A stretch of DNA of 64,000 nucleotides, taken from contig JAUWIU010000001.1 of the NCBI GenBank assembly GCA_030608075.1, positions 1-64,000 on the forward strand. Direction: 5' to 3'. The position numbers and the translations under genes were made by a program. The notes under the pieces were generated by a model. The model was not told the DNA's origin, did no database searches, and saw nothing but the letters and a program-made list of their open reading frames with translations. Source of the DNA: Phycisphaerae bacterium. Lineage in GTDB: Bacteria > Planctomycetota > Phycisphaerae > Sedimentisphaerales > Anaerobacaceae. Of the stretch, positions 1 through 64,000 are shown one piece after another (position 1 is the stretch's first letter; each line of letters opens with the position of its first letter).

Positions 1-2
1 AC

Positions 3-683
3 CCAATCGCTAACGGCTGGTTCCATAATATCGACTGGGGCGGTGAAGTTAGAGGCGATATCCACCTGGTGATAGCCGACCCACCTCCTGGCACATATAC
101 GCTTACAAGCTACCACAACCACTGGGAACCGGCGAAGCAGTCAACTCGTAACTGCCTGGACCGGACATCGACCATGCCGCCTATGCCTGTAGTGTATGCC
201 ACATCTCGAGGCGGGGGTGTCACATCGCTTGCGGAAGCGTATAACATCGATGTAACGAGCGTCCTTTCCGATGCTGACGTTGCAACTTCAACCATAATGT
301 TTGAGACGGACGGCATTGACGTGCTTGTGGTCTACGACGGCGGCGATGACTCGTATCCCGACCCTGCCCGGCCGGGCCGTGAAGGTTCGAAGGGAATTCT
401 CAACGCTTTCGAGCTGGTGTGCGTTGGGATACCCCCGGTGCCTGAGCCGCCGGGGTGTCCGTGCCCGGGCGATTTGGACAGCAATGACCAGGTAGACCTG
501 CAGGACCTCGATGCTCTGGTCAATATGTTAGTTGCGGCTGGACCTCCGTTTATTGTGCCTGTTGGACCGGGCCACTGCGGAGACCTGGTTGCTGAGACCG
601 GTCAAGTAGACCTGCAGGATTTGGATGCTCTGGTAAATATGTTAGTGAATGCGGGACCGCCTTTTATTGTCCCTTGTGAATAA
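3..683 (+). CDS. Secreted protein with dockerin-like C-terminal repeats (5' partial)
   Basis: The reading frame is open from the window edge, so the N-terminus lies outside; a GTG at 69 is only an internal codon. The last 75 or so residues carry two near-identical Asp-rich repeats of about 25 residues, each containing QVDLQDLDALVNML and ending in AGPPFIVP. They are preceded by a proline/cysteine linker (PEPPGCPCPG). This tail resembles the duplicated, calcium-binding dockerin-like segment seen at the C-terminus of many planctomycete secreted proteins. The visible upstream part is not recognised as a catalytic domain. A rho-independent terminator follows the stop codon, so this is the last gene of its transcript. 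Confident about a secreted dockerin-like protein; the function of the main domain is unknown. Confidence 0.75.
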   Translation, partial: PIANGWFHNIDWGGEVRGDIHLVIADPPPGTYTLTSYHNHWEPAKQSTRNCLDRTSTMPPMPVVYATSRGGGVTSLAEAYNIDVTSVLSDADVATSTIMFETDGIDVLVVYDGGDDSYPDPARPGREGSKGILNAFELVCVGIPPVPEPPGCPCPGDLDSNDQVDLQDLDALVNMLVAAGPPFIVPVGPGHCGDLVAETGQVDLQDLDALVNMLVNAGPPFIVPCE

Positions 684-711
684 CGTAGTTGTGCTTGATA
701 TAACCAATTTA

Positions 712-749
712 GGGCCTATGCTTATTGATGGGTGTAGGCCCTTTTTTTT
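712..749 (+). terminator. Rho-independent terminator
   Basis: A 7-bp perfect stem, GGGCCTA (712-718) pairing with TAGGCCC (735-741), encloses a 16-nt loop and is followed by eight T. It lies 29 bp after the stop of the dockerin-like gene on the same strand. Confidence 0.9.
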
Positions 750-942
750 GTGTCACGATATATGGTGGGGCAGGTTCGGCTGACCGACAAATAGCCCCAT
801 TTGGGGCCGGCATCAGGTAAGAAACGCCGAAATAGCCTCGGGGGTTCACATTTTACTTTCAGCAGCAATGGGTTCGTGTTAGTATTTGATTTCTGTAATC
901 ACCCGTAGGATACTCATTTTTGATAATTAAGGAGACTGCGAA

Positions 943-2619
943 ATGAGAAGAAGACGCTCTCTGATTGGTTTTATTTTTGTCGTTGTCCTGTTCGGTTCCG
1001 GCATTGTCATGTCAGCGGAGCCGCCACACAACGTTAAGAAGAGCACCAAGCAGGCAAAGGATTCCAATAAAGTTTTCATCGCTGTCACTGATAAAATCAA
1101 TCTTATGGCCAAAGAGGTGGATTACCTTGACGACCAATACGAAAAGAGCAACGCTAAATGGCAAAAGTACAAGACCAAGATGGTGCTTCTCGAGGAAATA
1201 ACCAGGACCATTCTGGCTGACGCCAAAAAGGGTGATACCAAAAGCCTGAATGACCTGGGCAAGGTTAAAGCCGGTCTGGAAAAGGTCCATAGAGCGATGC
1301 CCGCGAAACTTCCATCGGGTCCCGCCGGTCCCGGACGCTTCGGGGCCTACTACACGCAACTGAAATATACCCTCGAGTGGGACAGGCCGCAGCGGGTTGG
1401 CCCGCTGGCCGACGTGGTGGTGCGGTTTGATGATGCCGGATATAAACTCGTCTTCTGGCGCGGTACCAACTATGTTCCGTGCCGGGTAACCGAAAACCAG
1501 ATATGGTACACTGACTCATCAGTCAGACGCAGGGGCGGCATCGGCACCAGAGGCAACTGCGAACCGATGTCGGACAAGCAAAACCGCTACTGCCGAGTGC
1601 GCATTCTTGAAAGTAACGATGCACGCGCGGTTGTTCACTGGCGTTATTCTCCTGTGGACATAAATTACCATCTCTGCTTTGTTGATGAAGTGACCAACTG
1701 GGGCGATTGGGTCGATGAATTCTATACTATCTATCCGGACGGCATCGGTATCCGAAAGGTAACACTGCACACGTCGGCGCCGCAGGCCTGGGCTCAGTGG
1801 CAGGAATCTATTGTTGTCAACCAGCCCCATACAAAGCCCGAGGACAATATCGAACTGGCTGCTGTGACGGCAGCCAATTTGAAGGGCCAATACCGCCGAT
1901 ACACCTGGACGCAAATGGGTGCACCCGAATTCACGGACCAGCCGGAAAACGTTTGCATCCAAATGATAAACCTAAAAGCTGCCCACAAACCGTTCTCGAT
2001 TGTTGACCCGCAAGGCGCAGCAATCGAACCATACAGAGGCCGTGCTTCCGCTTCGTTGTTTACCGCCTGGGACCACTGGCCCGTCTCGCAGGACAAAAGC
2101 TCCACCAGGGTCGTTACTACTTTCGACAAACCTTCGAGCACATCGCTGTGTCACGTGCGGTGGAGGCACTATGCTCGGCAAGGCCAGTCGGACACCAAGA
2201 TTATGATGCAGGGCATAACTGAAAAGGACGTCACGCAGCTTGTTCCGCTTGCAAAGTCGTGGCTGCATCCGCCGACGCTGAACCTCAAAAGCCGCCTGGT
2301 TGGCGCCGCCTTCACAAGCCATGGATACGACCAGACACAGCGGGCGTACGTACTAAGCTGCAAAAAGGCAGGCAAGCCTTCTCAACTGCGATTTACGTTG
2401 GCCGCCGACGCCGACTCACCCGTGGTCAATCCCGCTTTCGTCATCACGAACTGGGGCACCAGTGACGTGTCGTTAAAGGTCGATGGCCGGGAAAAAACGC
2501 AGGGTAAAGACTTCCGTTTCGGACACAGGCGCAATCCTGAATCCAGCGACCTGATTGTCTGGGTCAAGAAAGAAACGCAAGAGCCGGTTGTGTTCACTTT
2601 CACGCCTAAGGACGTGTAA
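943..2619 (+). CDS. Secreted protein of unknown function, 558 aa
   Basis: The start is an ATG 8 bp after AAGGAG (929-934). Residues 1-24 form a signal peptide: an Arg-rich start, a hydrophobic core, and a probable cut after MSA. Residues 30-100 are charged and helical, possibly coiled coil. The rest is rich in Trp, Tyr, Arg and beta-prone segments (for example WDRPQRVGPLADVVVRFDD and WAQWQESIVVNQPH), like a large beta-sandwich. I recognise no catalytic signature. It lies directly upstream of an SSS transporter, a fucose mutarotase and sulfatases, so a role in handling polysaccharide outside the cytoplasm is likely, but this is inference from context. The stop codon falls inside the left arm of a long inverted repeat (2606-2771), so that element supplies the last few codons and may act as the transcript end. 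Confidence 0.8.
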   Translation: MRRRRSLIGFIFVVVLFGSGIVMSAEPPHNVKKSTKQAKDSNKVFIAVTDKINLMAKEVDYLDDQYEKSNAKWQKYKTKMVLLEEITRTILADAKKGDTKSLNDLGKVKAGLEKVHRAMPAKLPSGPAGPGRFGAYYTQLKYTLEWDRPQRVGPLADVVVRFDDAGYKLVFWRGTNYVPCRVTENQIWYTDSSVRRRGGIGTRGNCEPMSDKQNRYCRVRILESNDARAVVHWRYSPVDINYHLCFVDEVTNWGDWVDEFYTIYPDGIGIRKVTLHTSAPQAWAQWQESIVVNQPHTKPEDNIELAAVTAANLKGQYRRYTWTQMGAPEFTDQPENVCIQMINLKAAHKPFSIVDPQGAAIEPYRGRASASLFTAWDHWPVSQDKSSTRVVTTFDKPSSTSLCHVRWRHYARQGQSDTKIMMQGITEKDVTQLVPLAKSWLHPPTLNLKSRLVGAAFTSHGYDQTQRAYVLSCKKAGKPSQLRFTLAADADSPVVNPAFVITNWGTSDVSLKVDGREKTQGKDFRFGHRRNPESSDLIVWVKKETQEPVVFTFTPKDV

Positions 2620-2771
2620 ATAAATTATCTTCCATTTTTGGCCGGCTGTGGCTTCGGCGGGCGGCGTCAGTAAAATTCGGACTACCAACCAGTAGGCCTG
2701 CATTTTACTTCCTTGCCAGCCTCGTCCTCGTTCAGCCAAAATCGAAACCTAATTTATTTACAAGTCCTAAG
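2606..2771. repeat. 166-bp imperfect palindrome (fold-back element)
   Basis: The outer 23 bp (2606-2628) match the reverse complement of 2749-2771 at 20 of 23 positions. Similarity continues inward (TTTTGGC and GTAAAAT blocks) to a centre at about 2688, CTAC-CAACCA-GTAG. The whole stretch can fold into one long hairpin. It overlaps the last codons and stop of the preceding gene. It holds no ORF, so it is either a MITE-like fold-back element or a processed mRNA 3' structure. Confidence 0.7.
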
Positions 2772-2828
2772 CGGCGATAGGCTCCGACACGTACGTCAAA
2801 AACAGCACCAAAATAACAAAATCAGGGC

Positions 2829-2857
2829 TTTACAACCGCGGCCTGAAGAATTAAAAT
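2829..2857 (+). promoter_or_regulatory. Sigma70-type promoter of the sugar operon
   Basis: TTTACA (2829-2834), a 17-bp spacer and TAAAAT (2852-2857) each match the consensus hexamers at 5 of 6 positions. The site is 71 bp upstream of the symporter start. It separates the sugar operon from the secreted gene before it. Confidence 0.6.
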
Positions 2858-2928
2858 TTCGTTTTCTCTTACAACGCAGGATTTTTACTTTGGAAATAAT
2901 GCTTCGTTCTTTTCGGTAAGGATAAGTT

Positions 2929-4641
2929 ATGCTTTTGTTAGCAACAGCAATTTCCAGGCTCGACCTGACAATCATTATCACCTACCTCATTGGGATTATG
3001 GTCATAGGTATCTGGGCCGGCTATAGAAAAAAGGCATCAAGCACACAGTTCTTTCTTGCAGGCAGGTCGTTAAAGTGGCCTATGATCGGGGCTGCACTAT
3101 TTACCGCCAACATATCGACAATCCACCTGGTGGGTCTGGCCGCCTCAGGATTCAGTGAGGGCATTGTCGTTGGCAACTTCGAATGGATGGCATCGTTCTG
3201 CCTGATTCTACTGGGCTTGATATTCGTACCGTTCTACCTTCGCACGAAGATTAATACACTGCCTGAGTTCCTTGAGAAACGATACAGTACTACCTGCAGA
3301 ATGATCATGGCATTTATTACCATATGGTCAGCTCTTTTGGTCCACATCGGTGTCAGTCTTTATGCCGGCGCAAAGGTGTTCGATTACTTCTTCGGCATCC
3401 CGGTGGTTTGGTCAATCACTATCATCGCCATCGTGACAGCAATCTACACGATTTTAGGTGGCCTTAGGGCCATCGTTGTTACAGACTCAATCCAGGCAGT
3501 TCTACTTCTTGGTGGCTGTGTTCTGCTAACGGTTTTCGCCATTCTAAAACTCCCAGGCGCAGGAATCCACTCTTTTGCTGAGCTCAGACAGGCAGTCCAG
3601 CCTGACCAACTCAGCATGGCTCACTCACTTAGAGACGCCAACGGTAATTTCAACGAGTATTCATGGCTGACCGTGATGATAGGCTATCACGTGCTGGGTA
3701 TCTGGTACTGGTGCACCGACCAAACCATTGTACAGAAAACACTTGGCGCCAAAGATATGCGGAACGGTCAGCTTGGAGCAGTATTTGCGGGCGTTTTGAA
3801 GATTCTACCTCTGTTCTTCATGGTTTTACCCGGTGTATTGGCTTATGTCCTTTTCTCAGATCAGATCGCCAAACCGAACGATACCCTGACTGTTATGATA
3901 GATAACCTTTTGCCGATAGGCTTGAAAGGTCTGTTTGCCGCCGGTCTGCTTGCGGCAGTGATGAGTACAGTCGAAGCAGCATTGAATAGCACCGCTACCG
4001 TTACCGCCGAAGATATTGTGAAGCGCATTCGCCCGGAGACAAAGGACCGGACGCTCGTCCTCATCGGACGGATCACCGCCTGCGTCGTGATTGTTCTGGC
4101 GATGATTTGGTCACCCTATTGCGAAAGATTCAGAAATATCTTTGTCGTTATCAACAAGGTACCGATGATGTTTGCACCGGCGATCACGACGGTGTTCGTT
4201 TTGGGTGTGTTCTGGAAACGCGGCACAAAGCAGGCGGCCCTTGCTACGTTCATTGTTGGTTTAGTCGTCGGCCTGGCATAATTCCTGGTCGACCTGCCCC
4301 ATACGGTGGCTGCTGTGAACATCCAGCCTGCCATAGATGCCATACGAGTGGGGCCCGAAAGAATAGTCGACGGGATGGTCGCGGACTACGGGGTTATCAC
4401 CGACGGCTGGGGCATTCCATTTATGATGATGGGGCTGATTCTATTGAGTATGTGTGTAGCAGTTTATGTGGTCACCAGCCTGCTTACGCCTGCACCGACT
4501 GCAGAAGAGCTTGAGAAAATGGGTTGGAAATCACCGCTTAAAACCCTTGTAGAAAAGAAGATCACAAAGATTACCGATCCCAGGGCAATAGCTATCGGGC
4601 TGTTTATATTAATGGTCGTCCTATACTATATACTACGATAG
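2929..4641 (+). pseudogene. SSS-family sodium/sugar symporter, interrupted by an in-frame TAA
   Basis: The first part (2929-4278, 450 codons) is a typical sodium:solute symporter: an N-terminal membrane helix, then the motifs QFFLAGRSLKWP, GLAASGFSEG, YTILGGLRA and, near residue 345, MSTVEAALNS. It starts with ATG after AAGGA. A TAA at 4279-4281 ends it inside a membrane helix (GLVVGLA-stop-FLVDLP). The same frame then stays open to 4641 and encodes the remaining two helices and a typical soluble tail, giving 570 sense codons in all, a normal SSS length. There is no other lesion. Either the gene was inactivated very recently, or a base in the stop codon is an assembly error, or the 450-aa form is all that is made. 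The next gene is fucU, so the expected substrate is L-fucose or a related sugar (inference). Confidence 0.85.
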
Positions 4642-4671
4642 TAAAAAAAGTAACTTCACAGGAGAGTTAAT

Positions 4672-5109
4672 ATGCTTAAAGGTATTTCCCCACTGCTCGG
4701 TCCGGAACTGCTGGGCGCCCTGTTCCGAATGGGACACGGCGATGAAATCGTCCTGGCCGACGCCCATTTCCCCGCTGAAAAGTATAACCCGTATGTTATC
4801 CGGGCCGACGGCGTCCGAATCGCCGACCTGCTCGATGCGATACTGCCGCTTTTTGCCCTCGATGATTACGTGGACGACCCGCTTGTTATGATGAAGGCCG
4901 AACCACAGGACACTCTCGACCCTGCCGTGGAAAAGGCATACCGCGTCCCCATAGACAAGCACTGTCCCGACGCACCTGCGATTACCCGGATAGGACGGTT
5001 CGACTTTTATGAACGAACGGAAGATGCCTTTGCCGTGGTTATGACCGGCGAGCTGGCCAAGTACGGGAATATTATTCTAAGAAAAGGCGTAACTCCCGTT
5101 CAATCTTAG
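4672..5109 (+). CDS. fucU: L-fucose mutarotase (FucU/RbsD family)
   Basis: This 145-residue protein fits the RbsD/FucU family in length. It matches my recollection of E. coli FucU across its length: [14 protein letters not shown] at the start, [15 protein letters not shown] near residue 20 (with the catalytic His in GHGDEI), [18 protein letters not shown], and the C-terminal [16 protein letters not shown]. FucU interconverts the alpha and beta anomers of L-fucose in the cytoplasm so that isomerase or dehydrogenase can use it. The RBS is AGGAG, 7 bp before the ATG, and the gene lies 30 bp after the symporter. It is the strongest evidence that this operon handles L-fucose. Confidence 0.93.
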
Positions 5110-5184
5110 TCACACTGCTGCGCACATTTGGCGGGAGCTAAAAAGTTCAAATGCTAAAGGCCATATTGACTAAAGGACAATGTC

Positions 5185-6203
5185 ATGCGACAGGCAGTAA
5201 TGACACAGCCGGGTAAAATCGAATTTCGCCAGGTTCCCGAACCAAAACCAGGGCCGGGCGAGATATTGTTACGAGTTAAGCAGATTGGCGTATGCGGCTC
5301 TGACATCCACGTCAATCACGGCAAACACCCATTCACTTCATACCCTGTGGTTCAGGGCCACGAGTTCTCCGGCCTGGTCGAGGCCGTGGGCGAAGGTGTC
5401 ACCGCAGTCCAGGCGGGAAAAAAGGCCACCGCCCGGCCGCAGGTCGTCTGCGGGAAGTGTCGACCGTGCCGCCGGGGCGATTACAATATTTGCGACGTCC
5501 TGAAGGTAGAAGGCTTCCAGGCCCCCGGATGTGCACAGGATTTCTTTATAACAACAACCGACAAAATCGTGCCTCTGCCGGATTCGCTGACTTTCGAACA
5601 GGGAGCGCTGGTGGAGCCGACCGCGGTGGCGGTTCATTCAACCGGCCGTGCCCCGGACCTCAAGGGCAAAAACGTTGTCGTTCTCGGCGCCGGCACTATC
5701 GGCAACCTGGTGGCACAGCTTGTCCGTTGTCGCGGAGCGAAAAAGATTTTGATTACCGACCTCAGTAATTTCAGACTCGATGTGCAAAGCAGTGCGGTAT
5801 TCCCGAAACGTCAAACGCCGATACCGAGTCCCTCGCCGATGCCGCGAAACGAGTCTTCGGCGAAGAAGGGTTCGACGTCGCCCTCGAAGCCGTCGGGGTG
5901 GAAGCAACTATGGATGCAGCCATCGATAATATCCAGAAGGGAGGCACCATCGTCGTCATCGGCGTCTTTGCCGAAAAACCACGCATCGATATGTCAATCG
6001 CCGGCGACCGTGAGCTTACCCTCGTCGGCACACTGATGTACAAGCACGAAGACTACCAAAAAGCGGTGGAACTGATAGCAAGCGGTGACGTGGTAACGCA
6101 GCCTCTTGTAACAAAGCATTTCGCCTTTGAGCAGTACCCCGAGGCCTACAAGTTTATCGACGCCCAGGGTGATAAAAGCCTGAAGGTTATGATAGATTTA
6201 TAA
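5185..6203 (+). pseudogene. Zinc-dependent alcohol (sugar) dehydrogenase with a -1 frameshift
   Basis: This is a medium-chain dehydrogenase/reductase of about 340 residues. It shows GVCGSDIH (catalytic Zn Cys), GHEFSG, the structural zinc set CGKCRPCRRGDYNIC, and the Rossmann motif VLGAGTIGN. The frame is lost at 5785-5786: adding one base after GATGTG (ending at 5784) restores a continuous reading into AKQCGIPETSN and on to the normal C-terminus (EAVGVEATMDAA, GTIVVIGVFAEKP), ending at 6203. Without correction, translation stops at 6036 with an unrelated tail. Beside fucU this is probably an L-fucose or other sugar/polyol dehydrogenase (inference). Together with the broken symporter next door, it means either operon decay or base errors in the assembly. 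Confidence 0.85.
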
Positions 6204-6214
6204 AGGGCTCAAAC

Positions 6215-7720
6215 ATGAAACGACGTGATTTCTTAAAGACCGTTGGATTCGGCGCGGCGGCACTGGCGATTCAGGGATGTAATCGCCTCGCGCTGCAGGG
6301 CAAAAAGAGTAACAAGAAACAGCCCAATATCGTCTTTATTATGGCAGATGATATGGGCTATGGCGACGTCGGCTGCTACAACCGCGATTCACTCATCCCA
6401 ACGCCGAACATGGACCGCCTGGCAAAACAGGGCGTGCGTTTCACCGACGCACATTCGCCCTCGGCAGTGTGCACACCAACACGCTACGGTGTGCTTACCG
6501 GCCGATACTGTTGGCGAACGCGCCTGAAACGCAGCGTACTAAACGGCTTCTCACAGCCATTGATTTCGCAGGAGCGGCTGACCGTAGCCGAGCTGCTTAA
6601 AACGCACGGTTACCATACCGCCTGCATCGGCAAGTGGCATCTCGGCGTCGGCTGGCAGTCAAAGGATGGAAGAGCCATAACCAGCACGAAAGACACCAAA
6701 CGGGTTGACTTCACTAAACCCATTACCGACGGGCCAAATGACCACGGCTTTGATTATTCATTTGTCACCGCCTCCTGTTCTAAGATTGATTCTCCACACT
6801 GCTTTATTAAAAATGACCGTACGGTAGGAATTCCAAATATCCAAATCCCGGTCGATAAAAGTCTGGATGGTGATTTTCGTGTACGTCCCGGCCTAACAAC
6901 GTCAGATTGGGTAACCGAAGATGTAGATTTAATCTTCACAAAAAGGGCTGTCGATTTCATCGAGAATCACAAAAACAGTAACCCGCAGGCGCCGTTCTTT
7001 TTATATCTGCCGCTTTCATCACCGCATGCGCCGTGGTTGGCTCCGGAACGATTCAAAGGCAAAAGCAAATCGGGTCCGCGGGGCGACCTTGTCTTTCAAG
7101 TAGATTGGTGTGTGGGCCAAATAATGGATGTGCTCGAGAAGCTCAAACTCAGCGACAACACGCTGCTTATCGTCACAAGCGATAACGGGCCTCGAATAGG
7201 CCATAAGGGGCATAAATCGTCAGGGTCATACCGTGGCTACAAGTCGCACATCTGGGAGGGCGGTCACCGCGTACCGTTTATCGCCCGCTGGCCAGGCAGG
7301 ATTAAACCCGGCACTGTCAGCAACCAGCTGCTATGCCTGACAGACCTGATGGCAACCTGCGCTGCGATTGTTGCAGCCGACCTTCCAGACGGCACCGCCG
7401 AGGACAGCTACAACGTACTGCCCGCCCTTCTGGACGGCAAACTCGATAAGCCAATCCGCAATGCAATCGTGCACCACTCCGTTAAAGGAGTCTTCGCTAT
7501 CCGGCAGGGCCAGTGGAAACTAATCCTCGAAACAAAAACATCAGGTGGATGGGTCCGCCCGCGAGGCAAAGGTCCGGAACCTGGCGCTCCGGGGCAATTG
7601 TACAACGTGACAGATGACCCTTACGAACAAAACGACCTGTATGACAAACATCCGGAAATTGTAAAACGTTTAACTGGCTTGCTCCAAAAATATAAGCGGC
7701 AGGGTTACAGCCGACCCTAA
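6215..7720 (+). CDS. Sulfatase (family S1, formylglycine type), Tat/lipoprotein signal
   Basis: The 501-residue protein starts with a twin-arginine-like KRRDFLK and a lipobox ending at Cys22, so it is exported and probably lipid-anchored. Metal-binding Asp45-Asp46 lie in NIVFIMADDMGYGDVG. Cys86 in CTPTR (C-x-P-x-R) is the residue converted to formylglycine. HLG (in GKWHLG) and SDNGP are further active-site blocks. Family S1 enzymes hydrolyse sulfate esters of polysaccharides; the exact sugar cannot be read from sequence here. No sulfatase-maturing enzyme lies in the window, so formylglycine must be made by a protein encoded elsewhere. It follows the broken dehydrogenase by 11 bp, in the same operon. 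Confidence 0.93.
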   Translation: MKRRDFLKTVGFGAAALAIQGCNRLALQGKKSNKKQPNIVFIMADDMGYGDVGCYNRDSLIPTPNMDRLAKQGVRFTDAHSPSAVCTPTRYGVLTGRYCWRTRLKRSVLNGFSQPLISQERLTVAELLKTHGYHTACIGKWHLGVGWQSKDGRAITSTKDTKRVDFTKPITDGPNDHGFDYSFVTASCSKIDSPHCFIKNDRTVGIPNIQIPVDKSLDGDFRVRPGLTTSDWVTEDVDLIFTKRAVDFIENHKNSNPQAPFFLYLPLSSPHAPWLAPERFKGKSKSGPRGDLVFQVDWCVGQIMDVLEKLKLSDNTLLIVTSDNGPRIGHKGHKSSGSYRGYKSHIWEGGHRVPFIARWPGRIKPGTVSNQLLCLTDLMATCAAIVAADLPDGTAEDSYNVLPALLDGKLDKPIRNAIVHHSVKGVFAIRQGQWKLILETKTSGGWVRPRGKGPEPGAPGQLYNVTDDPYEQNDLYDKHPEIVKRLTGLLQKYKRQGYSRP

Positions 7721-7765
7721 GGGGCAGCTAATAACTTGGTGTTATAAAGTCAGAAAGGAATACCA

Positions 7766-9286
7766 GTGAATCGCCGTGAATTCTTAAGAACAATGGGGCT
7801 GAGCGCAGCAGCATTGTCCATACCCGGATGCCGGGTAAGGGCCAAACAACGCCCCAACATGATTTTTATCATGTCGGACGACCACGCCGCCCAGGCCATA
7901 AGCTGCTACGGCAGCAAAATAAACAAGACGCCGAACATCGACCGCCTTGCTAAAGAAGGCATGCGGTTTGACAACTGTTTCTGCACGAATTCCATTTGCG
8001 TACCAAGCCGAGCAACTATCCTGACGGGAAAGTACAGCCACAAAAACGGGTGCCTGACGTTGTCTAACCGCTTCGACAATACCCAGCAGACGTTTCCAAA
8101 ACTCCTGCAAAAAGCCGGATACTACACCGGCATAATCGGCAAATGGCACTTGAAGACCGAACCGACCGGATTCGATTACTACAACGTTCTGCCCGGCCAG
8201 GGATTGTACTTCGACCCCTACTTCAAGGAAAAAGGAAACCCCTGGCAAGCTGGGAAAAAGGGCGGCAAACATTACGAGGGATATGTTACTGACGTTATCA
8301 CGGATTTGGCACTCAACTTCCTAAAAAACAGACCGCAGGACAAGCCCTTCTGTCTTCTCTACCATCACAAGGCCCCTCACGACATGTGGGAGTACGACGA
8401 CAAGCACGCCCATCTCTTTGAGGACGTCGATATTCCCGAGCCTGAGAATCTGTTCGACAACTATGAGCACCGCGGCGAAGCCATCAAGCGGGTCACACAA
8501 AAGCTGACGATGGCCGAGGCAATCACCCTGCATTCGACCCAGGGGCACCAGTTCGACAAGGTTCGCGAAAAGATAGGCCATCTTCCTCCCGACGAGCAGA
8601 AGCGTAAGGCCTATCAGTATTTCATCAAGGCCTACCTGCGGTGTGTTGCCTCAATAGATGAAAACATCGGGAAAGTGCTGGACTACCTCGACAAGAGCAG
8701 TCTTGCCAAGAATACGATTGTCGTTTACACGTCCGACCAGGGGTTCTTCCTCGGCGAACACGGGCTCTTCGACAAGCGATTTATGTATGAGGAATCCCTG
8801 CGCATGCCCTTGCTCGTCCGTTATCCAGGAGAAATAAAAGCCGGCAGCGTCAACGACGATATTGTCACCAATGTTGATTTTGCCGAAACTTTTCTGGATT
8901 ATGCCGGCGCAGCTATCCCCGGCGATATGCAGGGGCGAAGCGTAAGACCTTTACTGAAAGGCCGAACACCACACGACTGGCCGAAGTCTATGTATTATCG
9001 TTACTGGATGCACCGGGCCCATTTCAACGTGGCTGCTCATTTCGGCGTCCGAACCAAACGCTACAAGTTGATTTATTACTACGGCCTCGGACTGGGCGCC
9101 AAAGGAGCAAAAAAGAAACCTACGCCCCCGGAATGGGAGCTTTTTGATTTGAAGAAAGACCCCATGGAAATGAACAACGTTTACGGAGACCCTGCCTATG
9201 CCGGTGTCGTGAAAGAACTCAAGGCCGAATTGATAAGACTCCGCAAAAAGCTCGAAGATGACAATGATGGCATTGTCATTCAATAA
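7766..9286 (+). CDS. Sulfatase (family S1, formylglycine type), Tat/lipoprotein signal
   Basis: This is a second sulfatase of 506 residues with the same export layout: NRREFLR, then a lipobox ending at Cys22. Asp38-Asp39 in FIMSDDHAAQ bind the metal, and Cys78 in CVPSR is the formylglycine site. GKWHLKTEP and SDQGFFLGEHG complete the catalytic set. It is clearly a different S1 subgroup from the preceding sulfatase (DDH rather than DDM context, a longer middle part, and the GLFDKRFMYEES block typical of iduronate/glucosamine-sulfatase-like enzymes). Two unlike sulfatases in one operon suggest sulfate esters at two different positions or residues of the glycan (inference). Confidence 0.93.
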   Translation: MNRREFLRTMGLSAAALSIPGCRVRAKQRPNMIFIMSDDHAAQAISCYGSKINKTPNIDRLAKEGMRFDNCFCTNSICVPSRATILTGKYSHKNGCLTLSNRFDNTQQTFPKLLQKAGYYTGIIGKWHLKTEPTGFDYYNVLPGQGLYFDPYFKEKGNPWQAGKKGGKHYEGYVTDVITDLALNFLKNRPQDKPFCLLYHHKAPHDMWEYDDKHAHLFEDVDIPEPENLFDNYEHRGEAIKRVTQKLTMAEAITLHSTQGHQFDKVREKIGHLPPDEQKRKAYQYFIKAYLRCVASIDENIGKVLDYLDKSSLAKNTIVVYTSDQGFFLGEHGLFDKRFMYEESLRMPLLVRYPGEIKAGSVNDDIVTNVDFAETFLDYAGAAIPGDMQGRSVRPLLKGRTPHDWPKSMYYRYWMHRAHFNVAAHFGVRTKRYKLIYYYGLGLGAKGAKKKPTPPEWELFDLKKDPMEMNNVYGDPAYAGVVKELKAELIRLRKKLEDDNDGIVIQ

Positions 9287-9351
9287 ATCAGCCCGGCAGC
9301 GGAAGTCATTGTAGTTTTTTTACGGCCAATATCGGAGGGACAGGTCACAGA

Positions 9352-10236
9352 ATGCAGAAGTTTACCCTGGTTGGTTTAGGTGAGATTCTCTGGGACATGC
9401 TGCCTGAGGGAAAGCAGCTTGGCGGAGCGCCGGCCAATTTCGCCTATCACGCTCAGGCCCTCGGTGCTCAGGGCGTTGTTGTAAGCTGCGTCGGTGACGA
9501 CCTGCCGGGCAAAGAAATATCGGCTCGACTCGACCAACTGGGGCTGACGCGCGATTATATCGCGCTCGACAAAGAACACCCCACCGGAACCGTCACCGTG
9601 CGGCTGGATAAAGAGGGCAAACCCGATTATACCATTCACGAGAACGTCGCGTGGGATTTTATTCCATCCGACTCGGCGCTCACCGAATTAGCAGGCCGGG
9701 CCGATGCAGTATGCTTCGGTTCCCTATGCCAGCGCTGTGCGGTTTCCCGAAAGACCATCGGCGAGTTTCTGCGGGCTACGAAGCGCGATTGCATTCGCGT
9801 CTTTGACATAAATCTCAGGCAGTCATATTTTGATAGCCAAATCATTCACAACATGCTTCAACTTTCCGACGTCTTGAAGCTCAACGATGAGGAGTTGTCC
9901 GTAGTGGCCGAATTGCTCCGAATGCCCGGTTCGGAGACTGATACTCTTTTGCAATTGACCAACACGTATGCAGTGCGTCTGGTTGTTTTGACCAGGGGAG
10001 CCAACGGTAGCAGATTGTTCGGCCAGGGCAGCGATTGTTCCCACCAGGGCTTCGCCGCAGAGGTCGCTGACACAGTCGGGGCCGGTGATGCCTTCACCGC
10101 CGCCATAACTCTCGGACTATTGCATAACAAGCCTCTTGACGCCATTAACGAACGCGCCAACCGTCTGGCAGCTTTTGTATGTTCCCAGCATGGCGCAACC
10201 CCGAAACTGCCCAATTCGCTGACCGCAGTTGAGTAA
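9352..10236 (+). CDS. PfkB-family sugar kinase (fructokinase-like)
   Basis: The 294-residue protein has the N-terminal GEILWDMLPEGKQLGGAPANFA block of fructokinase-like members of the ribokinase/PfkB family. It ends with the catalytic signature DTVGAGDAF, where Asp246 is the general base and GAGD forms the anion hole. It phosphorylates a sugar or sugar acid with ATP in the cytoplasm. In this operon it could phosphorylate a ketose or a 2-keto-3-deoxy acid from fucose oxidation, but the specificity is not readable. It is the last gene of the plus-strand sugar operon and converges on moeA. The 254 bp between them hold only a short imperfect hairpin (CTCAGCCGA-CAAA-TCGGTGAG) without a T-run. Confidence 0.88.
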   Translation: MQKFTLVGLGEILWDMLPEGKQLGGAPANFAYHAQALGAQGVVVSCVGDDLPGKEISARLDQLGLTRDYIALDKEHPTGTVTVRLDKEGKPDYTIHENVAWDFIPSDSALTELAGRADAVCFGSLCQRCAVSRKTIGEFLRATKRDCIRVFDINLRQSYFDSQIIHNMLQLSDVLKLNDEELSVVAELLRMPGSETDTLLQLTNTYAVRLVVLTRGANGSRLFGQGSDCSHQGFAAEVADTVGAGDAFTAAITLGLLHNKPLDAINERANRLAAFVCSQHGATPKLPNSLTAVE

Positions 10237-10490
10237 GTTCTCGACTCAGCCGACAAATCGGTGAGTTCGGGTAAGATTGAAGAATAATCGATTCTAAAAC
10301 GGTGCTGCCCTTGCTCCCGCCTTTGAAAGGTCAAGACTTCACTTACCGAAGCCAGCGTTGAAGTCGCGCATTTTGACGGTGTAATCCCCCAACCCCACAC
10401 TCGACGAAGTTATGCAGCTGCTTAAACAAAGTTACAAACGCTAACATGCAAAGCCCAGTCAAACAGATTCGCCGCTGGCTTACTCTTCGG

Positions 10491-11666
10491 CTAAATCAGT
10501 CTGACAGCAACGATTGTTCCTTTTTCAATTGCCGCCGTCCCGGCAGGTAGACATATCAGGCCCTGGGCTTCACACAGCGCGCTGATGTGCGCTGAGCCGT
10601 GATACTCGACCGGCTCGGCCTCACCGGCCCGCGGGAACACAACCGGCATCCATGAATCCCTGTCGCTCTTCCTGCTGCGAATACCTCCTGCAAGGGCCGC
10701 TCTGATAGTTACCGCCTTATAATCACAGCCCATGAGCTTATACAAAAAAGGCTTGACTAAAAGCTCAAACAACACAAACGTTGACACAGGATTACCGGGC
10801 AGGCCAAAGCAGTACCCCTTCTCGGATAGGCCGAAGACCGTTGGCTTACCGGGCTTTATGGCAACTTTCTCAAACAAAAGCTCAACATCATTCTGCCTCA
10901 GAATCCCCGGTACCAGGTCAAAATCACCCACCGAGACACCGCCCGAAACAATCACCACATCATTCTCTTCAAAGCCTCTCTTGACAGCACCGTCTATCTC
11001 CGCAGTCGTATCTCGCGCGATGCCGTAATTCCGGGCAACAGCGCCAATGCTCTCAATCTGTGCGGTAAGCTGAAAGATGTTGCTGTTTCTTATTTGCGAT
11101 GGGCCCGGCCTCAAGCTCGGCTCAACAAGCTCATCGCCCGTTGCAATCACCCCAACGCTCGCTCTTTTAGAAACTTCCACCTGCACCTGCCCGACAGAAG
11201 CCAGTACCGCTATTTGCTCCGGCCCGATACGTGTACCTTTTCTCAGAACAATCTCACCTGCCGTGATATCTTCTCCCCTTCGGCATATATTGTCAGCCGT
11301 CTTGGCACCCACAAACCGAACCGAGTTTTCCGTCGTCGTTTCAACATACTCTTTCATAATCACGCAGTCGGCGCCCTCAGGAACGACCCCACCCGTCATA
11401 ATCTTTGCACACTCATTCGCCCCGATTGACTTGTGCGGCACATAACCTGCAGGGATGGTCTCCACAATCGTAAGCTCATTGCCCAAGTCACTGCGCCGAC
11501 ACGCAAAGCCGTCCATCGCAGACTTGTTAAAGGGCGGAATGTCGATATCCGATTCAACATCCTCGGCAAGTATGCGCCCAAGCGCATTGTCCAGACTCAC
11601 CCGCTCGCTCGGCAGTGCCCTGGCCGCCGACATCACAACCTCGTATGCCTTCTCAAACGCAATCAT
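10491..11666 (-). CDS. moeA: Molybdopterin molybdenumtransferase (metal insertion)
   Basis: MoeA inserts molybdate or tungstate into adenylylated molybdopterin. The protein shows PPFNKSAMDGFA near the N-terminus, IMTGGVVPEGADCVI, the MPT-binding SGGVSVGDFD, and GLPGNPVS. I start at the ATG at 11666 (MIAFEKAYEVV), which has GAGG 8 bp upstream. A GTG at 11690, overlapping the stop of the upstream ABC gene as GTGA, is the alternative and would add eight residues. It is the last gene of the tungsten/molybdenum operon, beside the tungstate transporter, so the metal inserted is likely tungsten (inference). Confidence 0.93.
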   Translation of the reverse strand: MIAFEKAYEVVMSAARALPSERVSLDNALGRILAEDVESDIDIPPFNKSAMDGFACRRSDLGNELTIVETIPAGYVPHKSIGANECAKIMTGGVVPEGADCVIMKEYVETTTENSVRFVGAKTADNICRRGEDITAGEIVLRKGTRIGPEQIAVLASVGQVQVEVSKRASVGVIATGDELVEPSLRPGPSQIRNSNIFQLTAQIESIGAVARNYGIARDTTAEIDGAVKRGFEENDVVIVSGGVSVGDFDLVPGILRQNDVELLFEKVAIKPGKPTVFGLSEKGYCFGLPGNPVSTFVLFELLVKPFLYKLMGCDYKAVTIRAALAGGIRSRKSDRDSWMPVVFPRAGEAEPVEYHGSAHISALCEAQGLICLPAGTAAIEKGTIVAVRLI

Positions 11667-11686
11667 AACAATATCCTCAAATCCCG

Positions 11687-12802
11687 TCACTTGCCTGTCC
11701 CGTCATCTTCCCACTCACCGGCAGACCGCGTCCCCTGCTCAACATACTTCACCGCCGAGGCCTTGAAGCTCACCCACACCTTCTTTCCACGCCTAAGCGC
11801 CAGCGCCTTTACCGACTCAGCGGTTATCAGCGCGGCAACTTCAACCGCCGTTCCGGCCCCAATATCAACCACAACTTCAAGCCCAAGCCCGGCAGGTACA
11901 ACGTCCACAATCGTCCCTTCAAAATTATTCCGTGCGCTTGTGTGACTCGGCGAGTTGGCAATGGTAACATCCTCACTTTTGACCATAATAAACCCCTCCC
12001 CGCCCTCACTGTCATTCAGGACCGAAAAATCGCGTCCATCGGTTTTGAACCGTCGCGAGGCAGCCTGGCCCCTCGGGGCTTCCAATCGCCCCTTGAAAAA
12101 ATTCCTGATACCCACAAACCTGGCAACAAACTCCGACCTCGGACGCCTCAAAACCTCCGCCACCGTCCCCGTCTGTGCAATCCTTCCATCCTCCATCACC
12201 GCTATATGCGTACCCAGAGAAACCGCTTCGGTGTAATCGTGCGTCACATGCACTATCGTCCGGCCAGCGGCGTTAATCTTCCGCAGAAGCCCACGCATTT
12301 CAGGCCGAGATTTCACGTCCAGCGACGATATCGGCTCATCAAGCAAAAGACACCGCGGCTCACTCGCCACCGCACGCTGAAGTGATACTCGCTGAGATTC
12401 ACCTCCAGAAAGTGTTGTCGGCATACGCCCTAAAAGCCCGCTGATGCCAAAGTCCTCGCCTAACGACGCCACTCGTTCCTGAATCTGCCGCCTCGAAAAT
12501 TTCTTGCACCGAAGCGGATATGCAACATTGTCATAAACCGTCATATGCGGAAAAAGTGCGCTGTTTTGAAAGACCAGTGCCGTCCCTCGCTTCTGAATCT
12601 TTTCGTTGGTAATATCCTTCCCATCGAGCAATATCTGCCCGGCATCGGGCTGAACAAGACCCGCTATCGTCTCCAGCACAACGCTCTTGCCGACTCCGCT
12701 GGCTCCGAGCAGCACAAAGTACCGGCCCCGCTCAACCTCAAACGATATATCGTTTATCGCAAAAGATTCTAAGGTCTTGCAAACATTTCTAACGCTGAGC
12801 AT
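11687..12802 (-). CDS. wtpC: Tungstate/molybdate ABC transporter ATPase
   Basis: The 371-residue ATPase has Walker A GASGVGKS (33-40), signature LSGGESQRVSLQRA, Walker B LLLDEP and the switch His in VTHD. An added C-terminal part of about 130 residues looks like the TOBE regulatory/oxyanion-binding domain of ModC/WtpC-type importers. It overlaps the permease gene by 14 bp, and its stop overlaps the alternative moeA start. It powers import of tungstate or molybdate with the two genes upstream. Confidence 0.9.
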   Translation of the reverse strand: MLSVRNVCKTLESFAINDISFEVERGRYFVLLGASGVGKSVVLETIAGLVQPDAGQILLDGKDITNEKIQKRGTALVFQNSALFPHMTVYDNVAYPLRCKKFSRRQIQERVASLGEDFGISGLLGRMPTTLSGGESQRVSLQRAVASEPRCLLLDEPISSLDVKSRPEMRGLLRKINAAGRTIVHVTHDYTEAVSLGTHIAVMEDGRIAQTGTVAEVLRRPRSEFVARFVGIRNFFKGRLEAPRGQAASRRFKTDGRDFSVLNDSEGGEGFIMVKSEDVTIANSPSHTSARNNFEGTIVDVVPAGLGLEVVVDIGAGTAVEVAALITAESVKALALRRGKKVWVSFKASAVKYVEQGTRSAGEWEDDGTGK

Positions 12803-13589
12803 CTTGCCTCCCCTTAGCCAAAAGCCGCAGCATCACGAAGAACACCAGACAAACAATTATAAAGAGAACCGCCACCGGCCGGGCGTACTTCAGCCCGAAA
12901 GCTCCGAAGCGTTCATATATCAGTACCGGCGTAATCATCGGGTGATAGGCAATTATCAGGACCGCGCCAAACTCGCTCATCCCCCTTGCCCACATCAAAA
13001 TCAGCCCCGACAGAATCGGCCTTGCCGCCAACGGCACCGAAATAGTCAGAAAGACCCTCAAAGGACTCGCTCCCAGACTAAGCGCCGCCTTTTCGAGACG
13101 AACCGGCACGGCGAGAAAACCGTCACGGGCCGAATTGATAAGAAACGGAATGCTGACAAAAGCCATCGCCGCCATTATGCCCGCGCTGCTGCTGATGAAA
13201 CTGAAACCCATTTTTGTGGCCGCCCTGCCGAGAAAGCTGCTTCGAGCGAGGACGCCCAGCAGCGCTATTCCCGCCGCCGAATGCGGTATCACAATAGGAA
13301 GGTCAATAATGCCTGTCACAAGCCCTTTCAGCGGAAAATCCTTTCTTGCTAACAGGTATGAAAAAGGGATGGCCGCCACAGCAAAGATTAACGTCGCCCC
13401 CATCGAAGTCCACAGGGTAAGCCAGATACTGTTTCTGACTTCATCGTCTCCGGCCGTCTCGGCAAGTTCGGCCAATGAGCAGTTCAGAAACATACTCACT
13501 AACGGCGCAACAATAAACAGCAACACCCCCCCGCCGAGCGCAGCAAACACGAGCGAAAGCGCCCCAGTTCTAAATCCTCGGCGGCTCAC
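12789..13589 (-). CDS. wtpB: Tungstate/molybdate ABC transporter permease
   Basis: The 266-residue membrane protein has six predicted helices and the binding-protein-dependent permease loop EKAALSLGASPLRVFLTI, which couples to the ATPase. It starts at GTG 13589, overlapping the stop of the binding-protein gene by 4 bp (GTGA), and overlaps the ATPase gene at its end, so the three transporter genes are translationally coupled. Assigned to the Wtp/Mod/Tup oxyanion group mainly from its partners. Confidence 0.9.
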   Translation of the reverse strand: MSRRGFRTGALSLVFAALGGGVLLFIVAPLVSMFLNCSLAELAETAGDDEVRNSIWLTLWTSMGATLIFAVAAIPFSYLLARKDFPLKGLVTGIIDLPIVIPHSAAGIALLGVLARSSFLGRAATKMGFSFISSSAGIMAAMAFVSIPFLINSARDGFLAVPVRLEKAALSLGASPLRVFLTISVPLAARPILSGLILMWARGMSEFGAVLIIAYHPMITPVLIYERFGAFGLKYARPVAVLFIIVCLVFFVMLRLLAKGRQDAQR

Positions 13590-14575
13590 CGTTGCCGCCT
13601 CTCTGCCGCCAGTGCAAACCTCTTCAAACTTTCCGGGAGTTTATCGAAGGTATCGGTAGGCGAAGGAACTACCGGCGTCTGTCCGTTCGCCTTTAGAATC
13701 GTCCCACCCTTATCACCATCCAGCAAAAACGTCACAAAGGCCATCGCGGCTTTCCGATTCGGCGCGTTCTTCGGTATTGTAACGCCGTATACTATCGGCT
13801 CGCCTGTCTTGCTGATAAAGGTCCCTGGCTTCTTGCCTGTCACCCGCACGGAAGCCTTCTTGTACAATTGCGCAAACTCCTGTTTCTTCAGATTAATCTC
13901 ATCCGGCAGTACCAGATATCTAAGTTTGTGCTGCTCCGCAACCGAACGGTATATGAAAATATAGTCAATCTCACCGACCTCCAAAAGAGCCAACAAATCA
14001 ACTTCCTTCGGACGGATGTATCTTCGGTCCTTTGCCAGCATCTTCTTTGCAAGTCCCGGCCGATGATAGTATTCTTCCGCCAGCCTTACCACAAGTACAG
14101 CCCTGTACCCGCACGGGTCAGAATTGGCGTCCGACCTGCCGAAGGCAGCATCTTTCCGCAGCAGAATATCGTACCAATTGTCCTTGCTGATTTCGCCGGC
14201 TTTCCTCGCATCCTCGCCCATTGCAATAACCATCTCGTTACTTGCGAACCTGATATTCCAGTCCGCGTACTCATCGACCAAAAGAGTATCTATAACCGTA
14301 TAATCAGCCGACGCCATAACGTCACACCGCCTGTGAAGCTCGGCAATTTTTCGAGCACAGACTCGACTGCCCGCCGCCTCGCGAACAATTTTCACCTTGG
14401 GATAATACCTGTTAAACTCTTCACATATCTGTTTGAACGGAACCGCGAGACTGCCCGCATGAAAGATGACCAATTCCCCTGAAAGCTCGTGGCTCCTTGC
14501 CCCTAACGGTGCTGTCACCGTCAGCAAAAACAAAAAAACAAAAAAAATCAAAACAGCCCGTTCGACTTTCTTCAC
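13586..14575 (-). CDS. wtpA: Tungstate/molybdate-binding protein, WtpA type
   Basis: The 329-residue exported protein has an N-terminal hydrophobic signal (AVLIFFVFLFLLTVTAPLG). It shows the WtpA/ModA binding blocks: IFHAGSLAVPF (first oxyanion loop), EAAGSRVCARKI, DVMASADYTVID, and FGRSDANSDPCGYRA. A length near 330, rather than about 240, and the SADY and DPCGYR motifs place it with WtpA, the high-affinity tungstate/molybdate type found in archaea and anaerobes. The tungstate preference is established for characterised WtpA proteins, not shown here. Encoded 12 bp after the MoeB-like gene. Confidence 0.9.
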   Translation of the reverse strand: MKKVERAVLIFFVFLFLLTVTAPLGARSHELSGELVIFHAGSLAVPFKQICEEFNRYYPKVKIVREAAGSRVCARKIAELHRRCDVMASADYTVIDTLLVDEYADWNIRFASNEMVIAMGEDARKAGEISKDNWYDILLRKDAAFGRSDANSDPCGYRAVLVVRLAEEYYHRPGLAKKMLAKDRRYIRPKEVDLLALLEVGEIDYIFIYRSVAEQHKLRYLVLPDEINLKKQEFAQLYKKASVRVTGKKPGTFISKTGEPIVYGVTIPKNAPNRKAAMAFVTFLLDGDKGGTILKANGQTPVVPSPTDTFDKLPESLKRFALAAERRQR

Positions 14576-14587
14576 AGCTCAAGTTCC

Positions 14588-15412
14588 TCAAAACTCGATT
14601 GTCTGCCACTCATCTTCTAACAAATCGAAGTAAAGCATTTTCTGTTCTTTTGCTGTAATCTTTCCCGTCAGAATCGCTGCACCTTTGGCCGCCATTAAAC
14701 TTGCCGCAGTCGCCGCCGTAAAACCCACGGCCCCAACGTCCTCTTCGATGCCCCTTCCCTGACCCTTATAAACCTTCTTCAGCATCCCGCTTCCGGGCCA
14801 AACCACACCAACCTCGCCGTACCAGGCGGCCACCGCACCATGTACCAGTGCAACATCCGCTGCCGAACACCTCTCCTCCAGGACAAATCGACCTTCAATA
14901 TTATCCAGACAATCAAAGACCAAATCGGCATCCCGCCAAACTGACTCTGCGACTTGCTCCAACGAAACAGAAAAGCCTGTAAATGCAACCGCCCTGTTCA
15001 CCTTCTTTAATCGGCTTTCAGCCTCGTCCACCTTCTTTGCCCCCACCATCTCTTCAGTGGCAAGCAATTGCCGGTTCAAATTCGTCTCGTCAAACACATC
15101 AGGGTCAACGGCAGTGATTTCTCCCACACCCGCACGCGCAAGCTCCTCCAGCAAGCATCCTCCCAGCCCGCCCAGACCCACAATGACAATCTTGCTTTCC
15201 AAAAGTCGCTTCTGACCCTCAATGCCGAAGGCCCCGATGTTACGCTGATATCGACTCGGGCAAATACCAGTGTCCAGAGCAAACCATTCGACAGCCCGAA
15301 GCGGCAGCTTCGTCCGAGATGCTATAGTCGCCGCCTTTTGCAACGCAAGTTCTCCCGACCTTTTCTCGGGAAAGACCCGCTTTAACAGCCCCCTTTCCTC
15401 TTTCGTAACCAT
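14588..15412 (-). CDS. moeB: MoeB/HesA/ThiF-type MoaD adenylyltransferase
   Basis: This E1-like enzyme would adenylate the C-terminal Gly-Gly of MoaD, encoded just upstream. Its nucleotide-binding motif is VIVGLGGLGG, followed by AVDPDVFDETNLNRQ (ATP/Mg site) and DLVFDCLDN. The C-terminal part is shorter than E. coli MoeB and I see no CxxC zinc pairs in it, as in some anaerobe homologues. The ATG at 15412 is preferred; a TTG at 15436 would add eight residues. It could also serve a thiamine-type carrier, but the operon argues for molybdopterin. Confidence 0.85.
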   Translation of the reverse strand: MVTKEERGLLKRVFPEKRSGELALQKAATIASRTKLPLRAVEWFALDTGICPSRYQRNIGAFGIEGQKRLLESKIVIVGLGGLGGCLLEELARAGVGEITAVDPDVFDETNLNRQLLATEEMVGAKKVDEAESRLKKVNRAVAFTGFSVSLEQVAESVWRDADLVFDCLDNIEGRFVLEERCSAADVALVHGAVAAWYGEVGVVWPGSGMLKKVYKGQGRGIEEDVGAVGFTAATAASLMAAKGAAILTGKITAKEQKMLYFDLLEDEWQTIEF

Positions 15413-15470
15413 CACCTTATTTCTCACAACAGACAAAACAACACCGCGACCAAACCCAAAAATCGGCGCT

Positions 15471-15695
15471 TTACCCGCCGCCTATCAGAGGAAATAGCGA
15501 AACCACATCGTCTGCACCCAACTGCGACTCAACTGAGCTGTTTCTTCCGTTAACCAGCAGTATTCCAACTTCTTTTTCTTCAATCTGCAGATGCTTCAAA
15601 AGGTCACGTACCGACCCCCCTTCGGTAACCTCAACCTCACTCTTCTTGAACCGACCCTCTCTGAATGTCGCGAAAAGCCTTACTTCCACCACCAT
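15471..15695 (-). CDS. moaD: MoaD/ThiS ubiquitin-like sulfur carrier
   Basis: The 74-residue beta-grasp protein ends in IGGG, the Gly-Gly tail that is adenylated and thiocarboxylated. The beta-grasp pattern is clear (VEVRLFATFREG at the start, DDVVSLFPLIGGG at the end). Together with MoeB it supplies sulfur for molybdopterin synthase. moaA, moaC and moaE are absent from the window, so early steps must be encoded elsewhere. Confidence 0.9.
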   Translation of the reverse strand: MVVEVRLFATFREGRFKKSEVEVTEGGSVRDLLKHLQIEEKEVGILLVNGRNSSVESQLGADDVVSLFPLIGGG

Positions 15696-15742
15696 ATCTC
15701 TCTTGCCTTCTTTGCCCGTTCATGCCCGAGCCGCAGGTCTTG

Positions 15743-17539
15743 TCACGCAAGACCAAGCTGCGCCAGCCGCTCTTCGGTCGGCACGCCTTTTGCATCCCAG
15801 CCTCGCTCCTGATAATATTCAGGCAGCATTTCCGCCAGCCGGTGCACTTGTCCTTCCTTTGCCCCTGCCAGAATCGGCTCCTCCAGCAGCCGCCTCGGAA
15901 GCCTGTCCTCATCAGCCCCGACGCCTGCTTTCAGATTAAACCTCCGCTCAAGGTTCCATATCCGCTCACCGGCCTCGAGCATTTCCTCGGTCGTCCAGTC
16001 TTCTCCGACGATTGCATTGTACATATCTCTATAATGGTCCGCTCCAAGTGCAAATGACGTGAACAGGCACAGTCCAGTCGAGTCAATCACAGCCGTCAGG
16101 TCTTGCATTCTCTTGACCCAGCCGGCCTTACCATCGACCGAGAATCGGTCCAGTTTTTCCGGTATTCCAAGAATTTCCGGCGAAATCATATAGCCTCTGA
16201 CGTGGCAGCCGCCGCGATTCGACGTTGCGTATTCCAGCCCGTGTCCCTGCACTCCTCTTGGGTCGTAAGCCGGCATCTCCAGCTTCTTCACCGACATCGA
16301 AAGTTCCGCCGCGCCGTAACTTTCCGCCAATCGATAGGACCCCGCTGCAAGCCTGGCGCCAAATCCCTCCCCCGCCCCCATCTTCCGTGTCCATTCCACT
16401 ATCGCTTCGGACGAACCAAACTCCAGTGCCGGCCCATCGATTTCATCAGGCTTGATATAGCCCTTCTCGTAAAGTTCCATAGCGCACGCTATCGTCGTCC
16501 CCGAAGAGATAGTGTCCAGACCATACTCATTGCACCAGTTGTTGGCTCTGATAACGGCAGCCAGGTCGTCGACTCCGCAGTCTGCGCTGTACGCCCAGAG
16601 CGTTTCGTACTCTGGCCCTTCGCCTTGCACATCTCCCACCTTCACCCGTCGCCCACAGGCAATCGGGCAGGCGTAGCACGCAACATTCTTCACAAGATAC
16701 TGCTCGGCCAAAGCCTCCCCGGAGACCTTATCAGCCGTTTCAAAATGTCCCCGCTGAAAATTCCTCGTCGGATATATACCATGTTCGTTAATCACGTTCA
16801 CCAAAGACGACGTGCCGTATGTCGGCAGACCCTTGCCGGTAATGTCGTTTTCCTTAAGCATCTGTCGTACACGCTTGAGCACCTCTTTCGCCGCTTCCGG
16901 TTTGGCAGTTGCCACTTTGCCGCTGCCGCGAACCACAATCGCCTTTAGATTCTTGCTGCCCATCACCGCCCCCACGCCCGAGCGGCCCGCCGCACGGTAC
17001 CTGTCGTTCATTATGCACGCCAAAAGTAACTGCCTCTCGCCAGCCGGTCCAATCGTCAGAACCCGTGCCTTGGCATCACCTGCTTCTTCCAGCAGCAAAT
17101 CGGTCGTCTCGGAAACCAGCTTACCCCAGCACCTTTCAGCACTTTTGATTTCCACCGCATCGTCGTTGACCGATATGTAGCACGGCTTGTCCGACCTGCC
17201 TTGTACAATAATCATATCGTAGCCGGCGCGTTTCAATTCCGCTCCCCAGAACCCGCCCGAATTGGAACAGGCAATAGTACCGCTCAGGGGTGATTTCGTC
17301 ACCACCATGTATCGACCCGATGCAGGCGCTTGTGAGCCGGTAAGCGGCCCGGTCGCGAAAATAAGCTTGTTCTCAGCGCTCAGCGCATCCACCGCCGGGT
17401 CAACTTCCTCCGCCAGGAAATAGCTGCCCAGGCCGCGACCGCCCACAAACTTCTTCGCCAAAGCTATATCCAGCTCTTCTTTCGTAATTTCACCCGTACT
17501 CAGATTTACCCGCAACAACTTTCCACAATATCCAGCCAC
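15743..17539 (-). CDS. aor: Tungsten-type aldehyde:ferredoxin oxidoreductase
   Basis: AOR-family enzymes bind a tungsten bis-pterin and a [4Fe-4S] cluster and oxidise aldehydes to acids while reducing ferredoxin in the cytoplasm. The N-terminus GYCGKLLRVNLSTG, the FVGGRGLGSYF block, GPLTGSQAPASGRY, and the cluster set Cys288-x2-Cys291-x3-Cys295 (ACYACPIACG) are all typical; a fourth Cys is expected in the DSTGLCLF segment near the C-terminus. I start at GTG 17539, which has AAGGAG 6 bp upstream and gives a 598-residue enzyme of normal length, rather than at an upstream ATG (17602). The neighbouring tungstate importer, MoaD and MoeA strongly support a tungsten enzyme. Aldehydes such as lactaldehyde from fucose breakdown are possible substrates (inference). 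Confidence 0.93.
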   Translation of the reverse strand: MAGYCGKLLRVNLSTGEITKEELDIALAKKFVGGRGLGSYFLAEEVDPAVDALSAENKLIFATGPLTGSQAPASGRYMVVTKSPLSGTIACSNSGGFWGAELKRAGYDMIIVQGRSDKPCYISVNDDAVEIKSAERCWGKLVSETTDLLLEEAGDAKARVLTIGPAGERQLLLACIMNDRYRAAGRSGVGAVMGSKNLKAIVVRGSGKVATAKPEAAKEVLKRVRQMLKENDITGKGLPTYGTSSLVNVINEHGIYPTRNFQRGHFETADKVSGEALAEQYLVKNVACYACPIACGRRVKVGDVQGEGPEYETLWAYSADCGVDDLAAVIRANNWCNEYGLDTISSGTTIACAMELYEKGYIKPDEIDGPALEFGSSEAIVEWTRKMGAGEGFGARLAAGSYRLAESYGAAELSMSVKKLEMPAYDPRGVQGHGLEYATSNRGGCHVRGYMISPEILGIPEKLDRFSVDGKAGWVKRMQDLTAVIDSTGLCLFTSFALGADHYRDMYNAIVGEDWTTEEMLEAGERIWNLERRFNLKAGVGADEDRLPRRLLEEPILAGAKEGQVHRLAEMLPEYYQERGWDAKGVPTEERLAQLGLA

Positions 17540-17608
17540 AATCGTCTCCTTGAATAAATTTTCAACAGTACCGACTTTATGTTCAAACCAACCGACTGTC
17601 AACGCTCT

Positions 17609-17800
17609 TTACTTAAAGCACCCAAGCTGACAGTTGCATATCTTTATTTTCTGCTTGTTGCAGATGCGCCCTATCTCAGATACGTGTATCTCCAGTTCTC
17701 CCGCTAACCGAAATGCCTCGCCACAGGAAAGCTTCTTTACGCCCTTAACCTCCATTGCCTCTTCGATAACCATCTTAACACGTTCCGATTCGTCGCTCAT
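17609..17800 (-). CDS. Small Cys-rich protein of unknown function in the W/Mo operon
   Basis: The protein has 63 residues from ATG 17800, or 81 from an upstream GTG at 17854; the start is uncertain. It is helical and charged, with SCGEAFRLAGELEIHVSEIGRICN resembling a small helix-turn-helix unit, and ends in the compact Cys cluster CNCQLGCFK. It sits between fdhA (67 bp upstream, or 13 bp if GTG 17854 is the start) and the AOR gene, so it is co-transcribed with two pterin-metal enzymes. The Cys tail could bind a metal or cofactor intermediate, or the protein could be a regulator. I do not recognise a named family. Confidence 0.65.
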   Translation of the reverse strand: MSDESERVKMVIEEAMEVKGVKKLSCGEAFRLAGELEIHVSEIGRICNKQKIKICNCQLGCFK

Positions 17801-17867
17801 TTTCACCCGTCTTTCGCTGCGTATAAAACTAACCCTGGCCGGCATTTTTAACACAGACAGCCTAATC

Positions 17868-20582
17868 CTAACTTGTCATCTTCACCTTGCGAATCGCCGC
17901 CGCGCAAACCTTGTATTCCGGTATCTTCGCCAGCGGGTCCAGCGCATCGATTGTCAGCATATTCGCAGGGCCTTCGCAAAAATGAAACGGCATAAACAAC
18001 CAGCCCTTCTCAATTCTGCACGTGACTTTTGCCTTCGTAGTAACCTTGCCTCGCCGACTGACCACTTCAATACTGTCACCATCGACAATTTCGAGGCTTT
18101 CCGCGTCGGCGGGATGTATCTCAACGTAGCCGGTAGGCGAAACCTGGTTCACCACCCTTGATTTTCGCGTCAGCGTGCCCGTGTGGAACTGATACAACTG
18201 CCTGCCGGTACTTAACACAAACGGATAATCATCGTCCGGCACTTCCGCCGGGTCCTTGAACTTCACAGCATTGAACTTGCCTTTGCCCCTCGTAAATCGG
18301 CCCTTGTGCAGGTACTTTGTGCCGGGATGGTCCTTGTCCGGGCAGGGCCACTGAAGACCCACCGAATCAATCCTCTCAAAAGATATCCCTCCGTAGATTG
18401 GACAGACACTCGCCATCTCATCCATTATTTGCCCCGCCCCCTCGTATGCCATCGTATAGCCCAGCTCACCTGCCACCTCGCAGATGATTTCCCAGTCGTT
18501 ACGGGCGCCGCCCGGAGGCTCAACCGCCTTTCGCACACGCTGGACACGCCGCTCCGTATTCGTAAATGTCCCATCTTTTTCTGCAAAGCACACCGAAGGC
18601 AGAACAACGTCAGCATACTCGCCCGACTCAGTCAGGAATATATCCTGAGAAACCAGAAAATCAACCTTCTCAAGTGCTGCTCTGGTCCTGTTGAGGTTCG
18701 GGTCCGACAGCGCAGGATTTTCCCCCATCATATACAACGCCTTGACGCTGCCCTGTTCGATTGCGTGCATCATCTCGACAATCGTAAGCCCATTCTTTGC
18801 CGGAAGCTCTTTGCCCCACGCCTTTTCAAATTTTGCCCGCACCGCCGCATCCTCTACCGATTGATAGCCCGGGTAAACGTTCGGCAAGGCCCCCAGGTCG
18901 CACGCGCCCTGAACGTTGTTCTGCCCGCGAAGCGGATTGACGCCGGTCGACTCGGCCCCGACATTACCCGTCAGCATCGCCAGATTCGCAAGACTCAGCA
19001 CGTTGTCTGTCCCTGTCGTGTGTTGTGTTATGCCCATACTGTAGACGATACTCGCCGTCGCCGCCCCAGCGTACATCCTCGCCGCCTCACGAATCTTCTC
19101 AGCGGCAACAGTAGTAATCTTCTCGGCCATTTCCGGTGTAAAATCCTTCACGGCGTCCGCAAGCTCATCAAAACCTTCGGTACGCGCATCTATAAATTCG
19201 CTGTCAAGGAGTTTCTCTTCAATTATCACGTTCATCATCGCGTTTATAAGCGCAACGTCTGTGCCCGGCTTTTGAGCAACGTGCAGACCGGCAAATCGAA
19301 CAAGGTCTATCGCCCGCGGGTCCGCAACTATAAGTTTGGCCCCGTTTTTCACCGCCGCCTCTTTTATGTAGAGCGCCATCACCGGATGGGCCTCGGTCGT
19401 ATTGGACCCTATCACAAATATGCAGCCGGCGTTTTTAAGCTCCTCAATCGAGTTAGTCATGGCCCCGCTGCCGAATGCCCTGGCAAGTCCCGCAACCGTT
19501 GACGCGTGACACAATCGGGCGCAGTGGTCAACGTTGTTCGTACCTACCGCAGCACGCATAAATTTCTGGAAAACGTAATTCTCCTCGTTCGTACACTTCG
19601 CCGACGAAAGTCCCGCAATAGCATCGGCCCCGAACTCTGCCCGTATCCGCCCTAAACGCTCGCCAACAAGCGTAATTGCCTCCTCCCACGTCGCCTGCTC
19701 CAACCTGCCGTTTCGCTTAATCAGCGGCGTCCGCAGCCTTTTCTCGTGGCCGACAAACTCCATCACAAATTTGCCCTTCACGCACAAATTCCCATCATTT
19801 GGAATACACCCGACCTCGCTGGACACGCGAACAATCTCGTTTGTCTTCCGATTCACATTAAGGTCAATCTGGCACCCAACCCCGCAATACGGACAAGTGG
19901 TTCTGGTCTTTGTCAGCTCCTTTTGCCGACCCCTGCCGACAGCCGAACGCTCCATCATTGCACCTGACGGACAAACCTCAACACAGCCCCCACACAAATC
20001 ACAGCTACTTTCCTCAAGGTCAATTCCAAAGGCTGTGGTCACCTCCATTTCGTTCACCAGCCCGCCGAATGTCAGTGCTTCATTCATCTCTACTTCTGCG
20101 CAGTACTTGACACACAAACCGCACAGAATGCATTTATCCGGGTCGTACATTATGGCTTCACTGTTACTCGCGTAGTTGCGCCGGCTCGTCCGTCTCTCCG
20201 CTAACCCGAACCGCCCTTCGTCGGCCTGATAACGGTAGGCATAATCCTGAAGCTTACACGAACCCTCCTTGTCGCAGCTTGTGCACGCTACCCGATGTTC
20301 GGAAAGTATAAGCTCCAGAATCGTTTTTCGTATCGCCGCAATCTCCTCATTCTCAGTACATACGTTCATCCCTTCCTCGACCGGCGTATTGCACGATGTT
20401 GTCAGCCCGGCGCGAGACTCGATTTGCACGACACAGAGCCGGCACATACCGATAGGCGCCATCCGAGGGTCGTAACACAGGTTGGGAATGTCGACGGCGA
20501 CACTTTTCGCAGCCTCAAGAATCGTTGTTCCTTCCCTGACCTTGACCTCTCTTCCGTCAATTGTAAGACAAATTTCTTTCAT
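17868..20582 (-). CDS. fdhA: NAD-linked formate dehydrogenase, catalytic alpha subunit (Cys type)
   Basis: The 904-residue protein has, in order: a [2Fe-2S] ferredoxin domain (Cys36, 47, 50, 64); a NuoG-like His96-x3-Cys100-x2-Cys103-x5-Cys109 cluster; two [4Fe-4S] ferredoxin clusters (Cys151-161 and Cys194-204); the catalytic-domain [4Fe-4S] cluster (Cys230, 233, 237, 267); and the Mo/W-bis-MGD domain. The active site is RLCHASTVAGL, with Cys358-His359. The codon is TGT, so it is a cysteine and not a selenocysteine enzyme. FGSGAMTN and GENPALSDPN are further family motifs. It oxidises formate (or reduces CO2) and passes electrons to the NuoF-like subunit encoded upstream. An NADH-linked or ferredoxin/NAD bifurcating variant cannot be told apart from this sequence. 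Confidence 0.9.
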   Translation of the reverse strand: MKEICLTIDGREVKVREGTTILEAAKSVAVDIPNLCYDPRMAPIGMCRLCVVQIESRAGLTTSCNTPVEEGMNVCTENEEIAAIRKTILELILSEHRVACTSCDKEGSCKLQDYAYRYQADEGRFGLAERRTSRRNYASNSEAIMYDPDKCILCGLCVKYCAEVEMNEALTFGGLVNEMEVTTAFGIDLEESSCDLCGGCVEVCPSGAMMERSAVGRGRQKELTKTRTTCPYCGVGCQIDLNVNRKTNEIVRVSSEVGCIPNDGNLCVKGKFVMEFVGHEKRLRTPLIKRNGRLEQATWEEAITLVGERLGRIRAEFGADAIAGLSSAKCTNEENYVFQKFMRAAVGTNNVDHCARLCHASTVAGLARAFGSGAMTNSIEELKNAGCIFVIGSNTTEAHPVMALYIKEAAVKNGAKLIVADPRAIDLVRFAGLHVAQKPGTDVALINAMMNVIIEEKLLDSEFIDARTEGFDELADAVKDFTPEMAEKITTVAAEKIREAARMYAGAATASIVYSMGITQHTTGTDNVLSLANLAMLTGNVGAESTGVNPLRGQNNVQGACDLGALPNVYPGYQSVEDAAVRAKFEKAWGKELPAKNGLTIVEMMHAIEQGSVKALYMMGENPALSDPNLNRTRAALEKVDFLVSQDIFLTESGEYADVVLPSVCFAEKDGTFTNTERRVQRVRKAVEPPGGARNDWEIICEVAGELGYTMAYEGAGQIMDEMASVCPIYGGISFERIDSVGLQWPCPDKDHPGTKYLHKGRFTRGKGKFNAVKFKDPAEVPDDDYPFVLSTGRQLYQFHTGTLTRKSRVVNQVSPTGYVEIHPADAESLEIVDGDSIEVVSRRGKVTTKAKVTCRIEKGWLFMPFHFCEGPANMLTIDALDPLAKIPEYKVCAAAIRKVKMTS

Positions 20583-20608
20583 TTCTGTATTTCTTTGCAG
20601 CCGTTTTC

Positions 20609-21868
20609 TTATGCCGGCCCCTTATTGACAGCCGCCTCGAAATCCTGGCCGAAAAGCTCCAGCGCCGACAGCACCGGCAGCGGAAACACCTGCCCCATCC
20701 CGCATGTCGAAGCCCTAATCGCCGCCCTGCCAATCTCGCGCAGCCGAGCAGTATCGTCTACATCTGCCCTGCCGGAATTGACCCTTTCTATGATTTCCTG
20801 CATTCTTTTAATTCCAAGCCGACAGGGCGCGCAACGCCCGCACGACTCATTGCCGTAGTATTCGAGCAATTTCTTAACCATCCCGACAGCACTTTTTGGC
20901 TGTTCATAAACGATGACCGCTGCTGTGCCAATACTGCTGCCGGCCTTTCTGATACCTTCAGCGCTGAGGGTACAGTCCAGCGACGTTTCGTCTAAAAACG
21001 CGCTTGTCCCTCCACCCGGCTGCACCGCCTTTATCGCCCCGCCTTCACGAGTGCCCCCACCGAATTCATCAATCAGCCCTCGCAGAGTCCCCGAGCCTGT
21101 CTCAATCTCATAGACCCCAGGCCGTTTAACATCGCCAGATAACGAAAACATCCGCGTGCCCGGGTCATCTTCAAGGCCGAATCGCCTATATTCCCTCCAC
21201 CCCTTCGCCAGAATAAACGGCACATTTGCAATGGTTTCGACGTTGTTTACCACCGTAGGTCTTCCGAACAACCCCTGTTCGGTCGGGTATGGCGGCTTGA
21301 GCCTGCTCATCGCACGCCGCGTCTCCAGAGACGCAATAAGCGCAAACTCCTCGCCGGCTATGTAAAGGCCTCGACCCTTTGCCACACTAAGTTGCAGTGA
21401 GAACTCTGAGCCAAGAATATTTGCCCCTAAAAGCCCGGCATCCCTGGCTTTTTCTATCAGCTTTTCCCAGAGACCGAATGTGTCCTCGTATTCGCCCTTA
21501 ATGTAGATATAAGCCTGCTCAGCCCCTGTCGCGTATGCACCTATCAATATCCCCTCAAGGATTGCCCACGGGTCACCATCCAAGAGAACTCTGTCCTTAA
21601 ACGTCCCCAACTCACCTTCATCTGCGTTGCAGATAAGATACTTCGGGCCCGGCCCATGTTTGGCTGCGGATTCCCATTTGCTTCCGGTCGGAAAGCCCGC
21701 GCCGCCACGGCCGGTAAGACCAGAGCGCCTGACCTGCTCAACCACTTCTTCCGCTTCCATCGCCAGGGCTTGGTTAAGGCCTTCAAGCCCGCCCGATGCC
21801 TCGTAGCCCTTGAGGTCCAACGGGTCGTACTTGCCCACACGCTCTGTCAGCAGCTTTGTCTCTTTCAC
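20609..21868 (-). CDS. fdhB: NuoF-like NAD/FMN-binding subunit of formate dehydrogenase
   Basis: The 419-residue protein has FMN/NAD-binding motifs GRGGAGFPTGSKW (53-65) and NADEGELGTFKDR, and the N3-type [4Fe-4S] cluster Cys343-x2-Cys346-x2-Cys349 plus Cys389. It starts at GTG 21868, one base after the stop of the NuoE-like gene, and is followed by fdhA after 26 bp. It lacks the N-terminal thioredoxin-like [2Fe-2S] extension seen in HndC/HydB-type proteins. It should transfer electrons between the alpha subunit and NAD(P). Confidence 0.92.
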   Translation of the reverse strand: MKETKLLTERVGKYDPLDLKGYEASGGLEGLNQALAMEAEEVVEQVRRSGLTGRGGAGFPTGSKWESAAKHGPGPKYLICNADEGELGTFKDRVLLDGDPWAILEGILIGAYATGAEQAYIYIKGEYEDTFGLWEKLIEKARDAGLLGANILGSEFSLQLSVAKGRGLYIAGEEFALIASLETRRAMSRLKPPYPTEQGLFGRPTVVNNVETIANVPFILAKGWREYRRFGLEDDPGTRMFSLSGDVKRPGVYEIETGSGTLRGLIDEFGGGTREGGAIKAVQPGGGTSAFLDETSLDCTLSAEGIRKAGSSIGTAAVIVYEQPKSAVGMVKKLLEYYGNESCGRCAPCRLGIKRMQEIIERVNSGRADVDDTARLREIGRAAIRASTCGMGQVFPLPVLSALELFGQDFEAAVNKGPA

Positions 21869-21869
21869 G

Positions 21870-22109
21870 TCAGTCCCGCCCCTCCGCCTGCACCTTGAAA
21901 TCTCTGTACGATGTCAGAGCACCGTAGATTCTCGCTTCGGCCAAACCGGTTCTAACGGCAAGGTCGCGCACTATCTCTCTCGGAACGCCGCCAAAAATAT
22001 CCTGCACCTTGCCTAATACTATAAACAGGTTCTCCTCGGTCACAGGGCTGTTTTCCGTAACAAGCTCTTCGTAGGCCTGAACATCGAATCCTCGCATTTC
22101 TTCACTCAT
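21870..22109 (-). CDS. Short NuoE-like protein lacking the [2Fe-2S] domain
   Basis: Only 79 residues, against about 150-165 in NuoE/HndA/FdsG. The sequence matches the helical N-terminal part (LGKVQDIFGGVPREIVRDLA, then GLAEARIYGALTSY). It ends before the thioredoxin-like domain that carries the four cluster cysteines; there is no Cys at all. The gene ends with its own TGA and the NuoF-like gene begins one base later, so there is no room for a lost C-terminus. It is the first gene of the tungsten/molybdenum operon. It may be a structural cap on the NuoF-like subunit, with the electron path altered relative to three-subunit enzymes (inference). Confidence 0.8.
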   Translation of the reverse strand: MSEEMRGFDVQAYEELVTENSPVTEENLFIVLGKVQDIFGGVPREIVRDLAVRTGLAEARIYGALTSYRDFKVQAEGRD

Positions 22110-22125
22110 AAACAGCCTCAGCTAC

Positions 22126-22192
22126 AGCCGGCTTTGCAAAAAGCTTCCGCACCGAAATTCATCTGCTATTTCCGCAGAGCACGGAGCCGGCC
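22126..22192 (-). promoter_or_regulatory. Stem-loop in the leader of the W/Mo operon
   Basis: Arms AGCCGGC (22126-22132) and GCCGGCC (22186-22192) form a 7-bp GC-rich outer stem. Inside it TCTGC (22162-22166) pairs with GCAGA (22174-22178). The structure ends 17 nt before the first ATG of the operon. Its position suits a cofactor- or metal-sensing RNA, but I cannot match it to the Moco/Tuco riboswitch consensus by eye. The rest of the 320-bp divergent region up to nth shows no clear promoter. Confidence 0.45.
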
Positions 22193-22429
22193 AAAAAACT
22201 CGCACGCTTGCGACGTACCTGCCACATTTTATTCATCACTCAGCCGATTTCAAGACAAAATTGCCCCCTGCTTGTCCGGCCCTGTCCATCCTGAAAGCTC
22301 TATTTTTCAAGCAGCGTACCTCATTTATCCGATAAGAACTTCGTCAACAATGCCGACGCTGCGCCACTGGGCAATCGTTTCGGAAGCTGCCCTGAAAATG
22401 CCGGATGGCAGTCTCAAGCAATAATACTT

Positions 22430-23104
22430 ATGCGAAAAAAAGCAAAGATAAAAGTCGACAAAGCCGCCGCAGCCGAAAGGGTAAAAAACATTTACCCGGT
22501 ACTGAAAAAAATATACCCCGAGGCCAAAACCGCACTTCACTTCAAAAATCCCCTCGAGCTTCTAATTGCCACAATTCTTTCCGCGCAGTGCACCGATACA
22601 CGCGTAAACAGGGTCACTGAAGAGGTATTCAAAAAGTATAAATCAGCCGGCGACTGGGCAAACGCAGAGCTGCAGCAAATCGAGGCGGACATAAAAAGCA
22701 CCGGCTTCTATCACAATAAAGCCGTCAGCATCAAAAACGCCTGTACAAATCTGCTCCGACAATCCGCAGGCAAAGTGCCCGATACGATGCAGGAACTCAC
22801 CTCGCTGCCCGGGGTCGGCAGAAAAACAGCAAACGTCGTATTAGGAAATGCCTTCGGCGTGCCGGCAATAGCCTGCGATACGCACGTCATCCGCCTTTCA
22901 CGCCGGCTCGGACTTTCGGAAAATACCAATCCCGTAAAGCTCGAATTTGACCTAAACGAAATCGTACCAAAGAAAAACTGGACAATGTTCAGTCACCTGT
23001 TGATTCTTCACGGCAGAAATACCTGCATCGCGCGCAAGCCGGATTGCCCGAATTGTCCCGTTGCAAAATACTGTCCTGCTGCTGACAACCCACAGTTATG
23101 GTAG
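22430..23104 (+). CDS. nth: Endonuclease III (DNA glycosylase/AP lyase)
   Basis: The 224-residue base-excision repair enzyme has the helix-hairpin-helix LPGVGRKTANVV with the catalytic Lys, the catalytic Asp in ACDTHV, and the C-terminal [4Fe-4S] loop C-x6-C-x2-C-x5-C (CIARKPDCPNCPVAKYC). ILSAQCTDTRVN near residue 45 is also typical. It removes oxidised pyrimidines. The LOG-family gene follows 22 bp later and is probably co-transcribed. Confidence 0.96.
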   Translation: MRKKAKIKVDKAAAAERVKNIYPVLKKIYPEAKTALHFKNPLELLIATILSAQCTDTRVNRVTEEVFKKYKSAGDWANAELQQIEADIKSTGFYHNKAVSIKNACTNLLRQSAGKVPDTMQELTSLPGVGRKTANVVLGNAFGVPAIACDTHVIRLSRRLGLSENTNPVKLEFDLNEIVPKKNWTMFSHLLILHGRNTCIARKPDCPNCPVAKYCPAADNPQLW

Positions 23105-23126
23105 TTATGACAAAGGAGGCCTTTCC

Positions 23127-23822
23127 ATGCTCGACACAAGCGAGACGCCCGTAAAAGACCTGTGGCGAATATTCAGAATAATGGCCGAATTCACAGAGGG
23201 ATACGAGGAGCTTGCCGCCGTCGGGCCCGCCGTCTCAATCTTCGGCTCATCCAGAGCCGCGCCCGACAGCCGCTATTACAAGCTTGCCGAGCAAACCGCC
23301 TCACTGCTGGCAAAGGCCGGGTTCGCCGTCATCACCGGCGGAGGCGGTGGAATTATGGAAGCAGCAAACAAAGGCGCATCCCAGGCCGGCGGTACGAGCG
23401 TCGGCCTGAATATCGACTTGCCTATGGAGCAAATCCCAAACGACTACCAGAACCTGTCGATGCACTTCAGGTATTTCTTCTGCCGAAAGGTAATGTTCCT
23501 GAAATACGCACATGGTTTTATCGTGCTGCCCGGCGGCTACGGCACCCTCGATGAGTTCTTCGAATCGATGGTATTGATTCAGACATTAAGGCAGGCCTCT
23601 TTCCCGGTTGTCTTGATGGGAACGGACTATTGGAAAGGCTTAATCGATTGGATGGCCGAGACAATGCTCGCTCAGTATCACCATATCGCGCCGGAAGACC
23701 TGAACATATTTACCGTAGTCGACGACCCCCAGGCCGCAACCAACATTATAGTCAATTTCAGAGAAAGCAAGGGACGCAGCGGACTCGACCTGCCCCCGGG
23801 AATGAAAAAAACCAGAAGTTAA
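23127..23822 (+). CDS. LOG-family protein (TIGR00730-type nucleotide 5'-monophosphate phosphoribohydrolase)
   Basis: The start ATG at 23127 follows AAAGGAGG by 7 bp. The Rossmann-like protein of 231 residues shows SIFGSSRA, the GGGGGIMEAANKGA loop and PGGYGTLDEFFE, the two hallmark motifs of lysine-decarboxylase-like LOG proteins. Characterised members release free base from nucleoside monophosphates (cytokinin activation in plants; purine or pyrimidine nucleotide salvage in bacteria). The substrate here is unknown. The stop codon lies 6 bp from a 155-bp inverted-repeat element. Confidence 0.9.
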   Translation: MLDTSETPVKDLWRIFRIMAEFTEGYEELAAVGPAVSIFGSSRAAPDSRYYKLAEQTASLLAKAGFAVITGGGGGIMEAANKGASQAGGTSVGLNIDLPMEQIPNDYQNLSMHFRYFFCRKVMFLKYAHGFIVLPGGYGTLDEFFESMVLIQTLRQASFPVVLMGTDYWKGLIDWMAETMLAQYHHIAPEDLNIFTVVDDPQAATNIIVNFRESKGRSGLDLPPGMKKTRS

Positions 23823-23828
23823 AAAACT

Positions 23829-23983
23829 GTAACCGTTCACGCGGTAAACCTGGCAAATTTCGGCCATTTTGCGTCAATGCCGAGCCACCCGCAATCTCAA
23901 ACACTATTGTTTCAGACCGCTTCGTCGCCAAAAGCTACGCGCAGTGACCGAAAAAAGCCGGTCTATACCACGTGAACGGTTAC
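23829..23983. mobile_element. 155-bp IS66-like MITE with terminal inverted repeats
   Basis: GTAACCGTTCACG (23829-23841) is repeated as its exact reverse complement at 23971-23983. Similarity continues inward (one mismatch, then GGTA, and again TTTCGG) to about 45 bp per end. Ends starting GTAA are typical of IS66-family elements. The flanks carry near-identical AAAAACT runs on both sides, compatible with a blurred target duplication. There is no ORF inside, so it would be a non-autonomous element. It is inserted between two convergent genes. Confidence 0.6.
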
Positions 23984-24021
23984 CTAAAAACTCCTAAACA
24001 TCAACTCAACGCCCGCCTCCG

Positions 24022-24738
24022 TTATCTTTTGCGGCGACGAAGCAAAACCAGACTACCCATACCAAGCAAAGCTATTGTTGTCGGCTCAGGTACGTACTGA
24101 ACATCACTAATCAGACCGTCGTAGCCGTAGTTATCACAGTCGGCACCTCCGAAAGTGACTTTCAGATTCTGCGGGAAGTTATACGCGTTCTCCACCGATT
24201 TGCCTGAACCATCCAGGCTAAGCGTCCAGGTGTTGCCTTGGCGCACGAACTCCATAGTCTGCCACGTGTCCAGGGTAATGGCACCCCAAACAATCGCGGG
24301 CCCGTTTTTGCACCATAAACCTAAGCTGCCGTCATTAATGTATACCGACCCGCGATAGGTGTCGGCGCCATCGTTCCAACTGACCAAATGGCCTTGGTCG
24401 CTGCTTGCACCCTGGTTGTTGTCGGTTTTGAACTTGACACTAAAAGCGAAATCACCCGACGCGGGAACCCAACCGCTGCCCAAGTCAACGCGGTCGGCGC
24501 TCCCGGCAAAGTCATACGCCAAAAAGTCAGGGTCACCCGGCCCAGTCTGGTTGACTGTTATACCATCGCCGACATGTGTTCCATCGCGAGTACCGACAAC
24601 ATCATACGCCGTTGTCCCTTCAGTTTCCTCCAGGTCCCAGTGATGCTGGACGACCCAGCCGACAGGAAAACCATACGCACTAACCGTCAAACCGAGCACC
24701 ACAACAACACTCATTAGAAACATTACTTTCTTATACAT
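24022..24738 (-). CDS. PEP-CTERM protein with LamG/concanavalin-like domain
   Basis: This 238-residue exported protein has a signal peptide (residues 1-23, ending SAYG), then a jelly-roll domain of the LamG/concanavalin A-like type (HHWDLEETEGTTAYDVVG, WQTMEFVRQGNTWTLSLDG). It ends in a C-terminal sorting signal: VPEPTTIALLGMGSLVL followed by RRRKR. PEP-CTERM proteins are cut and anchored by an exosortase, which is not encoded in this window. The domain probably binds carbohydrate at the cell surface (inference). It has its own strong promoter and a long leader. Confidence 0.9.
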   Translation of the reverse strand: MYKKVMFLMSVVVVLGLTVSAYGFPVGWVVQHHWDLEETEGTTAYDVVGTRDGTHVGDGITVNQTGPGDPDFLAYDFAGSADRVDLGSGWVPASGDFAFSVKFKTDNNQGASSDQGHLVSWNDGADTYRGSVYINDGSLGLWCKNGPAIVWGAITLDTWQTMEFVRQGNTWTLSLDGSGKSVENAYNFPQNLKVTFGGADCDNYGYDGLISDVQYVPEPTTIALLGMGSLVLLRRRKR

Positions 24739-25169
24739 CTCAAAACTCTCCTTTCCTCAGGGAAATCATTCTCTTCTTTTTCTTCTGCCCGGCGTGCACA
24801 CCCGGGCAGACCACTTCGTTGTTTTCAACAGGCATCGAAGCCCTGAACTTTAGGCCTGTCTGAAACAACTTGAATTCTTCGCCTCTTTCCCTGAAGATAT
24901 CTTGCAGGGCTCGAATCTAACCTCCTTTCTTACAAAAACCCTGTTAAAGGAATCAAAATTTACCTTAGGGTCTGAATTTTTGCGACCCTTTCTCATTTTT
25001 GACACACTTTTTGCTTTTCTGAGAAAAGAAACACGGGAAAGACAGTGCCCAGTAAGATTCCTTTTCTCACCTTCTTGTCCTCTTTCCTTACCGGCCCCTG
25101 CATAAAATGCAGCGCATTACTATACGGGCACCACCCAACCAAAACAGACCCACTTTGTAATGTTCTCTA
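24739..25169 (-). promoter_or_regulatory. Long purine-rich 5' leader of the PEP-CTERM gene
   Basis: About 425 nt separate the promoter from the ATG at 24738. Read on the minus strand, the leader is rich in AAGGA-like runs. It holds a hairpin of nine perfect base pairs at 24784-24810 (TCTGCCCGG/CCGGGCAGA) and a weaker GGGTC/GACCC hairpin near 24968-24988. It also has a strong AAAGGAGG with no good start codon after it, at about 24920-24927. An unassigned 47-codon minus-strand frame runs through it, but has no convincing RBS. No known riboswitch class is recognised. Confidence 0.5.
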
Positions 25170-25198
25170 ATTTTACACCGCGCCCCCACAAATGTCAA
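25170..25198 (-). promoter_or_regulatory. Near-consensus sigma70 promoter
   Basis: On the minus strand TTGACA (25198-25193), a 17-bp spacer, and TAAAAT (25175-25170). The -35 is a perfect consensus and the -10 matches 5 of 6, flanked upstream by long A/T tracts like an UP element. It drives the PEP-CTERM gene through a long leader. Confidence 0.75.
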
Positions 25199-25363
25199 GT
25201 TTTTTCCCTTTTTTTTTGTGTTTTTTTTTAGCCTGGCCGCTATTGTCGTAACCTCTGTATTAACAAGCTGTTAGACAGTCCACCCATCGAAAATCAACCC
25301 CTTTTCCTTAAAAAAAACCTCCTGAACTCAAAGCTTGGCCTTACAGATGCTTACTCTCGCTCC

Positions 25364-27214
25364 TCAATCCTCGGTCATCTTCATTGCTTCCTCCAGATGC
25401 CCAAGCAGATATTCTTTGCCCGGCCCGCCGAGATGTTCCCACGGCAGTATCTCATCCCGGGCAAACTGCCTTTGCGCAGCCGTGTCAATATCCATTCCGA
25501 ATTTGTCAAACGCCCGCCGCCACAACTCGTAATCGAAGCACTCGTTCCACAAATCGAACCTCGCACCCTCTGCCCAGGCCGCTTCAATCACTTTGCACAG
25601 CCTCCTGTCGCCTCGCCCCGTCGCCGACTCCAAAATACTGCGGTCGATATCGTGAAACTTGAACTGCAAAAACCGCGCGCCGAGTCTCCTTTTCTCTCCA
25701 AGTATCAGTTGTCTTACGCTCTCGAAATAGCTCTTTGGCCTCTGCCCCAGCCACCCGAACGGCGTGTGCGCCTTCGGCACAAACCAGCTCACCGAAACGT
25801 TGATTTGCCCCGTCCTGCCGTCAACTTTTTTCCGAAGTCTCGCAAGCTCAAACGACAAATCCGCAATCCCTTTCACATCCTCCTCTCTCTCGCCGGGCAG
25901 GCCCACCATAAAGTACAGTTTCAATCTCCGCCATCCGGCACGGTACGCCGACTCCACCGCCGAAAATAAATCCTCATCTTTCAACGGCTTATTAATAATC
26001 CGCCTCACCTTGTCACTCGCCGACTCCACCGCAATCGTCAGCCCGCTTTTCCTCACCGAACTCACTAACTGCGGAATCAGCTTCAACTGCTGGTCCACGC
26101 GCAGGCTCGGCACCGACAGGCCAACATATCTATCTTCAAAATACTCCTTCAGCCCGCTGACCAATTCTCCGAGCTGGGGATAATCCGCCGTCGACAAACT
26201 CAAAAGGCCCACAGTATCAAAACCTGTTGCATGGTAACACTTCTTCGCAATCTCTATAATCTTCTCAACGCTGCGGCAGCGAATCGGCCTTCTGCAAAAA
26301 CTGGCCTGGCAAAACCTGCATCGCCCGGGACAGCCGCGCATTATCTCGACACTCACCCGCTCGTGCACCGCCTGAGTAAACGGCACTATCGGCGAAAGCG
26401 GCGCCGGCGCGCTGTCAAAATCCTCAACCACAGCATTTCTCAATCGCCCCCCCAGCTCCCTCAACGTCGGCTGAAAAGATTTTATACTTGCCCCGTCCCA
26501 TGCGAATTCATAAAAAGCAGGAACGTACGCCCACTCAAATTTCTTCGCCGCCTCTTGAAGAATATCCGTTTTTGTGGCGCCGGCTCGTTTCCGCTCTCGA
26601 ACCAATTCTATCAGCTCAACCACGGCCTGTTCGCCTTCACCTAATACGAACAGGTCAATAAACTCAGCTATCGGCTCACAGCAGTTCGCCTGTCCGCCGC
26701 CGGCAATAACTAACGGCTCGTCTTCGCGGCGCTGCCTGCTGCGGACGCTCACCCCGCCAAGGTCAAGCATATTCAGAACATTCGTGTAACAAAGCTCGTG
26801 CGTAAGGCTAAAACCCACAATATCAAAGCTCGCCAGCGCCGCTTTCGATTCCAGACTAAACAGCCCAATCCCTTTCTCGCGCAGCAGCTTCTCGGCATCA
26901 ATCCACGGAGCGAAAACCCGTTCGGCTGCTACGCCATCGATTTTGTTGATAATATCATAAATAATCGAAAGACCCGTATAACTCATCCCCACCTCGTAGA
27001 CATCCGGAAAGCACAAAGCAACTGTTAGTTCACAGCACTGCAAATCCTTCTTGATTTGGTTGATTTCACCGCCGATATATCTGCTCGGCCTGCGAACAAA
27101 AGGCAAAAACTCCCGCTCGACGCGCTCCTGCAATATTATTACTTCATTTTTACCCACGGCCCTATTATAAACGCGCCGTTGACGATTTTCTATTGATTCC
27201 TGCTGTCTTATCAT
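25364..27214 (-). CDS. B12-binding radical SAM protein, TIGR03960-like
   Basis: The 616-residue protein has an N-terminal half with the B12-binding-like pattern (VALCFPDVYEVGMSY, IVGFSLTHELCYTN, PLVIAGGGQANCCEP). This is followed by a radical SAM core with Cys295-x3-Cys299-x2-Cys302 (RGCPGRCRFCQ). RVEREFLPFVRRPSRYIGGE at the N-terminus is typical of the TIGR03960 family, which is widespread in anaerobes, often beside a partner (TIGR03936) or rnaseE/G-like genes, and uncharacterised. A GTG at 27157 could be the true start, because the first 19 residues look atypical. The likely chemistry is SAM-dependent radical modification; the substrate is unknown. Confidence 0.85.
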   Translation of the reverse strand: MIRQQESIENRQRRVYNRAVGKNEVIILQERVEREFLPFVRRPSRYIGGEINQIKKDLQCCELTVALCFPDVYEVGMSYTGLSIIYDIINKIDGVAAERVFAPWIDAEKLLREKGIGLFSLESKAALASFDIVGFSLTHELCYTNVLNMLDLGGVSVRSRQRREDEPLVIAGGGQANCCEPIAEFIDLFVLGEGEQAVVELIELVRERKRAGATKTDILQEAAKKFEWAYVPAFYEFAWDGASIKSFQPTLRELGGRLRNAVVEDFDSAPAPLSPIVPFTQAVHERVSVEIMRGCPGRCRFCQASFCRRPIRCRSVEKIIEIAKKCYHATGFDTVGLLSLSTADYPQLGELVSGLKEYFEDRYVGLSVPSLRVDQQLKLIPQLVSSVRKSGLTIAVESASDKVRRIINKPLKDEDLFSAVESAYRAGWRRLKLYFMVGLPGEREEDVKGIADLSFELARLRKKVDGRTGQINVSVSWFVPKAHTPFGWLGQRPKSYFESVRQLILGEKRRLGARFLQFKFHDIDRSILESATGRGDRRLCKVIEAAWAEGARFDLWNECFDYELWRRAFDKFGMDIDTAAQRQFARDEILPWEHLGGPGKEYLLGHLEEAMKMTED

Positions 27215-27227
27215 TTATCACTTCTTT

Positions 27228-28298
27228 ATGGAAACGCCTCTTACAAGCAACAGGAACACTCGAATCGCAGTCGGCCTCATTGTTGGCGTCCTTTTGATTG
27301 CCGTGCTCTGTTTTTGGCCAAAACCACCGGCCGAAGTGCGAAGCGGCCCTCGCATTGTAATGGGGACATTCGCCCGGGTCATCGCCGTTGCGCCGCGCTC
27401 GCGCACCGCCAAAACCTCCATTGACGCCGCCTTCGAGCAGCTTCACACCGTCGACAAACTAATGAGCGTACACAGAGATGATTCACAAATCAGCCGCGTA
27501 AACCGCGATGCCCACAAAAACCCCGTCAGCGTAGACAAGCTCACTTTTGACGTCTTGCAGAAAGCCCTCGAATTCAGCAGACTTACTGAGGGCGCGTTTG
27601 ACATCACAGTCGGGCCGCTAATCGACATCTGGCATTGCGCCGCAGAGGCAAACTCCGTCCCTTCCGACGCTCAACTCCGCCGCGCTCGCCGGCAGGTCGG
27701 CTATGAGAAACTTATCCTCGATGCCAATGATATGACCGTGCGTTTCGCCGTGGAAGGTATGAAGCTCGACCTCGGCGGCATAGCAAAAGGCTACGCCATC
27801 GAAAGAGCAGTTCAGGCCATGCAGGCTGCCGGTGCAGTCGGCGGAATGGTCGACGTCGGCGGCGACATCCGATGTTTCGGCGCCCCAGCACCGCCAAAAA
27901 AAAACTGGCTTATCGGCCTGCAGGACCCCACAGACCCCCAGCGACTCGTCGCCTCCGGCAAAATCTTATTGACCTTGACCCTCACAAATACGGCCGTCGC
28001 CACCAGCGGTGATTACAGACGATTCATTCTAATCGACGGCAAAAGGTACAGCCACATTGTCGACAGAAACACCGGCAAAAGTGCCGGCAGCTTGTCGAGC
28101 GTTACCATCATTGCTGATAATGCCACCGATGCCGACGCCCTGGCAACCGCAGTCAGCGTAATCGGCCCCGACAAAGGACTTGCCTTAATCGAAAAAATAC
28201 CACGAACAGAAGCCATTTTGATTTCCCCCTCCCCACAATACCACATCACTAAAACCAGCGGCGCAAACAAATATATCACGCCAAATTCCAAATTCTAA
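27228..28298 (+). CDS. apbE: FAD:protein FMN transferase
   Basis: ApbE attaches FMN covalently to Thr in S/T-G-A-T-type motifs of Rnf and Nqr subunits. The 356-residue protein has an N-terminal membrane anchor (residues 13-27). It then shows GTFARVIAV, MSVHRDDSQISRVN, DLGGIAKGYAIERA, VDVGGDIRCFG and NTAVATSGDYRRF with the Mg-binding Asp. The Rnf operon 2 kb away encodes its likely targets RnfG and RnfD. Confidence 0.95.
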   Translation: METPLTSNRNTRIAVGLIVGVLLIAVLCFWPKPPAEVRSGPRIVMGTFARVIAVAPRSRTAKTSIDAAFEQLHTVDKLMSVHRDDSQISRVNRDAHKNPVSVDKLTFDVLQKALEFSRLTEGAFDITVGPLIDIWHCAAEANSVPSDAQLRRARRQVGYEKLILDANDMTVRFAVEGMKLDLGGIAKGYAIERAVQAMQAAGAVGGMVDVGGDIRCFGAPAPPKKNWLIGLQDPTDPQRLVASGKILLTLTLTNTAVATSGDYRRFILIDGKRYSHIVDRNTGKSAGSLSSVTIIADNATDADALATAVSVIGPDKGLALIEKIPRTEAILISPSPQYHITKTSGANKYITPNSKF

Positions 28299-28453
28299 AG
28301 GCATCTCCTTAGCCTTGCATATTATATGATACCCATATCTTTCGATGGTGCGGCTGTAACTACGGTTAGAAGCCTATCAAGTGATACGTTTCGCAGTGAT
28401 TTGGAGGCCGTAGCCATGAAGAAAACTCGCACCATACGCGGGCTGATAGTCGA

Positions 28454-29953
28454 CTACTGTATCCTGCCGAAAAGGTCGTCATTGAGAACAATCTTGAAAA
28501 CGAACGCATAATCACAGGGCTTTTCGGGCGGAAGCTCGAGCTTTAAGGCGTCGCCGTCCTGTGACCATTTCAGTTTTCCGGCGGCTCCGAGCAGTTGGAT
28601 ATCTGATATTCCCTCGGCGCTCAAAAACGTTCTCGAACTTAGAGACTTTATCTTCAGCTCTTTTCCCGGCCAGTCCAGGCAGATTGCATAGATGCTGTCG
28701 GGTTTGGTCGTAAACCTTATGTCTTCGGCCGTGAAAGGTACATAGGGCCTCGACCTTCTCTCTCGCCGGCAAACCAGGTTGGGCCCCTCGCCGAAGGTAT
28801 GCCACGGCCGGGTTTTGTAAATCGCCTCTCCGTTAACATCGAGCCACCTGCCAATCTCAAGCAGGATATCCCGAGCCTTCCTCGGAATGGTGCCGTCGGC
28901 CCTTGGGCCAACGTTCAGGAGCAGCACACCGTTCTTGCTGACGATGTCCACCAGCTCGTCCACAAGCTGGTCGGCCGACTTGAAGTCGTCATCGCCTATG
29001 TAACCCCAGCTCCTCCTGGTGACCATGGTGTCCGTCTGCCAGACCATCGCCCGAATACGGTCGAGCCGCTCACGCTCCAGGTCGAGCACGGCGGCACCAT
29101 CTGGAAAGGCTTTCTGCTTGTAGTTGAGGACAACCTCTTTGCCCCAGCTTGCGGCATGGTTGTAGTAGTCTGCGGCTATCCTTCTGCGGTATGGCTCAAA
29201 CTCCGGTTTGTTGAAGCCGAAGTCAAAGTACAATATGTCAGGCCGGTACTTGTCCACAATCTCCATCGTCCTGGCATACCAGTGCTCCATGAATTGCCTA
29301 TCTGCAGGCTTTCCAGCATTCTGCCTGCCGTACAGCCCCACGTATGCCGGGTCACTTGTGTCAAACTCCGGGCTGTGTTTGTAGTACTCCCAGTTAAAGG
29401 CGTAGTGACTCGAAGCTCCGAGCTTCATTCCCGCGGCCCGTACCACCGCGGCAAGCTCGCCCAAAACGTCCCTTTTCGGGCCCATCCGGACGGAGTTGAA
29501 TTTCGTATGTGTCGAATCATACATCGCAAACCCGTCGTGGTGCTCGGCAACTGGAACAATGAATTTCGCTCCTGCCTTGGTGAAAAGCTCGGCCCAGTCG
29601 TTGGGGTCCCACCTCTCGGCCTTGAACATCGGGATAAAATCCTTGTAGCCGAACTTTGATTGGTCACCCCAGACCGACCGGTGGTGGTGGTAAGTGGCCT
29701 CCTTCTTTCTGTACATACTGCGCGGGTACCACTCGCTGCCTTTAGCCGGGACCGCATAGACGCCCCAATGGATGAATATTCCGAACTTGGCGTCCTTGTA
29801 CCACTCAGGAGCCTTATATCTTTTTAGTGACTCCCAGGTGGGTTCGTATTTCCCGGCGCCGGGCACTCTTGAGTTGTTTCCCAAAGCCGGCACACAGAAA
29901 ACAGCCACCGTGGTCACTACGACCATAAACAGTTCATCAAGTTTGACACCCAT
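28454..29953 (-). CDS. Alpha-L-fucosidase (GH29), secreted
   Basis: I start at ATG 29953, preceded by AAGGGA 7 bp upstream. A signal peptide follows (LFMVVVTTVAVFCVPALG), giving 500 residues; the frame extends further upstream to 30058 without a better start. GH29 motifs: WYKDAKFGIFIHWGVYAVP, EHHDGFAMYDS, GASSHYAFNWEYY, and PDILYFDFG, with Asp244 as the probable nucleophile. The NVGPRADGTIP block is also typical. It releases terminal L-fucose outside the cytoplasm, which fits the fucU operon and the sulfatases. It lies just beyond the end of rnfB, and whether it is co-transcribed with Rnf is unclear. Confidence 0.93.
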   Translation of the reverse strand: MGVKLDELFMVVVTTVAVFCVPALGNNSRVPGAGKYEPTWESLKRYKAPEWYKDAKFGIFIHWGVYAVPAKGSEWYPRSMYRKKEATYHHHRSVWGDQSKFGYKDFIPMFKAERWDPNDWAELFTKAGAKFIVPVAEHHDGFAMYDSTHTKFNSVRMGPKRDVLGELAAVVRAAGMKLGASSHYAFNWEYYKHSPEFDTSDPAYVGLYGRQNAGKPADRQFMEHWYARTMEIVDKYRPDILYFDFGFNKPEFEPYRRRIAADYYNHAASWGKEVVLNYKQKAFPDGAAVLDLERERLDRIRAMVWQTDTMVTRRSWGYIGDDDFKSADQLVDELVDIVSKNGVLLLNVGPRADGTIPRKARDILLEIGRWLDVNGEAIYKTRPWHTFGEGPNLVCRRERRSRPYVPFTAEDIRFTTKPDSIYAICLDWPGKELKIKSLSSRTFLSAEGISDIQLLGAAGKLKWSQDGDALKLELPPEKPCDYAFVFKIVLNDDLFGRIQ

Positions 29954-30020
29954 TCCCTTGTCCCTTCGAACATTTACTGATGGAAATCCGCCGTCAGGTA
30001 ACCCAAACCTTCGCCGCTGC

Positions 30021-30878
30021 TCACGCGGATTGTTTGACCGCTCCGGCCTTTTTACCAACGTGGATAATCACCTTGGTGGGGCATTTGCTCTCGGCCGTAT
30101 CTTCTTTTTCCGTGTGCCGATATTTTTCATAATCCACCCGCGCCAGATTATCCTCAACTCCGAACATATCGCTCTGCTTGGCACACAGCCCGCACCCGAT
30201 ACACCCCACCTTACACGCCGCACGCGTGCTCTTGGCGCTGTCTTTACTGTGACAGGCCACAGTCATCATCTCTTTTTCGCTGAACGGTACCATTTCAATC
30301 AGGTTCCGCGGACAGGCCTTCGAGCAAGCCCCGCATCCCGTACACTTCTCGTAGTCAACCACAGCCAGCCCGTCAACAATATGCAGTGCGTCAAACTTGC
30401 ACACCCATGTACAGTCGCCGAACCCCAGGCACCCGAATTTACAGGCCTGCACATTAGCCAGTGCGTTGGCCGCCGTACAGCTTGGAATCCCCCCATATCT
30501 GCCATGGTAAGTCCGCTCAGCCTTATGCGCACGACAGTGAACGATTGGCCTTTTCGGCGGACCCGAATCACTGATTTGCAGATTTAATATCCTCCTGATT
30601 TTTTCCGTAGTCTCGGCCCCGCCCGGCGCACACCTGCCTAATAGTTCGGCATCTCCCAGAACCGCCCTGGCGTATTGAGCGCAGCCGGGAAAACCGCACG
30701 CACCGCAGTCAAGCCCCGGCAGCTCCGCGCGTATCTGCTCTATCTTCGGGTCCACCTCGACCTTGAGCTTTTCACTCGCAATCAAACGAACCAGCGCAAA
30801 GACACCGCCAAGCCCCAACATTGTCAAACCTGCCGGCCAGGCACTCTGCCACAACTCGAAAATCTCGCCAAACAACAT
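30021..30878 (-). CDS. rnfB: Rnf complex subunit B (ferredoxin-type electron entry)
   Basis: The start is taken at ATG 30878 (MLFGEIFELW), giving an N-terminal membrane helix as in other RnfB; an upstream in-frame start would overlap rnfA. It has the Fe-S motif Cys58-x2-Cys61-x4-Cys66 with Cys83. Several [4Fe-4S] sets follow (Cys146-160, Cys179-189, and KVGCIGCGLC near the C-terminus). RnfB accepts electrons from reduced ferredoxin. It is the last gene of the Rnf operon. Confidence 0.95.
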   Translation of the reverse strand: MLFGEIFELWQSAWPAGLTMLGLGGVFALVRLIASEKLKVEVDPKIEQIRAELPGLDCGACGFPGCAQYARAVLGDAELLGRCAPGGAETTEKIRRILNLQISDSGPPKRPIVHCRAHKAERTYHGRYGGIPSCTAANALANVQACKFGCLGFGDCTWVCKFDALHIVDGLAVVDYEKCTGCGACSKACPRNLIEMVPFSEKEMMTVACHSKDSAKSTRAACKVGCIGCGLCAKQSDMFGVEDNLARVDYEKYRHTEKEDTAESKCPTKVIIHVGKKAGAVKQSA

Positions 30879-30918
30879 AACTACAAATTCCCCATAACAA
30901 ATCCCTGGCGATTGGCGA

Positions 30919-31509
30919 TTACTTGACCATTCCGGCAAATCCCATAAACGCCAACGTAAGAAGCCCCGCCGTAATCAGTGTAATCGGCGCGCCCTTAAGG
31001 CTTTCAGGCACATCCGCCATATTCAGATTCTCACGGATGCCGGCCATTATGCAAATCGCCATCGTAAAACCCACGCCCGCGCCGAAGCTCAAAACCACCG
31101 CTTCCAACAGATTGTCAATGCCCCACAGATTAATAAAAAGGCACAGCCCCAAAATCGCACAATTCGTTGTAATCAGCGGCAGAAATATCCCGAAGCTCTC
31201 GTATAACGATGGAAAAAACTTTCGCACATACATCTCAACTAACTGCACCGCACCGGCGATAACCAGTATGAAGCACACGTAGCGCGTTACCTCCAACGGG
31301 GTACCCATCAAAAGCAAATGGTCAATAAGCCACGTCAGCGTCCCGCTCAGAGTCACAACAAATGTCACTGCCATCCCCATCCCGAAGGCCATATCAATTC
31401 TGCCCGACACGCCGAGATAGGGACATATACCGAGAAACTTCGTAAAAACAAGATTATTAATCAGTACGATTGATATAAACCCCATAAGCAAAATGCTCAG
31501 TCTGTCCAT
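30919..31509 (-). CDS. rnfA: Rnf complex subunit A (membrane)
   Basis: The 196-residue protein has six membrane helices with the conserved NNLVFTKFLGICPYLGVS near the start and TTNCAILG in the middle. The two conserved Cys (in GICP and TNCA) belong to the intramembrane Fe-S site known for RnfA/RnfE and NqrD/E. Order C-D-G-E-A-B is the standard arrangement of anaerobe Rnf operons. Confidence 0.96.
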   Translation of the reverse strand: MDRLSILLMGFISIVLINNLVFTKFLGICPYLGVSGRIDMAFGMGMAVTFVVTLSGTLTWLIDHLLLMGTPLEVTRYVCFILVIAGAVQLVEMYVRKFFPSLYESFGIFLPLITTNCAILGLCLFINLWGIDNLLEAVVLSFGAGVGFTMAICIMAGIRENLNMADVPESLKGAPITLITAGLLTLAFMGFAGMVK

Positions 31510-31521
31510 AAATCACACCTC

Positions 31522-32157
31522 TTAAGCCGTCTTTTTACTCACCACATTGACCAGGCCCAGCATCAGCCCTAAAGTTATGAACGCACCGACCGGCATACTC
31601 ATCGCCGCCCACGGAACAAACCATCCCCCTGTCCTGGCCAAGGAAAACACCGGAATCTCAAATATCGTACCCGCCGACATAAGCTCCCTCACGCCCGCAA
31701 GAACACATAATACAAGCGTAAAGCCCACTCCCATCCCGAGCGCATCGATAATACTTACAGCCAGACCATTCTTGCTCGCGCACGCTTCAGCCCGGCAAAT
31801 AATGATGCAGTTAACAATAATCAAAGGCACATACGGCCCGAGCGTCTCACTCATCACCGGCGCAAACGCCTTTAGAAACAAATCCGCTATCGTAACAAAC
31901 GTGGCTATGGTGAGCGTGAACATCAGGATTCGAAGGTGCGGTTTGAGAAGCCTCCGCATCAAACACACCACGATGTTGCTGCAGAACAATACAAAAATAA
32001 CGCTCAGGCCCATAGTAAGCGCAGGCTTAACCGCCGCCGTAACCGCCAACGTCGGACACATCCCCAACAACAGCCGAAATACCGGATTCTCGCGCCACAG
32101 GCCCGCGATAAGTGTCTCTTTATACACACCCGCCGTGGCATTCGTGTCATTCGCCAT
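31522..32157 (-). CDS. rnfE: Rnf complex subunit E (membrane)
   Basis: This 211-residue paralogue of RnfA has GLWRENPVFRLLLGMCPTLAVT at its N-terminus and VNCIIICRAEA in the middle, with the paired Cys residues of the membrane Fe-S centre. It overlaps rnfG by 11 bp and is followed by rnfA after 12 bp. Confidence 0.95.
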   Translation of the reverse strand: MANDTNATAGVYKETLIAGLWRENPVFRLLLGMCPTLAVTAAVKPALTMGLSVIFVLFCSNIVVCLMRRLLKPHLRILMFTLTIATFVTIADLFLKAFAPVMSETLGPYVPLIIVNCIIICRAEACASKNGLAVSIIDALGMGVGFTLVLCVLAGVRELMSAGTIFEIPVFSLARTGGWFVPWAAMSMPVGAFITLGLMLGLVNVVSKKTA

Positions 32158-32764
32158 TGCCGATTAGTCCCTTTTCGCGCATCTGCCTTCTTATCTGCGT
32201 CATGGAATTATTTATTATCCTGACCACCGCTTCACTGCTTACGGTGGCCCCGCTTATCGCTACTATTTCAGAATCTATCCGCTCGCTGTCGCCGGCTTTT
32301 ACCAGAACCAGCTCTCCAGCCGGGGCCCCGACAAACTGATTGCGATAGTACTGCTCTTTTATCTTGTCCCCGAACCCGGGTGTCTCATTACTCGCAAGAC
32401 AATCGAACCCGGCAATTTTCTCAAAGTCCTTATCAACCGCGATAACCAGCTCTATCTTGTCGGCAAAGCCCGGCCCCTGCGCGTTAAATACCCAGCCGAC
32501 ACATTCACCACTGCCGGACACCGCCTTGAAAAGGCTGCTTCCTGCCTTTCTGCCTTTGCTCGATGTGATTTCAAGCTCTCCCGCCGGCTCGAAACGCTCG
32601 GCCTCCTCTAACAAACCGCGCATCAGATGATTGAGCTTCTCGACCTTGTTTCGCTCAATCCTCGGCGACCACGCCGCGTTCGTAACCGCTATCAGCAGCC
32701 CAAACAAAAACGACGCAACAATCAGCAGCCAGCTTTGCTCGATAAAGTGCTTTATCTTAGACAT
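32147..32764 (-). CDS. rnfG: Rnf complex subunit G (FMN-binding)
   Basis: The 205-residue protein has one N-terminal membrane helix and an extracytoplasmic FMN domain. The flavinylation motif is ISGATVSS with Thr174 as the acceptor for ApbE-attached FMN. NETPGFGDK is another conserved RnfG/NqrC segment. It overlaps rnfD by 8 bp. Confidence 0.94.
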   Translation of the reverse strand: MSKIKHFIEQSWLLIVASFLFGLLIAVTNAAWSPRIERNKVEKLNHLMRGLLEEAERFEPAGELEITSSKGRKAGSSLFKAVSGSGECVGWVFNAQGPGFADKIELVIAVDKDFEKIAGFDCLASNETPGFGDKIKEQYYRNQFVGAPAGELVLVKAGDSERIDSEIVAISGATVSSEAVVRIINNSMTQIRRQMREKGLIGNGE

Positions 32765-33803
32765 TAGGTCTGCCTCCCGCAGGAGTCAGCTTACAAAATC
32801 TGTCAATCAACGGCGTCACCGCATTCATCAAAAGTATCGAAAACATCACACCTTCCGGATATTCTCCCACAATTCTTATAAGCATCGTCAGCGCTCCCAC
32901 CCCCACCCCGAAAATCCACATCCCCTTCGTGCTCAATGGAGCGGTAACAGGGTCGGTAGCAATGAAAAACGCGCCCAACAGCAGACCCCCGCCCGTCAAA
33001 TGTATCAAAGGCGACACGTAAGCATCCGAGTTCATCAGGTACCCAACGCCCGCAAACACAAACGCCGAAACCAGAACTGCCAATGGAATATGGAAGTTTA
33101 TTGTCCTTCTTATCAGCAGGTACACGCCCCCAATCAAAAGAGCCAAAGCGCTCGTCTCACCAAGACACCCGCCGATTTCACCCATAAACGTGCCCCAGAA
33201 AAGCTGCTTATTGACCTCTTGCGCCCCGTACTCGTTCTTTATCGCTTCTTTGCTCCACGCTAATGGAGTCGCCCGCGTTGCCGCCTGTATTGTAGCTTCT
33301 GTCACCCCGGCAACCTCGCTCTCGGCGCCTATTTTCGGCATCGCAGCATCAACCGTTGCCGGCAGTGTCCACGTCATCATCAGCATACCAAAGCTCGCCG
33401 TCAAAAAGGCCCTGCCCACCATCGCCGGGTTAAAGATATTTGCGCCCAATCCGCCGAAAACCATCTTCCCCACCGCAATGGCAAAGCACGTCCCGACTAC
33501 CGCCGCCCACACGGGAAGCGCAGGCGGCACCGACAACGCCAAAATTATGCCGGTAACAACCGCGCTGAAGTCACCGAGCGATTCGACCGGGTTCGGCTTT
33601 CTTCGGATTACGTTACAAAGCCACTCCGTCACCACCGCCGAGACCACACACGCAGGGATGAGGATAAGCGCATATACGCGAAAATAAAACCCCGCCGCCG
33701 CCATCGCAGGCACCAGACCGATTATCACATCTATCATCACCTTGCGAGTCAAAAGCGGCTTGCTTATATGCGGCGAATGCGAAACCGTTATATTCTCAAG
33801 CAT
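32757..33803 (-). CDS. rnfD: Rnf complex subunit D (membrane, FMN-binding)
   Basis: The 348-residue membrane protein has SPHISKPLLTRKVMIDVIIGL at the start, VFGGLGANIFNPAMVGRAF, and ATDPVTAPLS near the C-terminus, all typical of RnfD/NqrB. The FMN-attachment motif reads T-R-A-T-P-L at 176-181: the acceptor Thr179 is kept, but the usual Gly is replaced by Arg177. It carries part of the ion-translocating path. Confidence 0.94.
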   Translation of the reverse strand: MLENITVSHSPHISKPLLTRKVMIDVIIGLVPAMAAAGFYFRVYALILIPACVVSAVVTEWLCNVIRRKPNPVESLGDFSAVVTGIILALSVPPALPVWAAVVGTCFAIAVGKMVFGGLGANIFNPAMVGRAFLTASFGMLMMTWTLPATVDAAMPKIGAESEVAGVTEATIQAATRATPLAWSKEAIKNEYGAQEVNKQLFWGTFMGEIGGCLGETSALALLIGGVYLLIRRTINFHIPLAVLVSAFVFAGVGYLMNSDAYVSPLIHLTGGGLLLGAFFIATDPVTAPLSTKGMWIFGVGVGALTMLIRIVGEYPEGVMFSILLMNAVTPLIDRFCKLTPAGGRPNV

Positions 33804-33871
33804 CTATCCTTGTCCCTGTCTCAATGCCATATCTTTCAGCACTCGATTAACACTCGACAAACCACAACCTT

Positions 33872-35245
33872 CTACCCGCCCACCTTTTTCTTTCGCCCTG
33901 CGAGAACAACCTTGCCCGTCTTGATATAGCCCACCAGTTCTATGTTCGCCGGGCACACGTAACCGCAGCACCCGCACTCGATACACGCGCTGATATAGTA
34001 ACTTTCAGCCAACTCTAACATATCGTTCTTAACCGCGTGCGCAATCTTTGTCGGGTTCAGATGTTCCGGACATACTTCAAGGCACCTGCCGCACCGAATA
34101 CAAGCCGTCTCCCGCCCGGCAAATTTCGCACCGCCGACCTGCTCCTTCGTCAGCACCGTTATTGCACCGGTCGTCTTGGTAATAGGCGTTGTCAAATCCG
34201 CTATTGCTATTCCCATCATCGGCCCGCCCAAAATCACTCTCACCGCGTCCTTCGTCAGCCCCCCGCAGTGCTCTATAAGCTCGGCGACCCGCATCCCTAC
34301 GGGAACATAGTAATTGCCCGTATTCGCCACCCCTTCACCCGTAACCGTTACAACACGGTGCGTCAGCGGGCGACCGTATACCACCGCCTCCGCTATCGCC
34401 GCCGCCGTCGCAACGTTCACAACCACAACGCCAATCATTGGCGGAATGCCGCCGGTCGGAACATTCTTTTTAAGCACCGCTCTTATTAGCTGCCTCTCAC
34501 CGCCCTGCGGATATTTCGTCTTAACAGAAACGACCTTAATACCGTCGCCGCCGCAAGCGACCAGCGCCTCGCTCATCGCCCTTATCGCTCGCCGCTTATT
34601 ATCCTCAATTGCGATAATAACCTCCGAACACCCAGACGCCTTTCTCGCGAGCTTCGTCCCGGCGATAATCTGCTTCGTCCACTCGAGCATAATACGATAG
34701 TCGCAGGTAATGTACGGCTCGCACTCACATCCGTTGATAATCAAAGTCTCCTTCGGCATCTGCGGATTCGGCTCCAGTTTCACACGAGCCGGAAACCCCG
34801 CACCGCCCATACCAGCAATCCCCGCCTCACGCACCGCATCACATACCTGCTCCGGCGAATACCTGTTCTCGTCAAACTCCCCGTCGAATTTCAACAAAGG
34901 CTGCTTCGCCGGATTATTTTCAGCCGCCGCTTCTATAATCACCGCCGGGCTTCGCCCGACAACCACGTGCGACTCCAGCGCAATCTGTTTCACCTTCCCG
35001 TTGACCGGCGAATGGACCGGCGCCGAAACAAATGCGTCACTATCGCCGATTTTATCGCCGGCCCGCACCTCATCGTTTTTCTTGACCACAGCCTGGCACG
35101 CCGCCCCTATATGCTGGCTGAGCATCACTGCGACCTCCTTGACCGCAGGCCCGGCCTCTATCCTGCTCTTTCGAGTGAGGTCCTTGCTCTGCGGCGGATG
35201 AACACCACCAGGAAAACTCAGTTTACCCCTCGTATAAAATGCCAT
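33872..35245 (-). CDS. rnfC: Rnf complex subunit C (NADH-binding)
   Basis: The 457-residue cytoplasmic subunit begins with GKLSFPGGVHPPQSKDLT, a typical RnfC start. It has the NAD/FMN-binding region GGAGFPARVKL and NGCECEPYITCDYRIM, and ends with two [4Fe-4S] sets (CIRCGRCLEVCP and CIECGCCGYVCP). It reduces NAD with electrons from ferredoxin, or the reverse. Confidence 0.96.
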   Translation of the reverse strand: MAFYTRGKLSFPGGVHPPQSKDLTRKSRIEAGPAVKEVAVMLSQHIGAACQAVVKKNDEVRAGDKIGDSDAFVSAPVHSPVNGKVKQIALESHVVVGRSPAVIIEAAAENNPAKQPLLKFDGEFDENRYSPEQVCDAVREAGIAGMGGAGFPARVKLEPNPQMPKETLIINGCECEPYITCDYRIMLEWTKQIIAGTKLARKASGCSEVIIAIEDNKRRAIRAMSEALVACGGDGIKVVSVKTKYPQGGERQLIRAVLKKNVPTGGIPPMIGVVVVNVATAAAIAEAVVYGRPLTHRVVTVTGEGVANTGNYYVPVGMRVAELIEHCGGLTKDAVRVILGGPMMGIAIADLTTPITKTTGAITVLTKEQVGGAKFAGRETACIRCGRCLEVCPEHLNPTKIAHAVKNDMLELAESYYISACIECGCCGYVCPANIELVGYIKTGKVVLAGRKKKVGG

Positions 35246-35273
35246 AGCTGACGTTGAAAAAATCTTTCAATCA

Positions 35274-35561
35274 TTAACCTTTACTAAAGCGCTTGTTTAC
35301 CGCCTTTATAATCAGTATCACGGCGAAGCTCACCGACACAGCGGCGGCAAAGCTAACGGCCATCTCCAGCTTACCGCCCGTTCCTTCGCCCAAAAGCCTT
35401 TCAAAAACCGCAACAGCCCCAACGAAAACAACTACCGGAACAACAAAAGCAAGCAAAACTTTCAAAACAATCGAAGGCCCACGCCCTTCGCTCAACCGCC
35501 GATAAACCTCGTGGCACCGGTCACCCTGACTGCACCCTTGACAATTCTTTGCCTCAGCCAT
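35274..35561 (-). CDS. RseC/MucC-like small membrane protein at the head of the Rnf operon
   Basis: The 95-residue protein has a Cys-rich N-terminus (CQGCSQGDRC) and two hydrophobic helices. This matches the layout of RseC/MucC proteins, which often accompany Rnf genes and act in SoxR reduction. It is shorter than typical RseC (about 140-160) because the N-terminal domain is reduced. Assignment rests on layout and position; the sequence similarity itself is weak. Confidence 0.6.
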   Translation of the reverse strand: MAEAKNCQGCSQGDRCHEVYRRLSEGRGPSIVLKVLLAFVVPVVVFVGAVAVFERLLGEGTGGKLEMAVSFAAAVSVSFAVILIIKAVNKRFSKG

Positions 35562-35647
35562 ACTCTCTTATACCGAATAAAAGAAACAAGCTTTATAATC
35601 CAGACTGATTGGTTTTTCAAACAAAAACTTTCATCGGGACCGCAATT

Positions 35648-36454
35648 ATGTCCAAAAAGCTGGCGGCTTTGACACTTACCCTCATCACCTGTCTCTGCAC
35701 CGGCTGCGCAGTCAATCCCATAACCGGCCGGCAGCGACTCATGCTCATTTCAGAAGAGCAGGACATCGCAATCGGCCGCAAATACGCCCCGCAAATCGAA
35801 AAGCAAATGGGCGGCAAAATCCCAAACCCCGCAATTCAGCACTACATTGATACTGTCGGACAGAACATCGCCAGTGTCAGTCACAACCCGACATTGCAGT
35901 ATCACTTTGCCGCACTGAATCATAACTCTGTCAATGCCTTTGCTCTGCCGGGCGGATATGTTTTTATCACTAAGGGAATGCTCGAAAAACTCCAGACCGA
36001 AGCACAGCTCGCGGGAATATTGGCCCACGAGCTCGTTCACGTTGTTGCCAGACACAGTTCGGAGGTCATCAGCCGTCAAATCGGCGTAAATATATTGCTC
36101 TCCGCCGTAACTGCCGACGAGGCGCCACAGGCCGTTACCAGGGTAACCAATCTAACACGCCAAATCATAAGCCTGAAATACAGCAGAGAGCACGAGCAGC
36201 AGGCCGATTTGGCCGGCCTCGATTACATGGTCCGCGCAGGCTACGACCCACACGCGATGATTGAAGCTATGCAGATACTCCAGAGCCAGCCCGATTCTGT
36301 CTCAATCGACTTTTTCTCGACCCACCCCACCCCGCAAAACCGCATCGCATATCTGACCGAAAAAATCCAAACCCGTTATCGCAACCTTCCCCCATTAAGA
36401 ACCGCAAGACAGGATTATCAAAACGCTATCCTGAATCAACTCCACAACTATTGA
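35648..36454 (+). CDS. M48-family metalloprotease lipoprotein (LoiP/BepA-like)
   Basis: From ATG 35648 the protein has a signal peptide with lipobox CLCTGC (Cys20). It then shows INPITGRQRLMLISEEQD-type sequence, the zinc motif HELVH (127-131), and the third-ligand region EHEQQADLAG. These 268 residues form a periplasmic/outer-membrane quality-control protease of the M48B type. A perfect -10 TATAAT lies at 35594-35599 but without a clear -35. Divergent from the Rnf operon. Confidence 0.92.
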   Translation: MSKKLAALTLTLITCLCTGCAVNPITGRQRLMLISEEQDIAIGRKYAPQIEKQMGGKIPNPAIQHYIDTVGQNIASVSHNPTLQYHFAALNHNSVNAFALPGGYVFITKGMLEKLQTEAQLAGILAHELVHVVARHSSEVISRQIGVNILLSAVTADEAPQAVTRVTNLTRQIISLKYSREHEQQADLAGLDYMVRAGYDPHAMIEAMQILQSQPDSVSIDFFSTHPTPQNRIAYLTEKIQTRYRNLPPLRTARQDYQNAILNQLHNY

Positions 36455-36605
36455 ATCCTCTGTCATCAAAGGAACAAATCGTTTTTTCACCTTTCACTTC
36501 GTTGTTAATTATTCAGCCCCCAAATCTATTTGGCGCTTGATTAGCTGTTTGATTTTTCCACTCTTGCCCTATTCCATTTCGCCTTTTCCCTTTTTACTTT
36601 TGCTC

Positions 36606-39194
36606 TCAATCTCTTCTCAACCAGTTTTCCGAAACCTTCGCAAAGTCAGCAAAGTTTACAACTCCATCGCCGTTCACGTCCGCCGGCTCGCATTCACTGC
36701 TTTCACCACAATCCTCAAAAAGCCAGCATTCAGCCAGATAACCCAAATCAATCATATCAACGCCATCAGGGCAGAAGTAATCCCCTAATACCGGCTGCCA
36801 CCAGCTCAATTTAGGATAACTCATTCCTTCGCAGGTCATTTTCCAAATGTCCTCAGTGCCGTTAATTCTCTCGCCGACAAAATCCCAGCCAGCCGCAACA
36901 AACGTATTCACGCTCTGCATTTCTGGGGTGGTCAAACCGGTCCCAGCGGCGCTGCTTGACTGCCAGCTTGTTTGGGTGTCCCAGAAGCAACCTTCAATCG
37001 TGGAATAATCGGTTATAGCGCCTGCCAAGCCACCTACGTAATCGCCGCTTCCAGTAAGACGACCTATCGCATAACAGGCGGAAACCGTACCTGCTTCATT
37101 GTATCCCACGAGGCCACCGAGGGTATAGCCTCCAGTAACCGGACCTGTTGCATAGGAGTCCAGAATGACGCCCCAGAGGTAATTCCATCCAACCAAGCCA
37201 CCAACGAGAGAGTCTGGAGAAGAGTCTCCGGTAACCGGACCTGTCGCATAGGAGACCGAAATTGTGCCTTCATTCATTCCTACCAGTCCCCCGACATCCA
37301 CAATGAAGAAATCAGGGCGGGCTCCAAGGGCCGTAACCGAACCACCAGCGTGGGAGGCAGAAATTGTACCATTATTGTGGCCAACCAATCCACCGACAGG
37401 AGCAGCACCGATAACTTCGCTTGCTGCGTAGCAATCCGAAATCCTATGACGGTTCCAGCCGACTAATCCTCCGGCAGTAGCGTACGATGCGGAAGTAGTT
37501 CCAGTCGAACAACAATTAGATATTGTACCGTCATTGCAGCCAACTAGCCCACCGATGCCCCCATTTCCGTTAACCACACCTGTGGCGGAGCATGCCGAGA
37601 TGGTGCCTTCGTTATATCCCACCAAGGGGCCGACACAATCGCCGTTTCCGGCATCGATATTGAAGTCTTTAAGGGTCAGGTTCTTTATTTCGCCCTTGTG
37701 GTCAAGGTATGCGAACAAAGCGACGCCATTTGTTTCTTGGGATGTATATGTCAAGCTGCTTATGGTATGGCCGTTGCCGTCAAAAACACCTGTGAAGGGA
37801 AGATTATAAAGGTAAGGGGGCGACTGCTCCAAACGTCCTATGATATTGAAGTGTGTTTCCGTGAAACCACTGAGGTTTATATCGGCCATTAGCTTGAAGT
37901 GCTTGTCCCATTCCCTCTTGAGCAAGCCGATCCTATTAAGCTGCTCGGCGGTGTAAATGAGGTACGGAGCATTTTCAGTGCCGGTGCCTGTGACGTAATC
38001 ACAGATTGTTGGTAACGGCTCTCCTGGCTTATTCTCCCAGATAAGTCTTGGGTAGTCCTTGCCTTGGTCAAGAGTCCAAATTTCTTGACCACATTCACTC
38101 CAGGCGATAAAGGTCTCTGCGGTCTGCATCTGGTCGGTTGTCTTGGCGAGCCCTACTGCACTTTCCATTTGGCCGGTTGTTTCTGTATCCCAGAAGGAAT
38201 CTTCAACTCTATCACGGTCGCCATTTCTCGACACCAGTCCAGCAACATATTCGTTTCCACTAACCAACCCCACGGCGTACGAATTCGAAATCGTAGCCTC
38301 TCGTAAGTTGTCCGCCACCAGTCCGGCGACATATTTGGTTCCCGTAACTGAGCCAGCGGCATAGCAGTCTGAAATTGTGCCGGCCCAGTTGCTTCCTGCC
38401 AAGCCACCTACAAAGTTTGTTCCCTCAACCGAACCTGTTGCGTAGCAGGCTGAAATTGCGCCAATGTTGCATCCCACCAGTCCTGCTACAACATCGGATC
38501 CTTTGACCAAGCCAGCGGCATAGCAATTTAGGATTGTGCCGTTTTGGTTGGAACCGACCAGGCCACCTACAAGAGCTATAGCCGTGACTGCTCCGGTAGC
38601 GCAGCAGGACGAAACGGTCCCTTCATTCAATCCTATCAAACCGCCAACTCTGGAATCTCCCGTAACCGAACCTGTGACATGGCAACATGAAATCGTGCCA
38701 GAACCGCGTCCGACAAGCCCGCCCACATAGTCCCCATTTCCCACGTCAATATTAACATCTTCCAGGTCAAGGCCTTTAATCTCGCTATCGCTGCCAAGAT
38801 AGCCAAATAGGCCAATACCATTGTTGTTTGTAGATGCATATGTGAAGTTGCCGACGGTGTGCCCGTCGCCGTCGAAGGTGCCGCTAAAAGGCAAGTTGTT
38901 GGGATCATCGTGACGGTACCAGCGGCCGATGATGTTGAAGTCGGTTCCGGCGAATTGGCTAAGGTCGATGTCGGCGATTAGTTTGAAGTGGGCATCCCAG
39001 TAGTTTGGCTCGGCGCCGAGGGCCTGCATGTCATTGGCGTCGGCAATCAAGTAGGGCTCATCCGCAGTTCCGCTGCCTTGCCACGGCGCAGCACCCGCCG
39101 CCAGGCTAACACAAAGTATCGCTAAAACGAACAACCCACAAATTGCCTTAATCTCCGCCAATTTACTGTTACTGTAAATTTTCATCAGTATCAT
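36606..39194 (-). CDS. Large secreted GLUG-repeat protein with C-terminal dockerin
   Basis: The 862-residue protein has a signal peptide (residues 1-36). Two halves follow, each opening with a GSGTADEPYLI/GTGTENAPYLI plus HFKLMADI-type block, then long arrays of GLUG motifs (GGLVGxNxGTISxCYATGxVTG). The two-half layout points to an internal duplication. The C-terminus has a dockerin type I repeat, PADVNGDGVVNFADF. GLUG arrays form beta-helix-like surfaces in adhesins and glycan-active proteins. Likely a cell-surface or polysaccharide-attached protein. Confidence 0.88.
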   Translation of the reverse strand: MILMKIYSNSKLAEIKAICGLFVLAILCVSLAAGAAPWQGSGTADEPYLIADANDMQALGAEPNYWDAHFKLIADIDLSQFAGTDFNIIGRWYRHDDPNNLPFSGTFDGDGHTVGNFTYASTNNNGIGLFGYLGSDSEIKGLDLEDVNIDVGNGDYVGGLVGRGSGTISCCHVTGSVTGDSRVGGLIGLNEGTVSSCCATGAVTAIALVGGLVGSNQNGTILNCYAAGLVKGSDVVAGLVGCNIGAISACYATGSVEGTNFVGGLAGSNWAGTISDCYAAGSVTGTKYVAGLVADNLREATISNSYAVGLVSGNEYVAGLVSRNGDRDRVEDSFWDTETTGQMESAVGLAKTTDQMQTAETFIAWSECGQEIWTLDQGKDYPRLIWENKPGEPLPTICDYVTGTGTENAPYLIYTAEQLNRIGLLKREWDKHFKLMADINLSGFTETHFNIIGRLEQSPPYLYNLPFTGVFDGNGHTISSLTYTSQETNGVALFAYLDHKGEIKNLTLKDFNIDAGNGDCVGPLVGYNEGTISACSATGVVNGNGGIGGLVGCNDGTISNCCSTGTTSASYATAGGLVGWNRHRISDCYAASEVIGAAPVGGLVGHNNGTISASHAGGSVTALGARPDFFIVDVGGLVGMNEGTISVSYATGPVTGDSSPDSLVGGLVGWNYLWGVILDSYATGPVTGGYTLGGLVGYNEAGTVSACYAIGRLTGSGDYVGGLAGAITDYSTIEGCFWDTQTSWQSSSAAGTGLTTPEMQSVNTFVAAGWDFVGERINGTEDIWKMTCEGMSYPKLSWWQPVLGDYFCPDGVDMIDLGYLAECWLFEDCGESSECEPADVNGDGVVNFADFAKVSENWLRRD

Positions 39195-39222
39195 CCTTTA
39201 CCCTCACGGTATTAACTTTGGT

Positions 39223-39251
39223 ATTATACCACAATCATCCCCAACAATCAA
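39223..39251 (-). promoter_or_regulatory. Sigma70 promoter of the GLUG protein gene
   Basis: On the minus strand TTGATT (39251-39246), a 17-bp spacer, and a perfect TATAAT (39228-39223) inside the small palindrome GGTATAATACC. The start codon is about 28 nt downstream of the -10. Confidence 0.7.
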
Positions 39252-39414
39252 GCCCCAAAAAATCCAATCGCCACGCCGTCCTCAAGGCCCCAACACTCTG
39301 AGTTGCCTGCTTGATACCCCCCCACTCCGCGCCAAAAACCATAAGCAACCAGCCGTTAATCAACCGTGCCTCTCAATTGCTCACTGCCCAGCGGCCGCTA
39401 TTTGTCGCCTCCCC

Positions 39415-40458
39415 TCACGCCACCGACCCCATCTGGAAAATCCTGCCCGGCTCCTCCGCCATCCCCGTCCGCGCCGAAAGATAAGCCGACTCAATCACCG
39501 CCATATTCTTGAGGTTCTCTCTGCCGCTGCTGACAAGCTGGTTTTCCTCCGGCGCCAATATGCTAAGCGCAAAGTTCTCTAACAGCTTCTTCATACAGCA
39601 CAGCTCATCGTCACCGTATCTTCTTTCTTCCTCGATGCGTCCAAGCCCGTCACTCACATTGAATTGATTGCTGCCGGCTGTCAAGACCTTGTCTTTGCCG
39701 TACACTTTAAGCAATTCCTGCCCCGGCCCAAAAGCCCTGCTCACCACCAGATTGCCGATGAACGTATCCGTAAACTTCAATGTCACCAAGGCCGTATCTT
39801 CTGTTAGGTAAAGCCGTTTTTGTCTGTCACCCGCCTGGTTCGTAATGACCGAATAGACATGCCCCGGCACGCCGAAGTTCCATACCATCTCGTCGACCAA
39901 TTCATAACAATCTCGGAGCAGCACCCCCCCGCCGGCCAGCTTCGGGTCGCTGTGCCAGCCCGGCTGCGCCTTATCGCCGGACGTACGCACCCCCGTCACC
40001 AGGAAAACATTCTCGATTCGTCCCTCCTGCAAAAAATCCCGCAGTGCAAGATAACTCTTCGCAAACCGGCGCCAATTCGCAACGGCGAATTTCACACCTT
40101 CATCTTCTGCAAGACGAACAAGCTCCGCCGCCTCTTCAAAACCCCTCCCCGCCGGTGCCGCCTTAAGTACGTTGAATTTCTTCTTTATTGCCGCCCGAAC
40201 ATACTCATCGCAACTGTACAAACCGGCGGCCACCAACAGACAATCCAACTGATTCTGTATCACTAATTGCCTGTAATCATCGTACGCGGTGCACTTGTGT
40301 TCCGAAGCCAGCCTTTCGGCAAGCTCAGCATCCTTGTCGGCAACAGCCTCAACCTGCAAATAATCCACACCGCAGGCCGCTTCCAGCAGAACCTGTCCGG
40401 TCTCATTGAGCCCAAGTATCCCTGTTTTCAATCTCGTATCTTGCATTTTGCCTTTCAC
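39415..40458 (-). CDS. Gfo/Idh/MocA-family oxidoreductase
   Basis: The 347-residue protein has an N-terminal Rossmann fold (TGILGLNETGQVLLEAA, slightly off the usual GxGxxG), KAAPAGRGFEEA in place of the usual EKP block, and a C-terminal alpha/beta sheet domain. Such enzymes oxidise or epimerise sugars with NAD(P). The EKP motif, where the Lys is catalytic, reads KAAPAG, so the active site is modified. No close neighbours share its strand. Substrate not inferable. Confidence 0.75.
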   Translation of the reverse strand: MKGKMQDTRLKTGILGLNETGQVLLEAACGVDYLQVEAVADKDAELAERLASEHKCTAYDDYRQLVIQNQLDCLLVAAGLYSCDEYVRAAIKKKFNVLKAAPAGRGFEEAAELVRLAEDEGVKFAVANWRRFAKSYLALRDFLQEGRIENVFLVTGVRTSGDKAQPGWHSDPKLAGGGVLLRDCYELVDEMVWNFGVPGHVYSVITNQAGDRQKRLYLTEDTALVTLKFTDTFIGNLVVSRAFGPGQELLKVYGKDKVLTAGSNQFNVSDGLGRIEEERRYGDDELCCMKKLLENFALSILAPEENQLVSSGRENLKNMAVIESAYLSARTGMAEEPGRIFQMGSVA

Positions 40459-40756
40459 CTTTAATTCGCAACCGCCTTTTCTGTCCGCCTGATTTTACAT
40501 CTCTTTTGCCAAAAAGTAACTATAAAAAGCTGCCTGCTTTTGTCCAACAAACACTTGAGTTCGAATCAATCGCGCAGCGCCTCAAAAGCAAAAAACAAAT
40601 TTTTTGAAAAATTTTTAACTCCCTTTTTGACAGGTACTTATCTAAAAACCAACCTGCCAAAATCCTGCATTTTTCTAATCAAACGCGAAAGCCAAAGCAA
40701 TAGTAGAGTGGCCTAACTATAGAAAGGCAAAAAACAGCCATCTCAAAAAACTTAGT
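40459..40756. other. Intergenic region, AT-rich
   Basis: 298 bp between divergent genes. It contains an imperfect A/T palindrome (AAATTTTTTGAAAAATTTTT, about 40598-40617) and a TTGACA at about 40628 without a matching -10. I see no RNA gene or ORF with an RBS. Confidence 0.5.
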
Positions 40757-41428
40757 ATGCTCCCAAAAACCTGCCAATATTGCTCCCACGCCAAAAACGC
40801 AACCGCCGCAAGCCGCGCAATCTTAATCTGCGACCACAAATATAGCTCCGAGCCAAAATGCTTCGTAGTCGCACCAGACGAAACCTGCCCAAACTTCAAA
40901 CCCAGCACCGTAGGCTGGGCTTTAGCCCACCAGATTTATGACGGCTCCCGCCTCATTCCTTTAACACAGGGCAAGTTTGCCATCGTCGACGCCGAGGACT
41001 ACCCACGCCTCGCAAAATACAAATGGTCCGTATCTCGCAACCGTTACAATTTTTACGCCTGTCGACACACATCCGGGAAAAAGATTTCTATGCACCGCCT
41101 CATTGCCAACGCCCCCGCTCACCTTCTCGTTGACCATATAGACCACGACGGCCTGAATAACAGAAAGGCAAACCTCCGACTCTGCTCAATCGCTCAAAAC
41201 AACCAAAACAGCCGACCTAACCGCAATGCAGCTTCAAAATACAAAGGCGTCTCTTGGGCCCAATCCTGCCGCAAATGGTTCGCTCGCATACGCCCAAACC
41301 GCAAGACCATATACCTCGGCCTGTTTACCGACGAAATCGAAGCCGCCCTCGCTTACGACCGAAAGGCCAAAGAGCTCTTCGGCGAATTTGCCTACCTGAA
41401 TTTTCCCCCCTGTCCCCGAATGTTGTAG
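40757..41428 (+). CDS. HNH endonuclease with AP2 DNA-binding domain
   Basis: The 223-residue protein has an N-terminal zinc-ribbon-like Cys set (Cys6, 9, 25, 35, 44). An HNH nuclease domain follows (MHRLI, then HIDHDGLNNRKANLR from residue 127 and QNNQNSR). An AP2 domain comes last (about 160-215: YKGVSW, W-x-ARI, YLGLFTDEIEAALAYDRKA). Stand-alone HNH-AP2 proteins are homing-endonuclease-like mobile genes, common in phages and planctomycetes. Residues 50-59 are encoded by a palindromic repeat (40910-40931), which appears to have been inserted in frame between the zinc part and the nuclease part. No intron or intein is seen around it. Confidence 0.88.
   Translation: MLPKTCQYCSHAKNATAASRAILICDHKYSSEPKCFVVAPDETCPNFKPSTVGWALAHQIYDGSRLIPLTQGKFAIVDAEDYPRLAKYKWSVSRNRYNFYACRHTSGKKISMHRLIANAPAHLLVDHIDHDGLNNRKANLRLCSIAQNNQNSRPNRNAASKYKGVSWAQSCRKWFARIRPNRKTIYLGLFTDEIEAALAYDRKAKELFGEFAYLNFPPCPRML
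40910..40931. repeat. Palindromic repeat inside the HNH-AP2 gene
   Basis: GTAGGCTGGGC-TTTA-GCCCACC contains a perfect 5-bp stem TGGGC/GCCCA and is of the REP-like type often scattered through environmental planctomycete genomes. It is read through as STVGWALAHQ. A related element lies at 49314-49330. Confidence 0.55.
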
Positions 41429-41463
41429 TCGTGGATCCAACCTGTCCCCGCGAAGCCTGCCCT

Positions 41464-41504
41464 CGTTCGAGCACCCTCGAGGCAGTCGAGGGAACACTCG
41501 AACG
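41464..41504. repeat. Two-step inverted repeat at the island border
   Basis: CGTTCGAG (41464-41471) pairs with CTCGAACG (41497-41504), and inside it CCCTCGA (41474-41480) with TCGAGGG (41486-41492), around a 5-nt loop. It lies 36 bp after the HNH-AP2 stop, where base composition drops to AT-rich. There is no T-run, so it is not a standard terminator. The rest of 41429-41760 is AT-rich and non-coding except for a promoter -10. Confidence 0.6.
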
Positions 41505-41635
41505 GAGCCTAGAAAAATCCCTCTTAGTACATAAATATTTAGCCCCCTAGTTTATTGGGGAGAGTTCTTTCCTCTGGAAAAATTTTTATTCTTTTCAAAT
41601 TTTATTCTTGCCATGCTCCGTCAATTTAGTTATTC

Positions 41636-41641
41636 TATAAT
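41636..41641 (+). promoter_or_regulatory. Candidate -10 box of the island operon
   Basis: A perfect TATAAT lies 120 bp upstream of the first island gene in a strongly AT-rich stretch. No convincing -35 is found at 16-18 bp spacing, so the call is tentative. Confidence 0.35.
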
Positions 41642-41760
41642 CAGAGAGCTACTGTTAGCTTTGTGAAGATCTGGTTGTTGAAAAGAGGTGAGTTTCTTCA
41701 TAATACGAAACTGGTGGAGGCGGGATTCAAAGGACCAAGGAATCTTCTGCACGGAAGCTT

Positions 41761-43098
41761 ATGCACGATATACATTTCCGAGAAAGAGTGCGAACTCGTG
41801 TTTTTGAAGTACTTTGGGATGCCGCTCCTATAACCTTCGAGCACATCCTCAAAAGGTCGCTTAATTGTGACCCAGCTTTCCTGCTCGACGTAGTCCAGGA
41901 CCTCCAACATGCCGATTTTATCTCCTCCACAGAAGGTCGAGAAACTCCTATTAGATATTGGCTGAAAGTAATAGACAATTATCCTCGCCCAGAAACCACT
42001 CCTTCTAAGCAATCTGCCACTACACCTTCTCTTGGCATTTCTTTGGATCCTCGCCAAACCGAATATTTGAGAGACTTGCTTCAAGAAATGCTTGATTCCT
42101 TTCCGGAGCCGGCACCAGTATATTCTCAGTGGTGGTTTTCAGAATCAATATATGAAAATCTAATTAAGCTTGTCTTGCACCTGTCCAAGCATCGTACGCC
42201 ATTGGCCTTCCTCGGGTCTGGTACGCTTGGAGCTCTTTTATCGCATTTTTCTACCAATCCAGTGACCATACTTGATGTTGATGAAGTTTTGTTGGAAAGA
42301 ATTAGTCGTTACTGTTCTGAATCGACTCAAACAATTCGCTATGATGTTTCAAACGAGCCGGGTAGTTCTTTTAAAGATGCATTCCAACTTCTTTTTGTTG
42401 ATCCTCCTTGGTCAAAGTCTATGTTGCGAGCTTTTTTAGTTAGAAGTTCAACATTTGTGTCTGTCGGAGGTACCCTTGCAATTTCTTTCCCGCAGGTTCT
42501 AACCAGACCCTCAGCTGAATCGGAGACGAAGGAATTACTAAATTTGGCGAAAAGCCTTGGGCTTTCGCTTAGATTAAGATTGCCGAGCTTTACAGAGTAT
42601 TCAGTCCCTGCCTTTGAGCGAAATGCTTACGAGCATTGTGGGATACACCTCCAAGAGCCATGGCGGAGAGGTGACTTATTTGTATTCACGAAGACCAGGG
42701 ATGCTTCAGTAGAGATTACACCTTTAATCGAGAAAACGCCTGGATGGAGCCAATATCACTATGATAAATGTAGGCTGTTTCTAAAAAGAGATGGTCTTTT
42801 CGAAGATGGCCACCCATCAGTGCAGCCTATTCCTGGCGTTGAAGATTTAATTTACAAATCTGCAAGCACGCGCATGGCTTCTTGGAAATCAGCATCTTTG
42901 GTTTCTACACGTAATCATATTGCGCATGCTTATGGAAAAAGGGAACTGTCCGCCTTGTTCAAAACGACTTTTGGGCAAGACCATGGCAATTATAAGAATT
43001 ATGAAGCTTTTGCCTCTATGATACCTGTGGAAATTCAAGAAACCATTTCTTCAATGTTGGACATTGCTAACTCTCAAAGAGGAAAAGTTAGCAAATGA
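41761..43098 (+). CDS. BpsA-like methyltransferase-fold protein with HEPN-like C-terminal motif
   Basis: 445 residues, of unknown function. Residues 1-70 look like a winged helix (RTRVFEVLWDAAPITFEHIL). Residues 120-330 form a Rossmann domain with FLGSGTLG (150-157), LDVDE (171-175, nucleotide-ribose acidic pair) and VDPPWS (213-218). This order and spacing recall the branched-polyamine synthase family BpsA (winged helix, then a methyltransferase-like fold with DPP). The DPPW box also resembles N6-adenine methyltransferases. The C-terminal helical tail contains STRNHIAHAYG, an R-x4-H motif (Arg384, His389) of the kind that forms HEPN ribonuclease sites. The gene overlaps the dGTPase start by 4 bp (ATGA). 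Codon use is AT-rich, unlike the surroundings. Likely accessory, perhaps defence, cargo (inference). Confidence 0.7.
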   Translation: MHDIHFRERVRTRVFEVLWDAAPITFEHILKRSLNCDPAFLLDVVQDLQHADFISSTEGRETPIRYWLKVIDNYPRPETTPSKQSATTPSLGISLDPRQTEYLRDLLQEMLDSFPEPAPVYSQWWFSESIYENLIKLVLHLSKHRTPLAFLGSGTLGALLSHFSTNPVTILDVDEVLLERISRYCSESTQTIRYDVSNEPGSSFKDAFQLLFVDPPWSKSMLRAFLVRSSTFVSVGGTLAISFPQVLTRPSAESETKELLNLAKSLGLSLRLRLPSFTEYSVPAFERNAYEHCGIHLQEPWRRGDLFVFTKTRDASVEITPLIEKTPGWSQYHYDKCRLFLKRDGLFEDGHPSVQPIPGVEDLIYKSASTRMASWKSASLVSTRNHIAHAYGKRELSALFKTTFGQDHGNYKNYEAFASMIPVEIQETISSMLDIANSQRGKVSK

Positions 43099-44489
43099 CT
43101 AATTTAAGTGATTATTACAGAATAACATCTTCCGCAAAAGCTTTAGAAGAGCAGGAATGGAAAACTCTAGCCTCCTATGCTCTAAAGGCAAAGGAAAGGC
43201 GAAACAAACTAAAGAAGAAATTTCGGGAGTATCGTCCGAACGCACCTTTAGAACATCGAACGGCATATCACAGAGACCGAGATAGAATCTTATGGTCGAA
43301 AGCCTTCAAAAGATTGCAACACAAAACACAGGTCTTTCCTCATTATGTAGAGGACCATTATAAGAGGCGGCTCACCCATTCCCTTGAGGTTTCACAGATT
43401 GCTACAACTGTTGCAAGGGCTTTGAAACTGAATGAAGCTGCAACGGAGGCCATCGCTCTTGGCCACGATTTGGGCCATACTCCATTTGGACATGCTGGCG
43501 AAAAGGCCCTAAATGAAATTCTGACTTTGAAATCGGAGATTCTAAATGCAAAAGTGGGAAAAGAACTTAAAAAGCTCAGTAAACTCAAAACTAATAATAT
43601 CGTTCCGATATTTGGGTTTGACCATTGTGTTCACGCAATTGAAGTTGTATCTCGGATAGAGAAAGAATATGACGAGGAAACCGAACACGGCGGCTTTAAC
43701 CTGACTTTTGACGTGAGAGACGGAATCTTAAAGCACATGTGTGAGCGCACCACTGCTAAGGAGAAGCGAGAAAGGCCCTTCTCAAATATTGCAGGTCTTA
43801 AAAGATTTGAAAAGTATAGGTGCTTTGGTACTAATAAAGGTTGTTTGGAAGCTCAGTGTGTTTATTTTGCCGATAAAGTCACATATCTGCTTGGGGATAT
43901 TGAGGATGGTGTGCGATCAGATATTTTGGAATGTGAAGAACTTAATAAACATGCTTTCATTCAAAAATATCTCAGAAAATATTATAAGAAGTATCGGCAC
44001 AGCAAGCTAGAGCTCTTAAGCAAAACGAATTTTCCATTATTTCGAAGCAAAGTTTTAACAACTTTAATATTAAATTGTATAGACACTTCAAACGAAAACA
44101 TTCAAAACAACAAGATAAAGAATTTTTACAAAGTACTATCTAAGTGTAACCGGATAGTATTTGTATCCGATGATTTAAACAAATCTTGGAAGGACTTTTA
44201 CCAAACGTGGATGGCGAATAACCTATTCAAAAACGATCGTGTTGTTGCATGCTCTTTCAAAGCAGAAAAAATTGTGACCGATTTGTTCAATGCTTACTTT
44301 CAAAACCCAGATCTGATAGATGCGAAATACTACAAGCACTGCCTTAAAGTTTATAAAAAGATAGGCATTTCTGACAAGAAATTATTGAAGTTGATAATAG
44401 TTCGTAACTATATTGCAGGAATGACAGATCCGTTTGCATCAGACCAACATGCCAGGCTTTACATGGCTTTAGAACGCATAAGATTTTGA
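43095..44489 (+). CDS. dgt: dGTPase-family HD-domain triphosphohydrolase
   Basis: The 464-residue protein has the dGTPase start RDRDRILWSKAFKRLQHKTQVF, then HD-domain metal ligands His95 (RLTHSLEV), His124-Asp125 (GHDLGHTPFGHAGE) and Asp260 (FADKVTYL). Family members cleave dGTP, or other dNTPs, to the nucleoside and triphosphate. Several act in antiphage defence by draining the dNTP pool. It is translationally coupled to the preceding BpsA-like gene (ATGA overlap) and shares its AT-rich composition, so the two probably form one functional unit. The C-terminal half (about 280-464) is Lys-rich and less conserved. Substrate specificity and a chromosomal housekeeping role cannot be excluded. Confidence 0.9.
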   Translation: MTNLSDYYRITSSAKALEEQEWKTLASYALKAKERRNKLKKKFREYRPNAPLEHRTAYHRDRDRILWSKAFKRLQHKTQVFPHYVEDHYKRRLTHSLEVSQIATTVARALKLNEAATEAIALGHDLGHTPFGHAGEKALNEILTLKSEILNAKVGKELKKLSKLKTNNIVPIFGFDHCVHAIEVVSRIEKEYDEETEHGGFNLTFDVRDGILKHMCERTTAKEKRERPFSNIAGLKRFEKYRCFGTNKGCLEAQCVYFADKVTYLLGDIEDGVRSDILECEELNKHAFIQKYLRKYYKKYRHSKLELLSKTNFPLFRSKVLTTLILNCIDTSNENIQNNKIKNFYKVLSKCNRIVFVSDDLNKSWKDFYQTWMANNLFKNDRVVACSFKAEKIVTDLFNAYFQNPDLIDAKYYKHCLKVYKKIGISDKKLLKLIIVRNYIAGMTDPFASDQHARLYMALERIRF

Positions 44490-44582
44490 CATCTTCAAAG
44501 CACCCCAAACCCGCAATTCCTAGCAATCAAAACCGTATCTCGTGAAGCGTATCCCGCTTCGATTCCTGCCTGCGCCGGAAGA

Positions 44583-44966
44583 TTATGTGAACTGGTTTTT
44601 TATGCTGACAATTTCTTTTGTTAAGATGCTTGCTGCGCCGAGACCGAACATCCCAAAGACAATCAGCATCGGCCCGAAGAAGAAAACAACGGCGGCACCG
44701 ATTGCACAACCGGCCAACGGCCATAGGACAATATCGCGGAGTCTGCTTTTTCTTGTGCCGGGCAGCAGTTCAAATATCACAATCCCGCAGGCAAAGCCGG
44801 CAGCAGTTACTACAGGAGCCAGCAGCCAACAGAGGACTTTTGCAAACAAGGGGCCTGACTTAAGTACCGGAATGGCAACGGCCATCCAGCCGGTATAAAA
44901 AATACCTGCGAAAATAACAGAGACAATGATTCTAATGAGCAAACCAGAGAAGCATTTAAAATTCAT
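44583..44966 (-). CDS. Small integral membrane protein, unknown
   Basis: 127 residues with four hydrophobic helices (for example IIVSVIFAGIFYTGWMAVAIPVL, LAPVVTAAGFACGIVIF, AGCAIGAAVVFFFGPMLIVFG). It is GC-rich again, so outside the AT-rich island. No family recognised. Convergent with the dGTPase gene. Confidence 0.65.
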   Translation of the reverse strand: MNFKCFSGLLIRIIVSVIFAGIFYTGWMAVAIPVLKSGPLFAKVLCWLLAPVVTAAGFACGIVIFELLPGTRKSRLRDIVLWPLAGCAIGAAVVFFFGPMLIVFGMFGLGAASILTKEIVSIKNQFT

Positions 44967-45015
44967 GATACACGTTATTTTATATTTTTCTTATCATCCT
45001 CGGTTTTGTATGCCT

Positions 45016-45064
45016 TCTGTCCTCTGTCCTCTGTCCTCTGTCGTCTGTCCTCTGTCGTCTGTCC
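45016..45064. repeat. Heptamer tandem repeat, 7 copies
   Basis: Seven uninterrupted copies of TCTGTC(C/G): copies 4 and 6 end in G, the rest in C. It lies 5 bp downstream of the stop of the minus-strand DUF6868-like gene. A short simple repeat, likely variable in copy number between strains. Confidence 0.9.
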
Positions 45065-45068
45065 TATC

Positions 45069-45311
45069 TCACGGACGCTTCCCCGCCCACTTACAGGCGA
45101 TATAAGGAACCAGGAAAAACAGAAAAACACAAACCTTCGCAAACATCAGGCCACAGTAATGGACAACCGCAAAATCATGTTTCGACAGTTCAAACCACTT
45201 CGAATGAACTTGATACACCCAGTCACCTGTCACCAAGCACAAGAACCAAATCAGTACGAACACCATTCCAAGCACAAAACATCGAATCGCGACCTTCTCA
45301 AACATCTCCAT
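45069..45311 (-). CDS. DUF6868-like small membrane protein
   Basis: 80 residues from ATG 45311, which has AAAGGAG upstream. Two or three membrane helices and the pattern WVYQVHSKWFELSKHDFAVVHY followed by VPYIACKW fit the small DUF6868 family as I recall it. Function unknown. The frame extends to 45383 but without a better RBS. Confidence 0.65.
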   Translation of the reverse strand: MEMFEKVAIRCFVLGMVFVLIWFLCLVTGDWVYQVHSKWFELSKHDFAVVHYCGLMFAKVCVFLFFLVPYIACKWAGKRP

Positions 45312-45363
45312 AGTTGTATCTCCTTTCTCTACAACTGCAGAACATACATATAGCGACCCTTGG

Positions 45364-45975
45364 CTACTTCTCAAGTAGCTCAAGGCACAACTGCGACCAC
45401 GTCTCTAAAGTATCTCGGACCTCCTGCAGCTCGGCAGGTATCATAAACGCCATTTGGGTAATCATCTGTTCTCGCTTGCTGACGGCCGGTGAGTCCAAAA
45501 TCCAGTGGTGGACAATTCCGAGGTGCACGCTTCCGACCTCGTTGGAATCGTCATTAAGCAGAGCAACAATCTGGTCGGTGTGCTTCGCTTCTACGGACAC
45601 TTCCTCCGCTACTTCGCGCTCAACGGCGGTGAGGTACATCTCGCGGAAACCCGTATCAAACAAGGGCACTTCATTATCGCCGGGGTTTATATGGCCTCCT
45701 ATGCCGATGGACCTGTTTCCGACTAGCCGGGTCTCCCCGGCCCGCTTGCCTCGGATGTAGGTCAGGTACTTTCCGTCATTACTCATAATCACGTACGGAA
45801 TGAGCTGCTTATAGGCGGGGTCGGCTTCGGCCTGTGACCGGGGCAGAAAATAGAGAATGCCCGGTGCGAACAGCCTGCGCAGATACCGCTCCACGTCCAA
45901 CATAAGCCCCTGGAACATCCCTGCCTGCTCAAGGACCTTTCGCTCGACAACCAGTACCTGTTCTTCCTGGGCCAT
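45364..45975 (-). CDS. Nudix hydrolase-like protein
   Basis: From ATG 45975 (AAGGA 8 bp upstream) the 203-residue protein carries a Nudix-type box: GGHINPGD, then AVEREVAEEVSVE (the metal-binding REVxEE core) with a longer spacing than the classic 23-residue box. It also has RLVGNRSIGIGGH and HLGIVHHWILD. Such proteins hydrolyse nucleoside-diphosphate derivatives; the substrate is unknown. It follows glyA after 35 bp and may be co-transcribed. Confidence 0.75.
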   Translation of the reverse strand: MAQEEQVLVVERKVLEQAGMFQGLMLDVERYLRRLFAPGILYFLPRSQAEADPAYKQLIPYVIMSNDGKYLTYIRGKRAGETRLVGNRSIGIGGHINPGDNEVPLFDTGFREMYLTAVEREVAEEVSVEAKHTDQIVALLNDDSNEVGSVHLGIVHHWILDSPAVSKREQMITQMAFMIPAELQEVRDTLETWSQLCLELLEK

Positions 45976-46010
45976 GCTGTTATTCCTTGAGCATTTTGAG
46001 TTTCCTGAAC

Positions 46011-47321
46011 TTAAAACAGCCACGGTATTAGACCGTCTGAGTCTTGCAGCGGGCCGGGATTATTCTTATTTGGAATAATAAAGTGGTCCGGAACAGGAAA
46101 CTGCGAACACAGAAGCAGAACTTCTTTTCCGACCTTTTCGATTACCGACTCATCATCGATATTTTCCACTACTTTATTAATAAAGCCGGCTATCTGTTTG
46201 GCGTGGTCCTGTTTCATCCCGCGTGTCGTAATGGCAGGCGTACCTATACGCAGGCCGCTTGGGTTAAACGGCGGGGCAGGGTCATTCGGAATCGTGTTGT
46301 AATTGGAAACAATTCTTGCTCTGTCCAGGGCCTTGGCCAGCTTTTTACCCGGCACATTCTTATTTCGCAAGTCGATTAGAATCAAGTGATTGTCCGTACC
46401 GCCGGAGACAAGATTGAAGCCGTGCTCGAGAAGCTTCTCGGCAAGCGCCTTTGCGTTCTTGACTACCTGCTTGGCATAAGCGATAAATTCCGGTGTATCC
46501 GCTTCGGCCATTGCCACCGCAATAGCCGTCAGTGTGTGCATATGTGGCCCGCCCTGAAGGCCGGGAAAAACCGCCTTGTCCACCTTCTCTGCGTGTTCGG
46601 TCCTGCACAGCAGCATTCCGCCACGAGGTCCTCGCAGGGTCTTATGCGTTGTTGTCGACACAATATCGGCATACGGCACGGGACTTTTGTGGATACCGGC
46701 CACAACAAGGCCCGCAATATGAGCTATATCGCTGATGTGATAAGCTCCTGTGTCTCTCGCTATCCGGCCGAATACCTCAAAGTCAATCTCCCGAGGATAT
46801 GCTGTGGCGCCGGAAATAATAATTCGCGGCCTGTGTTTTTTCGCAAGCTCCGCAATCCGGTCATAGTCAAACCTGCCCGTATCCGGATTCACCCCGTATT
46901 GTACCGAGTTGAATATCCTGCCTGATGCCGTGACCCGCCACCCGTGGGTGAGGTGTCCACCGTGCGGGAGTGCCAAACCCATAATGGTCTCTCCCGGCTT
47001 GGCCAGGGCCAGGTAGGCCGCCAGGTTCGCAACGGAGCCCGAATAGGGCTGAACATTGGCATGGTCGGCCTTGAAGAGCTTCTTGGCGCGGTCCTGAGCC
47101 ATCCTCTCGATAAGGTCGGTGACCTGCTGGCCTTCGTAATAACGCCTGCCGGGATAACCCTCGGCGTACTTGTTCGTAAGGCAGCTTCCACTGGCCAACA
47201 TCACCGCCCTGGACACGTAGTTCTCCGATGGTATCAGACGAATTGCGCCGCTTTGACGGGCCTTCTCCTGCCTTATAAGCTCATAAATCTGCGGGTCGTA
47301 TTGCTCAAGTGCTGTTATCAT
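46011..47321 (-). CDS. glyA: Serine hydroxymethyltransferase
   Basis: The 436-residue PLP enzyme interconverts serine and glycine with tetrahydrofolate. Key blocks: IPSENYVSRAV, NKYAEGYPGRRYYEG, VQPYSGSVANLAAY, SDIAHIAGLV, the PLP-lysine TTTHKTLRGPRGG, and the C-terminal GLRIGTPAITTRGM. RBS GAGG before the ATG at 47321. Full length and intact. Confidence 0.97.
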   Translation of the reverse strand: MITALEQYDPQIYELIRQEKARQSGAIRLIPSENYVSRAVMLASGSCLTNKYAEGYPGRRYYEGQQVTDLIERMAQDRAKKLFKADHANVQPYSGSVANLAAYLALAKPGETIMGLALPHGGHLTHGWRVTASGRIFNSVQYGVNPDTGRFDYDRIAELAKKHRPRIIISGATAYPREIDFEVFGRIARDTGAYHISDIAHIAGLVVAGIHKSPVPYADIVSTTTHKTLRGPRGGMLLCRTEHAEKVDKAVFPGLQGGPHMHTLTAIAVAMAEADTPEFIAYAKQVVKNAKALAEKLLEHGFNLVSGGTDNHLILIDLRNKNVPGKKLAKALDRARIVSNYNTIPNDPAPPFNPSGLRIGTPAITTRGMKQDHAKQIAGFINKVVENIDDESVIEKVGKEVLLLCSQFPVPDHFIIPNKNNPGPLQDSDGLIPWLF

Positions 47322-47436
47322 ATCGCTTTGTCCTCAATGTGACTGGTAAAAACCTGGTTACAGAATGACCTAAACCTTAGCTTTCGATAATCAATTTAAA
47401 CTACCAACCATCAATAATCAATAATATTTTAAGCTG

Positions 47437-47464
47437 TTGACAAATTTCACCTAAACAGTACTAT
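47437..47464 (+). promoter_or_regulatory. Promoter of the TPR-rpsT transcript
   Basis: TTGACA (47437-47442), a 16-bp spacer and TACTAT (47459-47464). An alternative -10, TATAAA, lies 3 bp further on with a 19-bp spacer. The ATG of the TPR gene is about 40 bp downstream. Confidence 0.55.
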
Positions 47465-47502
47465 AAACAGCCAAGTGCAAAACAAGGATTTGGTTGGAAT
47501 TT

Positions 47503-48909
47503 ATGGCGGACAACAACGATAACAACTGGTCTAAGGCTGCTGCCTTTTTTGAGCGGGCGCAAAAGGTCGCCGAGACGAACAACTTCGACTACGCCATTGA
47601 TATGTACCTTGAGGGCCTGCGGAGAGTCCCTGACGCGGTTCAGCAGGGGCACATCCCTCCACACCAATTAGCACTGCTGCGGCAGACCAAAGGGGGCAAA
47701 AAGCCCACAATGCTCGAAAGGGTAAAACGCCTAAAGGCCAAGACCCCGCTCGAGCGGATGCTAAATGCCGAATATCTCTTCGCCAAAGACCCCGACCATC
47801 TCCCGTACGCCGAGGCAATTCTTAAAGCCGCTGTGGCAGCTAACTTTCGGCAGACAGCGCTGTGGATTGCCGACTTCATTTTCCAGGCAAATAATGCCGC
47901 AGCAAAACCTTCTTTCCATACATACTTGCTGTTAAAAGATTCGTACAAAGCCATCGAGCAATTTGACAGGGCCATCGCCGCCTGCCAGCACGCAACAAGG
48001 CTCAAACCCGAAGACGGAGATTTGGCCGATGAGTTCAAAGACCTCACAGCTGAGCTGACCGTCGCAAGGGGAAAATACGACCAGGCAGGCGACTTTAGAA
48101 AATCCATCAAGGACCGCGAGGCCCAGGAAAAGCTGCAGGCACAACAGGCTGTTGTAAAGACTGAGGATTATCGCGTCTCCGCAATCCAGCAGGCCCGAAA
48201 GGCCCTGGCACAGAATCCCAACCTGCACACAAACATATTCAACCTGGCACAGGCCCTGGCGGAGTCACAGGACGAAAAAGATGAAAATGAGGGCATACAA
48301 CTGCTCGAAAGCGCCTACAAAAGCAAAGACAATTTCAGCTTCAAAGAGCATGCAGATAAAATCAGGATAAGCCAGCTCAAACGCAAGATAAGGCAGGCCA
48401 AAGCGGCCCTTGAAGCCAGCCCCGATGACAGCGATGCTAAGGCGCTGGTCGCCGAATTATCTCGGAACCTAAGGGATACCGAACTGCAGCACTACGGTCT
48501 TTGTGTCGAAAACTATCCGACCGACCTGCGGGCCAAGTACGAATATGGCGTGCGGTTAATCGCCGACAAACAGTATGACCGGGCAATACCTCTGCTGCAG
48601 GAGTCCCAGAAAGACCCACGACAGAAAATCGCGGCCATGGGGAAAATAGGGCTGTGCTTCTTCAGTAAGGGCTGGTTCGCTGATGCAGTTGACATCTTCA
48701 CCGAGGCAATCGATGCTCACGAGATAAAAGATGATACAATCGCCAAAGAGCTGCGCTACAATCTGGCACTGTCTTACGAGCAGGACGGCAAGACCGAAAA
48801 GGCACTGGCGCTTTACAGAAAAATCGCCCAGGTTGATTTCGCATACAAAGACGTCCCTCAGCGAGTGTATAAATTGAGACAAAAGCCAGCCGAACCAACG
48901 TCCCAGTGA
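47503..48909 (+). CDS. TPR-repeat protein
   Basis: ATG 47503 is preferred over the TTG at 47494. The 468-residue soluble protein consists of helix pairs with TPR spacing (AAFFERAQKVAETNNFDYAIDMYLEGLRRVP, YKAIEQFDRAIAACQHATRLKP, ADAVDIFTEAIDA, EKALALYRKIAQVD) and a charged linker around 190-220. No signal peptide. It lies 48 bp upstream of rpsT. Probably a scaffold; partner unknown. Confidence 0.75.
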   Translation: MADNNDNNWSKAAAFFERAQKVAETNNFDYAIDMYLEGLRRVPDAVQQGHIPPHQLALLRQTKGGKKPTMLERVKRLKAKTPLERMLNAEYLFAKDPDHLPYAEAILKAAVAANFRQTALWIADFIFQANNAAAKPSFHTYLLLKDSYKAIEQFDRAIAACQHATRLKPEDGDLADEFKDLTAELTVARGKYDQAGDFRKSIKDREAQEKLQAQQAVVKTEDYRVSAIQQARKALAQNPNLHTNIFNLAQALAESQDEKDENEGIQLLESAYKSKDNFSFKEHADKIRISQLKRKIRQAKAALEASPDDSDAKALVAELSRNLRDTELQHYGLCVENYPTDLRAKYEYGVRLIADKQYDRAIPLLQESQKDPRQKIAAMGKIGLCFFSKGWFADAVDIFTEAIDAHEIKDDTIAKELRYNLALSYEQDGKTEKALALYRKIAQVDFAYKDVPQRVYKLRQKPAEPTSQ

Positions 48910-48957
48910 GTCTGTATCGTACTGGTGGAAAAATAAAGACCATTTTAGGAGATTATA

Positions 48958-49233
48958 GTGGCACATTCGTTATCAGCTAAAAAAAGAGTCAGGCAAAACG
49001 CAAAAGCAAGGGCAATCAATCGCGCGCGAAAAAGCCGGGTAAAAACACAAATCAAGCATTTTGAATCGGCACTGGCCGGCGAAGACGTTGAAGCTGCAAG
49101 CGAGCAGTATCGGCTTGCTGCCAAAAAGCTGGACAAAACCGCAGCCGCAAGCACAATGCACAAAAGAACCGCCGCGAGGAAAAAATCGCGTCTCGCAAAA
49201 AAACTAAACGCGCTAAAGGCAAAAAAGGCATAA
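48958..49233 (+). CDS. rpsT: 30S ribosomal protein S20
   Basis: 91 residues, very Lys/Arg/Ala-rich. It matches S20: AHSLSAKKRVRQNAKARAIN at the start and AASTMHKRTAARKKSRLAK near the end. The start is GTG at 48958 with AGGAG upstream. Full length. Confidence 0.96.
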   Translation: MAHSLSAKKRVRQNAKARAINRARKSRVKTQIKHFESALAGEDVEAASEQYRLAAKKLDKTAAASTMHKRTAARKKSRLAKKLNALKAKKA

Positions 49234-49313
49234 AGTAGCGGATAGTGTTTAGCGTAGAGCGGATAGAAGGCGAAATCAAAAGTCAAAATGTAAAGTGCAA
49301 AACGAGCACAAGC

Positions 49314-49330
49314 GGTGGGCACGGTCCACC
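49314..49330. repeat. REP-like palindrome
   Basis: GGTGG-GCACGG-TCCACC followed by CTAC. The arms pair with one G-T wobble. Related in type to the palindrome embedded in the HNH-AP2 gene. Confidence 0.5.
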
Positions 49331-49674
49331 CTACATAGCTAATCGGCACACGGGGCACGAGCGACGAGGAACGAAATTGTTTAGCGTGCGGGGTTGGGTA
49401 GAGAATTTCGGATTTCAGATTTCAGATTCAAGATTTTGGGCTAGCCAGAGAGAACACAGAGAAAGTGTAATATTTCGTTGAAAGAAATTGCAGTTTTGGG
49501 CGGAACGGCTATAATAGCATAATTGAGTTAGACGTAAGACCCAAGGCACAAAACCGAATGCGAAGAACCAAGAAGAAAAGGTAAGCTTGGAGCTATGCAG
49601 AAAATTGGTATGAATAATAGTTTTCCGCTTTACTAATGTAAAAATCTTAAGTATTTTCAATGTAATGATTTAAA

Positions 49675-49705
49675 TTGAACTCAGATTAACTTATAGTCGT
49701 ATAAT
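49675..49705 (+). promoter_or_regulatory. Candidate promoter of the three-gene module
   Basis: TTGAAC (49675-49680) and a perfect TATAAT (49700-49705), but with a long 19-bp spacer. About 180 nt of AT-rich leader follow before the first gene. Confidence 0.4.
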
Positions 49706-49883
49706 AGCTATCAGTGGAAACACGGGTGGAAAATCTGGGGTTTGAAGTCGGTCGGCGAGCTTTTTTATCTAGTGTATGGAAAACTCTTTAGCTAAGTGGC
49801 AGTATTCCTGATATTTACATAAGTTCCGTGTAAAATCATAAGAAAGTGGATTTCTGAGATTACGTAATAGGAGCATGTGAAGC

Positions 49884-50543
49884 GTGAAACTTGAGATATT
49901 AAGTACATCGGTTGTTGTTTTGGCAAAGCATCACAATCCCACAATTCTTCATCCTAGTTTTCTTGATTTTGAAGGTATTGTGCCCTCGGATTGGGAAACG
50001 GTTGAGGCTGTGTGCACGCCCGTTTTTGCTGTAGTAAAATACAAAAACGGGATTGTTTTCAATGTTGTAGAAAACAAGTTCCAAGTTACTGATAATAAAA
50101 TAAAGGATGATTTTAGGAAGTCAGAAGTCTCTGACTTGGCGTGCAAATACGCAGAGAAACTGCCTCATGTTCACTATACTGCGGTAGGAGTTAATTTTAA
50201 TGGCTTTATAGAGAGTGCCGAGGCAAAGTCAATCGTCATGGAGCAGTTCCTTAAACCAAACGCTGCCGACTTTAATGGGATTTCCCCTGAAACATTGGGC
50301 CTGCGCGTTGTGTACAAGCTTCCGGACGCACGTTTGGTATTGTCCCTTGATGGGGGAAAAGCCAATGTTGGGACCGAGAAGGAGCGCAGTGGCATATTGG
50401 TCAACGCCAATTATCACATGGACTTGCCGGACACCAACAGAGAAAATAGAATAAACGGAATACAAAAGGCAACTTCTCTATTCATCCAGCATTATGATAA
50501 CTTTATTAATGTGACCGGAAGCATTTTCCCTTTGGAGGCTTGA
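49884..50543 (+). CDS. Unknown protein, first gene of an AT-rich three-gene module
   Basis: 219 residues from GTG 49884 (AGGAG 10 bp upstream). Mixed alpha/beta: VVVLAKHHNPTILHPSFLDFEGIVP, FAVVKYKNGIVFNV, VHYTAVGVNFNGFI, GLRVVYKLPDARLVLSLDGG. No signal peptide, membrane helix or catalytic motif. Its layout loosely recalls the TIGR04255 group of proteins found in variable genome regions, but I cannot assign it. The next gene starts 3 bp after its stop, so the genes are coupled. AT-richer codon use than rpsT and rnr on either side suggests acquisition. Confidence 0.7.
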   Translation: MKLEILSTSVVVLAKHHNPTILHPSFLDFEGIVPSDWETVEAVCTPVFAVVKYKNGIVFNVVENKFQVTDNKIKDDFRKSEVSDLACKYAEKLPHVHYTAVGVNFNGFIESAEAKSIVMEQFLKPNAADFNGISPETLGLRVVYKLPDARLVLSLDGGKANVGTEKERSGILVNANYHMDLPDTNRENRINGIQKATSLFIQHYDNFINVTGSIFPLEA

Positions 50544-50546
50544 CAA

Positions 50547-51026
50547 ATGGCACCTGCACTTACTCCAGTAGTTTTACAGCAGACGCAACCTAAGGTCGGG
50601 CCTTATTTATATGAAGAATGGAATATCAAAAGAGACTTAAAAAGATTGATTGAGGAGATAGCTTCCTTGCTTGCCGGCAAGCCTGAATCCTTTCATTCAG
50701 ATCTAGCCACCAGTAGTGGCGGAGAGTTCACAGAACAAAGTGATTTTTGGAAAACTCCTATTCGCTATATTGAAGTTATTATGGATCCTACCACAGAAAA
50801 TGACACCCGTATCGATATAGACTACGAAAGGGAGCTATTGGAGACTCAAAGAAGTGCGCTTGCTGCATCAATTACGCCCGCTATACACGAGGCAGAAGAG
50901 GAGTTCCTTGACTGGGATGCGCATATTGAAACGCCACCTGCACCGCAGCGGTCAGGGACCATTAAGGTTAGGTTTAAATACATAGGTCGTAGCAAACCAA
51001 TTCCTATTGATGACCCATGGGCGTAA
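50547..51026 (+). CDS. Unknown protein, second gene of the module
   Basis: 159 residues from ATG 50547 with GGAGG 8 bp upstream. The N-terminal half has an amphipathic helix (NIKRDLKRLIEEIASLLAGK). The middle has a strand-rich part (FWKTPIRYIEVIMDPTTEND), an acidic helix (AIHEAEEEFLDWDAHIE), then a basic strand (TIKVRFKYIGRSKPIP). No Cys or His cluster. Possibly a partner protein bridging genes 1 and 3. No family recognised. Confidence 0.7.
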   Translation: MAPALTPVVLQQTQPKVGPYLYEEWNIKRDLKRLIEEIASLLAGKPESFHSDLATSSGGEFTEQSDFWKTPIRYIEVIMDPTTENDTRIDIDYERELLETQRSALAASITPAIHEAEEEFLDWDAHIETPPAPQRSGTIKVRFKYIGRSKPIPIDDPWA

Positions 51027-51045
51027 CAAAGGAGATTATTCACAT

Positions 51046-51579
51046 TTGGATTATCCATGCTATGAAATAGTGAGCGATGATGATATTCAACAAGGGGATA
51101 TTCTCGAAAATTGCCCAGTCCTTATTTTACCTTCAGAATTATCATTGAGCTCATCTAATACTAGGACTAGTCCTTATGAGATTCCCTGGGAGGGGAGAGA
51201 TGTAATTGTGTTATCACAGTCATGCGATATGGTTAAGGGCCGCGAAAAGATTCCAGAAGTCTTACTTTGCTGTCTATGGAAAAAATCAGATATTAAAGAA
51301 GGACAGATGTCCAGCAACGATGATTGGAACAAAGCTCGTAAGGGCGCCATGCCTGGCTTCCATGTATTGGACCGATGCGATTTGGAAGGATTCAAACGAG
51401 ATTTTAGTGTTGTTGATTTTCGCCGCGTGCATTCTCTGCCGCTTGATTTCGTTCGTAATGTACCTGGTGAATTGGGTGAGCGAATCCGCTTGCTCTCACC
51501 TTATCGAGAGCACCTTTCTCAAGCATTTGCCCGTTTCTTTATGCGAGTCGGCCTTCCAGTTGACATACCTGAGTTTTAA
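51046..51579 (+). CDS. Unknown protein, third gene of the module (QSCD/PYREH motif family)
   Basis: I start at TTG 51046, which follows AAAGGAG; an ATG at 51010 would overlap the previous gene and lacks an RBS. 177 residues with striking conserved-looking blocks: QQGDILENCPV, VIVLSQSCDMVKGR, VLLCCLW, GAMPGFHVLDRC, VDFRRVHSLPLDFV, and the C-terminal RLLSPYREHLSQAFARFFMRVGLP. I recall similar QSCD and PYREHLSQAFARFFMR segments in scattered bacterial hypothetical proteins, but no function. The Cys/Asp and Arg/Glu/His residues could form a catalytic centre. AT-rich like its partners. Confidence 0.75.
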   Translation: MDYPCYEIVSDDDIQQGDILENCPVLILPSELSLSSSNTRTSPYEIPWEGRDVIVLSQSCDMVKGREKIPEVLLCCLWKKSDIKEGQMSSNDDWNKARKGAMPGFHVLDRCDLEGFKRDFSVVDFRRVHSLPLDFVRNVPGELGERIRLLSPYREHLSQAFARFFMRVGLPVDIPEF

Positions 51580-51803
51580 TGTTAGCTGGCGGGCACTATG
51601 TCGAAACAGTTTGTATTGTGTGTTTGGGATTACCATGTTGCTACGCTTCTTGCAATGGCACTAAGAGGGTACGGGTAGGCATTATTCTGCGAAGACAATT
51701 TTTCTCAGCTTTTTTCTAAATTCAGCTTACCATCCCCTAATCCCTAAAATCTGTAGCTAATATTTTATCCCTGTCCTCTGCGACAAAGATATGGAGATGT
51801 CGG

Positions 51804-54020
51804 ATGCTGGAAGTTTTGAAAAGAAGCATAATTAAATTACTAAAGCACGCTGATTACAAGCCGTTGAAGCTCGCACAATTAGCAAAGGCTCTCGGCGTAA
51901 CTTCCGACGACTACCCGCAGTTCAAGTCGGCTTTTGAACAATTGCGACTGGCCGGGCACGTGGTAACAGGCAGCGGCAACCTCATCAGCCTGCCGCCAAT
52001 GACAGGGGTAATCACCGGAACATTCAGGGCCAACCCAAACGGCTTCGGTTTCGTAACCCCTCTCGACCCCAACGCCCACGGCGATTTATTTATCCCGCCA
52101 AACGCAACCGCCGACGCAATGACCGGCGACATCGTTTCGGCAAAAGTGGTGAAAAAAGGCAGACGCGGTGGGCAGATGCGCTTCAGCGGAAAAATAGTCG
52201 AGATACTTGAGCGGGCACAAAACAGATTCGTCGGAACACTGGTAAAACAGGCGGAGGGATGGGTCGTGCAGCCGGACGGTAAAGGACTCACAGACCCGAT
52301 AGCGGTCGATGATGTTACCGCAAAAGACGCCGGCAAGAACGACAAAGTCGTTGTCGAAATAGTAACCTGGCCGACCGAAAGATACCTGGCTCGGGGCGTG
52401 ATTACCGAGGTGCTCGGAAAAGCCGGACGATACGAAACTGAGATTCAGTCAATAATTCGCCAGTATCATTTGCCCGCCGAATTCGACGAAACCTGCACAG
52501 GCCAGGCCCGCAAAGCTACCGGCGAATTCAAGCCGGACAAGGCCGACACAAGGGACGACATAACCGATAAACTCGTTATCACAATCGACCCGCCGGACGC
52601 CAAAGATTTCGACGATGCCATAAGTCTCGAGAAGGACGGGCGCGGCAACTGGCTGCTGGGTGTCCACATCGCTGACGTAAGCTGTTTCGTGCCGGCGGAT
52701 TCGGCCTTAGATACCGAGGCACACCTCCGCGGAAACAGTGTGTATCTGCCCGGCAGAACCATTCCAATGCTGCCCGAGCTTTTGAGCAACGGCATCTGCA
52801 GCCTACAGCCCGGACAGAAGCGATTCTGCAAGAGCGTATATTTGACCTACGACCCGCAGGGAAATATGCTGTCTCGCACCTTCGCCAACACTGTTTGCCG
52901 GTCGAGGCATCGGCTCACGTATCAGGACGCCGACAGGATTTTGAAGGGGCATACAAAGCAGGCTGAACCGGAGGTCATCGAGCTGCTGAGGAATATGGAA
53001 GCACTCAGCCGGCTGATTGAGAACCGACGTCTGCAAGATGGAATGCTGCATCTGGATTTGCCTGAAACCGAATTGATAATGGATAAGTCCCACCGAATTG
53101 TCGATGCCCGCCCTGCGGACGACAGCTACCCCCACACGATAATAGAAATGTTTATGGTAGAGGCAAACGAGGCGGTCGCTTCGCTGCTGGATAAGCTCAA
53201 CGTTGCGTTTATGCGAAGAATTCACCCTGAGCCCGATACTTTGACTATGAAAAATCTTGGCGAAATCCTAAGGGCTTTTGGTCTGTCTGTCCGGCGAACA
53301 CCAAACCGCACCGACATGCAGAATTGCCTCGCTGCTGTAAAGGATACCGATTCGGCACTTGCGGTCAATCTGGCCATCCTGCGAAGTCTGGAAAAAGCCC
53401 AGTACGCACCGCAGAGTATCGGTCATTTTGCTTTGGCCTCGGCGCACTACTGCCACTTCACCAGCCCCATACGCCGATACGCCGATTTACTCGTTCACCG
53501 CCTCTTACAGTCCTACCTGCAGCACGGGAGCAATTTGACCGACCACAAGCGGCGTTTGTCGCAGGAGCACTTAGCGGACATCGGAAAGCACATCACCTTC
53601 ACCGAGCAGCGGGCCGAGGACGCCGAAAACGAACTCAAAACAGTCCTGGTCTTACAGTTGCTGAGCAAACACATCGGGGACCAAATCGACGGCGTTGTTA
53701 CAGGCGTCGCTGCCTTCGGAGTATTTGTACGCTGCCAAAAATTCGGCGTTGAAGCCCTTATTCGCACCGAAGACTTAGGTAGCGACCATTGGAGATTTTC
53801 CCCGGTGGAGCAATCCGTTGTCGGCCTTGGCTCAGGAACCTGCATTCGGCTTGGCGAGCCGATGAAAGTCAGAATACTGTCGGTAAATCTCCCCGCTCGA
53901 CAGTTGAACGTCGCGCCGGTTGAACCTGTAACTCAAAGGCGCAAACCAAGAATGAAAGCCAAACCACGGAGAAAATCAAAAGACCCGCATATCCGCAGAC
54001 GCTCAAAAACAAGAAAGTAG
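51804..54020 (+). CDS. rnr: Ribonuclease R
   Basis: The 738-residue 3'-5' exoribonuclease has an N-terminal winged helix (1-60), cold-shock domains (GVITGTFRANPNGFGFV), and an RNB catalytic core with DPPDAKDFDDAISLE (metal-binding Asp residues). HFALASAHYCHFTSPIRRYADLLVHR, an S1 domain (GVVTGVAAFGVFVR) and a Lys/Arg-rich tail follow. Intact. It degrades structured RNA. Confidence 0.95.
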   Translation: MLEVLKRSIIKLLKHADYKPLKLAQLAKALGVTSDDYPQFKSAFEQLRLAGHVVTGSGNLISLPPMTGVITGTFRANPNGFGFVTPLDPNAHGDLFIPPNATADAMTGDIVSAKVVKKGRRGGQMRFSGKIVEILERAQNRFVGTLVKQAEGWVVQPDGKGLTDPIAVDDVTAKDAGKNDKVVVEIVTWPTERYLARGVITEVLGKAGRYETEIQSIIRQYHLPAEFDETCTGQARKATGEFKPDKADTRDDITDKLVITIDPPDAKDFDDAISLEKDGRGNWLLGVHIADVSCFVPADSALDTEAHLRGNSVYLPGRTIPMLPELLSNGICSLQPGQKRFCKSVYLTYDPQGNMLSRTFANTVCRSRHRLTYQDADRILKGHTKQAEPEVIELLRNMEALSRLIENRRLQDGMLHLDLPETELIMDKSHRIVDARPADDSYPHTIIEMFMVEANEAVASLLDKLNVAFMRRIHPEPDTLTMKNLGEILRAFGLSVRRTPNRTDMQNCLAAVKDTDSALAVNLAILRSLEKAQYAPQSIGHFALASAHYCHFTSPIRRYADLLVHRLLQSYLQHGSNLTDHKRRLSQEHLADIGKHITFTEQRAEDAENELKTVLVLQLLSKHIGDQIDGVVTGVAAFGVFVRCQKFGVEALIRTEDLGSDHWRFSPVEQSVVGLGSGTCIRLGEPMKVRILSVNLPARQLNVAPVEPVTQRRKPRMKAKPRRKSKDPHIRRRSKTRK

Positions 54021-54207
54021 CAACAGCAACGCTTGTTTACCTTCGGCTTTTAGCCGGCCTTTTGGTCCTGTCCTGTGACGCTCGCCCCAACGCCGGAGCA
54101 ACCTCTTGACATTTCACAGCAATCCTGCAATACTACTATCAGAAAGCACCAGGCGCGAATCGAAATATGCGACACGACATACGAAGCGAGAATATTTGGA
54201 GTAACAA

Positions 54208-54771
54208 ATGCGAGCATCGGAGATGAAAAAAGGTCAGACCATTAAAATCGACGGCAAACTCTATGCAATCGTCGATTATCAACACGTCAAACTCGGCAAA
54301 GGCGGCGCCGTCTATCAGACAAAACTAAAAAGCCTGACCGACGGCTCAATCCAGAACGTTCGGCTGCGCGCCGAGGAAATTGTCGAACAGGCTTACCTTG
54401 ACAAGGGCACATACGAGTACCTGTACTCATCGGCAAACGAGCACGTCCTGATGGATACCGAGAGCTACGACCAGATTACTCTGGATGACAATGCCTTCGG
54501 GGATGCACCCAAATATCTAAAACCCAACACACGCCTTCAGCTAAGCATGTACGAGGGCAGACCGGTGGTCGTTGAGCTGCCGAACACGGTCGACTTAGGC
54601 GTTACTGATACCACCCCGGAGATTAGAGGCGCCACCGCCACAAACCAATACAAGCCTGCAACTCTCGAAACAGGGCTTGTCGTACAGGTGCCGCCGTTCA
54701 TTGAGGTTGGCGATATCGTGCGAGTAGACACGCGTACCGGCCAGTACGTAACAAGAGTGAAAGACGTATGA
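54208..54771 (+). CDS. efp: Translation elongation factor P
   Basis: The 187-residue factor relieves ribosome stalling at polyproline. It has three beta-barrel domains: MRASEMKKGQTIKIDGKLYAIVDYQHV, MDTESYDQITL, and the C-terminal GLVVQVPPFIEVGD. The domain I loop reads KLGKGGA where most homologues have KPGKG: the tip Lys31 is kept, but the preceding Pro is Leu29. Modification enzymes are not encoded nearby. Confidence 0.96.
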   Translation: MRASEMKKGQTIKIDGKLYAIVDYQHVKLGKGGAVYQTKLKSLTDGSIQNVRLRAEEIVEQAYLDKGTYEYLYSSANEHVLMDTESYDQITLDDNAFGDAPKYLKPNTRLQLSMYEGRPVVVELPNTVDLGVTDTTPEIRGATATNQYKPATLETGLVVQVPPFIEVGDIVRVDTRTGQYVTRVKDV

Positions 54772-54827
54772 AGCCCGAACAAGCGAAAGCGTCAATGCGT
54801 AAACTAATGGATGCCCCGATACAGCCG

Positions 54828-54883
54828 CTCATGACTGCATCACCGCATCTACGCATTGGCGCATCGATGCATATACGCATAGA
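54828..54883. repeat. Octamer repeat YGCATNNN upstream of secA
   Basis: GCAT recurs at an exact 8-bp period: units start at 54836, 54844, 54852, 54860, 54868 and 54876, each (T/C)GCAT plus three variable bases, with a degenerate CTCAT unit at 54828. It ends 9 bp before the secA start codon. Confidence 0.8.
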
Positions 54884-54892
54884 CGAAATATC

Positions 54893-57800
54893 ATGACCGA
54901 CAAAATAACCAAAATCCTCTTAAAAATCTTCGGGTCTCGCAACGAGCGGATGATTAAAGCTTACTCTGTAATCGTCAAGCGTGCCGGCGAATTCGAAGAG
55001 CAAATCACAAGCCTCGATGACCAGGTGCTCAGGGCCAAAACGGACGAGTTCAAAGCGGCGATAAAAGCCGGCACCAGGCCCGAGGTTATTTTACCGGAAG
55101 CCTTCGCCGTCGTGCGCGAGCCGTCCGACAGGTATCTGGGGCTGCGCAATATCCTTGTGGATGAATATAAGTTTGATGCAGCCCGGCTAAGTGATGGCGG
55201 CCGGACAATATTTCAAGACCTGAAGCGTCAGCTTGCGGAGGGGACAGGACTTTATGACCTGAACGTGCCGGTGGAACTTAACGCCGAGATTCGCAGGCTT
55301 TATCCGCAATCAAGGCCGCCGTTTCGGTTCCGTCATTTCGACGTCCAGCTTATCGGCGGGATTGTTCTTTACGAAGGCAAAATCGCCGAAATGGTTACCG
55401 GTGAAGGCAAAACCCTCGTGGCGACACTGGCTGCGTACCTTGTGCATCTGACCGGAAGAAAGGTCCATATCGTCACCGTCAACGATTACTTGGCAAAGCG
55501 AGACGCCGAGTGGATGGGGCCGGTTTACCGAGCGCTCGGGCTGACCGTAGGCGCCATCCAGGCCGATATGGATACCGTCGGCGACGACCGAAAAAGTCAA
55601 TATGAGTGCGACATAACCTACGGCACAAATAACGAATTCGGCTTCGACTATCTCCGCGACAATATGAAAACCTCACTGGAACAGATGGTCCAGGGCCCGC
55701 TGGAGTACGCGATAATCGATGAGGTCGATTCAATTCTAATCGATGAAGCAAGAACTCCCTTAATCATATCCGGGCCGGCCTTCGACGACGTCTCGAGATA
55801 CAAAAAGGGCGACGAAGTCGCCAGAAAATTACTCTCTCTGCAGAGCACCTACGACCGAACCAAAAAGCAGATTGACGCCGCCCAGCGAACTATTGCAAAC
55901 GCCCAGGGTGAACTGAGCGAAGCAAAAAAAGAAAACAACAACAATCGCATGGAAAAGGCACAGAAGGTAATCGAAAACAGCCAGGCCCAACTCGAAAATG
56001 CCGAGGCACGCCTGGCAAGTGCAACCGAATACTACGAAGTCGAATTCGACAGAAAGGCCGTGCACCTGACCGACGAAGGCAACAAAGCCGCCCAGGACCT
56101 CGCCGGCGTCGGCTCATTCTTCACAGGCTCAAATATGGACTGGCCGCACCTGCTGGAGCAGAGCCTCCGAGCACACGTCACGTTCGAGAAAGAAAAAGAT
56201 TACGTCGTTATGGACGGAAAGGTCATTATCGTCGATGACTTCACCGGCCGGCTTATGCACGGCCGACAGTGGTCGGACGGTCTTCATCAGGCCGTCGAGG
56301 CAAAGGAAGCCGTCCCTGTAAAGGAGGAAACCCAAACACTCGCTACAATCACACTCCAGAACTTCTTCAAACTCTACGACCAGATTGCCGGTATGACCGG
56401 AACCGCCAAGACCGAAGAGCAGGAATTTGTGAAAATCTACGGCCTTGAAGTCATCATCATACCTACCAACGAACCGCTTATCCGCGAAGACCGCGATGAC
56501 GTAATCTACAAAACGATGCCCGAAAAGTTTAATGCCATAGTCGAAGAGATAAACGACATTAGCTGCGCCGGAAGACCCCTGCTCGTAGGTACCATCAGCA
56601 TCGAAAAGAGCGAAGCGCTGTCGGCTGCGCTTACAAAGAGATTCGGGCTCGACCACGAGGTACTGAACGCCAAGCAGCACGCAAGAGAAGCCATAATCGT
56701 TGCCAAGGCAGGCCAGCAGCACACAGACCGCAACGGAAAAATCCGCGGCAATGTCACCATCGCAACAAATATGGCAGGCCGAGGAACCGACATCAAGCTC
56801 GGACCAGGCGTCGCCGACATCGGGGGCCTGCACATCCTCGGAACAGAGAGGCACGAGGCAAGAAGAATCGACAACCAGCTCAGAGGCAGAACGGGAAGAC
56901 AGGGTGACGCCGGGTCCAGCCAGTTCTTTCTCGGCTTCGACGATGACCTGATGCGAGTGTTCGCGCCGGAATGGACCGTGAAAGCATTGTCCTGGATAGG
57001 CTGGGAAGAGGGTCAGCCAATCCTTCACAAGAGAATAAGCAAGGGAATCGAACGGGCCCAAAAGAAAGTGGAAGAACGAAACTTTGAAATACGAAAAAGC
57101 CTGCTCGAATACGACGAGGTAATGGACTATCAGCGAAAAATCTTCTACTCCCGAAGACGTCAAATCCTCGCGGGAAAAGGCCTGAAAAAAATTATTCAGG
57201 ACATGGTCGACGCCACTATCACAAACAATTGTGATACCATTTTGAACCCGGACTATCCACGAAGGTGCATTATCGAATGGGCCAGAACCGATTTCCACGT
57301 CGACTTAAGGCCCACCGACATTACCGAGCTAAAAACCTCCGAGATTGAAAAGCTCATCAAGCAGCAAACTAAAGACAATGTCGCAAATGATATATCGCTG
57401 TCTCTCGGCGAATACCTGGAAGACTATGACGACCCGGCAGGCTGGGATGTCGCTGGCCTGTGCAAGTGGGCAATGAGCGCATTCAGTGTCAGTTTGAGCC
57501 CGGCCAAAGTCAAGCAGCAATCTCCCGAGGAGATTGAGCAGCAACTGATTTCAGCAGCCGCCGACCAAATCGAAAAAAAAGACTGCTCAAAGCTGACAGA
57601 ATTTCTCTCCGAAGATTTCTCGCTCCGGACCCTGGGCGAATGGGCAAGGGCAAAATTCGATATAAAACTGGATGTTCAGCAACTCAAAACCCTAAATGCC
57701 GCCCAGATTCACGAAATCTGCGCCGAAGAAGCCGCAGCAAAATACAGACAAAGAGAGATTGAATATCCTGTCGAGTTTGCGATGAACATGGTCTACGGCC

Positions 57801-58564
57801 CGCAGGGCGCCAACATCTACGGATTCCAGGCTCTGGCCGACTGGGCCAACAAAAAATATGACGCCAGCTTTTCCCCTGAAGAGATACAAAACATAAAACC
57901 CCATCGACTGCACAAGCAGCTCCTCGAACTAAGCCAGAGCTTCAACAACGGAAAATTGGCTGAGCAGCTCGATGACAAAATCGCCAACGTGCCAACCCCC
58001 GAGCTTGTAAACTGGGCCAATGAAAGATTCAATGCCTCTTTAACCGAAGAGTTAATCGGCCCCGGCGCCGAACGAAGAGAGAAACTGCTGGAAACCGCAA
58101 GAGAGTTTTTGCGGGCCGAGCTGGCCGACCTCGAAAAATACGTCCTGCTGCAGATTTATGACGGCACCTGGAAAGACCACCTCTATTCAATGGACTACCT
58201 GAAGAGCAACATTCATTTCCGCTCCTTCGCCGAAAAAGACCCAAAGGTCGAATACAAACGCGAAGGCTTCCGAATGTTCAACGAGATGCTCGAAACCATC
58301 GAGGACAGGGTCACCGACATCATCTTCAAGGTGCGCCTCGAAGCCGGCGCCAGGGCCAGGAGTGTCTGGAATGTAAGCCGCACCGCCCACGACGAAGTCG
58401 GCCAGTTCGCAATGGCAGAACGGCAAAGGGCGGCCGCACAGGCACCACAAGGCCAGGAGAAGGCAAAGCAGATAAAGCTGGACAAGCCCAAGGTTGGAAG
58501 AAACGACCCCTGCCCGTGCGGCAGTGGGAAAAAATACAAAAAATGCTGCGGTGCCGTCAAATAG
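54893..58564 (+). CDS. secA: Protein translocase ATPase SecA, expanded form
   Basis: 1223 residues against about 830-900 in most bacteria. Core motifs are intact: MVTGEGKTLVATLAAYL, VTVNDYLAKRD, DEVDSILIDEARTPLI, ATNMAGRGTDIKLG, and RGRTGRQGDAGSS-type helicase motif. The C-terminal zinc motif is CPCGSGKKYKKCC. Three insertions explain the length: a segment at about 78-146 between VVRE and RHFDVQL; a coiled coil at about 318-382 (KKQIDAAQRTIANAQGEL and so on); and about 265 residues at 785-1050. The last insertion has five repeats of about 60 residues, each with a W-A core (IIEWARTDFHVDL, LCKWAMSAFSVSL, LGEWARAKFDIKL, LADWANKKYDASF, LVNWANERFNASL). It drives Sec-dependent export. Confidence 0.97.
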   Translation: MTDKITKILLKIFGSRNERMIKAYSVIVKRAGEFEEQITSLDDQVLRAKTDEFKAAIKAGTRPEVILPEAFAVVREPSDRYLGLRNILVDEYKFDAARLSDGGRTIFQDLKRQLAEGTGLYDLNVPVELNAEIRRLYPQSRPPFRFRHFDVQLIGGIVLYEGKIAEMVTGEGKTLVATLAAYLVHLTGRKVHIVTVNDYLAKRDAEWMGPVYRALGLTVGAIQADMDTVGDDRKSQYECDITYGTNNEFGFDYLRDNMKTSLEQMVQGPLEYAIIDEVDSILIDEARTPLIISGPAFDDVSRYKKGDEVARKLLSLQSTYDRTKKQIDAAQRTIANAQGELSEAKKENNNNRMEKAQKVIENSQAQLENAEARLASATEYYEVEFDRKAVHLTDEGNKAAQDLAGVGSFFTGSNMDWPHLLEQSLRAHVTFEKEKDYVVMDGKVIIVDDFTGRLMHGRQWSDGLHQAVEAKEAVPVKEETQTLATITLQNFFKLYDQIAGMTGTAKTEEQEFVKIYGLEVIIIPTNEPLIREDRDDVIYKTMPEKFNAIVEEINDISCAGRPLLVGTISIEKSEALSAALTKRFGLDHEVLNAKQHAREAIIVAKAGQQHTDRNGKIRGNVTIATNMAGRGTDIKLGPGVADIGGLHILGTERHEARRIDNQLRGRTGRQGDAGSSQFFLGFDDDLMRVFAPEWTVKALSWIGWEEGQPILHKRISKGIERAQKKVEERNFEIRKSLLEYDEVMDYQRKIFYSRRRQILAGKGLKKIIQDMVDATITNNCDTILNPDYPRRCIIEWARTDFHVDLRPTDITELKTSEIEKLIKQQTKDNVANDISLSLGEYLEDYDDPAGWDVAGLCKWAMSAFSVSLSPAKVKQQSPEEIEQQLISAAADQIEKKDCSKLTEFLSEDFSLRTLGEWARAKFDIKLDVQQLKTLNAAQIHEICAEEAAAKYRQREIEYPVEFAMNMVYGPQGANIYGFQALADWANKKYDASFSPEEIQNIKPHRLHKQLLELSQSFNNGKLAEQLDDKIANVPTPELVNWANERFNASLTEELIGPGAERREKLLETAREFLRAELADLEKYVLLQIYDGTWKDHLYSMDYLKSNIHFRSFAEKDPKVEYKREGFRMFNEMLETIEDRVTDIIFKVRLEAGARARSVWNVSRTAHDEVGQFAMAERQRAAAQAPQGQEKAKQIKLDKPKVGRNDPCPCGSGKKYKKCCGAVK

Positions 58565-58572
58565 CGCCAGCC

Positions 58573-59034
58573 TCAATCATTCCGCCCGTAAAGCCAGCCC
58601 CCATCGGCTAATTCGTAGTCGATTATCTCGTCGGAGTTGAAAAACAGGTTGATTTCGCGCTCCGCCGACTCGGCGCTGTCGGAACCATGAATCAGGTTAT
58701 AGCCTCGCGAACAGCTAAAGTCCCCGCGAATCGTACCGGCCTGCGCCTCGTAACCAAAGGTCGCCCCCATCATCTTCCTCGCCATATCTATAACCCCCTG
58801 CGCCTCCCAGACCGTCACAAGCACCGGCGAAGATGCCGAATATTTCACGAGCCCTTCAAAAAAAGGCTTCCGGCGATGTACCTGATAAAGTCGCCGAGCC
58901 AATTCTTCCGAGAGCTGCACAAACTTCGCCGCAACCAGCTTAAAGCCTTTTCGCTCGAACCGCGCAATTATCTCGCCGGCCAAATGCCGTTGTATACCGT
59001 CAGGTTTGATGATGATTAAAGTGCGCTCCGTCAT
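58573..59034 (-). CDS. ndk: Nucleoside diphosphate kinase
   Basis: From ATG 59034 (MTERTLIIIKPDG) the protein has 153 residues. NLIHGSDSAESAEREI contains the catalytic His that carries the phosphate. The frame is open to 59103, but the upstream part is unlike the family. It balances NTP pools. Convergent with secA, only 8 bp apart. Confidence 0.95.
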   Translation of the reverse strand: MTERTLIIIKPDGIQRHLAGEIIARFERKGFKLVAAKFVQLSEELARRLYQVHRRKPFFEGLVKYSASSPVLVTVWEAQGVIDMARKMMGATFGYEAQAGTIRGDFSCSRGYNLIHGSDSAESAEREINLFFNSDEIIDYELADGGWLYGRND

Positions 59035-59110
59035 TCTCTCACGCTGCCGCTTTTTTACGCTACCCTGGGCACGGGCCGGAAACCTGTCCCAACAACGATA
59101 CACTAAGAGA

Positions 59111-59210
59111 CTATGTGAAAACTGTCACCCTGAGCAAACCAGGGGGCCTGGTCGGACGCAAAAAGAGATTCCTCGCTGCGCTCGGAATGACATTGCGTGT
59201 TTTGACATAG
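59111..59210. repeat. 100-bp imperfect palindrome (fold-back repeat)
   Basis: CTATGT (59111-59116) and ACATAG (59205-59210) close the element. Inside, AAAAC, TGTCA and TGAGC/GCTCGGAATGACA blocks repeat in inverted order. It resembles the scattered ...GTCATTCCGAGC... palindromes of many environmental bacterial genomes. It lies between two minus-strand genes. Confidence 0.6.
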
Positions 59211-59213
59211 TTC

Positions 59214-59984
59214 TTAAGTACCGCGGGGGACAATGAAAATCTCGACGCGTCTGTTCTGTTTATTTCCCACCTTGTTGGGCTCATTAGGAACGATTGGCCG
59301 AAACTCCCCAAAGCCGCGTACACTCAACCGTTCCGAAACAATATCGCTGCCGGCCATTACCCTCAGCACCGCTATCGCTCTGTGCGCCGAAAGGTGCCAG
59401 TTACTCGGATGTTTCCCACGAGAATGGCGAATAGGCTGGTCGTCAGTATGACCGGCTATGATAATATCGAACTCCGTGCCCTGCTCAGTATTCAGAATCT
59501 TGGAGAGAGACCGCACCGCATCGGTCGCCGAGGCCGTCACCTCATCACTGCCGCTCTTGAAAAGCAAATCAGACTTGAACTTCACTATCCCACGCTCGGC
59601 ATCATAGGTAACCATATCCTTGTCTTTGGCAAAATCCTCCAACATCGTGCTCAGCTCCACCGGCAGTTTCACCCCACCTAAAAGAAGCTGCTCCTGCATC
59701 GAAGCAATCAAAGTCCTCTTATCCGCCAGGTCTTTTTCGAGCGCGGCAATCGCCTGTTTCAGCGCATCAGCCTCCACGTCACCGCTGCTTTTCGCCGTCT
59801 TGAGCTGTTCCCTTAGCTGCGCAAGCCTTAGCTCGCTGGCCTTTACTTCACTCTCCAGTTCATTTATCCGTTTGCCCTGTACCTCATTTTGAATTCTGCA
59901 GTTCTTAAGCTCTTCGTTGCACCCGCCTGTTAGTACAAGTCCGACACAGACAAAAACGGCCACCCAAATTTCTACAACTCGCAT
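59214..59984 (-). CDS. OmpA-domain lipoprotein with coiled coil
   Basis: 256 residues: signal peptide with lipobox ending at Cys22 (VLTGGC), a coiled coil at about 30-95 (INELESEVKASELRLAQLREQLK), and an OmpA/MotB-type peptidoglycan-binding domain (FKSDLLFKSGSDEV, IIAGHTDDQPI, LSAHRAIAVLRVM, SVRGFGEFRPI, NRRVEIFI). It anchors the outer envelope to the cell wall, supporting a peptidoglycan-containing cell. Confidence 0.92.
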   Translation of the reverse strand: MRVVEIWVAVFVCVGLVLTGGCNEELKNCRIQNEVQGKRINELESEVKASELRLAQLREQLKTAKSSGDVEADALKQAIAALEKDLADKRTLIASMQEQLLLGGVKLPVELSTMLEDFAKDKDMVTYDAERGIVKFKSDLLFKSGSDEVTASATDAVRSLSKILNTEQGTEFDIIIAGHTDDQPIRHSRGKHPSNWHLSAHRAIAVLRVMAGSDIVSERLSVRGFGEFRPIVPNEPNKVGNKQNRRVEIFIVPRGT

Positions 59985-60475
59985 TATTCGGCCCTTTCCA
60001 AAATATAATGACTGTCAGATTCATTAGCCCATCCGATAACTTACCCCATTTCTTCGCACCCCGGCCCTAAACCTCAGCCAAACTTCTCATTTCTTAACCG
60101 TATTTGTAAATAGAACCAATTCCCAGCACCCCGTCAAGAAGAAACTTATCAAAATGTTCACAAATCCTCCACCTGCAAAAAAGCCACCTGACCAACGCCC
60201 CCACTGCCAATCCGCCAAAACCAAATCACCAACTATCCACCACGCTAAGACCCATTCCCCCCCCCCCGGTCGCCAATCCCTGTCCACAACCACCGACCAC
60301 CTCATCATTCAAGCTTCGATATTTCCGTTTCGAACTTAACACTATAAACTCAAGTCTACGCAGCAAAACCACGTGTCCATTAACACGCCCAACTCGCTCT
60401 GGTGCGGTAATAATCGAGCCGTTTCCCCCCATCTACGTATTTCTACGTAATTTGGAAAAAGTTTAGACTTTTTAC
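59985..60475. other. Intergenic region with a C11 homopolymer
   Basis: About 490 bp without a supported gene. It contains eleven consecutive C at 60257-60267 and scattered CCACC-rich sequence. A promoter follows at its right end. Confidence 0.6.
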
Positions 60476-60503
60476 TTGACTTTCGTACCGAAAGGCGTAT
60501 AAT
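60476..60503 (+). promoter_or_regulatory. Sigma70 promoter of the small ORF / PEP-CTERM pair
   Basis: TTGACT (60476-60481), a 16-bp spacer and a perfect TATAAT (60498-60503). The first start codon is 44 bp downstream. Confidence 0.7.
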
Positions 60504-60546
60504 CGCATTAGCTTTGATATCATTCCGTGCAAAGCGAGGGAAAGAG

Positions 60547-60708
60547 ATGAACAAGCTGAGCCTGCTCATATCTGTTGCATTAGTTCTGGTAGTCACCCCA
60601 ATTGTATCCGCAGTGACCGGCTTTCTAAGCGACGCCAACTCGTCGGCACAAGTAATTCCTGGTGAGACCATCAACGTCACTTTGTTGCGAAAGAACCAAT
60701 TTTTTTGA
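60547..60708 (+). CDS. Small exported protein, possibly a truncated gene
   Basis: 53 residues with a clear signal peptide (KLSLLISVALVLVVTPIVSA) and a short mature part, SDANSSAQVIPGETINVTL, which looks like the first strand of an Ig- or cohesin-like domain. It ends at a TGA just after a T7 run. The PEP-CTERM gene starts 12 bp later in the same frame but has its own RBS (GAGGAGG) and signal peptide. It could be a real short peptide or the stump of a longer protein. Confidence 0.45.
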   Translation: MNKLSLLISVALVLVVTPIVSAVTGFLSDANSSAQVIPGETINVTLLRKNQFF

Positions 60709-60720
60709 GGAGGTAGAGAA

Positions 60721-61359
60721 ATGAGAAGTCCCTTATTCGTCATACTGCTTATGATTCTCTGTGCACCCGCTTGGGCGGTCGTTGTAGACTATGCCTTTGA
60801 AGGCACAATCGATAGTTCCTCCGGAGGCAACGGCAGTGTTTCAAATATAGATTCGTTTTCAGGACGCTTTGTATACGATTCTTCAAGGAATGCGTTTTCA
60901 CATAGCCATGACATGAAATGCGCAAACTATAATTTTACGTATTTTGCTGTGACATTTAATGGGCCTGGGATATGGTTGACCTATCCGGATTCGAGTTTCA
61001 CGCGCAGGCATGTGCAAGTCAGAAATATAGCATCTGATAGTTCCGACTGTATTTCGTTCCTGGCAGATGACTGGACTCCGGGAAGACAGCCCTTGATTAC
61101 ACTCAGGTGCAGAATCGAGCTGAAGGATTTCCACAAAACCGTATTTGAAGGCGATGCTCGCTTGCCTGAATCGCTGAACTTGTCAGATTTCGAACTACGC
61201 TCGTTCACCGGAATGGACAACTCATGGCAGTTTCAAGGGACGATTACGAGCCTTACATTGATACCGGAGCCAACTACACTCTTGCTCTTCGGCCTCGGTG
61301 CTTTGGTTTTACGCGGGAAGACACAGTTACTACGAGAAGGCCTCTGTCGGCCTCTGTGA
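60721..61359 (+). CDS. PEP-CTERM protein, unknown exported domain
   Basis: 212 residues from ATG 60721 with GAGGAGG upstream. Signal peptide ends at about residue 19 (CAPAWA). A beta-rich domain follows (YAFEGTIDSSSGG, FSGRFVYDSSR, FQGTITSLTL). The C-terminus has the sorting signal IPEPTTLLLFGLGALVLRGK. The last 12 residues after RGK (TQLLREGLCRPL) are unusual for this signal, which normally ends in a short basic tail, so a late frameshift is possible. Confidence 0.8.
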   Translation: MRSPLFVILLMILCAPAWAVVVDYAFEGTIDSSSGGNGSVSNIDSFSGRFVYDSSRNAFSHSHDMKCANYNFTYFAVTFNGPGIWLTYPDSSFTRRHVQVRNIASDSSDCISFLADDWTPGRQPLITLRCRIELKDFHKTVFEGDARLPESLNLSDFELRSFTGMDNSWQFQGTITSLTLIPEPTTLLLFGLGALVLRGKTQLLREGLCRPL

Positions 61360-61489
61360 GCGGTTTTAAGGAGCCTACTTCTGTGCAGGCCATGCATGGC
61401 CAGATGAATCGGCCTCTAGAATTTCGTAGGATGCCTATGGGTGTGCTCGTTACGCTGAAGCATTAAGCTAAGTCATCCTTAACGGTTTT

Positions 61490-63202
61490 CTACAGACGCG
61501 TTTTTCCCCTTCTAACGGCCCAAATAGTCGCGGCGATGAAATAAATCAGGGTTGGCCAGATGAGCATCATCTTGAAAGCACTAAAGCGCTCACCATACAT
61601 GTCAGCAGCAGCCACATACACCCAAATCGGCAGGACAAGGCACGTAAAAAGTGACACAACAGCGACAATTCCCGAAACCCATACGATGACATCAGTGTGC
61701 CTTTCAGGCGCATTTGCAGTCCGGCTCTTTGCCGGTTTGACAGGCGCCTCAGTGAACGCACGCCCGGCGGCTTCGTCATCGCTGAGCTTTTCCCGCGCAC
61801 CGGCCATCGAAGCAAATAGCAGATACAGCACGGTGGTTAACAGCCACACCGGCACAAACAAGAGGAACAGATGAACCGTTCCGGTCTTTTCAAGTATCAA
61901 AGCAACTGCGATTGCGATGCCCCAGCTAAGAAGAGCCGGCCAACTGACCAGCAATTTTCTGCGGGATGCCCAGTACTGAGTAAGGCCTATCTTCGGAAAA
62001 ATCCAGTGCTCGGCAAACACGATTGCGCCGACAGGCATCAGCAAAAGCCCGTAATAGCCGACGAAATCGAGCAGTTTTGTAAACACAAACGGAAAGCAGG
62101 CTATGGCGGTGGTGGCGACGCCGGCGATGAGTGTCACCAGCCATCGAGGCCAGCCGGGCGTTACTGCCTGAAACGCCATCCCGGCCCGATACAATGTTGG
62201 GTTTGATGTCGTCCAGCCCGCAATAACGACCGCTACTATACCGGCTAATCCCAGCGCTTCAGCGGCGACCCCGCCGGCATCCAGATTACCGATATTGGTC
62301 TTGAGCATTAGCGCCGCCGCAGCACCCATAATGCCGGCGCATATCCAGGCCACGTAATGTCCCAGAAACATTCCAAATGCAGAGTACAGGCCGTAGGACG
62401 CCTTCTTCGCATACCGGAACAGGGCCATGTCGGATAGTCCACCGTGCATCGCCAGATTGCATATCCACGCGAATGCAGCGACCTGCCAGAAGGTTATTCG
62501 CACCTCGCCCGGCGGTGCGGCCCCCGTCCAAATCGTTGACCTCGCAAGCGCCCAAAAGTCGGCAAAGCCGTGGATTTGTCCGATTCCGGCCAGCTTTGCC
62601 AAGCCCGGAAGCGTTGCAATCGCGCCGCCAACGAACATCAAAAACAGCCAGGGCGAACAGACCGAAGCAAACTGCGCCAGCTTCTCGAAGCCGAGAATCG
62701 CTAATGTCACCACAACCGCGCCGACACATATCACGACCAGCACAAAGGCAAAACTCTTGGGATACCAGTCGGTCTGAGCGGCTATGCCGAACGGAATGCG
62801 CACCGCCGAGGCCGAGACGGTAATCATACAGCCGGCAAGGATGCAGAACAAAATCGCGTTGAGCACATTATAGATAACCGTTACGACAGGCCCGGCAATC
62901 TTGCGAAGATACCAATACAGCGTCAGCCGGGTCCCGACAGCGATTGGGGCACAAATCAACGTCCAGGTCAGCACAGCAAGCGTATTTCCGATAAGGAGCC
63001 CCACAAATATGTCGTATGCGCTTGCGCCCCACTTGACAAACATTGCCCCGATAACGAATTCGGTGCCGGCAATATGTTCGCCTGCAAAGAGGCTGGCGAA
63101 ATGCCTGCCCGGCTGAAGTTTCTCCTCGGAGACCGGCTCCCGCTCGAACTCATACAGCTTATCGAGAGCTTCTATAGCCCTGCTCCTGCCGCTGTCCGAC
63201 AT
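61490..63202 (-). CDS. NCS1-like permease (purine/cytosine permease family)
   Basis: 570 residues from ATG 63202 with GGAGG 6 bp upstream. Twelve or more membrane helices; the early SLFAGEHIAGTEFVIGAMFVKWG and the LILIGNTLAVL-like segment suit NCS1 nucleobase/cation symporters. A charged cytoplasmic insertion (REKLSDDEAAGRAFTEAPVKPAKS) lies before the last helices. It is co-oriented with the upstream sulfatase 53 bp away, so it may move a product of glycan desulfation. Substrate unknown. Confidence 0.7.
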   Translation of the reverse strand: MSDSGRSRAIEALDKLYEFEREPVSEEKLQPGRHFASLFAGEHIAGTEFVIGAMFVKWGASAYDIFVGLLIGNTLAVLTWTLICAPIAVGTRLTLYWYLRKIAGPVVTVIYNVLNAILFCILAGCMITVSASAVRIPFGIAAQTDWYPKSFAFVLVVICVGAVVVTLAILGFEKLAQFASVCSPWLFLMFVGGAIATLPGLAKLAGIGQIHGFADFWALARSTIWTGAAPPGEVRITFWQVAAFAWICNLAMHGGLSDMALFRYAKKASYGLYSAFGMFLGHYVAWICAGIMGAAAALMLKTNIGNLDAGGVAAEALGLAGIVAVVIAGWTTSNPTLYRAGMAFQAVTPGWPRWLVTLIAGVATTAIACFPFVFTKLLDFVGYYGLLLMPVGAIVFAEHWIFPKIGLTQYWASRRKLLVSWPALLSWGIAIAVALILEKTGTVHLFLLFVPVWLLTTVLYLLFASMAGAREKLSDDEAAGRAFTEAPVKPAKSRTANAPERHTDVIVWVSGIVAVVSLFTCLVLPIWVYVAAADMYGERFSAFKMMLIWPTLIYFIAATIWAVRRGKTRL

Positions 63203-63255
63203 CAATGTCCTCCGCGCTTTTGATTCAGTTTCAATTACCTGTTACGTCGACTTGC

Positions 63256-64000
63256 TCACCTGGTATAAGGCACAGTTCCTGTTGCGTCTACTGTATAGCC
63301 CCACTTCCTGATATACTCCGGGCTGGGAAGGAAATCGTCATTAGTGGCCTTTAGTTTCTGCAATAAAATGCCTTCCAGTTTCTCCTGAAGTCCGCTGTAC
63401 TTCGGTTTGTTGCAAAGATTATCGAGTTGATACGGGTCTTTTTCGTTGTCATAGAGCAGCCACGGGCCATTTAAGTCACGCACGTAGGTGTACCGCCTGG
63501 TCCGAACGCCGCGATACTCTTTGCCGCCGTGTTTTCTCGACCACTGCCCGAATGGTGCCGGGCAGCTAATCAAAACAGCATCATTGTTCGGCGTCTCGAT
63601 TCCTCTCATAACGCCGGAGAAATCGGTCCCCTCCACGCTGTCGGGTATCTTAACGCCGCTAAGACCCAGCAATGTCGGCATAATGTCGACAGCGCTGAAC
63701 GGCATATCGATTGTTCTGCCTTTGTTGCCCAGCACCGCCGGGTAGCGAAGAAGGAACGGAACACGAATCGACTCTTCCCACGGCTGCTGTTTCTTACGCC
63801 GGCCGTGCGAGTAAAGCATGTCCCCGTGGTCCGACGTGAAGACCAGTATCGTGTCTTTTTCAAGACCGCATTCTCGCAGTGTCGCAAGAATATCGCCAAC
63901 ACAGTCATCGAGCGCAGCAATATGGGCGTAATAACCCCGAAGACAGCGCTCCGCCTTTGCCCGAAACCTCGCAGGAACATTCCGGCGTAAAAAAAGCCCC
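63256..64000 (-). CDS. Sulfatase (family S1), C-terminal part, 5' end beyond window
   Basis: The frame is open to the window edge, so about 248 C-terminal residues are visible. DTILVFTSDHGDML is the C-terminal metal-site block of S1 sulfatases. WEESIRVPFLLRYP, MPFSAVDIMPTLLGLSG, YRGVRTRRYTYV and WLLYDNEKDPYQLDNL are typical for choline-sulfatase/arylsulfatase-like members. The formylglycine motif would lie outside the window. It likely forms an operon with the permease. Confidence 0.9.
   Translation of the reverse strand, partial: GLFLRRNVPARFRAKAERCLRGYYAHIAALDDCVGDILATLRECGLEKDTILVFTSDHGDMLYSHGRRKKQQPWEESIRVPFLLRYPAVLGNKGRTIDMPFSAVDIMPTLLGLSGVKIPDSVEGTDFSGVMRGIETPNNDAVLISCPAPFGQWSRKHGGKEYRGVRTRRYTYVRDLNGPWLLYDNEKDPYQLDNLCNKPKYSGLQEKLEGILLQKLKATNDDFLPSPEYIRKWGYTVDATGTVPYTR

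Follow-up and report, generated by a model that had tools for sequence, protein, structure and literature searches.

Clover is a two-gene defense system composed of the dGTPase CloA and the nucleotidyltransferase CloB, in which a signal made by CloB restrains CloA (PMC12265719). Single-gene anti-phage dGTPases and dCTP deaminases are attributed to Tal et al. 2022, as that work is cited in PMC12265719. We analyzed two overlapping genes in a 64,000-nucleotide stretch of a Phycisphaerae bacterium (contig JAUWIU010000001.1, positions 1 to 64,000; hereafter the window). As in Clover, a dGTPase gene was present (gene 2), and its partner (gene 1) encodes a Rossmann methyltransferase-like protein instead of a Pol-beta nucleotidyltransferase. 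The initial annotation had called the pair a system not yet described; a dGTPase with an enzymatic regulator is already known from Clover (PMC12265719), but the gene-1 partner was not found described. Our leading reading, which we put tentatively at a little short of an even chance, is that the two genes were acquired horizontally as an accessory module that targets the pool of deoxynucleotides, most likely in defense against phages. The features of the locus are as follows.

40459 to 45366, no strand: variable site between a GFO/IDH oxidoreductase gene (39418–40458) and a gene for a 219-aa protein (45367–46023)
40757 to 41428, forward strand: HNH-AP2 endonuclease-like gene bordering the AT-rich block (Pfam HNH_3 2.6e-6, AP2 1.4e-5)
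about 41464 to 41504, no strand: hairpin in the gap that separates gene 1 from the HNH-AP2 gene, from DNA folding
41761 to 43098, forward strand: gene 1, 445 aa, with a winged helix, a Rossmann methyltransferase-like domain and a beta-rich C-terminal region
gene 1, residues about 4–68: winged helix
gene 1, between winged helix and Rossmann domain: linker
gene 1, residues about 97–311: Rossmann methyltransferase-like domain with the DPPW motif
gene 1, residues 329–391: beta-rich C-terminal region, followed by short helices
43095 to 43098, forward strand: ATGA stop/start overlap of gene 1 and gene 2, read from the sequence
43095 to 44489, forward strand: gene 2, 464 aa, dGTP triphosphohydrolase family

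The two open reading frames with their ATGA overlap, the HNH-AP2 gene on the left and the hairpin (−17.9 kcal/mol, z −2.45 as folded DNA) were all present as first annotated, and Rfam gave no match near the site of the gene pair. The overlap suggests that the two genes are translationally coupled. An AT-rich block had also been described, and this held for the pair itself, because the GC content was 0.428 in gene 1 and 0.379 in gene 2 versus 0.53–0.54 in the flanks (0.539 in the left oxidoreductase gene and 0.542 in the right conserved gene). The HNH-AP2 gene, in contrast, had a host-like GC content of 0.527, so the AT-rich block consists of gene 1 and gene 2 only. Because of this GC content and of an AP2-type open reading frame close to the matching site in one relative (L130), the HNH-AP2 gene does not clearly belong to the block and is probably a separate resident of the variable site. 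Its host-like GC content gave no support to the idea that it is the carrier of the island. A second AT-rich stretch (GC 0.42–0.44) was observed at 49001–52000 of the window, downstream of rpsT.

Gene 2 had been described as a complete dGTPase-type HD enzyme, and profile searches bore this out: it scored 226.5 bits against TIGR01353, above the curated cut-off of 152.35, and 6e-69 against the PADLOC dGTPase model. Its best sequence match in the PDB was 2dqb from T. thermophilus (1e-47), with which the motifs containing H95, H124, D125, and D260 were aligned; from knowledge of the family, we take these four residues to be the metal site. These matches place gene 2 firmly in the dGTPase family, and it presumably hydrolyzes dGTP.

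In gene 1, the motifs noted earlier were located at residues 150 (FLGSGTLG), 172 (DVDE), 214 (DPPW), and 384 (RNHIAH). The protein matched Pfam PF10237 above the cut-off over residues 122–219 (2.8e-7), and it scored 25.4 bits (1e-5) against the BpsA family PF01861. Because the latter score was under the cut-off of 27, gene 1 is not BpsA by profile. Neither gene 1 nor its profile retrieved a useful match when PDB sequences were searched. The AlphaFold2 model, based on 49 sequences (mean pLDDT 86.8), had as its best fold matches in the PDB 2qm3 and the BpsA structures 5xnc and 6j27 (for the BpsA structures, E about 1e-15 and TM-scores of 0.57 by query and 0.70 by target). Thus, gene 1 is predicted by the model to have a BpsA-type fold, a winged helix plus a Rossmann domain, with a DPPW motif that is by its letters of the amino-methyltransferase type; the label BpsA-like is apt for the fold and not for membership of the family. 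Polyamine synthesis by gene 1 was rejected, since there was no polyamine gene context and the PF01861 score fell below the cut-off, and no fixed link of its homologs to polyamine synthesis was found.

The pair was inserted at a variable, mobile site. The order common to related genomes is rpsT, a TPR gene, glyA, the conserved 219-aa gene that adjoins glyA, and the oxidoreductase gene. At the variable site, relative G011 (L132) was empty except for one small membrane open reading frame, G036 had small genes, and G023 (L129) had genes for a HerA-like ATPase and a BrxC/BrxD-like ATPase, so the pair was not fixed at a single syntenic housekeeping locus in all relatives. The module with the HerA-like and BrxC/D-like ATPases at this site in L129 comprised four genes (9351–13960). 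No gene-1 homolog was found among 98 relatives besides the genome of the window itself, and one further copy was found among 391 other Planctomycetota. The immediate neighbors of the window pair included no defense genes.

The window pair itself is one divergent example, and the larger finding of this analysis is the operon in which relatives of gene 1 occur. The gene-1 family was recovered in seven plasmid records and one phage record by tblastn, and at 62 genomic loci by a scan of the collection; it is sporadic, rare, and spread over many phyla. When only strong matches were counted, the samples of Bacillota, Bacteroidota, Pseudomonadota, Chloroflexota, and Cyanobacteria (194–299 genomes each) contained between one and three positive genomes apiece, mostly the one at the center of the sample. 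No relatives turned up when viral contigs were scanned with the window gene 1 or with the L009 protein alone. In most loci, the family formed part of a seven-gene operon in the order DUF6932 (or DUF4160), HTH plus M78-type metalloprotease, DUF4186, radical SAM, gene-1 homolog, ASCH, and AAA/dNMP-type kinase. The DUF4186, radical SAM, ASCH, and kinase genes were absent around the window pair. A second form, found at 13 loci, combined a mostly short gene-1 homolog with a PUA-like calcineurin-type phosphoesterase, and L116 contained one more such pair. The window pair, gene 1 with a dGTPase, is a third form. This exact two-gene form was found once, in the window, with no further example in the five phylum samples; the recurrence of the exact pair in unrelated genomes, for which the initial annotation had proposed a check, was not observed in these samples.

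Phylogenetically, the phosphoesterase pairs of Alphaproteobacteria fell into a single clade, apart from the set of operon-type loci, and the window gene 1 was a long branch of unsure placement. The window copy and the fecal-phage copy L009 grouped together (98/93), but this grouping was rejected because it joined two long branches, neither of which had a supported position once the other was omitted. The window gene 1 was only about 20–25% identical to its homologs. At a thaumarchaeal contig (L051, 8968–11127), a transposase-like insertion interrupted the gene-1 homolog. Near the gene-1/phosphoesterase pair of three Rhizobiales loci (L007 8575–12825, L062 11524–15947, and L067 6649–13761), a set consisting of a kinase-adenylosuccinate synthetase fusion, a YfbR-like HD protein, DUF7002, and a 467-aa protein occurred in shuffled order. 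The radical SAM family (L025 7961–8983 and homologs, 53 loci) was about 50% identical across phyla. Searches of the literature on DUF4186, DUF6932, and the gene combination gave no description of the operon, and the gene-1 family is likewise undescribed in the literature searched. In a published plasmid comparison, the operon's genes lie within an 18.4-kb insertion (PMC9679502).

The link of this family to deoxynucleotide enzymes was recurrent. Accessory genes were counted as every same-strand gene that abutted the operon of a gene-1 homolog with a gap of up to 100 bases. By this count, a dGTPase gene abutted the operon at L025, L027, L030, and L056, in addition to the window; it is an accessory gene of the cyanobacterial operons, and gene 2 is only distantly related to the dGTPases found there. 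A dCTP-deaminase-like gene abutted the operon at L044, L057, L058, and L059, MazG at L055 and L073 (Pfam matches of representatives, 4.5e-20 and 3e-10, respectively), and DUF763 at L008 and L012. Furthermore, MazG-like and thymidylate-kinase-like genes were located upstream at L034, and the Chloroflexota locus L115 contained another dCTP-deaminase-like gene with a dNK. Because L022 and L025 had the flanks on both sides in common and the dGTPase gene was found only in L025, the dGTPase is an exchangeable part of the operon. The strongest reason for reading the window pair as functional, a contextual one, is that the accessory enzymes have different folds and work on deoxynucleotides. Apart from these loci, a second type of dGTPase, of about 390 aa, was noticed in five relatives (L097 5765–7560, L099 5310–7123, L100 5385–6754, L101 6095–7938, and L102 5661–7447), where its gene overlapped one for a nucleoside 2-deoxyribosyltransferase-like protein (the L099 copy, read from L094, matched PF05014 at 1.1e-18); this pair recurs and has no relation to gene 1.

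The surroundings of the relatives included defense and mobility genes. At a threshold of 1e-15, 120 neighbor open reading frames matched 75 PADLOC families and 84 control open reading frames matched 11, mostly generic; this comparison counts families and not proteins, and it is rough because the two sets were unmatched by lineage and mechanical open reading frames were included. The neighbor matches included Gabija, AbiEi/AbiEii, pAgo, BilD, IetA, and a restriction enzyme, and at L007 GajA (2.6e-203) and GajB (8e-181) lay immediately upstream. Cyanobacterial loci of the family adjoined Tn7-like TnsB and TnsC. At L022 and L025, genes for Tn7-like TnsB and TnsC and a probable TniQ directly adjoined the operon on its downstream side, which suggests that the operon at these two loci is transposon cargo.

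The position of gene-1 relatives in defense islands beside other enzymes of DNA building blocks points to a probable anti-virus module in the window, and the genomic context supports the idea of dNTP depletion as plausible. The part of the initial annotation that proposed a nucleotide-depletion module therefore finds indirect support in the repeated linkage of the family to deoxynucleotide enzymes and defense islands. In the mechanism that we propose, gene 2 would hydrolyze dGTP and thereby starve an invader of DNA precursors, and gene 1 would most likely sense infection or restrain the dGTPase, by analogy with the partner enzyme in Clover. Phage defense, regulation by gene 1, and dGTP hydrolysis are inferred in this scheme, and gene 1 may have either kept or lost its catalytic activity. 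A broader form of the same idea, which we regard as possible but doubtful, is that the gene-1 family is central to a class of defense systems, undescribed and widely transferred, that is built on deoxynucleotide chemistry and has the window pair as its smallest form. In such a class, the radical SAM protein, the DPPW methyltransferase-like protein, the modified-base-type ASCH reader, and the dNMP kinase would produce or detect an unusual nucleotide, with the interchangeable dNTP-removing enzymes as helpers or effectors.

It is less probable, and in our judgment unlikely, that the family makes or handles a modified deoxynucleotide and that the window pair is a reduced form of that pathway. The radical SAM protein and gene 1 would then modify a nucleotide, the dNMP-type kinase would charge the product, and the dGTPase, MazG, or dCTP-deaminase-like enzyme would remove the competing normal nucleotide, as in the known parallel of PurZ-DatZ-MazZ in 2-aminoadenine phages (PMC8342488). 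The content of the large operon is consistent with such a pathway, since a radical SAM protein in which C97, C101, and C104 are invariant, a kinase that matches the phage deoxynucleoside monophosphate kinases of PHROG 139 (9e-7), an ASCH protein, and the DPPW protein occur together with optional dNTP-removing enzymes of several folds, and the three Rhizobiales loci have the kinase-adenylosuccinate synthetase fusion and the YfbR-like HD protein nearby. However, none of the radical SAM, kinase, and ASCH genes is present in the window, and the radical SAM model, which resembles many superfamily members, is close to none of them among the solved structures.

An explanation that we also hold to be improbable assigns no joint function to the pair: gene 2 would be an ordinary or dispensable extra dGTPase that lies by chance beside a decaying gene 1. 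No second dGTPase was found in the window's own genome, whereas 35 of the 41 genomes searched contained one, so gene 2 could serve housekeeping; the assembly, however, is only 67% complete, and gene 2 is longer than the common copies (464 versus about 370 aa) and far more AT-rich than its neighbors. Gene 1 lacks H118, D121, R125, P154, Y218, and R375, which are invariant or nearly so in the family, and may therefore be decaying or differently employed. Nevertheless, it retains D214-P-P-W217, R249, P250, Y280, P283, F285, E286, W329, S369, R371, and N385, including the DPPW motif and most of the residues conserved in the C-terminal S.R...R...N region (S369, R371, R375, and N385). The ATGA overlap and the independent abutment of a dGTPase on the gene-1 family in cyanobacteria also argue against a chance neighborhood.

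A restriction-modification-like pair appears more improbable still. Gene 1 would be a DNA or RNA base methyltransferase that labels self, and a varying partner, phosphoesterase or dGTPase, would act where the mark was missing or foreign. The DPPW motif, the PF10237 match, and the phosphoesterase partner in the second form (13 loci plus L116) fit this proposal, but no target-recognition domain was recognized in gene 1, DNA is not a substrate of dGTPases, and the window pair has no nuclease. Finally, we give almost no probability to the HEPN ribonuclease domain that the initial annotation read into a helical tail of gene 1 because RNHIAH fits R-x4-H by its letters: the motif was not conserved in 48 homologs (R at R384 in 7/48, H at H389 in 2/48), it straddled a beta strand (386–391) of the confidently modeled beta-rich tail (329–391), a C-terminal fold unlike HEPN, and Pfam gave no HEPN match for gene 1.

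The defense module proposed for the window can thus be set against several known families. Gene 1 shares the arrangement of winged helix and Rossmann domain with the branched-chain polyamine synthase BpsA (PF01861), but differs from it in its C-terminal region, in its sub-threshold profile score, and in the lack of polyamine genes nearby. With the probable N6-adenine methyltransferase family PF10237 it shares a match above the cut-off and a DPP[WF]-type motif, to which it adds the winged helix and the beta-rich C-terminal region; a cyanobacterial gene-1 relative tested against PF10237 scored below the cut-off. The gene-1 relatives resemble the PurZ-DatZ-MazZ set of Z-genome phages (PMC8342488) in having HD or MazG dNTP hydrolases beside nucleotide-making enzymes, although their core is the radical SAM protein and the DPPW protein instead of PurZ, no polymerase is present, and the genes are bacterial and not of phage. 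Gene 2 and the accessory genes of the operon belong to the effector families of the single-gene anti-phage dGTPase and dCTP deaminase, in accord with the PADLOC match, but gene 2 is joined to the gene-1 family and scored 169.7 bits against the NCBIfam anti-phage dGTPase model NF041026, under its cut-off of 400. Clover shares with the window pair the two-gene module in which an HD dGTPase is accompanied by a partner enzyme, the logic of nucleotide depletion, and the association with defense islands; the partner in Clover is a Pol-beta nucleotidyltransferase, whereas that in the window, a pair known from its sequence, is a winged-helix, BpsA-fold DPPW protein. If our reading is correct, it would point to an operon, undescribed in the literature searched and conserved across phyla, in which a radical SAM protein occurs with exchangeable enzymes for dNTP removal, and the window pair would represent, beside Clover, a second mode of tying a dGTPase to a partner enzyme in defense.
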